A stretch of DNA of 64,000 nucleotides, from positions 17,065 through 81,064 of the forward strand of contig MU832240.1 in assembly GCA_029204225.1 (NCBI GenBank), read 5' to 3'. Below the pieces are notes generated by a model. The model searched no databases and was not told the origin of the DNA. It was given only the letters and a program-made list of their open reading frames with translations. The position numbers and the translations under genes are program-made. This DNA is from Diphasiastrum complanatum (Eukaryota; Streptophyta; Lycopodiopsida; Lycopodiales; Lycopodiaceae). The first letter of the stretch is position 1. Every line of letters starts with the position of its first letter. Below are positions 1-64,000 of this stretch, one piece after another.

Positions 1-581
1 TGCATTTTTCACAATAATCCAAAAGCAAACAGGTTGACAGAAAGAGCTAATGGAATCTTATGTAAGATCCTGACTAAAATTACTATTGCACATGCAACGG
101 ATTGGAATTAGAAACTACCATCAGTTCTCTGGGCTTATCGCAACACATAAAAAATCATGACGAAACAGACACCATATTTCCTTACATATGGTATGCATCC
201 TATCTTGCCAATTGAATTCGAGGTGAAAACCTTTCGTATTCAAGGTCAACGAACAGATGCAGAATTAATAAACGAAAGGTTGACTAATATTGGAGAACTA
301 GCTGAAGCTCGAGAGACTTCACAAAAACTAACGGAGGAAATCTAGAAACAAAAAAAAAAAATGACAGTCATATAAAAAAATGTGATCTTAAAGCTGATGA
401 TTATGCGTTGATATATGACAGTCGCCATCAAAAGTTTCTTGGAAAACTCCATATGCGATGGCTTGGACCGTATAAAGTCATAGAGGTGTTTGACAATGGT
501 TTTGTACAACTTCAATCACTTGAAGGTGAACTATTACCGACACGTATTAACAGGTCCAAACTGAAGAAATACTACCTTTGA
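1..581 (+). pseudogene. Ty3/gypsy integrase C-terminal part
   Basis: The + strand encodes the end of a Ty3/gypsy integrase, the enzyme that inserts the element's cDNA into the host chromosome. Visible are a segment typical of the end of the catalytic core (TPYFLTYGMHPILPIEF near 169-222) and the C-terminal GPY/F module with WLGPYKV near 460-480, ending at TGA 579-581. In-frame stops near 109 and 147 and a frame disruption in the A-run near 345-360 break it. The catalytic Asp residues lie beyond the left edge. It is the 5'-most visible part of an element whose extra ORF and LTR start follow to 4473. Family assignment is firm; lineage is not resolved. Confidence 0.85.
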
Positions 582-699
582 CCAGAATTTTTTTTTATTT
601 ATTCTTATTATTTTCTAATATTTTTCTGAAAATAATCGCGAATTTTCTTTTATCTTGTCTAATTTTTTTTTTTGCGACATTTCTTTATTTTTTATTTTT

Positions 700-1000
700 T
701 TTATTTTTTTCCTTTTCTTTTCTTTCTAGAAATTTTCTAGAATTTTTCGAGAATTTTTCTTGACTTCTCTCAATCTTTCAATATCATTTAAAAGTATTTT
801 CAAGTAATTTTCTAGAATTTTTCTAGCATTATCTCCAGTTTTTCGAGAAATTTTCTAGTATATTCCTAAAATTTTCGAAAATTTTTCCTGAGTTTCTATA
901 CATATTTATTTTAAAGATCCTTCGAGAAAGTTTCGCAAAACTTTCTAGAATCTTTCTAGCATATTTTCGAGAATCTTTCGAGAATCTCTCGACCTACTTT
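700..1000 (+). repeat. 11-bp-period TTCnnGAA array
   Basis: An AT-rich tract contains about nine perfect TTCnnGAA palindromes (TTCTAGAA or TTCGAGAA), densest at 724-760 and 918-986. Consecutive GAA and TTC blocks are mostly three bases apart, giving an 11-bp step. The array lies between the integrase end and the extra ORF of the same element, where an internal promoter could sit. It resembles heat-shock elements, but the canonical spacing is two bases. The stretch 582-1382 has no other coding signal. Confidence 0.6.
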
Positions 1001-1382
1001 TTGTATCCCTCCATTAAAGATGATGGCCATGTGATCATCATTATTCACACGTGTGTATGCTCACAGATATTGTTTTTCCTTAATTTATTTTTATTTTTAT
1101 TTTTACAAACGGTCTTCCTTCATTGAACATCGATCTGACAAATTATAGTTTCAAACACTGAGCCATGCACGTCCTCCATAAATGGAAGTGACAGATGTCA
1201 AGTCACCATGCCACGTCATCATCCCTTCTACACCGCTACTGCTTATCAGAGCTATTTACCATTTTTCCTCTTTACACTTTCTACCTGTGAAGTTTATGCT
1301 TTCCTGCGCTCACTCTTTGTGATCAAAGCACCTTTTTGCGAACTATTGCGATCTACAAAGCTATCATTCAACATTCGAACAA

Positions 1383-3829
1383 TGGCTTCCGCATCAGGTT
1401 CGAGCTCTAATATCATTTGGAAAGCACGCGTAGGAATCCGCCTGGCATCCATTCAGTTCTTTTTGGATCGATGCAGGTTGGGTGATTTGAAAGTGGACCC
1501 CTCTATCATCCTCTCTAAAGTCCGTACTGAATTCATGAACTCCATCCATTCAATTTTGGAGGTGGACTTCAAAGTTCACATACGAGGCCAATTTTTCACT
1601 ATTACTGAAGACCTGTTTTGCACAACTCTCGGATTACCTCTGGATGGGAAGCTGCTTTCAACTAACAAAGATTCGGTGGATGAAGCTGCCCATTTCTTAA
1701 GCAACTATTTTGTACCCACGAAGGGGTACAAAATTTCTATGATCCGAGATACAACATTCAAGTTGTTTTGTAAATATGCAAACCAAGCAATCTTTTTGAT
1801 GGATGCGGATGCTACCATTTCAGTTCAAAATTTTGGGTGTATATTAGATGCTCTTGCAGGTAATCTAGTGTGCTTCGGCGTTATCACATACAAAGCCTTT
1901 TTGCGCTGGATTAAGCACCAAAAGTTTTCTGGAGTTGGAGCCCATGTATCTCGACTCTGCGCTCATTTTGACATATTGAGCGATCAAGAGAAAACCATGT
2001 TGACAGAAAGATTGTTGGTTCCCAAGCCAATAGATCTTTCCAGCATCTTTTCTATACCTATTCCGGTTCCAGTTGATGCTGCACCAGCAATCGAAGTAGC
2101 AGCCACCACTACTATGGAGAGTGAAGTTGTGGCAATGTACACCGATGGAGCTACTACTGCTATGAATTCTTCAAATCCAGCATTTGCTTCCACATCTCAG
2201 AAGCAGCCGAGCGCATCCACCTCTGAGGATGACGCAACCCAGTTCGATACATTAGACAAGGGACACATAGCTGCTGAAGGCGACATTGGGGCACATGTGG
2301 CAGATGACGAAGAACCAGACGACCAGCCCCAGTGGTTTCGATCCATGACTGAGAAAGACCAGAACCTTGTGGATGAAGTATATGAGTTTGACAAGTACCA
2401 CTGTCAACTCACAATGCAGCTTATCACCTTAGAGAGGAAATCACTTGACTCTCTGAAGGAGTCCTTCGAGAAGATCGATTTGCTCGAATCAGAAAACACG
2501 AAGTTGATCGAACAACATCGTTCCCTCGAAACACAGCTTTAGACTTTAATAAAGGAAGCTGATTCTTTGAAGCAGACCGAATAAGACGATTCAGGCCAAG
2601 TCTGACAATTTTCAAACTCAAAATGATTTTTTGAAGCATCAACTTTTGGCTACAAATCAACATAATGTCGTGCTCCAGAAACATCTACAGGAGGAACGAA
2701 TGACAAGATTAAAGGTAGAAGCTGCTTTGTCCCTGAGCACCACCGCATGGTCAAACATTGTCGATCTCACGAAGCTATAGCTCCAAGGCCAGATGCTCGA
2801 CAATTTTCGAGTCGAGTTCTTACAACCGCTCAAGGATGCGAAGGCTCTTGTCGAGGAAGAGTTGGTGGAGCTGAAGGAGTTCTCCAGTGATGCGACCCCA
2901 TTTTGCAGTAGGCCCGATGCGCATGATGATTATCTGTAGGCCCTGTTGTGAATTGATGAACTTACACAGCAACTCCAAGCTGTGCCTGCCTGCACCGGAG
3001 CCTCAGACCATCCAAAATTTTTGGAAGCTATCGCGAAGATTGACCAGCTCGAACAGGAGCTGTCAACCCAAAAGCAACAAATGGAAGATCAGAAACTGGC
3101 TGCTGAGTTGCAAACTCAAGATTTTGCAACTACATCTACTCAGCCAAAACGAATGCGACGAAATCAGTCGAAGGTATGTGCTGACAGATTCTGTGCATTT
3201 GTTGATCGCTTCTGAAAATGGTGTTCACATGCTTTTAATATTGAGTTGCAATGGCGTGTGGATTACATGATGCTACCAGGCGCAGTAGGCATCGCCTTTG
3301 ACGACTAAAAGTGACCATGGGAGAAGGCCAACTTTATCTGGTTATGGGCCCAGCTCACTATCGAACAGAAAGGATGTCTTTGCTGGGGCATAATCTAGGG
3401 TAAATTCCAGGTCGTACCTTTCGGATCGGCAGAGTTATACATAGGCTCTTCGGCTATGTATGCTCTCGAATATATCTATATCAAAAAACTTCAATTTTTG
3501 TGAAACGAAGATAATAAGCGACATTTTTGGAAGCGAAAGTCGCAGTTTCAGCTGTACAAACCACAAGCAGTTGCAAATGTAGGCGCATTCGACGATGCAG
3601 ATTTTCAGCTCATTACTATAAAGAAATCACTCTACGAAGTGATTTAGATGAAGATACCAAGTTAACCCAGGAGCTGTTCGATGGAACATTACTCCCGATT
3701 AATCTAGAAGAATTCGGCAACTTACCAGTTGGCCACTATACCAAATCGAAAGAAGACTTGCTCTTGATCGAAGCTCAACGGAATTTAGAACTTGCTCAGA
3801 AGTTATATGAAGAACTGAATCATTCCTGA
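1383..3829 (+). pseudogene. Extra ORF downstream of Ty3 integrase, coiled-coil protein
   Basis: A reading frame of roughly 800 codons lies between the integrase and the 3' LTR start of the + strand Ty3 element. I chose ATG 1383 (context ACAATGGCT) because the in-frame sequence upstream looks like leader. An N-terminal globular part with IRGQFFTITEDLFCTTLGLP near residues 60-80 resembles, by eye only, a plant transposon-associated domain. A Pro/Ala/Ser linker follows, then a long Glu/Lys/Gln/Leu heptad region. It is broken by a stop at 2540-2542, a frame change near 2590, stops near 2778 and 2938 and further shifts to 3829. Possible roles are structural, gag-like or regulatory; none is shown. 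Confidence 0.55.
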
Positions 3830-3993
3830 AAATTCATTCGTGTCTTTGTCGTGGTGATGTTTCTATGGGATGCTGACTTTTTGAAGTTTAAAGATGTTTT
3901 GAAGTGTGATTCCAGTTTTCATCAACAATTCAAAGATCAACTCAAAACAACCTACTCAATTTAAAGAAACAGCAACACATATATTCTCTAAGA

Positions 3994-4067
3994 CGAAGAA
4001 ATATCTAAAGGAAGAAATACACGAAGAAATATCTAAAGGACGAAATACACGAAGAAATATCTTCTCG
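3994..4067 (+). repeat. 28-bp tandem repeat, 2.6 copies
   Basis: The unit CGAAGAAATATCTAAAGG plus ten further bases repeats at 3994, 4022 and 4050 with one A/C difference. It lies just upstream of the polypurine tract of the + strand Ty3 element. The surrounding 3830-4152 is A-rich and otherwise featureless. Confidence 0.8.
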
Positions 4068-4152
4068 CCTCAACGAAAATCTGACGAACAAGAATGTTTC
4101 TCAAATACTCCTCGAAATAAAGATGATATGTTCATGAGGACGTTTCACATTT

Positions 4153-4473
4153 GAGGAAGGGGATATGTGATGCCGCGAAAATGTTAAATATTAAATATCA
4201 ACATGAATATGGCATGATATACTCGAAAATGAAGATATGAGCTGGATAAGTATAAATCATAAAGAGGCATAAGTCATTTTTCGGGAATATATCTCCTAAG
4301 TAGTTGCCTTGTAATTAAGGGCAAGACATTTTAAAGGAAAAGACATTATCTTGGACAACCTTTACTAGGTTGTCCATACGAAACGACTAGATACGAAAAG
4401 ACATGATAAACTAGAGTGACTTTAACTCATAGTTAAGTATACCTCTTATGGTATAGATGAACGTATTCTCAGC
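4153..4473 (+). mobile_element. Polypurine tract and 3' LTR start of the + strand Ty3 element
   Basis: GAGGAAGGGGA at 4153-4163 is a typical polypurine tract, the primer for plus-strand cDNA synthesis. It is followed at 4166 by TGTGATGCCGCG, a normal LTR beginning (TG). The LTR cannot be followed to a convincing CA end: at about 4474 the coding region of an oppositely oriented Ty3 element begins, so it is probably truncated or invaded there. An inverted pair GGACAACCTT/AGGTTGTCC lies near 4353-4376. Confidence 0.6.
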
Positions 4474-4977
4474 CTAATCGTTAACTAGATCCTTTCGCAG
4501 GAGCAACGCACTTGTTGTTTTAGAGGTGTGTTTGTTTGCCCCGTAGAACATGTCATCGTGATCAAATGCTTCACTAGCTAGTCTGTCTGCTTCATGATTG
4601 TATTCCCTTCTGATATGTAGAATATCAATTTCAACAAATAGCTTCATTAGGCTTTGAATCTCCCTAATGTACATGGCCAGGACATGAATTTTCACATCCC
4701 ACACGCCAATAACCAAGTTGTTTATAAGTGCAGAATCTCCTATAGCCGTCAAATGAGTCACTTTTTTATGAAAGGCCATTTTCATTCCTGCTAATAACGC
4801 TTTGGCTTCTGCCATGTTACCGGTGAACCTTTTACCTAAATAGGCTCCTAGTTTGGCAATAAGGACTCCATGTTCAGATTTCAAGGTCACTCCAATGGTG
4901 GCAACAAGTCGGCTACTGCCATCAAACCATAAATTCGCTTTCACTGTCGATTTCATGGTCGTATTTGTCATGGTCAT
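4474..4977 (-). CDS. Second (archaeal-type) RNase H of a Tat-like Ty3 element
   Basis: This 167-codon frame is a complete additional RNase H domain, which would degrade RNA in RNA-DNA hybrids during reverse transcription. The expected acidic residues are all visible: Asp in WFDGSS, Glu in NMAEAKALLAG, Asp in IGDSALINN and the C-terminal NHEADRLASEAFD. It starts at ATG 4977-4975, overlapping the integrase stop (TGA 4976-4974) as ATGA, so it sits in a different frame, downstream of integrase. Second RNases H are known in the plant Tat lineage, commonly between RT/RNase H and integrase; the position after integrase is the notable point. The frame itself is undamaged. Confidence 0.85.
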   Translation of the reverse strand: MTMTNTTMKSTVKANLWFDGSSRLVATIGVTLKSEHGVLIAKLGAYLGKRFTGNMAEAKALLAGMKMAFHKKVTHLTAIGDSALINNLVIGVWDVKIHVLAMYIREIQSLMKLFVEIDILHIRREYNHEADRLASEAFDHDDMFYGANKHTSKTTSALLLRKDLVND

Positions 4978-5588
4978 ACATAATAGGGTTTTACCTTACT
5001 GATATTGGCGGGGGTATATATATCTCTACCATGCATGTCGCTAAGAATCACAGTATTATTCTTAGAAACTTTCTTGAGAACATATGGACCTAACCAAATA
5101 GACATTAATTTTCCAAGGAATAATTCCCTTCTAGCATCATAAAACAGGAACAATTGTCCTTTTCGAAACTGATACTTCTTAGCTTTGAGATCGTGGAGCT
5201 CCTTCAACCTTTTCTTTTTTCGTTCTATTTGCAACAAGGCTCTAGACCTCTTCTCATCCAGTTTGTTTAATACCAATATCCGTTCACTAATAGCAGACTC
5301 ATATGGTAAATCATGTTCTTTGGAGAATCTCAGTGTCTCCAATTCGATCTCAATGGGCAATACACTCTCTACACCATAGACCAAGAAAAATGGGGTTTGG
5401 CCAGTGCTCGTTTTATAGGCTAAGTTATAAGCCCATACTGCAGCTGGAACTTTAGAATCCCAATCTCTTTTTCCATCAGAGATCGTCTTCTTAATGATGT
5501 CTACCAATTTCTTGTTTGTACTTTCCACCTGCCCATTGGCAATGATATAGTTTTGCTGCCCAATCAAAGAGGGTTTCACAGGTCCCAC
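4974..5588 (-). pseudogene. Ty3 integrase, C-terminal two thirds
   Basis: The frame carries the integrase region around the last catalytic residue (NGQVESTNKKLVDII, Glu present), the TGQTPFFLVYG segment, and the C-terminal GPY/F module (IWLGPYVLKKV), ending KPYYV. The sequence holding the two catalytic Asp residues is missing: between here and the zinc-binding segment at about 5743 only about 150 bp remain, with stops. Integrase is therefore internally deleted. It is followed by the ATGA overlap with the second RNase H. Confidence 0.85.
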
Positions 5589-5742
5589 ATAGTCAATGCC
5601 CCATTTTTAAAGGGCAACTGAGCAGTCAGGGTTATTAAGGGTCTTATTCTTTTATCGGGCACTCATACCCTTTGACAAATATCACATTTTATGTAATAAT
5701 TATGGCAATATCTAAATAGTGTGAAACACCAGTATCCTGCCC

Positions 5743-6396
5743 TTAGGACCTTCTGTGTTGTGGCATCACCGGCAAAGTGACCCCACACGCAGAGTCGTGG
5801 CATTCTTCAAGGATAAATGAGACTTCATTGGGTAGTACACACCTTTGGTAGAAGCCTTCAATGTCTTTCCTATACAACCTACTATTTATAACTTTGAATC
5901 TCAAAGCCTTCTTTTTCTCGGCTTTTGACAGACCTTTAGGCAATTCTAAGGTGGTCAGGTAATGGGCAACAAATACATCAATGTGAGGTTGAGAATTCTT
6001 CAAGTCATCTACTTTCTTCTCTTGACTTTCTATCTCAAGGTGATCTTCCTCTACTAGGCTATAATCACATAGACAATCCACCAAATTTTTGGCTTTGGGC
6101 GGTTTGTTTCTCAACTCATAATCGAATTCTTCTAGAACAACAAGCCACTTGACAAGTCTATCTGGCAGGTGAAGTTTGTTCAACATGAGTTTAATAGCAG
6201 TGGTAGGAGCATAAATGACTACTTTTCGATGGATAAGATAGTGTCTGAACTTAGACACAACAAAATGTACCGCTAGGCACACTCTTTCTCCATAACTGTA
6301 TCTAGTTTTGACACTCTTCAACTTGACACCAGCAAAGGCTATGGGGTGTAACACTTTTGGTTCCTCAATCTGGAACCAGGCACAATTTAGGGCCAA
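5743..6396 (-). pseudogene. Ty3 RNase H, connection and integrase zinc-binding region
   Basis: The first half matches the retroviral-type RNase H of Tat-like elements (TRYSYGERVCLAVHFVVSKF, RHYLIHRKVVIYAPT, LVKWLVVLEEFDYE). The usual acidic residues are partly lost: the segment that normally ends in an Asp-containing motif reads KNLVDCLCDY. The C-terminal part (YQRCVLPNEVSFILEECHD) resembles the HHCC zinc finger that opens integrase. The frame overlaps the end of the RT frame by 10 bp in another phase, so a frameshift separates them. Confidence 0.8.
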
Positions 6397-7742
6397 AGGT
6401 CCAGCAGCAACAATAAGATAAAATTCTTTGTCCCATTTGGGCAGTCTGAGAAGGCATCCTTCAGATGGTCAAACACATACTGACACTCCTCAGTCCACAA
6501 AAAGGGTTTATCTTTTGCAAGGAGCTCTACTAAAGACAAAGTGATCTTGCTATAATCTTTTAAGAATCTCCTATAATACCCTACACTCCCTAAAAAGGAT
6601 CTGACACCTTTTACATTAATGAGGGCAGACATCTCTCTAACACCCTGGACTTTAGCTGGATCGGTAGTTATCTCGTCCTTGCTTATAACATGTCCAAGGA
6701 GAATACCATATGGAACCACAAAAAGGCATTTTCTAGGATTTAGTGCTACAGACTTTTCTCTGCACACTTCAAAGCATTCCTTGAGTACTCTAATGTGATC
6801 TTCAATATTGTTGGTTGCTATACAGATGTCATCCATAAACACCTTAATGTGCTCAGATACCAGGTTTTCAAAGGATTTATTCATAAACCTCTGGTACGTG
6901 CCCGGGGCATTATAAAGTCCAAACTGCATGACATGATAAGCATATGTGCCAAATGGAGTATTAAAAGTCATCTTAAGCTTATCTTCAGGAGCTATGGCTA
7001 TTTGGTTATAGCCCGCAAAACAGTCCATAAAAGTATACATCTGCTCTCCAACTAATTGATCAAACATTTGGTCGATGAAGGGTAAAGGGTAGTAGTCCTT
7101 TACAGTACTCCTGTTAAGGGGTTTAAAGTCCACACAAACTCTGATTTGCCCATTCTTCTTAACTTTGGATACAATTGCCGAGTACCATTCAATGTTGGTG
7201 ACAGGGAATATAAGGCCAGCACCCCTCATTTTCCGGATTTCCTCAGCTACAGGTGCCATGAGATGTTGAGCTAACCTCCTTTGTCGTTCCCTGACAGGCT
7301 TTACATCAGGTTTTAATGGGATTTGATGGACTGCTAGAGCTAGTGGTATACCTTTAAAGTCATCATAATTCCAAGCAAATACACCCTTTGCACCTACCAA
7401 GAAGTTTGATATTAGTTTTTTGGGCTCCTTATCTAGGTGAGCATCGACTAACAACACTTTATCCTCATTATGAGCGTCACATATGATCTTATCTGCATCG
7501 GCATCTCTAACACATACTAGAGGTTCATGACCCTCGTATTGTTCAATTAGTAGCAACGTTGCTTCCTTGGAAGTAGACTCTTCAGAATCATTGGACACAG
7601 AATCTTCACCCTTCCAATACGTATCAGGGATCTCCGCCCTTTCGCTCTCAGGCAAATTCGGATATGCATTCACAACCACTCTTTTCTTCCCACGGCCAAA
7701 AATCAAATGACCACTGGGAATATCAACCAAACAATTGGCCAC
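6387..7742 (-). pseudogene. Ty3 reverse transcriptase
   Basis: This 451-codon frame is the reverse transcriptase that copies element RNA into DNA. Motifs appear in order: RVCVDFKPLNRST, YYPLPFIDQMFDQL, FMDCFAGYNQIAI, KMTFNTPFGTYAYHVMQFGL, and the active site VFMDDICIAT (F-M-D-D, both Asp present). The thumb/connection follows (GVRSFLGSVGYYRRFLKDYSKIT, FLWTEECQ). The frame itself is open, but both edges are frameshifted relative to protease (overlap 7703-7742) and RNase H. It is the best preserved part of this element. Confidence 0.93.
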
Positions 7743-8074
7743 GGTCGACCTAATAGCATAGCATATGCTTCCCTACCGGCCTGCATACGCACAACGTAAA
7801 AGTCTACTTTGGCAACTTTCCCAGCCACACTCACAAACAACCCACTTAGTATACCTTCAGCTTTCAACCTCGAGGTGTCAGCTAGCTTCAGGGTCAAGTT
7901 CCCACCATCCACTAAATCCAAATTCAATCTCTCACACAAGTTAGCATTCATAACATTTATTGCAGCTCCAGCATCGACTATAACATCAACAATCAACAGC
8001 TCGTCAGCAATAGCATCGACTTTCGGACAGCTATTTTCTAATCCATTGCTTGATACTTGATCTACTTCAACCAC
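7703..8074 (-). pseudogene. Ty3 aspartic protease
   Basis: A retropepsin-like domain that would cleave the Gag-Pol polyprotein. The active-site region reads VIVDAGAAINVM, with Ala where D-[ST]-G normally has Ser/Thr. The flap and C-terminal region (LLGRPW) are recognisable. The frame then shifts by one into the RT frame within the 40-bp overlap. The DAG change suggests loss of activity or a lineage variant. Confidence 0.75.
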
Positions 8075-8106
8075 AATAGGCCTATGCCATCAAGTCGTCG
8101 AATTCT

Positions 8107-8475
8107 TTACACCTCCCTAAGCTCTCGCTTTACTGCTGGGGATTTTTGCAGCAACTGGAGCAAGTTGATATCTACTTTGGTCTTATGCAAATGGTCCACT
8201 AACTTGAATGGTTCGTAAGACTCCAATGCCGCTCTCCTTCTCCAGCTCTTTTTTTCAGACCTAATCGGGACATCCAGACGCTTCTTAGTGGTCTTCGCCG
8301 GATCATTAATAACATCTTTCACAACTTGGTTCTCTATCACAGGCTCATTAGCTATAGCTGGTAATCTATCATCAGGAACATGCTTTCCTTTATTCAGAGC
8401 AGTTGCCTTTTGCGCTCTAGTCATCACTAAACATTCAGGTTGCGCCTCTTCAGGTACAACATCTATTAGGCACAT
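8107..8475 (-). pseudogene. Gag-protease linker of the Tat-like element
   Basis: This frame bridges the zinc-knuckle part of Gag (ends 8479) and the protease. The segment FKLVDHLHKTKVDINLLQLL followed by KSPAVKRELREV is typical of the region before protease in Tat/Athila-type polyproteins. A basic linker (TTKKRLDVPIRSEKKSWRRR) precedes it. It is separated from both neighbours by stops or shifts. Confidence 0.65.
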
Positions 8476-8478
8476 AGG

Positions 8479-9126
8479 TCATCCCTCGTCAGAGTTGCCA
8501 CGTAGGATAATTCGAATTGGTTCAGTAGAGTCCTTCAAAGGTCCAGCAACTCTATGGTTTTTAGGGCCAGGTTGATTGGCTTGTTCATTTGAAGCTTTAA
8601 CTTTCATGTAGCAATGGTCATCAATATGGCCTTTCTTCCCACAGCTAGTACATTTAAGGTTGGGGCAATCTCTTATTAGATGATCACCCTTACAAATTCG
8701 GCAAGATAACTCTTTTGGTTGATCAGGTCGTCTCTCACCGATCAAATTTCGTTGTCTCTTGAGGAAATTAACGTCAAGAGCTAGGGACTTCATATTTTCG
8801 GACATTACATCCATATAATTCTTTATCATATCATAAGGATTTGACGAAGATGATTTATATCCTCCCATCGCATTTTGGTCAAAACTTGCAACAACAGCTT
8901 TACCTACACTTGCATTTTGGACTTCAGTTCTTTGATTGCTAATAGACGGCTGAGGCAACTCTGCATTTCTAACAAAAGGAGAATGTGATACAGTTGGTTG
9001 AGTTGCAGCAGCATAAGGTACAGCTTGTGGATAACCATTCGTCCTTCTAGGGCCTGGTTGTTGTCCACCCCATGAATAGGACCTAGAGGCATTGGCTAAT
9101 GCCACCACCTCTTGGGTTGATATCAT
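8479..9126 (-). pseudogene. Ty3 Gag, nucleocapsid part with two zinc knuckles
   Basis: The C-terminal half of Gag packages element RNA. Two adjacent zinc knuckles are visible: CRICKGDHLIRDC (CX2CX3HX4C, one residue shorter than the canonical spacing) and CTSCGKKGHIDDHC (canonical CX2CX4HX4C). A low-complexity Gln/Pro/Ser N-terminal stretch connects to the capsid-like part at 9198-9692, from which it is separated by a break at 9127-9197. Confidence 0.85.
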
Positions 9127-9197
9127 AGAATTTTTAAGTAAAGTGACAGAATCCAGTCTTTAGGAGGGGCATTGGTTCCAAATTGTCTCACCAATTC

Positions 9198-9895
9198 CTA
9201 AATCCTCCAATTGTACTGAGACACTATCTCCCACTCTTCCTGTCTACAACCTGTAAGAGCATAGATCAGATGGTCTCTAGATTTCGGTACTTGAAATTCT
9301 CCTAGGAATTTAGTAATAAAGACACACATACTCAGTATGTAGTATGGTTCCAAATGGTAATACCAATCACTAGCTCCCCCAAACAATGTCCCACTAAATA
9401 ACAACATTTGGTGATCTTCGTCCGTTATCCTATTAATCCAACAGGACCGGTAAAAGTCATTTACATGTTTCTCGGGATCTTCCTGAGAGGTAGCCCAATA
9501 AGAAGGCATAGCTTGGGTTAACGATTCAGGTTTGGTCACATTCGGACCAATGAGTATGGCCTGAGCACCTCTTACAACTTGGTTCGCCATTTGGTTTGGA
9601 TTCAAATTCTCCTCACTACTTTCGGGAAAATCTTCCTTGAAATCAGGACCAACGTCTATACTCTTGGCTGATAAATCAGGAATTTCTTCCAAAGGTAATT
9701 CTAGCCCAACATTTTGAGTGTACTACTTATGTCTGCCAACTCTGGTTCTAGGAGAAGGGATATAGAAGTTTGTCCTAATCTCTCTAGGATAGTACGACTT
9801 CTTGTGCGATATGCGATGCCCTCACCAAGACCACGGGTTTTCTGTTTCTCAATCAGTGACTTTAAGTATGAACTGAGTGAATCTTCATCAGACAT
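9198..9895 (-). pseudogene. Ty3 Gag, N-terminal and capsid part
   Basis: Two adjoining frames (9895-9701 and 9692-9198) form the start of Gag. The second holds the retrotransposon Gag core, with SYWATSQEDPEKHVNDFYRS, LLFSGTLFGGASDWYYHL and FITKFLGEFQVP. The first begins MSDEDSLSSYLKSLIEKQ. A stop or frameshift near 9700 splits them. The start lies about 90 bp downstream (on the - strand) of the primer-binding-like site, as expected for a short leader. Confidence 0.75.
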
Positions 9896-9986
9896 CCAAC
9901 AATAGGATTTGGGAACTAATCATTCAGTTGACACCTCACTGTACCTCCAAGTACAATAGAGCTAGAAATCGAAAAGAACTCGTGCT

Positions 9987-10005
9987 CCTCCCGGCAGACG
10001 CACCA
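9987..10005 (-). promoter_or_regulatory. Primer-binding-site-like sequence of the Tat-like element
   Basis: On the - strand TGGTGCGTCTGCCGGGAGG begins two bases after a CA dinucleotide (10008-10007) that would end the 5' LTR. It resembles the tRNA-Asp-type primer sites of plant Tat/Athila elements (TGGCGCCGTTGCCGGGG), with several mismatches. Only about 80 bp of possible LTR remain above it before another element's RT fragment begins, so the LTR is truncated. Confidence 0.5.
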
Positions 10006-10088
10006 ATGATGGGATATAAAATGACCCCTCAACAAGTTATCGATGCGAAGAAAATGGTAGAGGAGTCAATCTATATCTCGATTACAGT

Positions 10089-10319
10089 TCAAGGTAACAT
10101 AAATTCTTGAGATTGATTGATCGTAGAGACCAAGCCAATCAATTGTTCGAAGGCTTTTTGGTCCTCTTCAGTCCAAGTAAAAGATTTGTCCTCCTTCAAG
10201 AGTCTCACTAATGGAGAGATGAGGGAAGAGAAATTGCTAAGAAACTTCCTATAATAACCCGCTCTTCCTAGGAAATATCGTAAATCATTTGCAGTGGTGG
10301 GAGGTAGCATCACTTTCAA
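10089..10319 (-). pseudogene. Fragment of another Ty3 reverse transcriptase/RNase H connection
   Basis: The frame contains LRYFLGRAGYYRKFLSNFSS, LVRLLKEDKSFTWTEEDQKAFEQL, the thumb/connection segment of a Ty3 RT. It duplicates the region at about 6540-6600 with different sequence, so it belongs to a second element. It ends abruptly beside the truncated LTR remnant. Confidence 0.85.
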
Positions 10320-12240
10320 TCAATCAAAATCATATGGATTGAGCAATGGGTATCAGTATTTCTCTCAATCAATAGGCTTTTACCTTGTTCGTTAGAATTT
10401 CTTAATAATAGAAACTAGTATTTACAAAGTTTGATTCGTGTTCAGCTATTAGGTAGCATTGTACTTGTTCAATCAAAGCAGCGTGATTTTATAGTTCACA
10501 AACAACACTTTGTTTTAATGTGTGTTCATAAACAAATTTTTCAAGCATTAATCAGTGAGACAGTTAGCAAATGACATATAGGTTTAGTGTTTCCCTTAGT
10601 GCGGTTAGACTGCTTTCACAACTGCCACACATCTAGCTATTGAACAAATGCCAAACAGGTAAGTAAAGTGCTCTAAGAAAAGTAATGGGAAAACAATTAG
10701 GCTTGCTCAAAAGGGAATGAGCTCCAATGGAATATCTGTTTCTCACAAGTCCGCAGACCCACACGCATGTTAGAAACAACAACAGGTAGGAAAATGGGAC
10801 ACTAACAGGGTTCTGAATGAACTAGGCAGCAGGTCCGCAAGGTTTACTAAGCAAGAAGGCAGCAGGGCAGGGATTGAACAGACCCGCAGACAACATGGAT
10901 TGGTCCGCAAGTAGAGATTTGAGGTGGGCGAATACTGTAGGTAGGGCGTAAATCAGGGCCATTGGCAGGCATGATCAAAGGAGCGCAAATAGGAAACGCA
11001 TGTGAATTTTTGAATGATAACAACACAGGTTTAGTGTACAAAACAGTAGGACCAGGCTAATCACATTTACATCTTGCACAGACAGGTCATTCATCTTAAA
11101 TCCACCATTCAGGCCTGTGAAACGGAATGATTTGAAAGTTACTTTGACAGCAGTCGGTGGGCCAGCAGCCTCACACAGGGCTTCCAAGATTCTTAGAACA
11201 GGATTCGGTTTGCTTACAAGGTTGTGGAGACTTCACGCAGGCAGAAAAAGAAAAAGGCAGTAGGTATTGGTCTTGCTCACTCACGATGGAAAGGCTTTTA
11301 AGGAGGGAAGGGCAAGATCATAAATGCATCACTCAAGAAACAAGCATGATCAAGGAGCTCAATGGATGCACCAAAACTTGTGGAGGCTCTTCTCAATTCA
11401 GCATGGAACAGGTACATTTCACAAAAGCTCCTCTTCTCAAAACGGAAGTCTCTTAAATAAGCAAGAGAGCTCCTTAGGTGGCATCCTAGTGGCATTTTCA
11501 CATTACACAAATTACAAGTGGAATAATGCTCTCCACTAGAGGTCACCATCAAAAGGTGGCTCACTCTAGTTTACGACGGGTCTACTTGCATTTATTACTT
11601 TGCCTAGAAATACTAGTTCCTACATGGTCATTCCATCTTCCGAGATTCACCATGAGGCTTACACAGTTCTTGCTTGTCATTCATAACTAGCATTTCTCGG
11701 CTCTCATACTCGGCTCTCAGTCTTTGTTCATCTCATTTTCTCAGAGACCTCCTTGGTCTAAGATGAGAGGTGCTCTTGGGTAGCTCTGGCCGAGCATTTT
11801 GGAGATTCGTCAGAATCAGTCAACAGTTGAGTGACACAAAGACTTAATCAGTAGCTACAACGTCACATGTAGGATTTGAAAATGGTCAAAGATTCTGAAC
11901 AGGAAAATTATTTATACCTTAAATCACCTCCAAATTGGTAATGCCACAACACCCAGCCTCTAAATGCTAAAGATAATCAGGAGTTGATTGCAAATTTATG
12001 CTGCTCACATGAATGAAAACCATATAAAGGAGAATTGACTTATATGTTCTTCAAAAAATGGACCTAAACAATCATGCAATCAGCTCCATCATTATGGATA
12101 CAGTGAAAAGAGCAATGCCAGTAGTAGAGATGAATAAGATTGGTTGGCATGCATCAATTGGGAATTTAAAAAAACAATTATCTCCTCTCCTCAACTTGAC
12201 AAAATTGTTTTACTCTCAAAAATGTAGAAGCACCGTAGAG
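10320..12240. other. No gene recognised
   Basis: This stretch has only short frames without recognisable motifs. It includes a slightly GC-richer segment (10730-11300) with several CCGCA/TCCGCAAG words and a small CTCGGCTCTCA repeat near 11697-11720. I see no LTR ends, TIRs or RNA gene. Confidence 0.5.
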
Positions 12241-12245
12241 CCTTA

Positions 12246-12322
12246 ATGATCGTCGACAATCACCATGAGCAAAAGAAATTTGCACATGCCCTTGCTGATC
12301 GTCGGCAATCAACAAGGGCATG
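12246..12322. repeat. 38-bp palindrome copy A plus a partial copy
   Basis: 12285-12322 forms a hairpin with arms CATGCCCTTGCTGATCG and CAATCAACAAGGGCATG (two mismatches) around TCGG. A partial related unit (GATCGTCGACAATCA then CCATGAGC) lies at 12248-12270, joined by GAGCAAAAG. Related copies lie at 15387-15480 and 15655-15692. Confidence 0.8.
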
Positions 12323-15300
12323 GCGTGTTGGGTGAACTTCTAGGGATGCGATGAGAGGCAACAGAGTACTAATTTTTAATACTACATACCTTGTTTGCCT
12401 TTCAATTATACAACTGATCGCTTGTGGAAGGCGAGCCTGTGAATTTTTGCCATTCCTAAGTATCTAAAAGCCATGACAATCTGCATGATATTTACTTCTT
12501 AAAGCAAAGGTATTTGATCACTGTCTCTGATCTCTTCTGCACAACATTGTCTATTACATCAACGATGGCATCATGAAGTACACTTGGACACTCATAATTG
12601 GATGAAAATGCTACACGGCCTGGTATCTGATCAACTACTCATGAGCAGGCCACGAATTAACCTAGATGCTCCAAATTTTCTTGTAGAAGCTATTTACCTA
12701 TATAGGAAAACACATTCTTTTTGGTCAAAAATATTTTGTATAAAAAAACACTCATTCTTGGAATATTTCCTATATGTTGTGGGTATTCCGTGTAAATAAA
12801 TAAATTAGTCGAAAATAGTTGCGAGGGTCATGGCTTTGTCCATAGCCCAATGAGCACTTGTAGATAATCTATTTTGGAATAAACTTGACTTTGGACCATC
12901 TAATTAAAATAATACGAAGAGGCCAAAGTTTAAGCTTAACTTAAGTTTTTAAGTTTTGTAAAATGGTTAAAAGTCAAATGGTGGTAGGTGGGTGGGCTTC
13001 TTTTGAAGGGTGTGGATTTCAATCCTACCTTCTTGCAAGTAGCCAATAGGAAGCAAGGGTCAAGGGCCACCCCAAAGATAAAAAGGCACCTCTTATACTC
13101 ATTTTCACATGCCAATAGAGAGGAGGAGACTCTATTATTTTTTAGAGCCAAAGCATCCTCATGTGCTAATCACTCTTGCTAATGCTCTTATTGTGTTTGC
13201 TATTTGCTTTCTTTCCCATTTTTTTTGTTTTAATTAGTTATGGCTTTTCCCTTAGCATGCACATTGAGCACATGACCTTACCTCCATCTCATCTCTCTTT
13301 CTCTCTCTCCTTTCATCTACAATCTTGATGTATATTTGTTATTAGTGTTAGTGGAAGTAGTGTTAAATTGGGGTAGATTTAGAGATTAGTGTAGACTAGC
13401 AACTAAGCATAGTTAGGAACCTATCTTTGTGTTTTAACCCTTTTGATAGGTGGAGGGTGCTCACCATCAAATCTACACACCCTACACTATATAGGAAGAG
13501 TTTTCCTATATTGTCAATGTAGAAACTGTTTAATTTTTTCTAGTGTGCGCAGTTCCTCGTTATGTGTATTTCATTCTAAGAAAATACATGGAAAACTCTC
13601 ATTTTATCCTATCTAGAATTGTGGAGCTTGCATCGAGCTCGGATCCAATGGATACAAACTTCCGTCAATCCACAAATTGCAAACATCAGCTGACAGACCA
13701 AAAAGAAAATATACACTATTCTTCATCCATGGCGTACCTGAGATTCTATGTTTATTCTCTCGCTAGTTAAAACGAGGGATACAATCTCATTTTCAAATTT
13801 GAAAAAGTTAGTTAATGAGTGTCATAGGTTCTTGAAGTCGCAGTTGCATGCATCATAATCGTGTCATGTTAACTACACATTACTAGTAAGATTAAGCTAA
13901 ACTGGACCTGAAAGTCTGTCGGAGTTTTAAAATCCGGCGTTTTTTTTTGTCCTACGTGGCATTTCTTAGACGGCCCTTTTGATGTTTGTAACTCCTCTAA
14001 TGCCTAGCTCCAACTATGTTATTTGGTAGTAAAGTGCAATAAAGAAAATAATATTCAAGACTTTAAGAGTAAATCAAATTATTATGAATCTAATGAAAAA
14101 CTTATAAGGAAGTTGTTCCTCACTCGACCATGCAACATGCTAACTGAGTTCAATTTTTGTAGCTAGTGTGTTATTCTGGAAGAGATTAACCACATCCAAG
14201 CCTCCGTGAACAGGAAAAAAAAAAATCTCAGGGTTTTTGTACTATAGTCTACAATCCATCAATTCTAGATCACATGTTCATGAACTAGCTCATAGAACTA
14301 GGAGATTATATAAATGTTGGATTGATGATTATCAACAATTAGGAACTTGAGCAATTGCGTTGTAGAAATAAATTCCCCGACTAATAGTGAAATGTAGTGT
14401 CAACCTTAATTAATGAAACTAGATATAAAAGTCAATAAAATGTAAACTTAACTAAAATGATTATTTGTGGCTTTTCAAAACAAGTTGAAAAAATTTTGAG
14501 CATGTTATTTGGTAATTTTGAGTTAATTTTATATAGAAGTAAAATAAGGTACAACAAGAAATTGTAGCTAGTGCCACTAGGTATTTACAAACTATATTGT
14601 CTCCTTATAATGGCCAAATTTTCTCTTTCAAAGAACTAAATACCTTTCCAATGATAACTCTGTAGTAGCTCTTATCATCACGAAGGTGCAGGTTGTGTGA
14701 GAAAAAGCATTTAATAATGTTTTTTGACCAATCAGAATCTACTACACACTAAGAGTGCATGATATGTATTCATAGATAAAGATTTTGGAGATGATGGATC
14801 TGATGAGCAATGGAAAATGCCATCTAGATGCTCAATCTCAAAAAATTTCTTTGCTTTGGAGGATGTTGTACTTTGGACACAAAATGTGAGAGACATCAAA
14901 CTCGTGAGAGTTTACTTTAGCCTTTGAAATTTGAACCTTGGCTAGCTTTTGCATTTCAGCCACCACCTTTTTTTAATGATCATTTTTGATTGAGCATTTT
15001 TCTACCTACAATGTTTCATAGGGAGCTTGCCCCATGCTCATATGTATGACAACCTCTTTCACCATCTTGTCACATTCACATTCATTCTTGATCCTCATGC
15101 TATCTTCTAAATCACGTTTTTTTAGACTGGATTGCAAGGCCATTATTGCCAGTTTGACTATGTAGAATACCTTCTCACATTTTACTACATCAATCAATAT
15201 TAGGCTCAATTCTTTTAGACGTATCTTGCACAATGAATTAACAATGAATTGTTGCCTTGCCAAGCACTAGAGGCTTTTAGTCAAATCTGATTGTAGTGAA

Positions 15301-15386
15301 CACCCTTGTTGATATGTACGCAAAATGCAGATGCACAAAGGATGCCCGTGAATTGTTCAATAACATGAGCGAATGAGATGTAGTTT
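12323..15386. other. No gene recognised, AT-rich
   Basis: Three kilobases with stop codons in all frames and no recognisable protein motif, LTR end or RNA gene. There are short T-runs and a CTCTCTTTCTCTCTCT patch near 13290. Confidence 0.5.
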
Positions 15387-15480
15387 CATGCCCTTGTTGA
15401 TCGCCGATGATCAGCAAGGACATGAGCAAAAGTTTTTGCTTGTGCCTTGTTGATCACCGACGATCATCAACGAGGCACGA
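15387..15480. repeat. 38-bp palindrome copies B and C
   Basis: Copy B (15387-15424) has arms CATGCCCTTGTTGATCG / GATCAGCAAGGACATG. Copy C (15441-15480) has arms TGTGCCTTGTTGATCA / TGATCAACGAGGCACGA-like ends. They are joined by GAGCAAAAGTTTTTGC, itself a small hairpin. Both stems carry paired and unpaired changes relative to copy A. Confidence 0.8.
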
Positions 15481-15654
15481 GCAATTTTCAATGGTATTCA
15501 CTACGCAAAATCCAGCAGCTACAAGCTATTAAAAAATAGCAAAAGATATGTCTTGCAATCCAAGAAATGTAAGATAGACATTTACTCACCAATGCTCCAT
15601 GATGGCTTATGGAAACAAGAGCTGAGTTTGGCTGCCTTGCTAATTTTTTTTGCT

Positions 15655-15692
15655 CATGCCCTTGCTGATTGCCGACGATTAGCAAGGCCATG
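15655..15692. repeat. 38-bp palindrome copy D
   Basis: Arms CATGCCCTTGCTGATT and GATTAGCAAGGCCATG flank GCCGAC. It is preceded by TTTGCT and followed by AAAGTTTTGTTTTGCTTGTGCC, the same connector seen between copies B and C. Confidence 0.8.
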
Positions 15693-15720
15693 AAAGTTTT
15701 GTTTTGCTTGTGCCAAAGCG

Positions 15721-16065
15721 TTGACCTGGCTCATGGCCACGAGCAAGGAACTTTTGACCATTTTAATAAAGTTTTTGTGTGACGGAGAAAACAATTTACT
15801 GGGTTATTGTGAAAGATTGACGACTTATGGTGTTGCAAACTCGGTTCAGAAAATACAAAGTTTAGAATGTATGTTAAATGGTTTGCTTGCTGACGTATTA
15901 TTACAAACAAAAGAAGATAATGCATGTTTACATAATATTATGTTAAATTTGAATGCAAGTAATGATCAATTCCGACAAGTTGTTCAGACATTACGTATAT
16001 CAAATGACCAGTTAAAAGAAGAAACTCGCATACTAGATAAGAGATTTAAGAAACAAGCGAAATAG
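15721..16065 (+). CDS. Hypothetical coiled-coil protein exon
   Basis: A 114-codon frame with a predicted helical second half (QKIQSLECMLNGLLADVLLQ, LRISNDQLKEETRILDKRF) ending KKQAK then stop. I do not recognise the family. Codon-like composition and the heptad pattern suggest genuine past coding. It starts about 30 bp after the last palindrome. The next + strand coding-like segment begins at 16316, so the two could be exons of one gene. No promoter is evident. It may be the start of the unknown gene group that runs to 22008. Confidence 0.4.
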   Translation: MTWLMATSKELLTILIKFLCDGENNLLGYCERLTTYGVANSVQKIQSLECMLNGLLADVLLQTKEDNACLHNIMLNLNASNDQFRQVVQTLRISNDQLKEETRILDKRFKKQAK

Positions 16066-16315
16066 AATTCTGAAGGACATTGATGAGCTTTCGCTAAATG
16101 GAGGCCAACGGAGCAAAAGAATTCAAGCATTCAAGCATTGGATTTGAATCAGTTTTATTTTAGTTTTGTGAAGTAGCATGACATTTATTATGTATCCTAT
16201 TTGGGTTTCTTGATTTTCATAATCATTTGCAATTGCAAATGAGCATCTGAAGAACAATGACCTGATTGGAAAATCACTGAGTTCGGTACTGACAACCAAA
16301 TCCACAAAGTCTTTA

Positions 16316-16558
16316 TTGGACAATAATCAATATTCTCGAATCAAGTCCAAGGTCACTAAGGCTTTGATGAACGAGGTCGGTAAGGTAATCGACCGCACGT
16401 TAGTTCAGGGAGCATGTGATTTCTCAAGTATTAGCAGGGAGGCATATGCCAGTATATTTAAAATTACTAAAGAGGCTTTTGGACAATTGCATGTAAGAAA
16501 ATTTTCCATTCCTCATCCTTTTCAGATAAGATTGGAGAGAGATGTATTGAATAAGGGT
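16316..16558 (+). CDS. Hypothetical exon, convergent with the 16599-17835 gene
   Basis: The first 80 or so codons (SRIKSKVTKALMNEV, FSSISREAYASIFKITKEAF, SIPHPFQIRLERDVLN) look like real protein but match no family I know. At 16558 the sequence continues as GGTATGC, a possible splice donor. The frame beyond about 16600 is antisense to the last exon of the - strand gene and is likely not coding. Boundaries are uncertain. Confidence 0.35.
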
Positions 16559-16598
16559 ATGCAAAACGTCATTGGAATCCCTTTCACATCAATGAGAT

Positions 16599-17835
16599 TT
16601 ACAACTCAAAGTCTGGCAATTTGTCATATAATTCAGCAACATCTCTTTTGACAAAAATGATTCTATATGTATTTTTTGGATATTTATGCCCTTGGGCAAA
16701 ATAAGACAGGGCCTTGATGGCCATGAAGGTTCCCGCATTTACAAAAAACCTTTCATGAAGAATACAAATTTCTTTATTTACAAAATGTTTCAAATAATGA
16801 GCCAATGAGGCATCCTTTTGTCTCTCACCTTGTCTCTCTCTCAATCCTCCATGCCTGCTAGCAAAGGCATCAACTTCAACAACACATAAATCAAGTGTTA
16901 GTCAAACTAGCAGATCAATCATCAGTTACACTTTAAATAGTAAATGATTTTTGTGAGAAGGTGTACTTACCAAATCCTCCTCGTCAGCTTGGATCACACC
17001 AGCAGTTTCTAAATTGTGACCAGCAATAATGGTGGATTGCTGGTCAGCTGGAATAGTATATATGGGAGGTGACGGATATTTTTTCTGAAAAGCCAAAAAC
17101 TCCTCCTCAAATTCAGAAATCATCCTTGACATAAGAGATAATATCTCATGTTCTCTGAGATCCATCGGCGTCTCCGATGTCGCTAATGGACAAGAATGCA
17201 ATATCGTCCATATGGTACACAGGGAGGTCCATCAGGGTTCTGCTCTGGTCAATCTCGCTCACGGTAGATAAGGAAGAGATAGACAGAGAATGAGCCTTGG
17301 CAAGATCATATAGCTGTGTTTGCCTGGCCTCCTCTACATCTCCTAAAACCTCATCAGTAATGGAAACCTTTGAAGCCACACGAGTGGTAGGGGAGGGCAA
17401 ACCAATCATGGACAACCCAGAAGATTTTGCCTCATCAGCGATAAGAGCAGAAAAGAAAAACATGAAGGCCATACCCTTCTGAACGAAATGACTTACTTAA
17501 TTGTGTTCCTCACAAGGTATGACACGTTTAAACAGATCAATAAGTTTGACAAACTTACGATCATGCCTTTGCTTGGCACTAGGCTGAGCATGAGTCAAAT
17601 CTGTGAAATGCACAAATCTCAGGCCGTCCATCAGAAGGGTACCCTGTTGCAAGCACTCATAAACATCCTTGTACAGTTTGGGAAAAACTTCCTTGTGCTC
17701 AATAACAAATCTCTCTATGTCAAACTGAAAATCAAAATAGGACAAAAAATGGGTCTGTCTATCGCTAACTGCAGCATCAACAAGGAAAGAACTAAGAGCT
17801 CTATCATAGATCAAACTACTAGAAGAGGAGGCCAT
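16599..17835 (-). pseudogene. Unknown spliced gene, divergent from the H3-Ulp1 gene
   Basis: The start ATG 17835 opens MASSSSSLIYDRALSSFLVD. The same phase continues past a single in-frame TAA (17499-17497) to about 17146. A second frame (17201-16926) carries MISEFEEEFLAFQKKYP and reaches a strong donor, GATTTG/GTAAGT, after 16971. The likely last exon begins after an AG near 16855 and encodes HYLKHFVNKEICILHERFF, ending PDFEL at 16599. No domain is recognised. It shares an 835-bp intergenic region with the H3-Ulp1 frame, so the pair may be co-expressed parts of one mobile unit (inference). One stop and one frame change indicate decay. Confidence 0.45.
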
Positions 17836-18065
17836 ATCGATATGAGGCGCTGATTAGCAAAGGTAAAATCAACAGTGTAATCCTGGGTGCGTGACGGCGA
17901 TATACACTTTACATGATGTCAAATATCGGAACTACGTGGCAGGGGAGCAGCGCGACTATGGAACGATCTGTTGGGTGTGTGGTAGCGATATTGTATGTAC
18001 TGATTTAGCAGCAGGTCAGTTTTCTAGACTCAATATGTGAAACTGAATTCCGAAAACAACACCCA

Positions 18066-18420
18066 TATATATAGTCTAATTCAGAGCATCTGAACCGTAC
18101 ACGTGTTTCGGAAACGTGCCGTCAAAATTTCCATACGTGTGGAAACGACGACCCAATCATTGGCATGACACGCGTACACTTCAGATCCTGACACGTGTGC
18201 TCGCACGTGTATGCCAACTGTACGATCGTATGAAGCAGTCGTCCCGTGATGCATGTGTGGCCCAGATCATGACACGTGTCCTCGCACGTGCATGCCAGTC
18301 GTATGATCGTTCGAATTGCTAATGTCCTGACAAATGATAGGTCCGTGTGATGACACGTGCAAGGAGTAGAGGTGTCACATCACACGTGTGAGTATGATGG
18401 GACGTTCTACAGGTATAAAA
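18066..18420. promoter_or_regulatory. G-box-rich divergent promoter region
   Basis: Seven CACGTG palindromes (G-box/ABRE core) lie at about 18099, 18192, 18204, 18272, 18284, 18353 and 18383, with further ACGTG cores. Two of the pairs lie in an 81-bp direct repeat (GACACGTGT, spacer, CGCACGTG at 18190 and 18271). TATAAAA at 18414-18420 points right, about 250 bp before the H3-like ATG. On the other strand CTATATATATGGG near 18065-18077 points left toward ATG 17835. In plants such cores bind bZIP and bHLH factors; that these do is inference. Confidence 0.6.
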
Positions 18421-18670
18421 GGACGTTTTTGGCTCATATTTCAGTTTCGAATTTCTTCATTCCCTAGCTCTCCTCAACTTTTTTCGTTCAGTTCCGCTCC
18501 TCGCTATACGCATATCACTACCACGCGCCTAGAGACTCACATATCAGTATAGCTTCCCCCTCTGCGCCTTGTGGCAATACGCCAGCTGCGATATCGCCAT
18601 CATGCGCCTCCCTTATCGGATATGCACTTTTCTATCTCATTGGCGCATCATATCGATATCTTAGCTTGAA

Positions 18671-19102
18671 ATGGCCCGTACCAAGCAGACAACATGCCTT
18701 ACCACATTTCCTCGCCCTCCTGTACAAAGGGCAGTGGGCATTGGTAGGAGAGTAGGTTGGCCCAGAAGACCATGGTTAAAGGATATCAGGAGACTTCAGA
18801 GGACAATGAATCTTTTGATTTCTCGTGCTCCGTTCTACAGGTCTGTGAGATTAGTGACAAGGTCACTCTCACATGATGTTCGCTAGAACATAATAGCCCT
18901 GGAAGTCCTCCATATTGCCTATGAGGACTTTCAAGTCAAATTCTTTGAGGACTCCACGCTTTGCACAGTGCACACTAAGAGAGTTACCCTCATGCCTCAG
19001 GACATGCATCTTGTCATGAGGCTGAGGAGTACATATGATCAAGTCTTTAAGAGTGGCTTCACCTCTAGGCCACCACCTACAGAGAGAGGGCCTGTTTCTC
19101 AA
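18671..19102 (+). pseudogene. Histone H3-like domain, N-terminal part of an H3-Ulp1 fusion
   Basis: ATG 18671 opens with MARTKQT, identical to the start of histone H3, then a divergent tail without the usual ARKS site. From about residue 36 the H3 fold aligns to canonical H3 without gaps: LKDIRRLQRTMNLLISRAPF for alpha-N/alpha-1, then SVRLVTRSLSHDVR, then, after TAG 18884-18886, IIALEVLHIAYEDF, FFEDSTLCTVHTKRVTLMPQ and DMHLVMRL. The TAG falls where H3 has Phe and many CENH3 proteins have Trp (TGG to TAG would explain it). NLLI..APF.R.VR also recalls CENH3. The same frame runs on to TGA 19103-19105 and beyond. H3 genes encode about 136 residues and stop; here the protein was evidently longer. 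This is a decayed copy; origin from CENH3 rather than H3 is a guess. Confidence 0.8.
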
Positions 19103-20469
19103 TGAAGAAGGAGAAAGCAGACCAAGCCCACCAGGCCTGCCAGACAAAGGGTGGTACTCAGCGAATCACCATTCCCTCCTCACATCTCTCGTCCTTTGGT
19201 TGGACCATCACACCAGTCTACAGTGCATTCTTCTCCTCCCACCACTCGTAACTATTCAAGTAGTTCCTCTTCCATTCCCTCCATTCCATCCCACAATAAC
19301 GAGGATATGACCTCTACTGTAGATAAAATAATATCGGATCTAGATATAAGTTTAATAGGTGATTTTTATAATGATATTTGTGTAAGATTTCCTGTTGATC
19401 CGAAACATTCATTTTTGGATTCTGAGAGGTATATAGTTTTTAATGAGTATGTTGCGCTAGTAGGTCAATTTTCTTTTTGTGTAAGTCAATTAATTATGTA
19501 AATCACATAAATAAAGACTTTTGTGATGCCTTGAAGGATAAGACCTCAGATATATCAGATCTAGTTGTGGAGGCTGGTTTGATGTATTTTGTAAATAGAT
19601 GTAAATGCGATGATACTAAGGACATTAAAGTTGTGCTGTCCTTTTTTGCACACAACCTTCATAGTCCAACTCGGACGACAAAATATCTTCTCCATACAAC
19701 CTCGGAGACCAAAGTCTTTATTATTCCATACTGCCAAAAGTAAGTGATCACATAGAATAAATTCAAGTAATATTTTTATTAGGTATTGTAATTCCTTCAG
19801 TTTAACTAATTATCTCTTGTTTGCAATAAGCATTGGAGTATGCATATAATCTCCCTTAGGGAAGATTCAGATGAGATCATTAATCCCATCTGTTTAATGA
19901 ATTCCTTGAGCTCTACCCATGCCGAAATGGACGTGATGTACAACAGAATGTTGCCATTTTTACCAAGGCCGGATGGGGCCACTGTAATAGCCACCTGGAG
20001 ATTGTTGATGCAGAAATAAATATTTCTCATCAAGTATCTGATAGGTAATATGATGTATTTTTTTGAGAGTGCACAACTAACGTATTATACGTTTTGTGAT
20101 TGAAGTCAGCTCAGCAAGATGATGGACATAGCTGTGGATGGTTCTCCATCCGCAATATACAGGATTTCTTAGAGTGGTACATCATGCAATCCGGGGCTCT
20201 AGATATACGAAAGGTAAATAGACTACTGAATGGCCTAACTAAATTATTTTCGATTTGGTTCCTGATCAATCAATTGACTCGGTTATTTTGGATTTGCAGT
20301 ATAAATGTCGAGTATTTACAATGAATGAGATATATGAGTTTCGTCAACAAATGTTGGTGAACTTATTATCTCATGCAACACCCAGTCCAGCTGTGGATAT
20401 GAGAGGGCAATCAAGTCCACAACTAACACTAGTACAGGGTGGAGATAATCCATATTACTTTGAGTTGTA
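19103..20469 (+). pseudogene. Ulp1-type (C48) cysteine protease part of the fusion
   Basis: Past TGA 19103 the same frame encodes a basic stretch (RRRKQTKPTRPARQR), a Ser-rich linker and DFYNDICVRFPVDPKHSFLD. Later exons carry the SUMO-protease core: a segment ending FIIPYCQK, then HWSMHIISL (catalytic His), LMNSL where the catalytic Asp is normal (Asn here), a frame change near 19980, and SAQQDDGHSCGWF (Gln and Cys). A donor AAG/GTAAAT at 20213 joins TTTGCAG/ at 20299 in phase; the last exon ends at TAA by 20469. The two earlier junctions are one base out of phase with GT-AG splicing. Ulp1 domains are frequent in plant MULE- and CACTA-type elements; fusion to an H3 fold is not something I know. 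Confidence 0.8.
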
Positions 20470-20818
20470 AATAATAGATTAAATAGAGATATAGATTTTT
20501 GATGTAATGCCTTGTGAATAATTATGGGCATATAGAAAGATAGAGACCATGGGGTAAAAGCATCCATTGTAAAATACAGGACGCACATGTACATTCTCAA
20601 AAAATGAGAAATATATTGATATTTATGAGAGTTTTTACAAATCTTGTATCATGATTGCTCTATTATTTGAACAATTCCCCCCAAATTTTTGCATTTGATT
20701 TTCTCTTCATGTCTTTTACGTATCTGCACAAACATACATTAATCAAATTACAATTAGTGATCCGAATATTGACAAAAAGGATAATGAATACAAATTAATA
20801 TACAAATTCATAAATTTG
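20470..20818. other. Convergent intergenic region, no gene
   Basis: AT-rich sequence between two converging genes. No repeat or RNA gene seen. Confidence 0.5.
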
Positions 20819-22008
20819 TCATACCAATTTTCCATCCAATATAAAACTGAAATATTCGGGGATATCTTGTTGTAAAAGTGTCAGTTCCGTTCTAATGTAG
20901 AATAAGGTCCAGTCGTGCTCAACCTCAATAGTAGTAAGTAAATCCCCATTTGCCATGATATCAATGCATATACGATCAGTGTGTCCAATGCTGTCTAGAT
21001 CTTGATCTAATGGGGCCCAAGTACCATTGTGTTCTTTCCATCTCTGATAATGAAACACCATACTTAGCATTTGCTTTTCTATACTGTATCTAAATGATAT
21101 GGATGAATGTTTGATTCTACAAGCAATATCTGCAGTGGATCTTATATCCCAACCTTTGTCCATGAATTTGAATTAAAAATCATCTGATAGATTTTTGCAA
21201 ACAAACAATGTGGGAGTTTGATGCACCTCTGTGTTTGAAAAAGAGCTGACAAACAATGACATTGGAAAAAACCAGCTTAAGTGCACATTTCTTGATCGAG
21301 TACTAGTTTTGAGTGACTTTTGTACATCATTATATAGCTTGGAACAAAAACATTATATTGTCGTTGACTGCAATCCACCACACGTTATCTTGAAAATTAG
21401 GTAGAGGTATACACTCTAGTTTTTCCATTCCTCCATTTGTGTCTGGAATATACATAGCATTGTAAAAAACTATTCCAGAATCTGCAAGTTCTTTTGTCGT
21501 TCGTCCTCTGTATTGCAATTTGCCAATTTCTGAATGGATGACATCTATAATACCTGAAAGAGACGCCACAAGTTCCCATTCATGTAATTTTGAAGGATAT
21601 AGATCTGCAATATAAAATCATAATAAGCTCCGATTCATAAATACGATTACGTTTTAAAAATGACAAGCAATCCAAAAAATTAAGATACTTACAATTACAC
21701 TTTCAAAAATCATGTGGATTTATAGCCTCCACATTAAGTTCTGAATGCATATAAACATGTTGAATAAGCACCTCTGAAATGGTTTGTCCTCCTGGAGAAA
21801 CTTTGAAATCAATAATCCGCCCTTTCCAATAAGATCTATATGTATACTTGGCCTTTTTCTTTTGGTGAAAAGCCCCTCTCGTCGATGGATGCATCAGTAC
21901 CCAAGAAGCCTCATGATATTCACGAGCAATCCATGTGCCATCATCTTCTTTCTCATTATAAAAAATTGTAGAGCATATCAAGGATCTCGGTCTCCTTCTC
22001 ATCGCCAT
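20819..22008 (-). CDS. Unknown spliced gene with BAH-like and ubiquitin-like hints
   Basis: Three coding-like blocks on the - strand: 22008-21703 (MAMRRRPRSLICSTIFYNEK, DDGTWIAREYHEASWVLMHP, WKGRIIDFKVSPGG), about 21605-21330 after a TTGCAG acceptor (HEWELVASLSGIIDVIHSEI), and 21163-20819 (ending DWTLFYIRTELTLL, YFSFILDGKLV). GRIIDF.. followed by ELVAS...I...I is reminiscent of a BAH chromatin-reader domain, and the last block looks like a ubiquitin-type beta-grasp fold. Both are weak by-eye resemblances. GTAAGT donors follow the first block near 21692. It converges on the H3-Ulp1 gene. In-frame stops at block edges make exon limits uncertain. Confidence 0.35.
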
Positions 22009-22356
22009 AGCCTGAAGAGTTCGTGTTTGAACTCGTCAATATGAGAGTCCAGAGTATAATAGGCACCAAACCTATTTGTGAGTCCCAAGATAATTTTAAC
22101 TTGAGGTTAACCCAAGCAGTTTAGTCAACCAGTTGTCGCGCATGCCAACCAATAGTATGCTTCCAATCTACTGGACCGAAAATTCAAATTTGCCCACACA
22201 TGAATTGTGTTTTCCGGGTCAGGCGAGTTATGTTACATAGAAGCCACTATGTCAAGAACCGATTGGGCCACGGACATAAACAACAAGGAAAAAAAAAAAC
22301 TCATAACAAACGGCTCTTCTAAGTTTGAGAACTCCTATAATGTAAATGACAGGATG
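22009..22356. other. Upstream region, no gene
   Basis: Lies between the start of the - strand unknown gene and the CACTA terminus. No recognised element. Confidence 0.4.
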
Positions 22357-22375
22357 CACTACAAGAGGACGGGTG
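22357..22375 (+). repeat. CACTA terminal inverted repeat (left end)
   Basis: CACTACAAGAGGACGGGTG begins with the CACTACAAGA hallmark of En/Spm (CACTA) ends. The three bases before it (ATG, 22354-22356) would be the target duplication. The matching right end was not found, so the element is truncated or rearranged on the right. Confidence 0.7.
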
Positions 22376-22925
22376 ATTTCCAAGGCTTTTTTTGTGCGTT
22401 TTTTTTTAACGATAGTTTTTAAAATGAGTCGTTGGGGGGCAAAAAGCTCAAGCCTCAGGTCTGGTTTCTAGCCTCGGTATAAGCCTACCAAATTTTAACT
22501 TGTTTTTCAAACATTTATAGAGAGTATTATAAAGAGGCATATACAGAGGGATATAAAGGGCCCTTCGTCATAACCCACGATACGTTATAGAGTGTAAATG
22601 GATCTCAGTTTTGAAATTTGTTACCTATCAATACATTAAATTCTATTTTCTATCAACATTGGTTGTCATATGCACAAGTGAATAAAGAAATTTATGTATC
22701 ACAAAAAAATGATAACCACAATTTGTGTACTCACATGCGTTGACTTCTTGTTTGATGTCAACTAGTCAATTAATAAAGTGTAATCGCACCTGTGAGAAAT
22801 ATGATTAATATTACAATGAGTTTAAATACATTATACTGTCTCATTTATTTATTTGGTGATTCGTCGTTATCATTTGCCGCATCAGAATGCAACATATCCG
22901 CCAAACCAAATGAGACCCAAATATC

Positions 22926-23830
22926 TCATATAGCTTCGTTATTAGTAAGTTGATCTTCAAAAGCTAATGGCGACGATGACAACGAGTGAGATCGAGAAGG
23001 TGTGTCGTGTGTCATCGATCCATCCGATGATGATACATCACGTTCAACACCATCATTAGCTTGTGAAGCTTGCATATGATCGTCCTCTGAAAATGTGTCA
23101 TCGATTCCATCAACATGGTCTTGTTCATGAGGTGCATCAGTTGGCACCGTCATGTCCTCCACAACATCTCTATCTTCAAAAATTCTTTTACTTTGAGAAG
23201 CGACTTGAATCACATACCACCATCTAGGATCTGAATGATCGGGGTGAAAGACCACCTATAATTGATCGATGTTACTATAAACATTGACTAATAATTAGTA
23301 TCCATAGCTATGTTACAGTTGCTTGGATATACACATATTATACATTTTTTGCAGTATACTGAAAATCGACTGATTGACAACAAAAGAGCATAGACATCTT
23401 GAAGACATTGAAGAAATGTACCTGGTCACATTGTTAAGGAAAAACAAATGTATCGCTTTGATCCGTCCAAAGCTTGGTAGAGTCAATGGCAAAATAACTA
23501 CTCTCATCTTTCATGACAGTTGCATTGGGACCATTGCAAATAACTTTGAACCATTTGACATCAAATATAAAAAAGCTGAATTGCCTAAATCCAACTTCGA
23601 GGATGTCATTGATTGTCCCACAATAAGCAAGTTGAGAAGAGAGTAAATTGGTGTCTGCCATACTTGCTCGACTCTCTTGGGTAAAATTTGCCATGACTCC
23701 ACAATCGTATGTGTTTTTATTTTTGTCAATGTGCTCTGTACAAAAGAGTCGTCCATGTGTCCAGAGTGCATTGTATTTTTTGTACTAAACAAAATAGAAA
23801 AAAATGTGTTAGGAACAACAAACATGTATA
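22926..23830 (-). pseudogene. CACTA transposase region, DUF4216-like
   Basis: On the - strand the sequence encodes YDCGVMANFTQESRASMADT, LAYCGTINDILEVGF, FFIFDVKWFKV, then FHPDHSDPRWWYVIQVASQS and KRIFEDRDVVEDM, followed by an acidic Ser-rich tail (EDDHMQASQANDGV). This order is that of the DUF4216 region near the C-terminus of plant En/Spm transposase-related proteins. Stops after TFVFP near 23434 and around 23260-23400 interrupt it. It lies between the CACTA left terminus at 22357 and the TNP2-like part at 24050-25030, in the same orientation. Confidence 0.75.
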
Positions 23831-23915
23831 AAATTTCACATACAAATGATTTAATTAACATGTGAATGATGATCATCATAGCTTACATGTAACTCACACC
23901 CCCTTGCAAATCACT

Positions 23916-24021
<106 letters not shown>

Positions 24022-24049
24022 TTCTTGGTTATTTGCCGAGGCTTCTCTA

Positions 24050-25030
24050 AGGGCATCACGTAGCTAATTAAGCATCATGTCCTTGCGTAGAAGGGCAAGG
24101 TTAGGTGGATATGGTTGTCTTCTATGACCTCCCTTGAAAGTGGCTCGTCTATGAGCCTTGGCCTCTTCATATAGAGAAATCCACTTTTGCATTTCTTCAC
24201 TATTAAGAATGCAAAACTTATTTACCTTCTCCTTAAAAACTTTCTCAACACCAAGGGAAGCACAAACTGCATGAGCAAAAACAATCTGGCCATTGAGATA
24301 CAGATATGCGCAATGAGATCATCATGAAATTACAAGACATGCTATAAAATGTAATCCAGAATGCTGAGGTGGAAGCAACATAAAAAAACATGCCATGCCA
24401 ACTTGTAAAAAATTATGCAAGTCATGAGACTTTCGTCCACTTAGCTTGTTGTCCCTTGTGAAGGCACCCTGCACTTTAGGCATCACATGTTTCCTGTCAG
24501 AGTTTGAAATGAGGCTATTGCCTTCTTTACAATCGTCTCTTCTCTCCGCGAGAAGATCCATTGAGCCTTTGGGAGGACAATTGAATTCCCTACCATTTGT
24601 GGGCATAAATTGGCCATCTTTTCCACTTCTTTTAAGTCATCTCGTGCATCTTTTTTATCTTTGGCACTGGTTAAGTGTTCCCAGATTGTGCTCCCCACAT
24701 TCTTGAATATGTGCATGCAAGAGGGAGTCGCCTAGACCTTGATTGGATCTCCAAATTTGAAGCCAATCACTTGCTTACAACATAAAGAAACAAGCACACA
24801 CATTTAATTGAGAAAATTATCGCTAGAACATATTTAAAGAGAGGCACTATTAAAAAAATAAATGACATTGAATATTGGCCCAAATATTATGTGTTGTACC
24901 TTCATGGTGTGGGAACGTTGACCAACAAGCCCCTCACGCATAGGGTGATTGGGTGGAAGGTATCGAGTGTGGCCCTCATAAACCATCTTTCATAGATATT
25001 GTGAGTGGCGTGCTTGCAAATTCTAGCCAC
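24050..25030 (-). pseudogene. CACTA TNP2-type transposase
   Basis: Recognisable from the 5' side: GHTRYLPPNHPMREGLVGQR (about 24975-24905), the MHIFKNVGSTIWEHL motif with KDARDDLKEVEKM (24716-24620), LSGRKSHDLHNFLQV (about 24450-24410), then CASLGVEKVFKEKVNKFCIL and AKAHRRATFKGGHRR (24270-24130). This is the order in plant TNP2/En-Spm transposases, where MHI-KN and GxKSHD segments are conserved. Frame changes at about 24480-24600 and several stops make it non-functional. Introns may explain some gaps (24730-24900). Confidence 0.85.
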
Positions 25031-25130
25031 AAATGGGACATGCATTGTAGCCACTGAGTGAGAGCCCTTCATTGAAAAAAAAAAACTGACTTAATTATTG
25101 TGAGTGCAACGTTTGGAGCGAGAGAAAATT

Positions 25131-25240
<110 letters not shown>

Positions 25241-25249
25241 TAGTGGGCA

Positions 25250-25535
25250 TCCCAATCAACAGTGTGAGGACATCCCGTATAAGAGCTTGTTTAAGGGTGG
25301 GTTACCCACCCTACTCTCCCTAAGCGTGACATAGGGAGAGCAGGGTGGGTTAACATCTCCCTTACATGTTGTCTCTAAAATATCTTTAATATATATACCA
25401 GTAAAGAGTGCCCGTCATTGACGGGTGAGCAACGATGGTTTAGGAGGAAAGCTGATGGTCGTTGCGGGTGGCCGATGTATGTGTGTGTATGTACGTGGCC
25501 ATAGCTGATGGCACGAGCGACTGATGGGGGGTGGG
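25250..25535. repeat. Dispersed repeat with a strong hairpin, copy 1
   Basis: Homologous to 31690-31970, sharing GCGTGACATAGGG, GTGCCCGTCGTTGACGGG-like sequence, GATTTAGGAGGAAAG-like sequence and GGCCGATGTATGTGTGTGTA. At 25304-25350 arms ACCCACCCTACTCTCCCTA and TAGGGAGAGCAGGGTGGGT (19 bp, one mismatch) flank AGCGTGACA. No protein is encoded. It could be the end of a non-autonomous element. Confidence 0.7.
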
Positions 25536-25564
25536 TGTGCACGAGCGTGATGTGTGTGTGATGC

Positions 25565-27050
<1,486 letters not shown>

Positions 27051-27370
27051 CATATCGTTGACAGGTAATGGAGGCCAATCTAGGTGGCGACTGATGATTT
27101 GGATGATGGCCAATCTCGCGCATCTCGAATATCTAACATTCCATTTAGAGAATTAAGCCAAGGGGATAGTAATCCATCTTAAAATATTTATCATAGAGGA
27201 TAAATACATAATCGAACGTTTGTATAACCTATGCTTTGAAACAGCTTAGCAAAGAAAGGAGAGATGGATGAATGATTTACATTCAAAGAATTCTTGAAAA
27301 TACATTCTAAACAATACATGTCATTTGGATAAAGATAAAATACATTTTTGAACTGTAAATAAAAAGAGTT

Positions 27371-27960
27371 TCAAAACATCGTAGAAATGTCATCACTTAA
27401 ATCTAATACCATCACCTGGCTATACACCAGGCTATCTAACATTGCCTCAAAGGCAGATGCACTAATAGTGCTGCTATTCCTATAAACATATCTTATATCA
27501 CTAAGTAGCAAATCTACATCTAAGAGCAAATGAAATCTCTGAGGAGATGTGGCAATGATGCTCTCTTCACTAATCAAATAACAAATATATAGCTCCAACA
27601 ACCACATGAATGTGCTGCACAAGATATGCTCTCCATCACCAAGCAGCTCCCTAAACTCCACGGAAAATCGATGATGATCCACCATCAAGTTCACCATCTG
27701 CACAAACACACAGGTGGCCAACTGTTATTAGATGAGACAAATCATAATATCAAGATTGAACATTGTCAAAAATGATTTATGTAGGACCGAAACATGTATC
27801 ACGCTACATTTATAAACCCTAATCTATGCAATGTATTTGGTCAAAATAACAAACGACTCACCAACATTACTGACATAAAAAACTGACATGCTTGTTGACT
27901 GGATTCAATGTTTGAGAGTTTGTCATCAACTAAGATGCACCTATAGTACGGACAAACCTT
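27371..27960 (-). CDS. Unknown spliced gene, paralogue 1
   Basis: Two exons on the - strand. Exon a (about 27960-27865) encodes STRKVCPYYRCILVDDKLSN and SQQACQFFMSVML up to donor TTG/GTGAGT. Exon b (after AG at about 27722) encodes ATCVFVQMVNLMVDHHRF, LLDVDLLLSDIRYVYRN and LDSLVYSQVMVLDLSDD, ending at 27371. A diverged copy at 33275-33760 has the same exon structure and about half its residues identical over the last 51 positions. I do not recognise the family. Conservation of the splice site and protein, rather than DNA, suggests past function. Confidence 0.55.
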
Positions 27961-28352
27961 CCTTGTAGACTGCTCCCAAACTGCGTCTGTTTGTTGTGTG
28001 ACACGGGTTATGCTATAACTTTCACCTAGGAAGATGCAAAACCTTCAAATTAGGATAGGCTCTGATTGGTTTACAGTTTTCACTGTAGGCCTCTACAATT
28101 GTACACAAATTTTAAACTTTGGTATTCACCAAGATTGTGTACGGTTGCAGATGCCTACATCTAAATGCTTGCAACAATAAGAGTCTCTCCAAATTTGAAG
28201 GTTACATTCTCCCAGGTGGAAGGTGTGGCAAAGCCTATATCAGACAAACAATAATAATCACCAACTACAAAAACAACATTTACGTTTATTTGAATGTACA
28301 TACATACATATATAACAAAAGGTTATCTCCCATGAAAAATACGGATTTTCCA

Positions 28353-28402
28353 GGTACAACAGATTAGCAATCCGCCGCTTTAGTCCACTCGGCCATCTCT
28401 CC
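28353..28402 (-). pseudogene. trnS-GCU: 5' half of plastid-type tRNA-Ser (GCU)
   Basis: The - strand reads GGAGAGATGGCCGAGTGGAC then TAAAGCGGCGGATTGCTAAT, which matches the acceptor 5' strand, D arm and anticodon arm (anticodon GCT) of land-plant chloroplast trnS-GCU. The match stops after CTGTTGTACC in the variable region; no T arm (GGTTCGAATCC) or 3' acceptor follows. It is best read as a plastid DNA insertion remnant in the nucleus rather than a working tRNA. Confidence 0.75.
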
Positions 28403-28595
28403 GAACTGGTTCTCTCATAGTTCCCAGAGGCAGCATCGCCCATTCCAGGTTGATATTGGGAAGGAGGTAACTAAAATGCCTGGCTGGCTGGCTGGTTGGC
28501 ATGGCAGAGGAAAGAGATATGGCGTTAGAGCGAGCCAGAATGCCACATTCTTAACAAGCCTTAGAATGATGACTATTTGTTATGCCAATTCCTCT

Positions 28596-28813
28596 AGAAA
28601 CTAAAATACTCATCGTAATTTCAATTGGAACCTTGGGATCGACACGATGTTGATAGTATAGATCAATGTAATCCACATCTATCCTCTTCAGACTTGCTTC
28701 ACAAGCAACCTGAACATAAGCTGGATTGCCTCTATAGAAAGATTTCCTTTGTCACCATAAGCTACTGCAAATTTAGTGGCAAGCTGCACTTTGTCCCGTA
28801 TGGCTTTTATAGC
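28596..28813 (-). pseudogene. Aldo-keto reductase exon fragment
   Basis: After a CTGCAG acceptor at 28814-28819 the - strand encodes [20 protein letters not shown], then in another frame [20 protein letters not shown] and [19 protein letters not shown]. These match plant aldo-keto reductases (the PCNT115/perakine-reductase-like group), around the catalytic-Lys-containing ATKF segment and the D-x-YYQHR segment. A frame change near 28730 breaks it, and no other exon is seen. It is a gene fragment, possibly captured by a mobile element, lying 200 bp from the trnS remnant. Confidence 0.75.
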
Positions 28814-29084
28814 CTGCAGACAAAGAAAGGGATCAACAACAGTAACTAATAATCACCAACGCTTCTCAAGGTTGTAATGACTCTTGCAAAACCATTTATG
28901 TTCTAATTGGAATACCAATGGGGCATAGCTCATTCAAGCAAACACCTTAAAAAAGTATCTAAAAATAGTATAGTAGGCACAACTAGAGATATAATCCGCT
29001 TTGTAGATTCACAGCCACTTTGCAGGTATGTTACTTAGGCATTTGATATATTTTCTTGAACATATCATAGCATCTGATATTTTC

Positions 29085-29938
29085 TTAACGTATAATTTCT
29101 TTTACCTTCATTTGCGGATGCCCGTCATGTAAAGAAGATATTCAAGTCGGAAGAACAATGAAAATAGTGTGCTCACACACATTAGTAGACTCTATTTAAT
29201 TATTTGATTGGATTTAAATTTTTTGTAAGTAAGTGTTACAAATGCTTTTATCAATAAAAGTATTAAAATAATGACCTCAATTCAAAAAGTCATAATTGCA
29301 ATATTTTTTTGCTCTTTGAGCTGATTCCAACAAGTATATGCATGACAATATTTGATTTCAGTTTGACTGATATTTTTAAAGATCCTATTCAGTCAGATGA
29401 AGTTTTACACCTTTTACGGTATTTTTTGACTTTCTTTCAAGTTAAATATCTTCTAAGTATGAGCTCTGATTCGAGTGATATAGAAAACAATATTGCTCTA
29501 TTTTTTGAGTTCTTTGCATTGACTATATGGATGATTACCTTAAAGTATTTTCATAATGTGATCCATAATCAGGCTAACCAAACTTTATGTGATTGTACAA
29601 ATTCTGAAAATTGACTTTGGATCCTCAAATCATTAATCTGTCTCTCACTCTCTTAATACAAGTTCAAAGCCTACTTAATTTCATTTTTGTGAATATCATG
29701 TCTGAAAACCCCTACCAACAAGTAGTTACTTCGAAGTTTGTATGAAACAATGTTTCATATAGAAAGCACATCCGCCTGAAACCACTAGTACAAGTCAAAC
29801 AAGACTATTTTTAACGTAAAATTTGAGCCATAATCTTTCTTTATGCTCAAAAGTGATAAATAACAATTTAAAATATAGTAGGATGCCTGCTTAAAATAGA
29901 GTGTCATGTTTACTATCTTTTATAGGTATCCATGGCCA

Positions 29939-30020
<82 letters not shown>

Positions 30021-30431
30021 TCTTTGGGGCCGCTATTGTTTGGTTGATTCTGACGAAATCCATGTTAAGTTTGACTTGCAGGATAAATGAACAAAGGTTG
30101 TGAATAGCATGTCAACCAACAAATAGTTACTCCGGAGTTTGTACGAAACAATGTTTCATACAAAACTCCGGTTTCTGAAAGCACATCATCCAGAAAGAAG
30201 AGATTGGCCCGTAGGAGACAAGCCAAGAGTAGGGCTTTGCCAACATGTAGTATAGGCACTGCAGGTGTGTCCCGACGTAGCGATGGTACATTGACTTTAG
30301 ATGCCAATGTACAATCACTTAGCAATCGTGCAATAGAGCACATCAGGAGTAGCAAAACCAGTTTGGTTGTAGGCGTGCCTCCGCATAGCTATCATCCATT
30401 GAGATTACATCATGTCATGGTACCATCACCT
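29085..30431 (+). repeat. Left arm of large inverted repeat: Helitron 5' region, copy 2
   Basis: Homologous in inverted orientation to 37984-39300 at high identity by eye, including the CT microsatellite in the same place. It contains a frame at 29345-29614 (TIFDFSLTDIFKDPIQSDEV, YLLSMSSDSSDIENNIALFF) that matches 39035-38829. It also carries the start of the Helitron protein at 30204 (MARRRQAKSRALPTCSIGTA), which is cut off at about 30431. The arm is thus the promoter and N-terminal end of a second, truncated Helitron copy. Confidence 0.85.
29941..30017. repeat. (TC)n microsatellite, 77 bp
   Basis: Lies in the left inverted-repeat arm, at the position equivalent to 38394-38458. Confidence 0.95.
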
Positions 30432-30868
30432 ATATGCATCAAGAATTCATCATCACCTAAAGCGTGTCTACATCCTCTCTTCTTGCATCAACAACTATCC
30501 ACCTTTCATAACTTTAAATGAAATAAAGATCTCTACAAATGGAGGACCATCTCGCTGTTGGTGCTGCTCAGTACAATAGCAGGTCTCTCTCTATTTACAA
30601 ATGCAGATGCATATCGCTGCATGGTGATACGTTAAGCAAAATTGTTGAGCCTAACTCATATAGATAGATAGCATAGGAAGCAGCGCTCCATAGAAACAAC
30701 TTCACACAGGGCTGTAGTACCCATCATCCTTGATCGTAAGAATTATTTACAGCAAGTCGCACCCAGACTTTCACGATATACACAAAGGCTCTACATTTTC
30801 AAGATTTAAAAGGCACAGTTCAAATCTAGTGAGTTCAGACCGTGAATGGAAGATGTGGACAAACCTCA

Positions 30869-30904
30869 CTCTGATACCATGATACAGAATGCTATCAGAA
30901 GATC

Positions 30905-30951
<47 letters not shown>

Positions 30952-31180
30952 TAGATGTATACACTCACTTGATCCAAGCTCTCATCTGATCAGTGAAGAA
31001 TGTGTGATGATGATCCCGGGCTCTCAGCTAATCAGTGAAGAACGTGTGATGAAACCCTTCAGCAAACTTAGAAGCAAGAGTCTGAAGCATTCAGGCTGGA
31101 AAAAGAGTCTGCAGAATCTGCCAGAGAAAGATATCGTCCTACAAATTCATCCAAAAAGTCAGAGTAAGAGCCTGCAGAAT
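30869..31180 (-). mobile_element. Copia-type primer site with partial 5' LTR
   Basis: On the - strand TGGTATCAGAG (30879-30869), complementary to initiator tRNA-Met, follows directly after CA (30881-30880), as at the 5' LTR/leader junction of plant Ty1/copia elements. The putative LTR extends to higher coordinates and includes an AG microsatellite (30909-30942) and two CTGATCAGTGAAGAA-type repeats. No copia coding sequence follows on the - strand below 30868, so this is a truncated or non-autonomous element. Confidence 0.5.
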
Positions 31181-31186
31181 CTCTGT

Positions 31187-31385
31187 GAGAGAGAGAGAGA
31201 GAGAGCGCGATCCAACCAGCCTATTTGATCTGACCGCCCAACTATCGGTGGACTCATCCAGGTGCAGAGAGAGAGAGAGAAAGAGAGAGGTGCAGAGAGA
31301 GAAAGAGAGAGGATAATCGAAGAGAGCAAGGATAATGCGTGAAAGAGAGAAGGAGCTCTGGAGCAGGGATAATCCGAGCGCAACC

Positions 31386-31427
<42 letters not shown>

Positions 31428-31480
31428 GAGATCGAGCGAGCGAGCGAGCCAGAGAGAGCCGCCAGCCCAGAGCATGAATG
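31187..31480. repeat. Interrupted AG-rich microsatellite cluster
   Basis: Short AG runs with interruptions at 31187-31206, 31266-31315 and 31388-31425, followed by GCGAGCGAGCGAGC. Between 31500 and 31700 lies a G/T-rich degenerate repeat of GTTCTAAGGTGTGTAAGG-like units. Confidence 0.8.
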
Positions 31481-31689
31481 CTACGGTCAGCGGGCAACAA
31501 TGGGCAGGTACTGGCCGAGAGAGGAATGTGGCGGTTGAGGGTGTTGTAAGGTTGAGGTTGTAAGTTAAGTAATGTGTGGCGGTTGAGGTTTTAAGGTTGA
31601 GGGTGTTGTAAGGGTGTAATTGTGTTCTAAGGTGTAATGGTTGTAAGGTGTGGAAGGGTGTTCTAAGGTGTGTAAGGGTGTTCTAAGGT

Positions 31690-31970
31690 GTGTAAGTTGT
31701 AATGGTGGTGTTAACCCACCTTACTATTCTTAGGCGTGACATAGGGTACTAGACGAGTTAACACCACCCTTACATTCTCTTTTTAGAATATATACTAGTT
31801 GTGAGTGCCCGTCGTTGACGGGCAATGGCCGCTGATCTAGGTGACGGCCAATGATTTGAAAATTCAGTATCTCGTTCACGGGCGAGCAGCGATGATTTAG
31901 GAGGAAAGTCGATGGTCGTTGATGGCTGGCCGATGTATGTGTGTGTATGTACGTGGTCGTCCATTCGAGT
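31690..31970. repeat. Dispersed repeat with foldback, copy 2
   Basis: Homologous to 25250-25535. Here a 12-bp perfect inverted repeat GGTGGTGTTAAC / GTTAACACCACC (about 31704-31715 and 31757-31768) surrounds the shared GCGTGACATAGGG. As in copy 1 it is followed immediately by the TTCGAGTC minisatellite. Confidence 0.7.
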
Positions 31971-32512
31971 CTAGGAGAAATTCAAGTCTTGAGAAAAATT
32001 CGAGTCATCGAGAATTTTGAGTCTTGAGAAAAATCGAGTCTTGGAAAAAATTCGAGTCTTGGGAAAAATTCGAGTCTTTGAAAAATTCGAGTCTTTCAAA
32101 AAATTTTGAGTCTTGACAAAAATTCAAGTTATCAAATAATTCATGTCATCAAATTCGAGTCATCAAATAATTCGTGTCTTTACAAAAATTTGAGTCATTC
32201 TAGAAATTCGAGTCGTTCTAAAAATTCGAGTCTTCTTAAAAATTCGAGTCATTGAAAAATTCGAGCTTTTCAAAAAATCGAGTCGTTCAAAGAATTCAAG
32301 TCCTTGGAAAAATTCGAGTAGTCCAAAAAATTCGAGTCTAAAAAATTTGAGTCTCAAAACTTCGAGTCGTTCCAAAATTCGAGTCTTTTTGGAAAAAAAT
32401 CGAATCTTTATGAAAAAATTCGAGACATTAGAAAAATTCGAGTCATAAAAGTCTTTCCAAAAATTCGAGTTTTTCCAAAAAATTCGAGTTTTCCAAAAAA
32501 TTTCATATGCAA
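31962..32512. repeat. TTCGAGTC minisatellite, third array
   Basis: Degenerate 16-18 bp units around AAAAATTCGAGTCTT, of the same family as 25838-26325 and 26620-27045. The - strand open frame here is a by-product. Confidence 0.85.
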
Positions 32513-33044
32513 TGCACATTCTAATTACTTGCTTGCACTCTCAACTATTTGCAATAGTCCATTGAGAGCTTGACATTGTTCTATGATGTCTTATTAGCTA
32601 TTAATATATACAATCACTATCCTACAAATTCACATAGAGTATTCACATTCATTGGCATGGAAGAAATGGAATGTGTGTGTACATGTGTGTATGGATTTGT
32701 TGAAAGTGGTTCGTACTACAAAAGTTACTCACTCACTACAGCTCGTCTCTCACTACAGCTCTAGATTACTCCTCAACTCTTCAGGACGTTGGGACAGGTA
32801 GCTATCCCATAGATTCCATAGCTGCAAACTTAGATTGTGTGAATATCATGGTGATTGATTATCATGCAAGTTGGGAGCCAAACACAATTGGAGCCCACAC
32901 AACTCTAAACCGTGTTCTTAAAATGTTTCATAAACCATGTTTCCAAACAGTGTTCAAGACGTTGGGACAGAAAACTATCCCTTAGATTTCATAGATTCCA
33001 TTTGTCTAAAATTGCCCGCAAGATTCATCCATTCGGCCTCATTT

Positions 33045-33164
<120 letters not shown>

Positions 33165-33274
33165 GTCTGTGTGTTTGTGCATGTATTCAATGTGTGGGTT
33201 TGAAAAACATTCATCACAAAAACCAAAACTATTATAAAAAATTGAAGCAACAACAACTTCATATTCCAATATTT

Positions 33275-33760
33275 TTAAGAAATAGACATCATGTCATCTG
33301 ATAAGTCAGAAACCAATACCTGGGCATACACCAGGTTATCTAACATTGGCTCAAAGTCACTAAGTCTAACAACACTAACATGTCTCCAAACATATGCCAC
33401 ATTCCTGAGTAACATATCTACATCTAATAGGAATCGATATTCTCTTGGCATAAAACATCTTCTCCTTTGTTGTTGGAATAAGAACTCTGCATAAGCTTCT
33501 ATCAACCACAAAATGGAGCTGCAAGACACCTCATCACCAAAACAAAATAACTCTGTCAGGTTTTGCACAAAAGTCCCGTGGTTTATGTAGGTCTTCGACA
33601 TCTGCAACAACACCAAGAATATGAGCAATGTATTTGGTCAAAATAACAAACGACTCACCAATTTTACTGACATAAGAAGCTACCCTGCTTGTTGACTGGA
33701 TTCAATGTCCAAATATAATCTCCGACAATAATCCTAAAATCTACAAACTAACCTAACCTT
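33275..33760 (-). CDS. Unknown spliced gene, paralogue 2
   Basis: Exon b (33600-33275, after AG) encodes MSKTYINHGTFVQNLTELF, FLLDVDMLLRNVAYVWRH and MLDNLVYAQVLVSDLSDD. The upstream exon a (about 33735-33660) encodes YLDIESSQQAGSFLMSVK and ends at G/GTGAGT. It parallels 27371-27960 in protein, splice position and intron sequence (ATGTATTTGGTCAAAATAAC is shared). The frame of exon b is open. It lies between the GA tract and the telomere-like tract, in the same orientation as the Helitron helicase. Confidence 0.55.
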
Positions 33761-34112
33761 CACTCTTATTCTACGATACTTAACCTAACCCTTGCCGAAA
33801 ACCATGTTTTTGTGGGTAGCAGCAATTTGTGTATCCTAATTCTAATCCTAAATCCTAATGTAACCCTGACGCTGCTCTATCTATTACATAATACCACTCT
33901 AACCCTAACCCTAATGTAACTCTAAGACTAACCCTTACCCTAATCCTAATGTAACTCTAACCCTAATTCTAATCCTAACCCTAACATAACTCTAACCCTA
34001 ACCCTAACCCTAATATAACTCTAACTCTAACCATAACCTTGATCTAACTCTAACTTCACTCTAATCCTAACCCTAACTCTAATGTAGCCCTAATCCTAAC
34101 ACTAACCCTTAC
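33755..34112. repeat. Degenerate telomere-like tract
   Basis: About 350 bp dominated by CCCTAA, CTCTAA and CCTAAT words, with short exact runs such as CTAACCCTAACCCTAACCCT near 33994. The unit is mostly the 6-base CCCTAA/TTAGGG rather than the 7-base plant TTTAGGG, and it is heavily degenerated. It abuts the 3' end of the PIF1-type helicase gene. Confidence 0.75.
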
Positions 34113-35644
34113 TCCAAAACAAATAGTACAACACTTCGGAATACACAATATTTTGAGTGCACCTCGCCACTCCTACCACATCTGTAAATCGGCCGTCAGT
34201 ATCAGTAATCAACACTCGTACACTTCCTGCATTTCGCACTCTCAATAATGCGACATACAACTGACCATGACTAAATACGGGACGTGGCAAGTACAATCCA
34301 ATAGTCTCCATAGTCTGCCCCTGCGCCTTGTTTATTGTCATGGCGAAAGCTGCTCTAATAGGAGATTGTATTCGTTGTAATTCAAACGGCAAGTTTGAAG
34401 CGCTCGGCACTAAAGGGATCCGTGGAATGAGGACTCTACTCCCAATATTCCTGCCGGTAACTATCTTTGCATCTAAGACTTGTCTACCCAATCTACGAAT
34501 GATGAGTCTCGTACCATTGCACAATCCTTTGTGCGACACGATAGACCGCAACAACATCACTATCATGCCAACCTTCAACACCAATCTATGTGGAGGACAT
34601 CCACTCGGTTGCAAGCTATTCAAAAACTCTACTGGGTACACATCAGAGTCATCACGCTCAACCACGCTATCAGCACTATAAAATGTGCAAGCTTCTTAAA
34701 AAATCAACATCCATGTAACGTCGTGCAATATCGGGGAAAGTGAACGAAATCAATTCACACACATCTTGCGTCCTTAGACACATACACTCTGGCAAAGAAA
34801 TCAAATCCAAACCTCGCAGCACAAATGTGGGCTCACGACCATCTCCAATACTCAACAAATACTCTATGAACCTCGACTGCTCGTTCCTATCGGCTCCCTC
34901 CACACCCATAACACGCATGTTCATTGACAGTTTGTGCACTTCCATATATTTTCACAAACGCAAACACTTCAGTGAAGTGCTCACAATCTGTGCACGAATG
35001 TCCCGTCGTACCACCGGGAGTACCTAACAAAAATCACCACCAAAAACGATCGGAATCCCTCCAAATGGAGTATCAATACCCAATATGTCCCGTAAAGACG
35101 GATCCACACACTCAATGGCATACTTATGTACCATGGGAGCCTTGTACCAAATAATAAGTCGACATGCCATCAAAAGCTTACCTAACGGAGACCGTTTCGA
35201 GATGTTGCAGGTCGAGCTTTCATTCAATTCCGTCGGAGGAATCCTAAATCTAGAGTGTGCGGTCCTACCACCTTTCATTAACAGTGCAGCGATCCTCGAT
35301 GATGCAACTGCCAGTGCTATCCAACCTTGTGCATGCACGTACAATAGCATGACACCATAGAGAAACATCTTACCCGTAACACCCGGACCATCTACAAAGA
35401 ACACTCCACCCACTCTTCGTACCACATGCTCACGTACTACACGATCAAAAATCACACGTTGGTCTACATTCAATCTCTCGATGTCAGCCTCTACGTCTAG
35501 AAGGGTCTCATCGAGAAATATCTCCTTGCGAAATAGTGGAGAAAACTCGACATCGCTATTGGGAAGTGTGAAGCCAAAATTTGTCAATGACTTTCCCGAT
35601 GCCTGCATGTGCGTCTCCACGTCTAGAAGAGCCCTATCTACCAA
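34102..35644 (-). pseudogene. Helitron PIF1-type helicase domain
   Basis: The helicase half of the Helitron RepHel protein, which unwinds DNA during rolling-circle transposition. Visible in order: NVDQRVIFDRVV; Walker A as GPGVTGKMFLY (normally GPGGTGKTFLY, two changes but Lys kept); ASSRIAALLMKGGRTAHSRF; IVFGGDFC (usually FGGDFRQ); a break 35023-34946; LSMNMRV; then CNGTRLIIRRLG, IPRIPLVPS, RAAFAMTINKAQGQTMETIG and FSHGQLYVALLRV (usually ALSRV). A stop or shift at 34665-34676 and the gap near 35020 disrupt it. It ends at 34102 beside the telomere-like tract. Confidence 0.9.
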
Positions 35645-35647
35645 AAT

Positions 35648-36357
35648 CTAACTCATAGTAACGGTCTCGCACGTTACTGGCTGTCCTAACTCCTCCGCAT
35701 AATCCTCTACTAAATGGGGCTCTATACTCGTCCAAAGATCTAATGGGTCAGAAAGGGCACATGTCCAAAGAAGTACAGCGAACATGAGCCGAAGTTGCGA
35801 CGGAGTCCCCCATGACACTGCCTTCAGCAGGCAATTACTCCATTCCATCGCATCGTTGATAAGAAGTCTATGCTTGCAAGCATCTCTGAATGACAAAAAC
35901 AACTCACCGTCGATTGTGCGCAAGTCCTCAACCTTTTTGCACCTCTTACATGAGCCAAAAGAAATCGCAAATAAAATCGCTCTCCTTCAGACGGATGGAC
36001 AAAATACATACGTCCAATGGCCAAAATGGACTGCGCATTGATTCTATGGGTCCACCTTCGCACTCTCCTATTGTAAACGTATAACCGTGGCAAGTCTTGG
36101 TACAACAACTCTTGGGCCTCCGAATCTCCACTTCTATTCAGTTCAAAAAAAGCTGTCAAAGTGGTACTCAAATGACCTTCTACGACCTCCTCTAAATCGG
36201 CTCCCTCAGTAAAGTATACCAACTCCTGTCCAGCCAGATGAACTGCCAATCGAGTCACAACTGGCTTATGAGCACCCATAGAAATCCCAAATAGTCGCCA
36301 GCAAGCCTCACTTGCAGAGAAATATCGAGCATTCAAAAATTGCTCTATCCCATTCAC
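35648..36357 (-). pseudogene. Helitron RepHel central region
   Basis: Contains the conserved Helitron block between Rep and helicase: IEQFLNARYFSASEACWRLF, KPVVTRLAVHLAGQELVYF, YNRRVRRWTHRI, SILAIGRMYFVHPSEGERFY, LRFLLAHVRGAKRLRT. A frameshift near 35890-35920 leads to DGELFLSFRDACKHRLLIND and a second segment ending at 35648. Strong family match. Confidence 0.88.
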
Positions 36358-36404
36358 TGGCGCAATTGACCACCACCCCCCATAGCCTCTGCCGTAATGA
36401 TATC

Positions 36405-36946
36405 TGGTCCCTTGTACACGTACTTTTACAAATACTTCACACTATGTATATGTACACATATCTATACGTTGATGTGACACTGAAAATGTAGTGTCAACCA
36501 TCTACTGTACGGTACTACCCACCTGTTATCTAAATCTATTCCATGCGACTTCACCTTCTCTCCATTGTCTCTATGCCTATACAAAAGATACCCATTCACT
36601 ATCGATGTTTCATCAATAAAATTCCTTGGGTAGTTCTTCGAGCATCTTCCATCCTTCATGCACGGTGCATTTGGAAAAGTTGTTCCGCATGGGCCGTGCA
36701 TCATACATGTCCTCACTATCTTGTACAACTCCGGATCATCTCCTCTCACTCTGCGCATACGACACAATCGTAATCTCCAACAGTGATGGGTTTGCTCCAC
36801 TCCTCCAATATAATCAATAGGTGGGCATGGGGCAATCCTCTCTTCTGAAACTCTACAACATGAAGCCTTCCTATAATGCGCCCAAATATTCCATCCTTCT
36901 TCAACAAATCAATCAAATGTTGAAGCTTCATAACCCTCGACACCAA
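36405..36946 (-). pseudogene. Helitron Rep (HUH) nuclease domain
   Basis: The replication-initiator nuclease that nicks DNA to start Helitron transposition. Visible: VVEFQKRGLPHAHLLIIL, with the HUH histidine pair H-A-H; then LYKIVRTCMMHGPCG, CMKDGRCSKNYPRNF, GYLLYRHRDNGEKV, LDNRWVVPYSRWL and HINV. The catalytic two-Tyr motif is recognisable as KYL-stop-KYVYKGPDI: both Tyr are present but TAA (36428-36426) sits between them. Frame changes occur near 36750-36800 and 36460. Confidence 0.88.
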
Positions 36947-37135
36947 ATCGGGCCTATTTGTAGGTGTCTGTCAAAATCTCAACTCCCTCCTCACTTCTGA
37001 CCAATTTGGGTTCACCTCATTGTGATAAACAAATCAGGAGAACCCAACTCCCTAACGACGACCATAGCATCCTGGTACTGTTGATGCATATGACGCGGTG
37101 AACCGATATAAGATGATGGCAGACTATTTGCTGCC

Positions 37136-38207
37136 CTATGTCCCTGGCGGAAGGGATCTATCTAGATCCACCCCAAGAGATGCAAAGGCCAAGGAGTTAT
37201 TATAACTCCGAACGTGTTTTCTAAAATGAGCTCCCACGTCATCAGAAGTCGTGTACAAACTAAGGAGATAAAGAGGCGGTGATGGCATCAAAGGCAAACA
37301 TACCTTGTCTTTCATGCAATAGAAAGAGCTATTTCTTTCTGCTCTCCATCTTACTGCCGAACAATGACCGCACACAAACTCCATCTCTCCAAGATCATGG
37401 CATGCTGGTGTTTGAAGCGATCTAGCTACTTCAAATGACCCCATCTAGAGTGTGAGACTTCTGTGACTACGGGTTTTTGCAAAGACAAAAGCAAGGTCCG
37501 ATGTCTTCGCTTAGCTTGGTACCTGCAATTCAACCTTCTACTCCTAGCAGATCTGGATTCTACTTCTGGAGTTCTATATGATGGGTGATTACGCACATGC
37601 TCGGGTGTAACAAACACTGTTGTTGTAGAGTCCACCCCCTCCATAACATCGAATCCAATGTAACATGCATAATCGATCCTACACCCAATATATCAATCTC
37701 TCTTCTGATATCGTCATGGGACGTCAAATGTGTATCCTCTTCCTCTTCCTGAACGGTAAATTGCAAAGCCCTGGCTTTACATATTGCCATATACCTACGA
37801 CGAATCCTCATCTTCCTCTCACTTCTGGATTCCGCTTCAGGAGTTAAATATGAAAGATTACTACGAACATGTTCGGGTGTAACCAACTCTACCCTCTCCG
37901 CTGCTACCCCTATCTTGGATGACCTAAACTGGGTGGATGAAAATGCACTACTTCCAACAAACTCTACAAAAAGACATTGAGATGATGGTACCATGACATG
38001 ATGTAATGTCAACGGATGATAGCTATGCAGAGGCACGCCTACAACCAAACTGGTTTTGCTACTCCTGATGTGCTCTACTGCACCACTGCTAAGTGATTGT
38101 ACACTGGCATCTAAAGTCAATGTACCAGCGCTACGTAGGGACACACCTGCTGTGCCTATACTACATGCTGGCAAAGCCCTACTCTTGGCTTGTCTCCTAC
38201 GAGCCAA
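37136..38207 (-). pseudogene. Helitron protein N-terminal region
   Basis: ATG 38207 opens MARRRQAKSRALPACSIGTA, a basic start. Two near-duplicate stretches then appear: TPEHVRSNLSYLTPEAESRS with KMRIRRRYMAICKARALQF, and TPEHVRNHPSYRTPEVESRS with RRLNCRYQAKRRHRTLLL (37600-37460). These resemble internal repeats of a short basic motif. The segment 37444-37136 (CHDLGEMEFVCGHCSAVRWR, a CxxC pair) fits the cysteine-rich region that precedes Rep in plant Helitrons. Frameshifts near 37560 and 37430 break it. The first 220 bp are duplicated inversely at 30204-30431. Confidence 0.75.
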
Positions 38208-38392
38208 TCTCTTCCTTCTGGCGGATGTGCTTTCAGAAACCGGAGTTCTATATGAAACATTGTTTCGTACAAACTCCGGAGGAACTACTTATTGGTTGGG
38301 GTTTTCAAACATGATATTCACAACCTTTGTTCATTTATCCTGCAAGTCAAAGTTAACATGGATTTCGTCAGAATCAAGCAAACAATAGCGAC

Positions 38393-38462
<70 letters not shown>

Positions 38463-39300
38463 CATGGATACCTATCAAAAATAGTAAACATGACACTCTA
38501 TTTTAAGTAGACATCCTACTATATTTTAAATTGTAATTTATCACTTTTGAACATAAAGAAGGATTATGACTCAAATTTTATGTTAAAAATAGTCTTGTTT
38601 GACTTGTACTGGTGGTTTCAGGCGGATGTGCTTTCTATATGAAACAATGTTTTGTACAAACTCCGGAGTAACTACTTGTTGGTTGGGGTTTGAGAGACAG
38701 AATAATGATTTAAACTTGTATTTAGAGAGTGAGAGATAGAATAATGATTTGTGGATCCAAAATCAATGTTTCACTCTAGATCAATCACATAAAGTTTGCT
38801 TAGCCTGATTATGGGTCATATTATAAAATCACTTTAAGCTAATCATCCATATAGTCAATGCAAAGAACTCAGAAAATAGAGCAATATTGTTTTCTACATC
38901 ACTTGAATCGGAGCTCATACTTAGAAGATATTTTACTTGAAAGAAAGTTAAGAAATTCCGTAAAAGGCGTAAAACGTCACCTAACTGAATAGGATCTTTA
39001 AAAATCTCAGTCAAACTGAAATCAAATATTGTCATGCATATACTTGCTGGAATCAGCTCAAAGAGTAAAAATATATTGTAGTTATGACTTTTTGAATTTA
39101 AGTCATTATTTTAATACTTTTATTGATAAAAGCATTTTTAACACTTACTTACAAAAAATTTAAATCCAAACAAATAATTAAATACAGTCTACTAATGTGT
39201 GTGAGCACACTATTTTCATTGTTCTTCCGACTTGGATATCTTCTTTACATGACGAGCATCCGAAAATGAAGGTAAAAGAAATTATACATTCAAGAAAATA
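37984..39300 (-). repeat. Right arm of large inverted repeat: Helitron 5' region, copy 1
   Basis: Matches 29085-30431 in opposite orientation. From outside in: ATTTTCTTGAATGTATAATT end, ACATGACGAGCATCCG, the MTIFDFSLTEIFKDPIQ frame (39035-38829), a repeated TCCGGAGTTTGTACGAAACA motif, the AG tract at 38394-38458, and the start of the Helitron protein. Unlike the left arm it continues into the Rep/helicase gene, so it is the native copy. Confidence 0.85.
38394..38458. repeat. (AG)n microsatellite, 65 bp
   Basis: Counterpart of 29941-30017 in the other inverted-repeat arm; shorter by 12 bp. Confidence 0.95.
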
Positions 39301-39906
39301 CCATTATTTGCAAAGAATCACAATGATCATATGGTGAAGGACATCCTATAAAGAATCTAAACACTATGCCTGAAAATTAGGCAAGAATAAACAGGTTCGT
39401 GTGTTAGATCATAGTGGGATGGTTGAAGACTTTGGGTAACTGTACTCGTCTTTGAAGGCATTCTATGTTGATCGTTTTTAACTACAGACTATAGTCATGC
39501 AAAATTCAAGCGTAGAAGAAAGTGGTTACCTGAAAATGCACAAATTTGCATGCCCAGAATATCTCTCGACGAACATTTGGGAGGTCAATTCTATTCTACT
39601 TGATTTTTGCAATTGATGTCCACATCAGCTGAAGTGGTCAATTCTACTCTATTGGTGTTGCTTGTACTAGGACTGATATGGTTGCAAGCGACAATTCATT
39701 CAGCACTGGTAGCATGAGTATAACAAAAACTCTATGATTCTACTAACGTACATGTGCAATCACAAACTATATAAGAGGAGCTTCTTGATATTTACTTTTG
39801 CAACTTCTTAAAGTTATTATTGTTGACTATAATCAGTGGGAACTTGAAAAACTGTGGCTTCTAAGTTCAAACTGTACTCAATGGGATGATACGTTGTGGT
39901 AAGTGT

Positions 39907-40035
39907 GATGTTGTGAGAACTTGTTGGGTTATTGATCCTCTCAAAGTTTCATACTTGAAGAAGATTAGAGTTATAACCAGATCATCTTTTTTTGCACACA
40001 GCTATGTTTCATGTTACTCAAACCCCCTATAGAGA

Positions 40036-40110
<75 letters not shown>
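39907..40110. repeat. Direct repeat copy 1 ending in (TG)16(AG)21
   Basis: GTGAGAACTTGTTGGGTTAT through AAACCCCCTATAGAGAATG, then TG 40037-40068 and AG 40069-40110. It recurs at 40612-40816, about 700 bp to the right. 39301-39906 holds no recognisable gene. Confidence 0.85.
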
Positions 40111-40115
<5 letters not shown>

Positions 40116-40611
40116 AAAAAGACTCATACTTGTTGCTCAACTTCTACGTAGAAACTAATAAAAATGTGGTTCCTTGTCAAGTAATGCCTCAACTTGGTTG
40201 ATAGAGGCAGGGCGTGAAGTATAACCTCAGTAGATTGGTTCTTGTCAGACATGAGTGTGTGAGCAGAGGACTGGTTTCCTGACGCATCGCTATGGCTGAA
40301 AGAGATGAACATGGTCCAATGCTAGGGTCCCCTTTCCTGGAAAGAAATGTTGTTTCAAGCTTAACCTCTGCAGAGTTTGTGTCATTCACAAAAGTTTGTG
40401 CTCTGACTACTGGAAAAGTAGCCATATTGAATGCTAGCAGCCTACATGAACTGCTCGACTGCTATGTTTGCATCAGTTCCATGTATCCTCCTATATATCA
40501 GGTTTGTTGGTGTTAGATATCACGTGCAGTATGTATCAGTTGTTCGTTACCTTCCACTATGAAGCATACCCGAGTGTCACGGTTTGGATGTACTTCTTAT
40601 ACCTATGAGGT

Positions 40612-40733
40612 TGTGAGAACTTGTTGGGTTATCGATCCTCTCAAAGTTTTGTACTTGAAAAAGATAAGAGTTATAAACATCTCATCTTTTTTTGCACACA
40701 ACTATGTTTCCCGTTACTCAAACCCCCTATAGA

Positions 40734-40816
<83 letters not shown>
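40612..40816. repeat. Direct repeat copy 2 ending in (TG)16(AG)25
   Basis: Same order as copy 1 with about a dozen substitutions and a slightly longer AG tract (40767-40816). The intervening 40111-40611 contains no recognised gene. Confidence 0.85.
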
Positions 40817-40817
<1 letters not shown>

Positions 40818-41051
40818 ATAAAAAGACTCATATTTGTTGCAATATGTTGTAAACAACTGGAACGATAGTATCATCAATCTCAATCACGTTGCTACAAGTC
40901 CTAATCGACACCAATGCATATAGTCTCGAGAGTAGCTTGGCATCGAGCTTGAGCATTTCTCTGACACATAACAGGCAATGCCCAGTAGGGGTAGGAACTC
41001 TGATGCAAGGTAGATTTTTCGTTTGTCATTTTTGATAAAAAGTGAAAACGC

Positions 41052-41155
<104 letters not shown>

Positions 41156-41469
41156 CTTCAACATGTCTCAATGAGTGAGAGAAATTAGATTTCACAAAGA
41201 ATCTCACCTAACCAGATATGATATCTTGTAAGGCATGAGAGATGAAGATCGATTAGTCGTTTCTAGTGGCACTGTTGCGTCTTTTGGGTTTTCCAGGGTT
41301 TGGCTTGCGATGCTTTTCCACGGGAGATGGCCAACGTTTGAAAAGTGCAAATTGGCAAACGAGGCTACTGCTATTGTTGTTGAATTGCGGCCATGGACAT
41401 TGGCATGGAGATGGTTTGAGAAATTGAATTTGGTCTTACAGCATAACAGGTTTAAACGAAGCTAAAAGA

Positions 41470-41700
41470 ACTTACAGTACAAAGCACCATAAAGTGAAAC
41501 AAGTTTTAGGATACCCAGTTATTACCTGCCACCATCCCACAAAACACAACCACACAAGTTAGTTTAGTGAGGAAGACAGGTGTCATAACTGACATCAGTT
41601 GTCATCCATGTCTGAAACAAGATTCACTATCAGCTTAAATAAAATTCACAATCATTAGTCCAATCTTCCCTACCATGCATTCTACCATATCATAGGTCTT
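41470..41700. repeat. Three-copy dispersed repeat, copy 1
   Basis: Shares ACCATAAAGTGAAACAAG, TTACCTGCCACCATCCCACA and GAAACAAGATTCACTA with 43682-44015 and 45992-46310; it is the most diverged copy. No protein is encoded. Confidence 0.7.
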
Positions 41701-43681
41701 GCTTTAATACCACCATATAAGGGCATCCACCACAGTGATCAATATAAGACAAATAATCCTTTAGTTACATAACATTAACATAGCTTTACACTGGTGAAGC
41801 CCTAATCAATCACAACAAGTGAAAAAGGTGTAGTTTGGTCATAGAGGTCGGTAATAGGACATCTCTATGCCATCTTGTACCCATCAGTACTAGTGAAGTT
41901 TTTTGGTACTTGATGGACCCTATGTACAAACGCTTGGGCAAATCCATGCCATTCAGGTTAACCATACACTGCATCGATTCATCACATTAAGATGCCGAAC
42001 AACTGTAACTTAATAAACCGCTATAGTCCATTATTGTGTTTTGATGCAGCAAGTAAAGTGCGTAAGTTTTCATAGGTATTCGGGTACCTCTGTACCATCC
42101 TGACCCTGAAGACTATTACCATAGTCTTCTACAAGTGTGGTAGATACTAAGGCTTTCCAGTGCCACTATACATGCACTTAAACTCATGAATACATATGAG
42201 AACAGATTATTATCACTGATGTAGGTAAGGTTCCTTACATATGGTTTTTCTTTTGTCATATGTCTTGTTGTTATTTTTGAATGATTACTTACTCGTATCA
42301 TTTTATTCATACTTTATTGATTACATAAAGCTTTTTAAGAAATGTCGTAAAGTATACTTCTAGCATTTCACATATTCTTAAACGGTTATGGAGGATAAAG
42401 AATTTTACTATTCTACACCATCATTCACGAAATCCCATTCAAGTAATTGTGGTTTTTTTTGGAGTCATACCTGACTATGATTAGTAGATTCCTCTTGAGA
42501 GGTCGACATGATCATTTCTTCCACTTGGTTTTGGCACAAGTCCTAATAGCATTATGATTATCGAGCCACGAGTTTCAAGTCATTATCATACATCTTTCTA
42601 GAGGTACAATGTTTCAAGGTAAGTTGTTGATTCCTAGGAGTGGAATGCCTATTCTTCAAGAGCTACAAGCTTTAGTTACTAAGAATCCGTTATTATGGAT
42701 CGTTTTTAATTATCAACCTTACGTTCGATGCCTTTCCTACATCTTGATTTAGAGTAAGCATAAAACATCGAATATAGAGTTCAATTGGAGCTCATGCCTT
42801 TTTTGGGGAACTTCTTTAGCAACACCTTATTACAAGCGAGTGGAGCTTTATGGTGTGGAGGAGTGTAATACTTGCTATAACAATTTGAAAAGAGGGCGCC
42901 CATATAGTGTGTGCATAGAAGGATATACAACCATAAAATTAGCTCATTCAATCACAAGAAGTTAGTGATTGACCAGTTAGCTGTGAGAAATCATGCTAAA
43001 AAATGCGCGGATTCCTTCTAGCGCTGCTAGTAGCACATAGAGTGGTGCAAAACTAAAAGTAGAATCATGGCAAGACAACAATCAGCTATTGTGGCAAACC
43101 TTTCTATATCAGTGACAACAAACAACAAGTTTTTCATTGCTTACATCAATCATAAAGGCAATGCTTGAAAATAGTTCACTGGCCAGTTGCCAGGTTGAAT
43201 GCTTACCAAATGTGAATAAACAAGCTCCAAATTCCAATTGCAGAGAGTGTGATCCAGTGCACCACCGTGGGCTTGGATATTACCACTTTGTTGATGAAAA
43301 AAGCCTCTTCATGAAGGCAGAAGCAACGTCGCATTTGATGAAATGAGGAAAGGGAAGAAAGAGGGTGGAGGTCCCTTGCTGGGTCTCCTTCCTTATATAC
43401 TTTTTTTTTTAATTACTCATAAAAGCACAAAGTAATGTGAGTGATCACCATTAGATTAAGATCCCTAAGATCAAGTGAATCCTAGCCATGGAAACAGGAG
43501 ACTTGAGATGCAAGTTAAAAAACTTTTCCCAGAATCCCCAAAGAATATGATTTTGAATTTTCTCCATATCTTTTACATAAGCTATTCATACTTACAAAAG
43601 TGGATTAATTCGGTGTACTTGGTGAAGCCAAAAAAAGAGTTTTTGACGGGGATTTTGCATAGTCAAATGGAGTCCATGAGA
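41701..43681. other. No gene recognised
   Basis: Scattered short frames without known motifs. The frame at 43137-43346 (ECLPNVNKQAPNSNCRECDP) looks protein-like but is unidentified. Confidence 0.4.
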
Positions 43682-44015
43682 GAGTAAGAAGATTTCACAT
43701 AGTCCCTCTTGACAAGTCAAGACCAAACCCTTTGAACCCTTCAATTTATAGCATACCAAGTAAAAATACAACTGTATAAAGTTAAACCGTACAGAGTACC
43801 ATAAAGTGAAGCAAGTTTCAAAACACGTAGCTGTTACCTGCCACCATCCCACACAACAAAACCGCAGAAGTTAGTCGCGTGAGAAAGACAAGTGTCATAG
43901 CTGAGCATCAATTGTTATCCATGTTTGAAATAAGATTCACTACTTTATCAGCTAGATTGCATTTATAACAAGTACGCCCAATCTTCCTGATCATTCATTT
44001 CATAACCTAGCAATA
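43682..44015. repeat. Three-copy dispersed repeat, copy 2
   Basis: Starts AAGATTTCACATAGTCCCTC and ends CCTAGCAATACGTTCT. Nearly collinear with 45992-46310, with a short insertion (AAGTCAAGACC) near 43722. It includes TTACCTGCCACCATCCCACA. Confidence 0.85.
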
Positions 44016-44717
44016 CGTTCTTCCCTTTAACGAAGCCGTATTAGGGCAGAAGCCATACTGATCAATAAAGGAGCATTCTCATCAACCATATTCATGCTAT
44101 AGCTTCTGCTATACCCATAAAACACATGGAAGGACAGCGGTCCATCACATTTCTACAAGCATTACGTGTTGAAAAATGCTTGAAACAATGCTCATACAAA
44201 GAGCCATGGCAAATCGCAGTTCATACAACCACATCTGAGCCAAAAATCAGCGCTGGCCAGTGGCTAGATCCGCCTTAGAGAGGCCGCTGGCCAACGACTA
44301 CTCTCTTTTCAAAAACGGTGCTAGTGAATATCAAACGTTGGCCTGCTATCCAGCGCCTATCATAGGTCGAAAAGGTTGAAAACATACCTGAAAAATTGGC
44401 CACGTATGCTCCTTGGGACAACGATTGATTGTAGTAGTATCCAATTTCAATATGCAAGCCAGGCTTTGCTACTACACAAAGGTAATCACAACAATCTGTG
44501 AGCATTCAATCTTAGCATACATCCTTCATTATCAACAAGGTACCATTTCTCAAATCATTCTCACCTTTGTTTGTAGTATCATTCACACAATTGCTCTTCC
44601 AATAGCATTCACGAGCTTTCTCTTCAATCACAATCACAGTATGGTAGAGCACCAGGAGAGCAAGAATGAGGGAGAGAGAGAGAGCAAGAGAGCATGAGGA
44701 AAAGTGAATAGGGTTGT

Positions 44718-45257
44718 GTGATTTTCCTTTTCTTGAATGTTTTTAGCATCGCCAAGGTGTACGAGGAGCTTAGGAGTAGGGTTTATGGAAAGTTCAATGG
44801 CAGCATCAATCATGTATTGTCGGATGTACAGAAAGACAAGGTGGGATTTGACAATCTCTCTAGTAGGTTTATGCAACCAAAGGAAAAAGACATTAAGCTG
44901 ATTTTTCAGAGACTCACCAGGAAAGAAAATGGAAAGATTATTCATTATGTACCAAATAGAGTGATCAAATCATATGATAGAAGAATTATTTTTGCATTTA
45001 TCACCACATTATCACTTAAAGAAAGGTCTTTTTCAGTTCCAGATTCTAGCTTGATGAAGGTTCATTCTGTTAAAAGCCTAGGTCTGCTCAGAAGGACATC
45101 TCAAAGGTTCAAATCTGCTCATCTTGATGACAATATCAAAGGCAATAGGAGTATCAAAAGAAGGATTCTTATGCAAAGCAGCAAGCTTGCAGGCTTGGAC
45201 TTCTTCATCAGTGAGATGAGCAAGAGCAATCCAAAGCTCAATAGAGATAGGTGCTAG
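44718..45257 (+). CDS. Hypothetical protein, 179 codons
   Basis: An open frame whose protein-like part begins after a possible acceptor TTTTTTAG (about 44748): KVYEELRSRVYGKFNGSINH, FMQPKEKDIKLIFQRLTRKE, NRVIKSYDRRIIFAF. It is basic and helical, of unknown family. The antisense strand at 45078-45335 is also open over part of this range (LSIELWIALAHLTDEEVQ-like), so the coding strand is not certain. Confidence 0.3.
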   Translation: MIFLFLNVFSIAKVYEELRSRVYGKFNGSINHVLSDVQKDKVGFDNLSSRFMQPKEKDIKLIFQRLTRKENGKIIHYVPNRVIKSYDRRIIFAFITTLSLKERSFSVPDSSLMKVHSVKSLGLLRRTSQRFKSAHLDDNIKGNRSIKRRILMQSSKLAGLDFFISEMSKSNPKLNRDRC

Positions 45258-45384
45258 AAAGTTGACAGAAGGAAGGCTCCAAAGTTTATAAGTAGTCTTA
45301 GTAGATTTAAACTCAACGATACGACTCGAAACCAATGTACTTGGCAGCTATTGGCCTGACAAAATTCAAAGGTAGATTGATTCC

Positions 45385-45957
45385 CTACATCACAGATTTT
45401 TTGTGAAAGGACTCTAACTGGGAAGCACTATCTTCATCAAGGTCTTCGGTAAAGATCAAAGAGTGAGGTGAAGTAGGAGCATTGGTAGGGACAGGGGTAT
45501 CAGCAGAGGAGTCACCATTTACTTTTTCCAAACAAGCAAATACTTTTCGAATATGCATATTATAGAAATTTTCCTCAGCAGCAATTTGTTCAGCATAGTT
45601 AGAGAGGTCCATATAAATTTTTTCAACCATGCTAAGGGTTTCCTTCTTTTTAATAAAATCTGTATAAATTTTGATCCAATCCATGATGCACATCAAATCA
45701 ATAAGGGAAATAATTTTACCATCCGGGCCAGCAGCATTAAAAGTAGTCATATCATAAGCAGTAATCAGTTTGTGAACTTCAACAGCTTTCTTCATGCAAC
45801 AAATAATAGTCTGAACGAAAGGACTAGGAGGAGGAAGGGGCTCCCCATAGCCAAGAGTCACTGCATCATGAAACCATCCCGTGGAATACACCATAGAACA
45901 GACCTTGTTAGCCATAAAATACAAGCAAAGATAAAGGTTTGGTACTACCCCGACCAA
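45385..45957 (-). CDS. Hypothetical protein, 190 codons
   Basis: An open frame with AVEVHKLITAYDMTTFNAAG, SLIDLMCIMDWIKIYTDFIK, KKETLSMVEKIYMDLSNYAE, NMHIRKVFACLEKVNGDSSA and an acidic Ser/Pro tail. The composition is protein-like; the family is unknown. It could be a gag-like or accessory protein of an unrecognised element, since it lies between two copies of a dispersed repeat (43682-44015 and 45992-46310). Confidence 0.4.
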   Translation of the reverse strand: MVGVVPNLYLCLYFMANKVCSMVYSTGWFHDAVTLGYGEPLPPPSPFVQTIICCMKKAVEVHKLITAYDMTTFNAAGPDGKIISLIDLMCIMDWIKIYTDFIKKKETLSMVEKIYMDLSNYAEQIAAEENFYNMHIRKVFACLEKVNGDSSADTPVPTNAPTSPHSLIFTEDLDEDSASQLESFHKKSVM

Positions 45958-45991
45958 AGGGTAGTTGGGGTGGCATCAGAGGTGCTAGAGA

Positions 45992-46310
45992 GAGAGTAAC
46001 AAGATTTCACATAGTCCCTCTTGACAAACCCTTTGAACCCTTCAATTTATAGCATAACAGGTAAAAATACAATTATACAGTACAGAGTACCATAAAGCGA
46101 AGCAAGTTTTAGGACACCCAACTGTTACCTGCCACCATCCCACACAACAAAACCGCACAAGTTAGTCGTGTGAGAAAGACAGGTGTCATAGCTGAGCAAC
46201 AGTTGTTATCCATGTCCGAAACAAGATTCACTACTTTATCATCTAGATTGCATTTATAACAAGTACATCCAATCTTCCCAATCATTCATTTCATAACCTA
46301 GCAATACGTT
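45992..46310. repeat. Three-copy dispersed repeat, copy 3
   Basis: Direct-orientation copy of 43682-44015. Copies 2 and 3 flank the two hypothetical frames at 44718-45957, as the LTRs or ends of a small element might. Confidence 0.85.
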
Positions 46311-47522
46311 CTGCCCACTTTTACTGAGTTGCCGAGCTTCTTCCAGTGACAAACTAGAGTAATCCTGGGCCAAAACTGACCGTCTCTTTAAAACAAAGAG
46401 GTCTTTCTACTAGTCAAAATATTTTTGCGTACATCAAAGTTGTGCTCGACATCGCCGATATTTTCACTTCCTGGACAATTCTAAGGCCGTAAAACTTCCA
46501 ACTAGCCACATTCAGTCAGGCTGGGACCTATGGTGCACCCAGTGTGCCCTGTAAGACTCTAAGGGATGACACTCCCTAAAGTCCCAGAGCAAGTTAGGAA
46601 GTCAAGGACTGAGCCTCTGACCTGTGGTGAGCCTGTCAAGTAGTCACAAGTCATGAGCTAGCTATGGGGCTTGAGTCATGGCCTATTCAACTCCCGGGAC
46701 CCATATCCAAGAGCCATGTTGACTTTGCCCACCGGGCGGCTCTCGGGACCCATAATTGGGAGCTAGATTTATTCTGCCAGGCTTGCCAAACTTAATTAGG
46801 AAAATAAAAACTAAGTCCAGAAAAGCGTGTTTTACCATACAACACTATATTCTATGACAAAGGGGGCACGTCAAATCACACTAGAATACAAGGGGAGTCT
46901 GGTAGAAAGAAACTTGGGCAGCTTAATTAGCGCCAGGAATCCGGTCACCAAATCTCAGCTCTCTCTACCAGCACGTGTTGGTGGCCCCGAGACCAGTCAG
47001 TCTATCTATGAATGTAAACTCTTTCAAATTAAATAAAGTTGATCCTTGGGGATGATTACCATTTCGGAGAACCTTTTTGCGTCACTGGCACCTAAGGGTC
47101 CACTATGCCTATTGGTCAGTTTGTGGCGACCACTACGCGTTGCGATTTCATGAGTGACTTGTTTTTGCCTTTCGTTACCTTTTGGAGACGGATTTTGAGT
47201 TGGCTTTCGGGTTGGTTGGGATTTCAGTTTTCCTAAGTTTGAATGGTCAGGCATGTTGCATTTTCTAAGTTGGCTTTTCATCACCAAGTCACTACTTTTC
47301 TTACGTTAAACAAGTGACATTTAGTCATGGAAAGCTTTAAATTATCCTTACAAGTGACCACCGCAATGCTAATAAGCTCTTTGAGGATGCGTCACATTCC
47401 CTAGAATCAACCTATCACTACCCTACTCCGAAGTAACTTAAATAAATCAACTTCCTAAATCCCAACCTATTGCTACCTCAATGATTTCAATGATTTGAAC
47501 TTTATAGCATGTTCTACCACAG
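46311..47522. other. No gene recognised, moderately GC-rich
   Basis: Contains short repeated phrases CGGGACCCATA (near 46699 and 46744) and GGGAGCTAG/AAGAGCCATG. The frame at 47024-47287 (basic, Pro/Lys-rich) has no recognisable motif. Confidence 0.4.
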
Positions 47523-47770
47523 CATCCACATTATAATGGGCATGATCATGGGGAGGCAGAGATGGGGAGGGAGAGATAGATAGATAGAGATGTGTGAGCA
47601 CGAAGAGATACATAGAAAAACAGAGCATCCACATTATAATGGGCATGATCATGGGGAGGCAGAGATGGGGAGGGAGAGATAGATAGATAGAGATGTGTGA
47701 GCACGAAGAGATACATAGAAAAACAGATAGATAGATAGAGATGTGTGAGCACGAAGAGATACGTAGAAAA
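47523..47770. repeat. 103-bp tandem duplication with partial third copy
   Basis: The unit begins CATCCACATTATAATGGGCA at 47523 and again at 47626. A third partial copy (GATAGATAGATAGAGATGTG to GAAAAACG) runs from about 47726. The two full copies are almost identical, so this is recent. Each contains (GATA)n. Confidence 0.92.
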
Positions 47771-47789
47771 ACGATACATGTGCACAATA

Positions 47790-47958
47790 TGTGCATTGTG
47801 GGGAGAGAGAGTGTGTGTGTGTACGATAATGTGCATTGTGGAGAGAGAGAGAGAGTGTGTGTGTGTGTGTGTGTGAAAGAGAGTGTGTGTGCACATATTG
47901 TGCCTTTGCACAATATGTGCATTGTGGAGAGAGAGAGAGAGAGAGTGTGTGTGTGTGT

Positions 47959-47990
<32 letters not shown>

Positions 47991-48020
47991 TATCGCGCGC
48001 CAGAGAGGGAGAGAGAGAGA
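47790..48020. repeat. Compound AG/TG microsatellite with repeated ATGTGCATTGTGG
   Basis: Alternating AG and TG runs separated by three copies of ATGTGCATTGTGG (about 47789, 47830, 47917) and a hairpin GCACATATTGTGCC/TTTGCACAATATGTGC at 47890-47920. Confidence 0.9.
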
Positions 48021-49050
48021 AAAGCACGTGAAATTTAACGTATAGTCGCTTTCTAGTTTGAGACTTCTTGTTGGTTATGGAGTTGCAGCCTTAGCAATGA
48101 TATTCGTGAACAGTGAAGCCTTGATCTTTGAACAGAAGAGGTTTCTGTGGTCCAGACTCCAGCTGACCTCTCTTTCTTTCCTTCTTTCTGGGCTTTTTGC
48201 GATTTAAAGCCAGCGGATCAGGACTAGAGGTCAACATATCGCTGTCGCTGGCACTGCACTTAACTCTCAATGCAAGTAACAATGAGAGGGACCACGGAAG
48301 GTGAGAGATGTGGCCCTGAGGGCCTGAGATAACAGATTACACGCGTATGGACGGTGGGTGCTTGTGGGGACACAGCCCAGGCCCCAGCTCTTTAGCTAGC
48401 GCTGCCCAATGTCGTGGCTTGAGAGGGTGCATTCCTGGGACGGAGTCTAGAGCTGCTCCCATGGATGCTATTGATGGTTGATACTGATCAGATAGTGAGA
48501 TGTGTACCACGCCGTGTGCAGTGGATACTGGGAATTGAAATGCGTCATCAAAGAAGTCGGAAGTTTGTTGGGTCACGGGTGGTATGGATAGCTCTGAAAT
48601 TCAGATTCCAACTCAAATTCTCTATGAAAATGTTCAAGCATCCAACTGAGAGGCAGCTGGCCTGCGCCCAAGAGTAGTCGAGTGAACGCATTTTTGTGTG
48701 AGCGGACAATGACATGTGCGGCTCTTCTAAAAGCTGCCATCACATAGTACACAACGTTAATTGCAGGCTTTTGAAGCTGTATAAGTCAGGGCTGACAATG
48801 CTGACGACTACTATTGGCAATTCATGAGAGAATAATGTAGTAACAGTAGCTGCCGTAATTGTTTTCACTTTCCTTCTGCATACTGAAAAACAATCATTAT
48901 TTGGGTCGATGGATATCCATAGCTTTCAACCTCCGTCCATTGCTTGCAAGATAATTGAAATGCCACCTTTTCTGGCCAAAGCCTCACGAGTGATGCATCT
49001 CTCTCATGGCTGGAAATGTCAACAACCTTCAATCCTTGCTTTGAAAACGG

Positions 49051-49051
<1 letters not shown>
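48021..49051. other. No gene identified; possible weak - strand coding
   Basis: The - strand segments 48576-48337 and 48282-48091 (NRKKPRKKERKRGQLESG) are open but match nothing known. Slightly higher GC than the flanks. Could be gene-derived sequence. Confidence 0.3.

Positions 49052-49052
<1 letters not shown>

Positions 49053-49088
<36 letters not shown>
49053..49088. repeat. (CT)n microsatellite, short
   Basis: CT run with one TG interruption. Confidence 0.9.
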
Positions 49089-49091
<3 letters not shown>

Positions 49092-49338
49092 GCTATTTAT
49101 CCTCCTTCAGACCCTATTGTGAGAGAAACTCCAACTTGTCCCACTTTTCATATTGAAGGTCACCCGTTGAAAAAATTCCACAACATTCATGGTATATATA
49201 GTGTTTCAATCCAAATGACATTAGTTTTATGGGATAAATTGAATGACATGTGTCCTTCAAACACGTCTCATTGATCAAAACCCTAATCACACATGGACCA
49301 ATCAAAAGCTCTGAAACGCGTTTTTCCAATACCAACCC

Positions 49339-49341
<3 letters not shown>

Positions 49342-49420
<79 letters not shown>
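49342..49420. repeat. (CT)n microsatellite, 79 bp
   Basis: Pure CT, followed by GTTATATATCTATATATATA. Confidence 0.95.
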
Positions 49421-49427
<7 letters not shown>

Positions 49428-49757
49428 ATCTATATATATAAAGATATTTTAGAGAGAGAGTGTAAGGGTTCTGTAAAAAAATTAACCCTGTGCCGCCAAA
49501 AATGTCACGCTCTGCCCGCGAAGTTTGTCACGCATTTACAAAGGCAAAAGCTAAAATGTCATGCTAAATTTTTTTTTTTACTGACACACATGCACACGCT
49601 TATATTTTAAATTTTATATCCCCCAGCGTGCGTGCTCTCTCTGTCTCTCTCTCTCGATCGGGTCTCTCTCCTATCGATCGAGATGCAACGTCCAAAATGC
49701 AGAAGCTCCATCCAGCAAAGCAAGCAGCATCAATATCAGTTTATCAAGGAAGCATAG

Positions 49758-49844
49758 GACATTGTGATAGTCAGTGCAGGTATTATTGGCTTGGCCATAG
49801 CCAATCGCTTGCTAATGGATACAGATTTTTCTGTTACTGTTTTG
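49758..49844 (+). pseudogene. FAD-dependent oxidoreductase N-terminal fragment
   Basis: Encodes DIVIVSAGIIGLAIANRLLM then DTDFSVTVL, a beta-alpha-beta dinucleotide-binding fold of the plant FAD-dependent oxidoreductase (DAO-like) family. The first Gly of GxGxxG is Ser here (GGT to AGT would explain it). The similarity ends where a 59-bp tandem repeat begins. It is followed within 160 bp by psbY sequence, so it is a chimeric fragment rather than a gene. Confidence 0.7.
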
Positions 49845-49974
49845 GCAAACGTTTGCTCTCACGATCCTCCGGTTCCCTCTGCCTGCGCTGCATTTGTGCT
49901 TTGGCAAAAGTTTGCTCTTAGGATCCTCCGGTTCGCTCATCCTGCGTTGCATTTGTGCTTTGGCAAAAGTTTGC
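49842..49974 (+). repeat. 59-bp tandem duplication, 2.3 copies
   Basis: TTGGCAAACGTTTGCTCT at 49842 recurs as TTGGCAAAAGTTTGCTCT at 49901 and TTGGCAAAAGTTTGC at 49960, with GATCCTCCGGTTC between. It forms the joint between the FAD-binding fragment and the psbY fragment. Confidence 0.9.
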
Positions 49975-49998
49975 AGAATCACGCTACAGCTCTACTAG

Positions 49999-50326
49999 AG
50001 ATGGCATAGATAGCAGACAATGACTCAAGAGGTCTAATACTTCTGTTGGTGCTGGCTCCTGCCATCTTCAGCCTGGGCTAAATCAGCTAAATCGAATGAA
50101 ACCTTATAAGGGTTTGATTGGAGCTTTGGGATTGAGCGCAACAACAATATCTGGCAGTCTCTTCACACGAGATGTCGAGGCCTTGCAAGAGATTGCTACC
50201 ATAGCCGATAGTGATTCAAGGGGTTCAATTCTTATTTTGGTTCTCCCGCCAACCATAGTATGGGTTCAGTATAACATCCTCCAACCTGCTTTGAACCAAA
50301 TCAATAGAATGAGACAACAAAAGTGA
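49999..50326 (+). pseudogene. psbY: psbY fragment (photosystem II protein Y, two tandem repeats)
   Basis: PsbY is a nuclear-encoded thylakoid protein whose precursor holds two one-helix repeats. Repeat 1 reads ADNDSRGLILLLVLAPAIF and then resumes as LNQLNRMKPYKGL after loss of about eight codons plus a frame change. Between the repeats is GLIGALGLSATTISGSLFTR then DVEALQEIATI. Repeat 2 is complete: ADSDSRGSILILVLPPTIVW then VQYNILQPALNQINRMRQQK, stop at 50324-50326. A TAG precedes repeat 1 (EMA-stop-IADND). There is no transit peptide and no introns are visible. A gene fragment, probably a retrocopy or captured piece. Confidence 0.85.
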
Positions 50327-51614
50327 GGTGAGATGTAACTTTTGACCATATTTTGCCTTAAATCAGCTGATTAAATATGGAGTTGTGAATTTGTAGAACC
50401 TTATGAAGCCCTGGAGTTGTTGAGCGGCCATTTGATTTTGCGAAACGAAGAGGCCACTGGTATTGCTAATACTGGAAGTATCTTTCAGAACAAACAATTC
50501 TATAAAATCCTGATGGTTGCTCTTAATTGAGTACTGATGCAACACCATACCCTTTGGAAGTTCACCTCGGGATATTCCAACTAACGGTACCTAAGTAGAT
50601 GCTGGCTGATTCGATTTAGGAATACGAGTCGAAGGTGAAATTTGCGAAGTAAGTTCTTTTGGAGTCCACAAAATGTTTTGGTAGAAATTTTGGCTGTTAG
50701 CTGTTATGGGATAATATTCACACAATTTGATCGATTCTAAGATGAGATTTTATTCATATTTTTTATTTATGTTGTGGGCAAAATTTATCGTGGCTATTCC
50801 CATTTTGTTGCTAAGATTTCGACCCTTTTTTCTCATTTTAGGCTTTCATATCTGTATTTGCTTTTTGTCAGATAACGCAGGCTCAAATAAGGCAAGCACG
50901 CCTACTTTGAACACGAGGAAGCTTGATGAGGAGACATAAGTTCTCAGCTGTGAGTTTTAGATGTTCTCAAATGTTTTAAAACATGAAGAATATCTAGGTC
51001 AATAATCTACAGCCATTTTATAAAGCGCGCTTGCATTTGATGGTCTACTTGAGAAAGTTGTAGGCAAAGACAATGAGGCCATGATGCTCAATTGATGCTC
51101 AGTGACTTGTTGACATGTCTACTAGTTGAGAGTATAATCTTAGTGGCAGTAATATTTTCTCAGGTTGAGCCATATTCGCTCATTGTTATCAACGTTATGA
51201 GGTTGTCTTGTAAGCGTATGATAGGATGTCGCCTAGTAAGATGGAGGATGATAATCTCATGGTGGCAGTGAGGTTTCCTCGGTGTGAGTCTTGTGTCTCA
51301 CGTGGTCCGCTTCTGTTTCAAGTTGGATGGTGAACAAGTCAAGCTAAGAGTGTGGTAGACTCTTATTGAGAGCATGGTGTTTGGTTGATACTTTGGGAGT
51401 CAAGTGCTTTGACTGTGTAGTTGAGCGTGAGTCGAGTACAGGTAGCAAGAAAATTGCATATGATCTATATGAACACTCCAGGACATGGCTACACATTTTT
51501 ATTCTGATACTCTTATCACATTTGATCTTAGATTTGATTTGGTTTATTCATAAAAGCTTCAAATGTGATACTATAATAAGTGTACAGTTAGTCTGATACT
51601 TAAATCACACCTGA
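50327..51614. other. No gene recognised
   Basis: AT-rich with short frames and no motif. Immediately left of the LTR-like sequence. Confidence 0.4.
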
Positions 51615-51960
51615 GCTTAAGAGAGGGAGTTAGAATTAGTAAGCTCAATTGTGATTGGACTGTTAGTGTAGTTAACAGTTGTTGTGTATTGATTCAATTT
51701 AGTAGGCTTTAGTTAAGAAGCTAGCCCGGGGGCTTGTCCTGGGCCGATAACGGAAGTTTACCTGTATATAGGCTAAAATGCCACGTAGAGGCCAACAATG
51801 AAATTCATGCATTTATTAGGTCGATGCCATGTGGTGTCCCCATGCAAAGGGGACCTTTGCTTGTATATGTATCACTTTCTTTGTAATAAAGATGCTTTTG
51901 CTTTGTGAGCTCTTTGCTTTATGTGAGCTACTCCATCACTCTGTTACTTGTGGATGTTGT
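51615..51960 (+). mobile_element. LTR-like sequence (PPT, TATA, poly(A) signal)
   Basis: AAGAGAGGGAG near 51617-51627 resembles a copia polypurine tract. It is followed by sequence with TATATAGG near 51765 and AATAAAG near 51894 in the right order for an LTR. Neither LTR end nor target duplication could be fixed, and no copia coding sequence adjoins. Solo LTR or fragment. Confidence 0.4.
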
Positions 51961-52061
51961 TCATGGTTTCGATGGTTGGCAATTAGTCAGTGATTGCATC
52001 TTTGATCTGTACTCTCCACTAGATCAAAATTTCCACATAGAATGTTAACACTTAGGTAGGA

Positions 52062-52215
52062 ATTCAATGATGTTTTTATAGACATTCTTGTAGGTTTACC
52101 ACCTGAAAGCACAGTTGATCATAAAATTGAGCTTATACCTGGTTCAATTTCGATCGCACAACATCCTTATCGGATGAGTGCATCAGAAGAGGCTAGAAGC
52201 CTCACTGCATGACAC
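52062..52215 (+). pseudogene. Ty3/gypsy RT N-terminal fragment
   Basis: Encodes DVFIDILVGLPPESTVDHKI and ELIPGSISIAQHPYRMSASE, the well-known segment just before the Ty3 RT fingers (usually GLPP...DH.IEL.PG..PI...PYR). It ends in a stop shortly after. Only this scrap is present. Confidence 0.88.
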
Positions 52216-53358
52216 TATAAATTATGATGTCTCGATGAATGTTCCTCACAACATCTTGTGAAGAAGAGTTCATTGTCTCCCTCCTCCAGCAATTGCACCC
52301 TACCACCCTACCATATAAAACTATCATATGGTAAGAGTTTCTCATCTCATTTCTTTACAAAACTATCATTTTTTCTTGCTCTTAGCAATCAGTTTTATGC
52401 TTCCTTGCTGTTTTATGATTTGGTTGAACTTCAATCATCATATGATACACAATTTATGAGAAATTATGGGTTTGTCAACGATGGACAACCCGTCACTTTT
52501 TTTTGGTTAACACAGTGGATCTAGTTGGCTCATAGGTGGTGATGGAGCCTTCATCACTCTCTTCACTTTCTAAAGTAGCGTGTTCTACTACATATGCATC
52601 GATGGACTACTAAATGTCCTTATCAATTTTTTTTTTCAATGGCTTTTGCCTATTAGGTAGTGATGAAAACCAAAAGACAATTGCCTTTTTGTGCATTACA
52701 TTTATGGTTGATAAACATATGTCTAAAACCAAATGGATGTAGTCGTTGTCCACAACGATAAACAGTAGTCTGTAGCCTCATAAATGAATTTTTCTCTTGT
52801 TTATTGCATGATTAACATACCTCCTATCCAGTGATGAACAGTAGTTTCCAATATGTTTTTTATTAAGAAATTTTGGGTCTACATTATGTTGTTCTAGCGA
52901 TGGACACCAAAGAGCTTTAAGTTCATCTCTCACCTCAAAAAAAAAGTTTGTTTCAAACTAGACTGAATGGATCTAATGATGTGTGGACATCGATCCACCA
53001 CTTGATTTAATACTCAGATTTTGCTTCTATGTGTCTTTCCAAGCACTTGGCTTATCTCATGAAGAGTCTTATCAATTGACACTAAATTTTCATCTATGCT
53101 TTGTGGTAATGTAGCATCTTTTTGTAACTACGGCCTACTACCATTTACATTTTGGTTTGAATCCAAACCGTGCACTACTAAGTCTCTAAAAAGGTACATC
53201 ACTTATTGAAACACATAAAAGCAAGCGCACTTGAAAACTCTTCGAAAGTTCCTTAGTCATTTACTTGATTCTTAAAATGAAGCTATGAGATGAAGATTAC
53301 TCTTTCTGTTGTGATCTAAAGAAAAACAAACTATTCGTGGAAACAACACGGCATACTC
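52216..53358. other. No gene recognised
   Basis: AT-rich; contains several GATGGACACC/ GATGGACAACC-type words but no coding or repeat unit that I can define. Confidence 0.4.
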
Positions 53359-54185
53359 TCAAGAAACCACATCTACAATCATCCACGTATGACTTTTGAG
53401 AGATGCCCAGCTAGCATCACTGTAGGAAAGCATCATGAAACCTGCATCATGACAATAACACAACCCGTAATCCCTCGTTAATTGAAGATATTGCAAAATG
53501 CGTTTTGCAATCTTCCAATGTCTCGAGTCGGGATTCGTGCAGAATTGGCTCATATTGAATACTGCATAAGCAATATCAGGACGTGTGTTGTCTGCAAGGT
53601 ACATCAATGATCCTATCAGCTTCCTGTAAGGTGTGAGCTACATATGTTCTCTCTCTTTCTCGGCCTTTGGACAGTCATCATTTGTCAGCACCGTCCCTAC
53701 GAGAATTGGAGTATTTGCTCCTTTGCAATTCAGCATCCCAAAATCCTTTAGGATCTTCTAGGTGTATCTGCACTGGTGAAGGTATAACTTACCTCCCTAA
53801 TAGCCCCTTTCAATTTGCAAGCCTAGGTAACACCTGCTTCTCCCAGATCCACGATCTCAAAATGTTTCGAGATGTCAGTCTTCACTTCAGCAATTAGCTG
53901 CTCACTCCTGCAAAGTATCAGAGTGTCATCCACATACACAGCCACAATGATGATCTTCCCATCTGTAACTTTGACATATACATTGGAATCAGCCAACAGA
54001 GGCTTGAATCCTGATGATTTCAGAGCTTGATCTTTCCTTTTATACCATTGTCGGGCTAATTGTTTCAGACCGTATGGGGGTGGATTGGTTAGGGTATTGA
54101 CTAGCCTCTCCATGTTGGTTGGGTGGTTCACGCTCCACAGGTGTCCTTTTGGTTTGCATGTGACAGGATTCTTGAAGATCTTCAC
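53359..54185 (-). pseudogene. Ty1/copia RT C-terminal part and RNase H start
   Basis: From the 5' side: GLKQLARQWYKRKDQALKSS and LADSNVYVKVTDGKIIIVAV, then YVDDTLILCRS (active-site Y-V-D-D intact) and FEIVDLGEAG. Frameshifts occur between 53823 and 53608, where LTPYRKLIGSLMYLADNTRP resumes, then DIAYAVFNMSQFCTNPDSRH and ILQYLQLTRDYGLCY. This continues the RT that starts at 57576-56870 on the same strand; the sequence between belongs to an oppositely oriented gag-protease segment. Confidence 0.88.
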
Positions 54186-54201
54186 TTGGCAATCATTATA
54201 G

Positions 54202-54213
54202 TGGTATCAGAGC
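54202..54213 (+). promoter_or_regulatory. Copia primer-binding site 1
   Basis: TGGTATCAGAGC, complementary to the 3' end of initiator tRNA-Met, the usual plant Ty1/copia primer site. It lies 17 bp right of the end of the - strand RT segment, at or near the rearrangement breakpoint. Confidence 0.75.
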
Positions 54214-55309
54214 TTGGATCACATCAACCCCAAGTGGGGCTTGTGGATCTTGGATTTTTGCAGTTCTTTTGGTGTATCTCTTTGCTTATTTTTCTAGGTG
54301 GTGGAATTCAATTTCAAGTAGGTGGCTTCTCAGATACTTGGTTATTTTCAGCCTAAAGATCATAATTGTGGCCTCCATGAATCTTGATGGAAATCATAGG
54401 ATTTTTTATGGTTTTAGTGAATTTTGAAGAAACAAAACGTTTCTGTTTACAAAGCCTTGCAAGCTTTCAGCCCTCTACCTGAACACAAAAGTCAAGAGAC
54501 ACAAAACACGAAAGTTTCACGAACACTTGACGAGAAGACACAAACGTGAAAGATTCGCGAATGAATATCTTTTGCAGTCCAACACGAGAAAGTCAGATGA
54601 CGGAACGAAACCAACGACACGACATGAAAAACATCGTTAAACCTTTTCTGCCCTCACGCTCCAAAGAGTACCAGCAAAGATCATGCAAGTACCCAAGAGT
54701 ACAGATATCTTAACTGATGGCATGATGTCAGCAGATACACTCTAGGTCATGGCTAATCTGCCACTCTTGTAATTTCCTGATTAGTTGTAGATGCTTAATC
54801 ACTCTAATCTTAAAGCTACATAGAGTGACTATATACTTGCTGGATGATAGATGAATATACATATGAAGTAGTCTGATGCTAGTAAGCAATCAAGACGAAA
54901 TGCAGACAAGAAGTCCGCTTGCGTGCGAGACGAATTCTGTGATTAGGATCCACAGAGATCCACAAGTCCGCTAGTAAGCGAGACATCCACTCGCGAGAGA
55001 ATTGAATTTCTCTCACGCCAACGCACTGCGTGGATATGCATGCAGTGCTTGAAAAATTAGAGAAAATCAATAGATGACCTTGTAGCCATTGTGCACATGA
55101 ATGTGTTGAATGATACATTAAAATATAAACGTAGATTAGCAGTGCTTGACTACATTCTGAAGGAATGTAGAAGTGATTCAGCTGGCAGTGTCCAGCGACC
55201 ACATCTAAACTCCATCCTAATCGCATTGAGTCGTGGTTGCTTCACTTTCGCGATAGTTTCGCGACTATTTTGCGACCGCGAAAGACTTTCACTTCTTCCA
55301 TATCAACAG
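54214..55309 (+). other. Copia leader/LTR-like region between two primer sites
   Basis: No protein is encoded. Since it ends with AACAG before the second primer site it should include a 5' LTR of the + strand copia element, but I could not fix its left end. An ACACGA/ACACAAACG-rich patch lies near 54480-54620. Confidence 0.4.
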
Positions 55310-55321
55310 TGGTATCAGAGC
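55310..55321 (+). promoter_or_regulatory. Copia primer-binding site 2
   Basis: TGGTATCAGAGC preceded by ATATCAACAG, with CA positioned as an LTR end. It lies 172 bp before the gag start, as expected for the functional primer site of the + strand copia element. Confidence 0.8.
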
Positions 55322-55493
55322 CTACCTATCTTATCATAATCTGGCGTAGCCAAAAAGCTATCAGATACAGAAGGCCTAGCATTCAAACAAACAACCATCA
55401 ATGAGAAAACAGACTTCAGAAGCAATGGCTTCAATCAGCAGCATGCAGAGTAAGATCTGCACAATTTTCAGGGGCAAAGGTTTATTTCCCTAG

Positions 55494-56255
55494 GTGGATG
55501 GCACAGAAGAGATGCCTACAACATCAGACAAGGAGCTAAGTGAGTGGAGGGAGAAAAACGACAAGGCAGTAGCCTTGCTATTATCTTCCATCAAAGATAG
55601 TATGACACTTGAGCTGGCAACATTCTCCAAAGCTAAGGAAATGTGGGATGCATTGCTCACAAGATTTCAGACGAAATTAAGAAGTCAAATCATGATGCTG
55701 GAAGATCAGTTGACGAATTTGCAGTGGGATGGAGAATACTTCACTTATTTTGTGAGAAAGATGAAGGATCTGTTTCTATCACTACATAACTCTGAAGTAG
55801 AGAATGTTGTGTCAGTTGAGAAGCAGCTCACCTACCTATTGAGAGCCTTACCCAGATCATTCCAGACGACAAGGACCCTGCTCGCGAAAGGTCCTACAAT
55901 GAACCTCGAAAAGGCGATTGTCGAGATTCGAGAGGAAGTCGAGGCTAGAGAACATCTTGATCACAAGGATGGTTCTGACCAGGCCCTCTACGACAACAAA
56001 GAAAAATTCAAGAAACAATTTAAGCCTAAGAGGGAGTCAAATCAGAGTCAAGATTGTGATCAGCAAGTAGAAGGGACCAGCAAAGGCAATTGGAAGAGCA
56101 AAGAGAGGTCCAAACAACAAGGTGCAGACAAGAAGACTTGCTTGAGATGTAGAAGAGACGGGCACACAGTAGATGGTTGCTGGCTCAATCCCAAGATTGA
56201 GTGTATTCACTGCCACAAGAAGGGTCACGTAGTCGTGGATTGCGCCAGAATCTGA
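55494..56255 (+). CDS. Ty1/copia Gag
   Basis: A 253-codon open frame for the copia Gag. The N-terminal UBN2-type region reads KNDKAVALLLSSIKDSMTLE, FSKAKEMWDALLTRFQT and VEKQLTYLLRALPRSFQTTR. The C-terminus has two zinc knuckles, CLRCRRDGHTVDGC and CIHCHKKGHVVVDC, both CX2CX4HX4C. The start ATG 55497 follows a spacer from the primer site. It ends at TGA by 56255, where the protease frame (open from 56201) overlaps in another phase, so Gag and Pol are separated by a frameshift. Confidence 0.9.
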   Translation: MDGTEEMPTTSDKELSEWREKNDKAVALLLSSIKDSMTLELATFSKAKEMWDALLTRFQTKLRSQIMMLEDQLTNLQWDGEYFTYFVRKMKDLFLSLHNSEVENVVSVEKQLTYLLRALPRSFQTTRTLLAKGPTMNLEKAIVEIREEVEAREHLDHKDGSDQALYDNKEKFKKQFKPKRESNQSQDCDQQVEGTSKGNWKSKERSKQQGADKKTCLRCRRDGHTVDGCWLNPKIECIHCHKKGHVVVDCARI

Positions 56256-56840
56256 GAAACAAAACAGCACAGGACAGACAGGAGAACATCAATAGTTCAT
56301 CCTATGTCGAGGAGCCCGAGAGCTCCAAGATGGGCGAAGAAAGAACGAACAAAAACTGTTCGACCGCCTACATCTGTGAAGACGTGTGTGCAACATCAAC
56401 ATCTGACACACATGAGGTGATCCTAGATTCAGGAGCCACCTCACACTTTGTGATATCAAGACGAATAATATCTGATTTTAGAAGTACAGATCCTTCAAGA
56501 TTCATAGTTCTTGGAGAAGGATCGAGACGTCAAGTGAACGGTATTGGTTCACTATGGCTCAACACCAACGGCAAAGACAAACAGCTCAAAGACGTTCTGT
56601 TCGTGCCTACTTTGCAACAAGACTTGCTTTCTGTAGCAAGAATAGCAAATGCAGGGATGCGTGTGACGTTTTGTGACGAAGCATGCAACGTGATTGATGC
56701 CAGTACCAGTACATTGATCGCTCAAGGCATAAGGAAAGGAAACCTATATCATATGAAGGTATGGCTACCTGCAGATCAGGTGCATCAGACTCATGATTAC
56801 TCGCCAGACACTCTGTGGCACAGAAGACTATGCTTCTATG
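56256..56840 (+). pseudogene. Copia protease and pre-integrase zinc segment, truncated
   Basis: Contains the copia aspartic protease (VILDSGATSHFVISRRIISD, GIGSLWLNTNGK, LKDVLFVPTLQQDLLSVARI) and the start of the GAG-pre-integrase domain (TLWHRRL near 56813-56832). Beyond about 56840 the frame loses similarity, because RT sequence of the opposite strand begins. Integrase is absent. Confidence 0.85.
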
Positions 56841-56869
56841 CATTCTGCATGCATAGTCAAGAAGTGAAT

Positions 56870-57576
56870 TCGAGACATATCCTGGGGGTTGATCCATATA
56901 GACCTCTTCGTCTAGCTTGCCATGCAAGAAGGCTATCTTCTCGTCCACAAGGGGGGTCCTGAGGTCATAAGCTGCTGCATATGCAAATAACAAACATAGG
57001 GAGGAGTGTTTAAGGATAGGAGAGAAGGTTTCAGAATAGTCAATACCATATCTCTGAGAGAAACCCTTCGCTACTAGTCTTGCCTTGTATTTCGTCATGT
57101 TCCCATCTGGTCCGTATTTGAGCTTGAAAACCCATTTGCATTTTATAGTCTTGTGCTTATGTGGTAATGGCTGCAATGTCCATACCTAGTTCTTCATCAT
57201 GGACTCCATCTCTTCATTCATGGCCTGGAGCCATCTGTCCTTTTCTGGACATTCAATTGCTTTCTCGAAAGTATGTGGTTCACCACTGAATCCGCAAAAC
57301 TCTTCTGATGTGAAAGCTGAGCTGCCTGGCACATATCTTACTAGTGCTCTTTGTGGTCTTGTCGACCTTCTAGGAGATCCTCCTGAAACAGCAATGCCTT
57401 TGTCTTTGTCTGCTCTGCTCGGTCCGGAACCATCTTGGTTTACAGGAACTGTAGCAGCAGGCTGCCACTTTGAACCTCCTACTGAGATCACATTGAATGC
57501 TCCACAGATGTCAGAATGTACTAGCTCCAGAAGGCTTAGTCGTTCTATAGGAGTCTTTGATGAATGGAGTGTGTGA
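56870..57576 (-). pseudogene. Copia RT N-terminal part, inverted relative to gag
   Basis: On the - strand: FEKAIECPEKDRWLQAMNEE (57260-57200), HKTIKCKWVFKLKYGPDGNM, YKARLVAKGFSQRYGIDYSE, TFSPILKHSSL and KLDEEVYMDQPPGYVS (near 56900). This is the classical start of plant copia RT. A stop at about 57178-57186 splits it. It runs toward the gag-protease segment head to head; its continuation lies beyond that segment at 54185-53359. Confidence 0.9.
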
Positions 57577-59900
57577 CATCTTGCCCTTCAAACGTGCATC
57601 ACAGGTGGTCAAACTGGTTGCATTCGAGATGCTGACCCCTGTTATCGTTCCGTGATGGCTTGCTTGATAAAGTGCCATTGAGTTTGAGGTGATAGAATTT
57701 TGTTCTTTTCTCTCTTGAGATGATAAAACTTTTGTTCCTATTTTTACTAGACCAAAATGGTGGTATTTTTTCTGTTAAAATGAAAGGCACATTTGCTATT
57801 TTTATAGTGATTGAGTGTCCTTTCTTTTTCAATCTTCTTATGGGTCTTCATGAAGTAACTTTGAAAACTAATGTTTGAAATCAATGATATACTCCAAACT
57901 CATTTAATGAAAATGACTCTATTTTACAAGTAAATCTTTTGTATTGGCAGTCTCTTTTGAAGTCAACCCTACCATAGAGTGTCATTGCCCTTTAGGTAGT
58001 TAATGTCTTTTTCAAGTTTTTCGAGAGGGCTAATCTCAAAGATGTCAAAGCCTCGAATCCAGTAATTTTCTTTTTTGGATCCTTCTTGACAATTGTTCTA
58101 TAGCATGGAAAAATATATATCAGTACATATGTTTTATAAGGTTGAACTACATTTTTGGAAAACTAATGAGTTTGTGTGCCTCTATCTAAAACCTCCAAAA
58201 TACACATGAAATCATTGAAACAAATCTAATGAAAAGAAATATTTCAAACCAACTAGAGACTTAGCAACTAAGACTCAAATCTTAGCTTTTATCTATATAG
58301 ATATATGCTACTATGGTACTTGCTCACGAGTCAAAATATATATCTTGTTAACCACTTCAAGCTACACCCATTAAATACTACAAAAGTTGTGCATGTCTCA
58401 AATCTTCTCAAGACTAAATGCTTACATAACTTGACCTTTTTATTGACTCCGATTTATGCTCATGTTGCGGTAGACCTACTTGAGATTGGTTGGTAGTTTT
58501 GTGCATTTTTTTTAAAGTCTGTTATTTTATTCTATGAAAATTAAATATACTTTTAAATGGGTTTTTTATATAAAGCATCAAAAAGTGGGTGATAAAGACA
58601 AAAGTGTCTCGATAACATTATTAAACATTTATCCATGCTTTTCAATAAAATAAGTATCTATAAAATAGTCATATATTTGATATATGTATAGTTATTTGAT
58701 CATCGTAGCAAAAAATTTCTAGAAAACTATAATTGAAACTGTAAAATCTATTTTTTGGTGCTTTTATTTCATTCAATTTGGATCTTTTATTTAAATTTGC
58801 AACTTCTCTAGGAAACAACGTTTTTAATGATATCCATATATAAATGACATCAAATATAAATGTTTAAGTCTTTGTACTTCTATCATAACTTAATGTCTCG
58901 ATATTCCAAAACAGTCATACCTTGATTTATTAGGTAGAGCTTGAAAAGCTCAACTTACAGAGAATGAATGATCACTCTTTGTTAGAAAAGTGGGCTCATC
59001 ATTATTCTTAAATGGTAATAATGATGCTATATGGATTGACTTCAATATAATTAGGCAAATCACAATGGATGTTTTTTACAACAAAAATTATTGTGTCCTA
59101 AAATGTATTGATATGCTTAAAACGTTTTTGGCTCCAACAATGTGATTTTATGAAATACACAAAACCAAAAGATCCTCTTTTGAATTGTTTGATTAATCTT
59201 TGCTCAACTCTTCTAAATTCAAAAAAACTTTGTGAATGCATAACATAATAAGTGATGAGCTCTTGAAATCTTTTTAGAATCTTTAGCATTTTTTTATATT
59301 AAAAATAACCTAGTATATAGCTAAATTTAATGACACGTTAATCACATGTCGAGTCTATATAGTATTCTTTTCTATGGTTCTAGGGTTTCATCATAGATGT
59401 TTTAGTATAAAAATAGCATTTCATAATTAATCATAAAGTGGAACTCCACCTAATATCTTGTGTAACTTTTTTTTCTTTCCAAAGAAAGTAAAAAAGGACT
59501 TGCAAGCAATTATCATGACATAAATAATTCGTATACAACCATGGACATAGTCATCAATATCCATGATAAAATCTTTTGAAATGTATGTATCTTTTAATCA
59601 CATTGGAATACCAACCAAGTATTGATATTAAAAGATTATAAAACTGAAAGTGCAAAAAAATTGTATGTAAACTGTGATCTCATGATAATGATATAAACCT
59701 AATGGAAAAAGAAATTTAGTTGTTTGTATTATTATGATATGAGTTATTGATTATATAAACATATTCAATAAAAAATTATGCTAGGTACAGTAGTAATATG
59801 TTAGATATGGTAGAGCTATGTTATTTCATTAGTACAAAAATGTTTGAGTTAGACCAACAAATAAACATACATGCACAGTCAAACTTAATTAAAAAGCCTC
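57577..59900. other. AT-rich region, no gene recognised
   Basis: More than 2 kb of AT-rich sequence with only short frames and no defined repeat, LTR end or RNA gene. Confidence 0.5.
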
Positions 59901-59959
59901 ACTTACTTTTACTTAAAATTTATGATTCATAGGATCACACATTGGCATAAACAGAAGTT

Positions 59960-60184
59960 AACACAGTAAGCACTCCAAAATCAAAACTCCAATATGTAGC
60001 CAACCATATTGTTCAAACCAAAACACTGTATATATAGTATTTTTGGAGCCACCCCATACATGACTAGTGTTGTCGTTGATGGAATGTGTGTCCTGTCGAC
60101 TATCTAGTCACTAGCACAATTGGCCCTAGTCTACTGGCTGGACCTCCGAGCCAATGACGCAGTAAGTTTACTTTTATATTAACA
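59960..60184 (-). mobile_element. Start of 3' LTR of a - strand copia element
   Basis: On the - strand the polypurine tract TTTAGGGAGAG (60195-60185) is followed by TGTTAATATAAAAG at 60184 downward, a normal copia LTR beginning. TATATATA occurs near 60027-60036. The LTR's far end was not identified. Confidence 0.55.
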
Positions 60185-60238
60185 CTCTCCCTAAAAGTAG
60201 ACTTTACTTTTTAACCAAGCTTTTATATAGCACCCAAG

Positions 60239-60600
60239 TCAACAAACTTTAAGTATAGAGAGCTTTGATCTAAATCTATCAAACTTTTCTCTTATGAGTG
60301 GCTTAGTGAAACTAGTAGCTAGTTGTTGATATGTACTATAATGAACAATCTTTATTTCTCTATTAAGTAATCTTTCACATATAAAGTGATAGTGGATCTC
60401 TATGTGCCTGGTTCTCACATGAAATACCAGATTCTTTGCCAATTGAATGCCAGTCTAACTATCGCTATATATGGTCATACGATTCTCCTATTTCACTTGA
60501 ATTTCTCCCAAGATTTGTCTCAACCATACGGCTTTTTGCACTATAAGGCTACACATTGTTCTATATTCAACTTTTGTTGTGGATAGGACAATTATACTTT
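60239..60600 (-). pseudogene. Ty1/copia RNase H C-terminal fragment
   Basis: Encodes KAVWLRQILGEIQVK, IQLAKNLVFHVRTRHIEIHY, HFICERLLNREIKIV and LATSFTKPLIREKFDRFR, the conserved end of copia RNase H (H-I-E-I-x-Y-H-F, the D/A-x-F-T-K-P segment). Two in-frame stops interrupt the upstream part. The polypurine tract and LTR start follow 45-55 bp downstream on the same strand, so this is the 3' end of one element cut off at about 60600. Confidence 0.9.
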
Positions 60601-60639
60601 GCTTCTTATTGTACCATGAAAAGTAACTACCACAAAACT

Positions 60640-61330
60640 GGAATACATACCATGTGGTCAACCTGTGATTATCATAGATCTTCTCAAGGAAGTTGGTAAG
60701 TGCACATCATCTTTGGAAGCTTGGAATTCATTGAAGAAGCTTTATGAATCCAAGTCTACTTCTAGAGTGTTGACTCTAAGAAGGCAAATCTTTTCTTGAT
60801 TGCAAAAGAATGAAGAAAGTCCAAGTACTTTTGTTTTGAGAATGAAAGCATTGAATGATGAGTTAGCTTGCATAGATGAAAGCATAAAAGAAAAAGAGCT
60901 TATTCAAGTGATTTTTAATGGCTTGTTGGATGCTCATGCTAACATTGTTCAAAGTATTGCTATTCAAAAGACTTTGCCAAGTTTGATTGACCTTCAAGAG
61001 ATCTTGATCAATGAGGAATATAGGCTTCAAGCAAGAGGTGGATCTACATCGACACTTCAAGAGGATGCTATGTTCACAAAGGGCAAATTCAAGGGCAAAA
61101 CCAAAAGTAAGTGGTCTAAAGGGGAAGATCAAGTGGATGCTTCTTCAAATGGCAAAAGGAAGGATAGATCAAAGCTCAAGTGCTTCTATTGTGGCATCAA
61201 AGGACACTTTGCAAGTGAGTGCCACAAGAAGAAGAGAGATCAAGGAGACAATCAAGGTGATCTTACTCTTGATGAGGATGGTTTGGATGTTCAAGATGCA
61301 AATGATGATGCTTTTGTGATGTCTTCATGT
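60640..61330 (+). pseudogene. Ty1/copia Gag of the right-hand element
   Basis: Gag begins without visible leader or 5' LTR: SLEAWNSLKKLYESKSTSRV, then TGA (60797-60799) before LQKNEESPSTFVLRMKALND, LIQVIFNGLLDAHANIVQSI and the zinc knuckle CFYCGIKGHFASEC. The left part is cut at the junction with the - strand RNase H fragment. Apart from the one stop the reading frame is open into protease. Confidence 0.88.
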
Positions 61331-63105
61331 ATGCTTGCTAATGATAGAGATCTAGATCCTTGGTGGATTGATAGTGGAGCAAGTTCACACATGACCTTTC
61401 ACAAAGAGTACTTCACTTCTTTGTTGGCATATGGAGATGACAAGAGGGTGATCTACACTGCCAATGATGGTCAGTGTGCAATCAAAGAGATTGGCATAAT
61501 TCCTATTTCTCTCTCTACAAATAGGAATGTTCATTTGGAGGATGTCTTGTTTATTCCATCTATTACCAAAAGTCTACTTAGTGTGAGCCAAATGCTAAGT
61601 AAAGGCCTCAAGGTGGAGTTTTATGGAGATGCTTGTTTGATCAAAAGGAAGGATGTCTTGATTGGAAAAGGTAAAAGGAAAGGGAATTTGTTCAAACTAG
61701 ATGCTTATGTTACTGCTAACCAAGTTGGATGTGTTGCAAGGGAGCAAATTTATATTCAAGAGGTTTGGCACAAAAGGATGGGACATCTCAACTTCAAGTC
61801 ATTGGAGGTAATGGCAAGGAAGAAGGTTGTGATTGGTCTTCCAAGTTATTTAAGTGATGCCAAGCATGTTTGTGAGTCTTTTTCTTTGTCTAAGTCACAT
61901 AGATTACCTTATACTAGATCTATTTCTAGATTTACAAAGCCTTTTCAACTTGTACATTCGGATATTCATGGATTTACTACAATTAGCAATAGTGGAGCTA
62001 AGATGTATGTAACATTCATTGATGATTTTAGTAGAATTTGTTGGATCTATCTACTAAAGAACAAGGATGAAGTGTATGATGTCTTTGTCAAGTTCAAGGA
62101 TGCAAGGGAGAACCAATTTTCTACAAAGATCAAGTGCTTGAGAGGTGACAATGGTGGTGAGTACATATCTAACAAGTTCAAGGCCTTTTTTGATGAGCAT
62201 GGATCAAGAGGGAGTATACAAAATCAAGGATCCCACAACAAAATGGAGTGGCTAAAAGGAAGAATAGGATTTTATGTGAAAGTGCTAAAGCTATGAGGAT
62301 AAGTGCTAATCTTGACAAACCATTTTGGGATCAAGCTTTGTTGTGTGCCAATTTCTTGTGCAATAGGTGGCCGAGTGCTATTTTGGATGGAAGGAAACCT
62401 TTTGAGATGCTATTCCAGAGGAGGCCGAGTGTCAACTTTCTAAGAACTTTTCGATGCACATGCTATGTCAACATTACTCTTGATAATAGGACCAAGGAGG
62501 ATCCATCTTCAAGAAGAGGTATTTTTGTTGGATATAGTGAGGTGAGTAAAGCCTACAAGGTTCACAATCCTTCTACTAACAAAGTGATTGTTGGTAGAGA
62601 TGTCATTTTTTATGAAGGGAACATTCCAAGAGGGTCTTCAAGCATGATTGATGGTAGAGTGGATGGATCTAACATTCTTGATATTGATGAGAAGGATCCT
62701 ACTTTGGATGGTGGTGATGATGGACCTTCATCAAGTAAAAAGCTAAGGAGAACATCAAGAGAAAGACAAGTGACTTCAAGGCTCACATATGATCAAAAGG
62801 GTAAGCAAGTAGTTTCTGAAAATTATGCTGCTTTCCTAACCTCCTTGGATGAGAGTGGAACATCTTTTGGAGGATCTTCTTGTGTAGATGGTGCTATGCA
62901 AGTGGATGGATGTTATCTTGCTGTAAAATCAAGTAATGGATCTGGAAAACAAAGTTTGTTCAATAACTTTGATGATCAAGTTGAAGATCAAGAGGTTGAT
63001 CTCAAAGCGCTTCAACTAGTCAAAAGGGAAGTTGGCAATTTGGAGCTAGTCAAGAGCATCAAAGGAGAGGTAATTGGCAAAGGTGTTATGGATCTATTTT
63101 TGTAG
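61331..63105 (+). pseudogene. Copia protease and integrase; RT absent
   Basis: Protease: WWIDSGASSHMTFHKEYF, LEDVLFIPSITKSLLSVSQM. Pre-integrase: VWHKRMGHLNFKSLEVMARK. Integrase core: VHSDIHGFTTIS (first Asp) and CLRGDNGGEYISNKF (second Asp), then a frameshift at about 62190-62240. It resumes IPQQNGVAKRKNRILCESAK, with Lys (AAA 62254-62256) where the catalytic Glu belongs, then FVGYSEVSKAYKVHNPSTNK. A Ser/Asp-rich tail continues to a stop at 63105. No RT or RNase H follows before the polypurine tract at 63454. Confidence 0.9.
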
Positions 63106-63463
63106 CATATTGAAGACTTGAGTAAGGTCAAAGGAGCAGCAAGTAAGTGTTGTTCAAGTCTACTTTACTTGTTCTATCTCATGTTTGAGAAATTTCATGT
63201 GGATGTGTGCAAATTGTCAAGATATGGTAAAACTAGTTACATGGTGAGCATTGTTTTGATGTTGGATATGTACTAGCATTCTTGGCTGGTTTTGCTGATG
63301 GAAATGAAGATATTGGAGGTTCATTATGTCACTCATTCATGGTCAAGTCATCAAGTATGATGGTATCTTATTGCAAGATGGAGATGGAAGCTCATTCATG
63401 GAGTATCATGATGGACACTTGGAGTGTTATCAAAGTCTATGCTAAAACTAGTTGAAGAGGGAG
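63106..63463 (+). mobile_element. Non-coding 3' region and polypurine tract
   Basis: After the integrase stop there is about 350 bp without coding similarity, where RT and RNase H would be expected. AAGAGGGAG at 63455-63463 is the polypurine tract before the 3' LTR. Confidence 0.65.
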
Positions 63464-64000
63464 TGTGAAAGATTCAACTAGTTTCATCACATTTTGCTAT
63501 ATTTCCATATTTGGCATATTCAGGCCAAAACTTGTTCTAGACTTTAGAGGTTGACTTTTCAAAGTTCATTAGTCTAAAATTCATTTGAATGACACTTTTT
63601 GAAGTGTGGGAATGTTAGAATGCGAGTTTGAGTAGATTCAAATTTGAATAGTTGGGTACATTGAATCTAGACCAAAAATTAGTAGGGTTAGCATTTTGGT
63701 GGGGAAAACCAAGTGGCCAAATAGGGTTTGGACCTACTATAAAAGGATGTAACTCATGGAGAGAGTGATCTCTCTCTTCTCTATCTCATTTCAATGCTTA
63801 TACATGGTTCTCTTGGGTTCTACTATCCATTGGTGCACTATCTTGGTGATTGCTTGCAATTCTATGTGTAGAATGATCTATATTTGCTATTTTTGGATCC
63901 ACACGTGTGAAATACAGTAGCTTGCTGGTTTGTACGGACAACAACAATACTTTATCATTTCGTTCAAGTTTGATCAAGTTCTATTGGTGCTTGCATCTCA
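63464..64000 (+). mobile_element. 3' LTR of the RT-less copia element, partial
   Basis: Starts TGTGAAAGATTCAACTAG right after the polypurine tract. TATAAAA at about 63739 fits the LTR promoter, followed by ATCTCTCTCTTCTCTATCTC. The LTR runs off the right edge, so its end and any target duplication are not visible. The 5' LTR is not present in the window. Confidence 0.7.

Follow-up and report, generated by a model that had tools for sequence, protein, structure and literature searches.

Results

A degraded gene joins an H3-like fold to a Ulp1-like domain

The DNA analysed here, referred to as the window, is a stretch of 64,000 nt from Diphasiastrum complanatum (contig C722, positions 17065-81064), and positions below are those within the window. 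It contains a degraded gene at 18671-20470 that encodes an H3-like histone fold, a linker rich in Ser, Pro and Arg, and a multi-exon Ulp1-like domain (Table 1). The reading frame begins MARTKQT, is interrupted by a TAG in the H3-like part and a TGA directly after it, and is then open until 19498. Over 276 codons, dinucleotide shuffles had on average 14.4 stops, and just 1 of 5000 had as few as the two seen here. A preliminary description of this DNA had reported the MARTKQT start with an ungapped H3 core, the TAG and the later TGA in one frame, a basic, Ser-rich linker, and Ulp1 exons with HW and QQDDGHSCGW. Each was found, the best PDB match being gapless over residues 31-120 and the stop codon ending one base past the 20469 given earlier, and the observation was confirmed.

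Table 1 Features in and around the H3-Ulp1 element of the window.
Feature	Positions	Strand	Basis or remark
Element left end, inverted in the window copy	13616-14002	-	Reverse match to C2 and C7 left ends; terminus CATTAG at 14002
Left gene remnant, possible transposase	15763-16650	+	89-90% identical to C2 and C7 copies
Gene A remnant, head to head with H3-Ulp1	16635-17835	-	Repeat unit comparison
Intergenic region of divergent gene A and H3-Ulp1	17836-18670		TATAAA at 18414 ahead of H3-Ulp1
H3-like domain	18671-19102	+	Pfam Histone 9.4e-20, PDB H3 4.9e-19; TAG at 18884, TGA next at 19103
Ser/Pro/Arg-rich linker, same frame	19106-19300	+	In-frame state kept in relatives
Ulp1 half, first part (rest of exon 1)	19301-19739	+	Comparison with relatives
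Intron 1	19740-19826	+	Donor GTAAGT; acceptor CAA in window copy
Exon with HW (catalytic His position)	19827-20015	+	Pfam on conceptual splice; relatives
Exon with QQDDGHSCGW (Gln and Cys positions)	20106-20213	+	Relatives
Last exon, stop TAA	20300-20470	+	Splice comparison
Gene C, convergent with H3-Ulp1	20819-22035	-	Inside repeat unit; no Pfam match
Right terminal repeat	22310-22342	-	Same end in C2, C3, C13, C6 and C4 copies
CACTA transposase remains	22926-25100	-	Transposase_21 8.9e-8 and sub-threshold DUF4216; pieces with X at stops; just outside H3-Ulp1 element
LTR retrotransposon	4477-7772	-	Reverse transcriptase with separate RVT_3 (second RNase H type) domain
ORF pair, duplicated gene	27374-27724 and 33278-33637	-	About 40% protein identity; neither with a Pfam match
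Inverted duplicate	29078-30431 and 37980-39300		1.37 kb, 89% identity
Degenerate CCCTAA telomere-like array	33899-34109		Ten CCCTAA units, zero CCCTAAA
PIF1-like helicase ORFs	34105-35647	-	4.9e-43, and 2B domain 8e-18
LTR retrotransposon	60800-63102	+	Copia-type gag-integrase ORF

Translated with X at the stop, the H3 part matched the Pfam Histone family (PF00125) over residues 31-119 with 71.5 bits (cut-off 26.4), and the best PDB chains were H3 variants and H3, with weaker matches following. The Ulp1 part matched PF02902 at 5.9e-7 on a first conceptual splice of the window copy and at 2.9e-9 on a better one (37.5 bits, cut-off 20.7). The HW fragment alone against PF02902 (0.0024) and the Ulp1 part against PF07910 (C78; 0.0025) both stayed under their cut-offs, and searching PDB for the Ulp1 part yielded no match. 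Taken by itself the linker of the window is uninformative, with 1154 of 5000 shuffles equally open, and the claim of a single frame therefore rests on the relatives of this gene.

The fusion recurs across the host genome

The genome of the host plant (1.745 Gb, 5176 contigs) was searched with the H3-like protein. A first look gave 6669 candidates; the 150 that were scored all matched, so that family size is bounded just from below. The best match after the window, on C4, is embedded in DNA 99.6% identical to the window over 21.6 kb; judged by this sequence, the C4 locus is an allelic or duplicated contig and no separate insertion. Thirty loci were fetched automatically (window included), and the H3 match was stop-free in 16 and carried stops in 14. 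Seven loci were then added, two chosen because they were divergent and five because their open frames were long. Of the 38 records with an H3 piece, 31 had one or more Ulp1 pieces downstream of it on the same strand; with the window (L004) and the C4 records (L005, L035) set aside, the count is 28 of 35 loci. The seven loci lacking a Ulp1 piece fall into two groups. In L009, L011 and L023 an internal deletion takes the sequence from about 19320-19335 directly to a more rightward part of the element; in L019, L024, L025 and L030 the resemblance to the window stops at 19175-19245. In one copy, on C22, the match to the window is confined to 17535-20661. The pairs L009/L011, L016/L017, L021/L022, L024/L025 and L010/L014 are probably among those that are allelic or duplicate, and independent insertions are therefore fewer than the loci counted.

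The reading frame was followed at the 29 loci (window in, C4 out) where the H3 part is accompanied by both pieces of the Ulp1 half that belong to exon 1. It ran from H3 to the first Ulp1 piece at 22 loci and to both pieces at 18; a net shift between H3 and the Ulp1 half occurred at the other 11, including the window, where the frame change lies between 19464 and 19516 and is absent from the 18 one-frame loci. Seven of these 18 were stop-free over 361-364 codons of exon 1, L027 and L032 from the automatic set and L045-L049 from the set in which open frames had been one ground for selection. In the 18 one-frame copies, TGG stood in place of the window TAG 13 times and TAG itself 5 times; at the position of the window TGA, CGA was present at 24 of 36 loci, TGA at 8, CAA at 2 and AGA at 2. 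The intron 1 donor GTAAGT was present at 20 of 27 loci, with an AG acceptor at 16 and the CAA of the window at 7. A GTAAGT donor followed the HW exon in most of eight loci compared but was absent from the window and L049, and in four of five loci the last exon was preceded by GTAAAT...TTTGCAG.

An H3 pseudogene lying by chance beside a Ulp1 pseudogene would be compatible with the uninformative linker of the window and with a step in base composition near 19300. The recurrence of the pair in the other loci and the one-frame loci among the copies contradict such an arrangement, which was dropped as having practically no chance of being correct. The preliminary description had named the lack of any other locus with adjacent domains as evidence against its reading, and such loci were in the majority.

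The gene lies in a repeat unit with inverted ends

The H3-Ulp1 gene sits in a repeat unit of 9.0-9.2 kb with inverted ends of about 33 bp (CATTA...) and three other genes. The common ends were found by comparing the flanks of the C2 and C7 copies with each other and with the window. The left repeat begins CATTAGAGGAGTTACAAACATC... and the right repeat, read inward, CATTACAAGAGTTCTCAAACTT..., with left and right ends identical in 25 of 34 columns in the C2 copy and 26 of 34 in the C3 copy. Seven places were fetched where ends were predicted and five were positive (C13 left, C3 both, C6 right and C4:76.27 Mb right); at the other two, where the left ends of the C6 and C4 copies were expected, no end was found. 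The element measures 9181 bp on C2, 9017 bp on C3 and, with a deletion, 6148 bp on C13, and no exact target-site duplication of at least 3 bp was seen by eye in these three copies, which have both ends. The preliminary description had inferred a mobile element or a lost host gene, and the first of these was right, since the fusion recurs within a dispersed repeat unit with terminal inverted repeats.

From left to right the element carries the left gene (+), gene A (-), H3-Ulp1 (+) and gene C (-). Pieces of the left gene, gene A and gene C gave no Pfam match of note, and the left gene also gave no PDB match; our guess is that it could encode the transposase. About 1.7 kb of the C2 copy is missing from the window near the downstream end of gene A. 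A structure prediction for the gene C piece reached a pLDDT of 52 and was not used as evidence. Between gene A and H3-Ulp1, seven CACGTG (G-box) motifs fall within 18100-18388, less than 300 bp, and may serve the element as promoter boxes or as binding sites. The leaders of these two genes are alike over 15 nt, a likeness equalled in 12 of 500 shuffles.

The TNP2 fragments on the minus strand at about 25100-22926 (PF02992, with the sub-threshold DUF4216 match) suggested that H3-Ulp1 might be accessory to a CACTA (En/Spm) element, and Ulp1 in CACTA elements is described in excerpts of PMC2528002. However, in the window as in other copies the repeat unit ends at 22342, short of these fragments; it starts CATTA and not CACTA, and a search for CACTA ends gave nothing convincing. 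The CACTA assignment was rejected because the element ends before the fragments in other copies, and we now consider it very improbable. Pfam scans of eight element pieces gave no match to a hAT transposase domain, and no 8-bp target duplication of the hAT type was present in the C2, C3 and C13 copies. The element has inverted ends, and by its ends alone it is set apart from the VANDAL non-TIR elements.

Other repeats are scattered through the window, including two LTR retrotransposons and a telomere-like array (Table 1). The PIF1-like helicase ORFs presumably belong to a Helitron, and the inverted duplicate lies partly in the neighbourhood of this helicase-bearing element.

The histone core is under purifying selection

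Exon 1 translations of three stop-free copies matched Pfam Histone as encoded, at 2.2e-16, 4e-19 and 5.2e-21 (60.7, 69.5 and 75.6 bits; cut-off 26.4). Against a plant H3 reference, the window core is identical at 35 of 86 positions. Its substitution score is 176, compared with a mean of 136 and a maximum of 174 in 2000 neutral simulations stopped at equal identity, so that 0 of 2000 were as conservative. The single stop in the H3 part of the window is not unusual, since 24% of neutral simulations had one or none. The family majority core is identical to plant H3.1 at 39 of 84 positions and to Arabidopsis CENH3 at 43 of 85. In a tree of H3 and CENH3 the element H3 stood on a long branch with 7 of 10 inner branches open, and the longer loop 1 of CENH3 type is absent, there being a gap of two residues when loop 1 is aligned with that of Arabidopsis CENH3. 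A CENH3 origin is not claimed, as scores were alike for H3 and CENH3 and the tree gave no settled affinity. The element protein shares the histone fold and the ARTKQT start with histone H3 and CENH3 but differs from both by a short tail with K4 alone and by its C-terminal Ulp1 half. Within the tail (M = 0), T3, K4 and T11 are invariant in all 18 one-frame copies, ARTKQT is kept, and K4 is the sole consensus lysine before the core.

Protein-database searches returned a single match, an H3-like protein, from a database that seems to hold hardly any plant proteins, and absence there therefore means little. This sole match of the H3-like part, P0001 (186 aa, from a 1321-base contig), has an extension ahead of MARTK and a longer loop 1. 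No relative turned up in viral contigs scanned with two queries, the latter half of the H3 part and a portion of the left gene. Structure prediction of the H3 part (pLDDT 48; best fold match a nucleosome entry at E 0.37, not significant) was not used as evidence.

Selection was assessed in the 18 one-frame copies (153 pairs) and in the subset of seven stop-free copies. In the 18 copies dN/dS was 0.23 for the H3 core, 1.02 for the tail, 0.52 for the linker and 0.64 for the exon 1 Ulp1 part; the stop-free copies gave 0.24, 0.93, 0.39 and 0.63, respectively. Bootstrap 95% intervals of pN/pS were 0.17-0.42 for the core, 0.61-2.59 for the tail, 0.36-0.86 for the linker and 0.47-0.95 for the Ulp1 part, and in both comparisons, core with tail and core with Ulp1 part, the core was the lower in all 2000 draws. 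The copies were ranked by H3 similarity, which lowers dN in the H3 part; the tail belonged to the same H3 query yet has a dN/dS of about 1. A raised dS in the core (0.22, compared with 0.11-0.14 in the other parts), for which no cause is evident, adds to the contrast. The H3 core is under purifying selection across the copies, and the Ulp1 part is less constrained. GC-to-AT transitions made up 335 of the 695 differences among copies (4.0% per GC site, 1.0% per AT site), an excess that fits long-standing methylation and is expected of methylated, silenced DNA.

These values bear on whether a captured host H3 rides in the element as a functionless passenger, by the precedent of fungal hAT elements (PMC6710886, in excerpt). 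Many copies do carry stops in the H3 part, as counted above for the automatically fetched loci. A passenger, however, is at odds with a core so constrained beside a tail at 1.0 and with a divergence from H3 more conservative than any neutral simulation, and we regard it as decidedly unlikely.

The Ulp1-like half may be inactive or papain-like

HW and QQDDGHSCGW, which hold the His, Gln and Cys positions, are present in the window and largely kept across copies, with changes in single copies at His (L048), Gln (L013, L029) and Cys (L016, L017, L026). In an alignment by eye to a Ulp1 pattern, the Asp column reads Asn in 22 of the 23 relatives covering it and Asp in L026, and the protease may therefore be inactive. 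A Cys-His-Asn set can be active, as in papain. The protease-like domain of the element may thus be inactive or may be a papain-like (Cys-His-Asn) enzyme; the H3-Ulp1 protein may have been an active SUMO or ubiquitin-like protease.

If the protease is inactive, the protein could be a histone decoy that ties up H4, histone chaperones or readers of K4, or that poisons silent nucleosomes. The Asn column would suit such a decoy, as would the looser constraint on the Ulp1 part than on the H3 core and the retention of ARTKQT. Conservation of HW and of the Gln-Cys motif in most copies argues against it, as does the activity of papain with the same set of residues, and on balance a decoy appears quite unlikely.

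Discussion

We read the window locus as a defunct member of a plant DNA transposon family of high copy number, whose H3-Ulp1 fusion protein would act in chromatin against silencing, and give the reading as a whole an even chance. By this account H3-like targeting would be combined with Ulp1-like action on SUMO-like tags. That selection has kept the histone core suggests that the elements act on the chromatin silencing them, and since it is the fold-making part of H3 that was kept, the protein probably meets nucleosomes. The H3-like domain would pair with host H4, enter or dock on nucleosomes and thereby carry the Ulp1-like domain to chromatin. There the Ulp1-like domain would remove SUMO-like tags from silencing factors or, if inactive, bind them. 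The tail would keep its K4 stretch while lacking a K9, K27 or K36 that silencing methylation could use. Taken together, silencing would be countered locally, leaving the element transcribed and able to move. The nearest worked example for such a role is the Ulp1-carrying VANC (KIU) genes.

A bolder form, which we put forward tentatively and consider somewhat doubtful, is that these transposons code for an H3 variant of their own, in which K4 is the only tail lysine and to which a Ulp1-like protease is tethered, and that this variant would be built into nucleosomes on the family's own copies. Such self-marked nucleosomes could escape K9, K27 and K36 methylation and lose SUMO-dependent silencing.

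Selection on the histone core would equally suit a docking module that brings the transposition or integration machinery to nucleosomes, with the Ulp1-like domain processing or binding partners and no anti-silencing involved. A possible transposase gene neighbours H3-Ulp1 in the same element; the left gene, however, has no Pfam match and is at most a putative transposase, and nothing ties H3-Ulp1 to it. We think docking for transposition unlikely, and favour anti-silencing.

Plant transposons carry Ulp1 domains, and fungal transposons have captured H3. A fused family in which the histone core is selected and the rest drifts points to chromatin as the place of action. It makes it testable whether a transposon uses its own histone against silencing, and it supplies hundreds of naturally occurring versions of a rapidly evolving H3-like core.

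The published systems are compared here as far as excerpts of the papers describe them. In Dothideomycete fungi, H3 has been captured by hAT DNA transposons of about 9.5 kb with 20-bp ends and 8-bp target duplications (PMC6710886). Hundreds of copies occur in Pseudocercospora fijiensis, inactivated by RIP except for the original gene, and 26 in Pyrenophora tritici-repentis, 23 of them apparently coding. The fungal and plant elements are alike in high copy number, with hundreds of copies within a single genome, in similar length and in an intronless H3-like sequence. The fungal H3 is of host type, whereas here a divergent H3 is fused in frame to a Ulp1-like domain, its core is under purifying selection, the ends are different and the pieces scanned gave no hAT match; the words Ulp1 and fusion are absent from the main text of PMC6710886.

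That Ulp1 domains ride in plant transposons, as the preliminary description had stated, is published for Mutator-like (PMC13317346) and CACTA elements (PMC2528002), and the excerpt of PMC5735166 holds nothing on Ulp1. Ulp1-carrying VANC genes (Kaonashi, KIU) occur in VANDAL non-TIR Mutator-like elements, and the KIU group is reported to induce methylation loss of related elements (PMC13317346). Like H3-Ulp1, they are plant transposon genes that join a Ulp1 domain to a chromatin- or DNA-directed part; by description they are set apart by the non-TIR ends and by a Ulp1 partner that is VANC and not a histone. The CACTA elements of grapevine and rice (PMC2528002) likewise place a Ulp1 domain on a plant DNA transposon, but theirs have CACTA ends and TNP2, whereas the element described here has CATTA ends and no TNP2 inside. 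No H3-Ulp1 fusion appeared among the open-access papers listed by literature searches on histone or H3 with Ulp1 or transposons. Each half thus has transposon precedents, and it is the fusion of H3 and Ulp1 for which none appeared among the papers listed.
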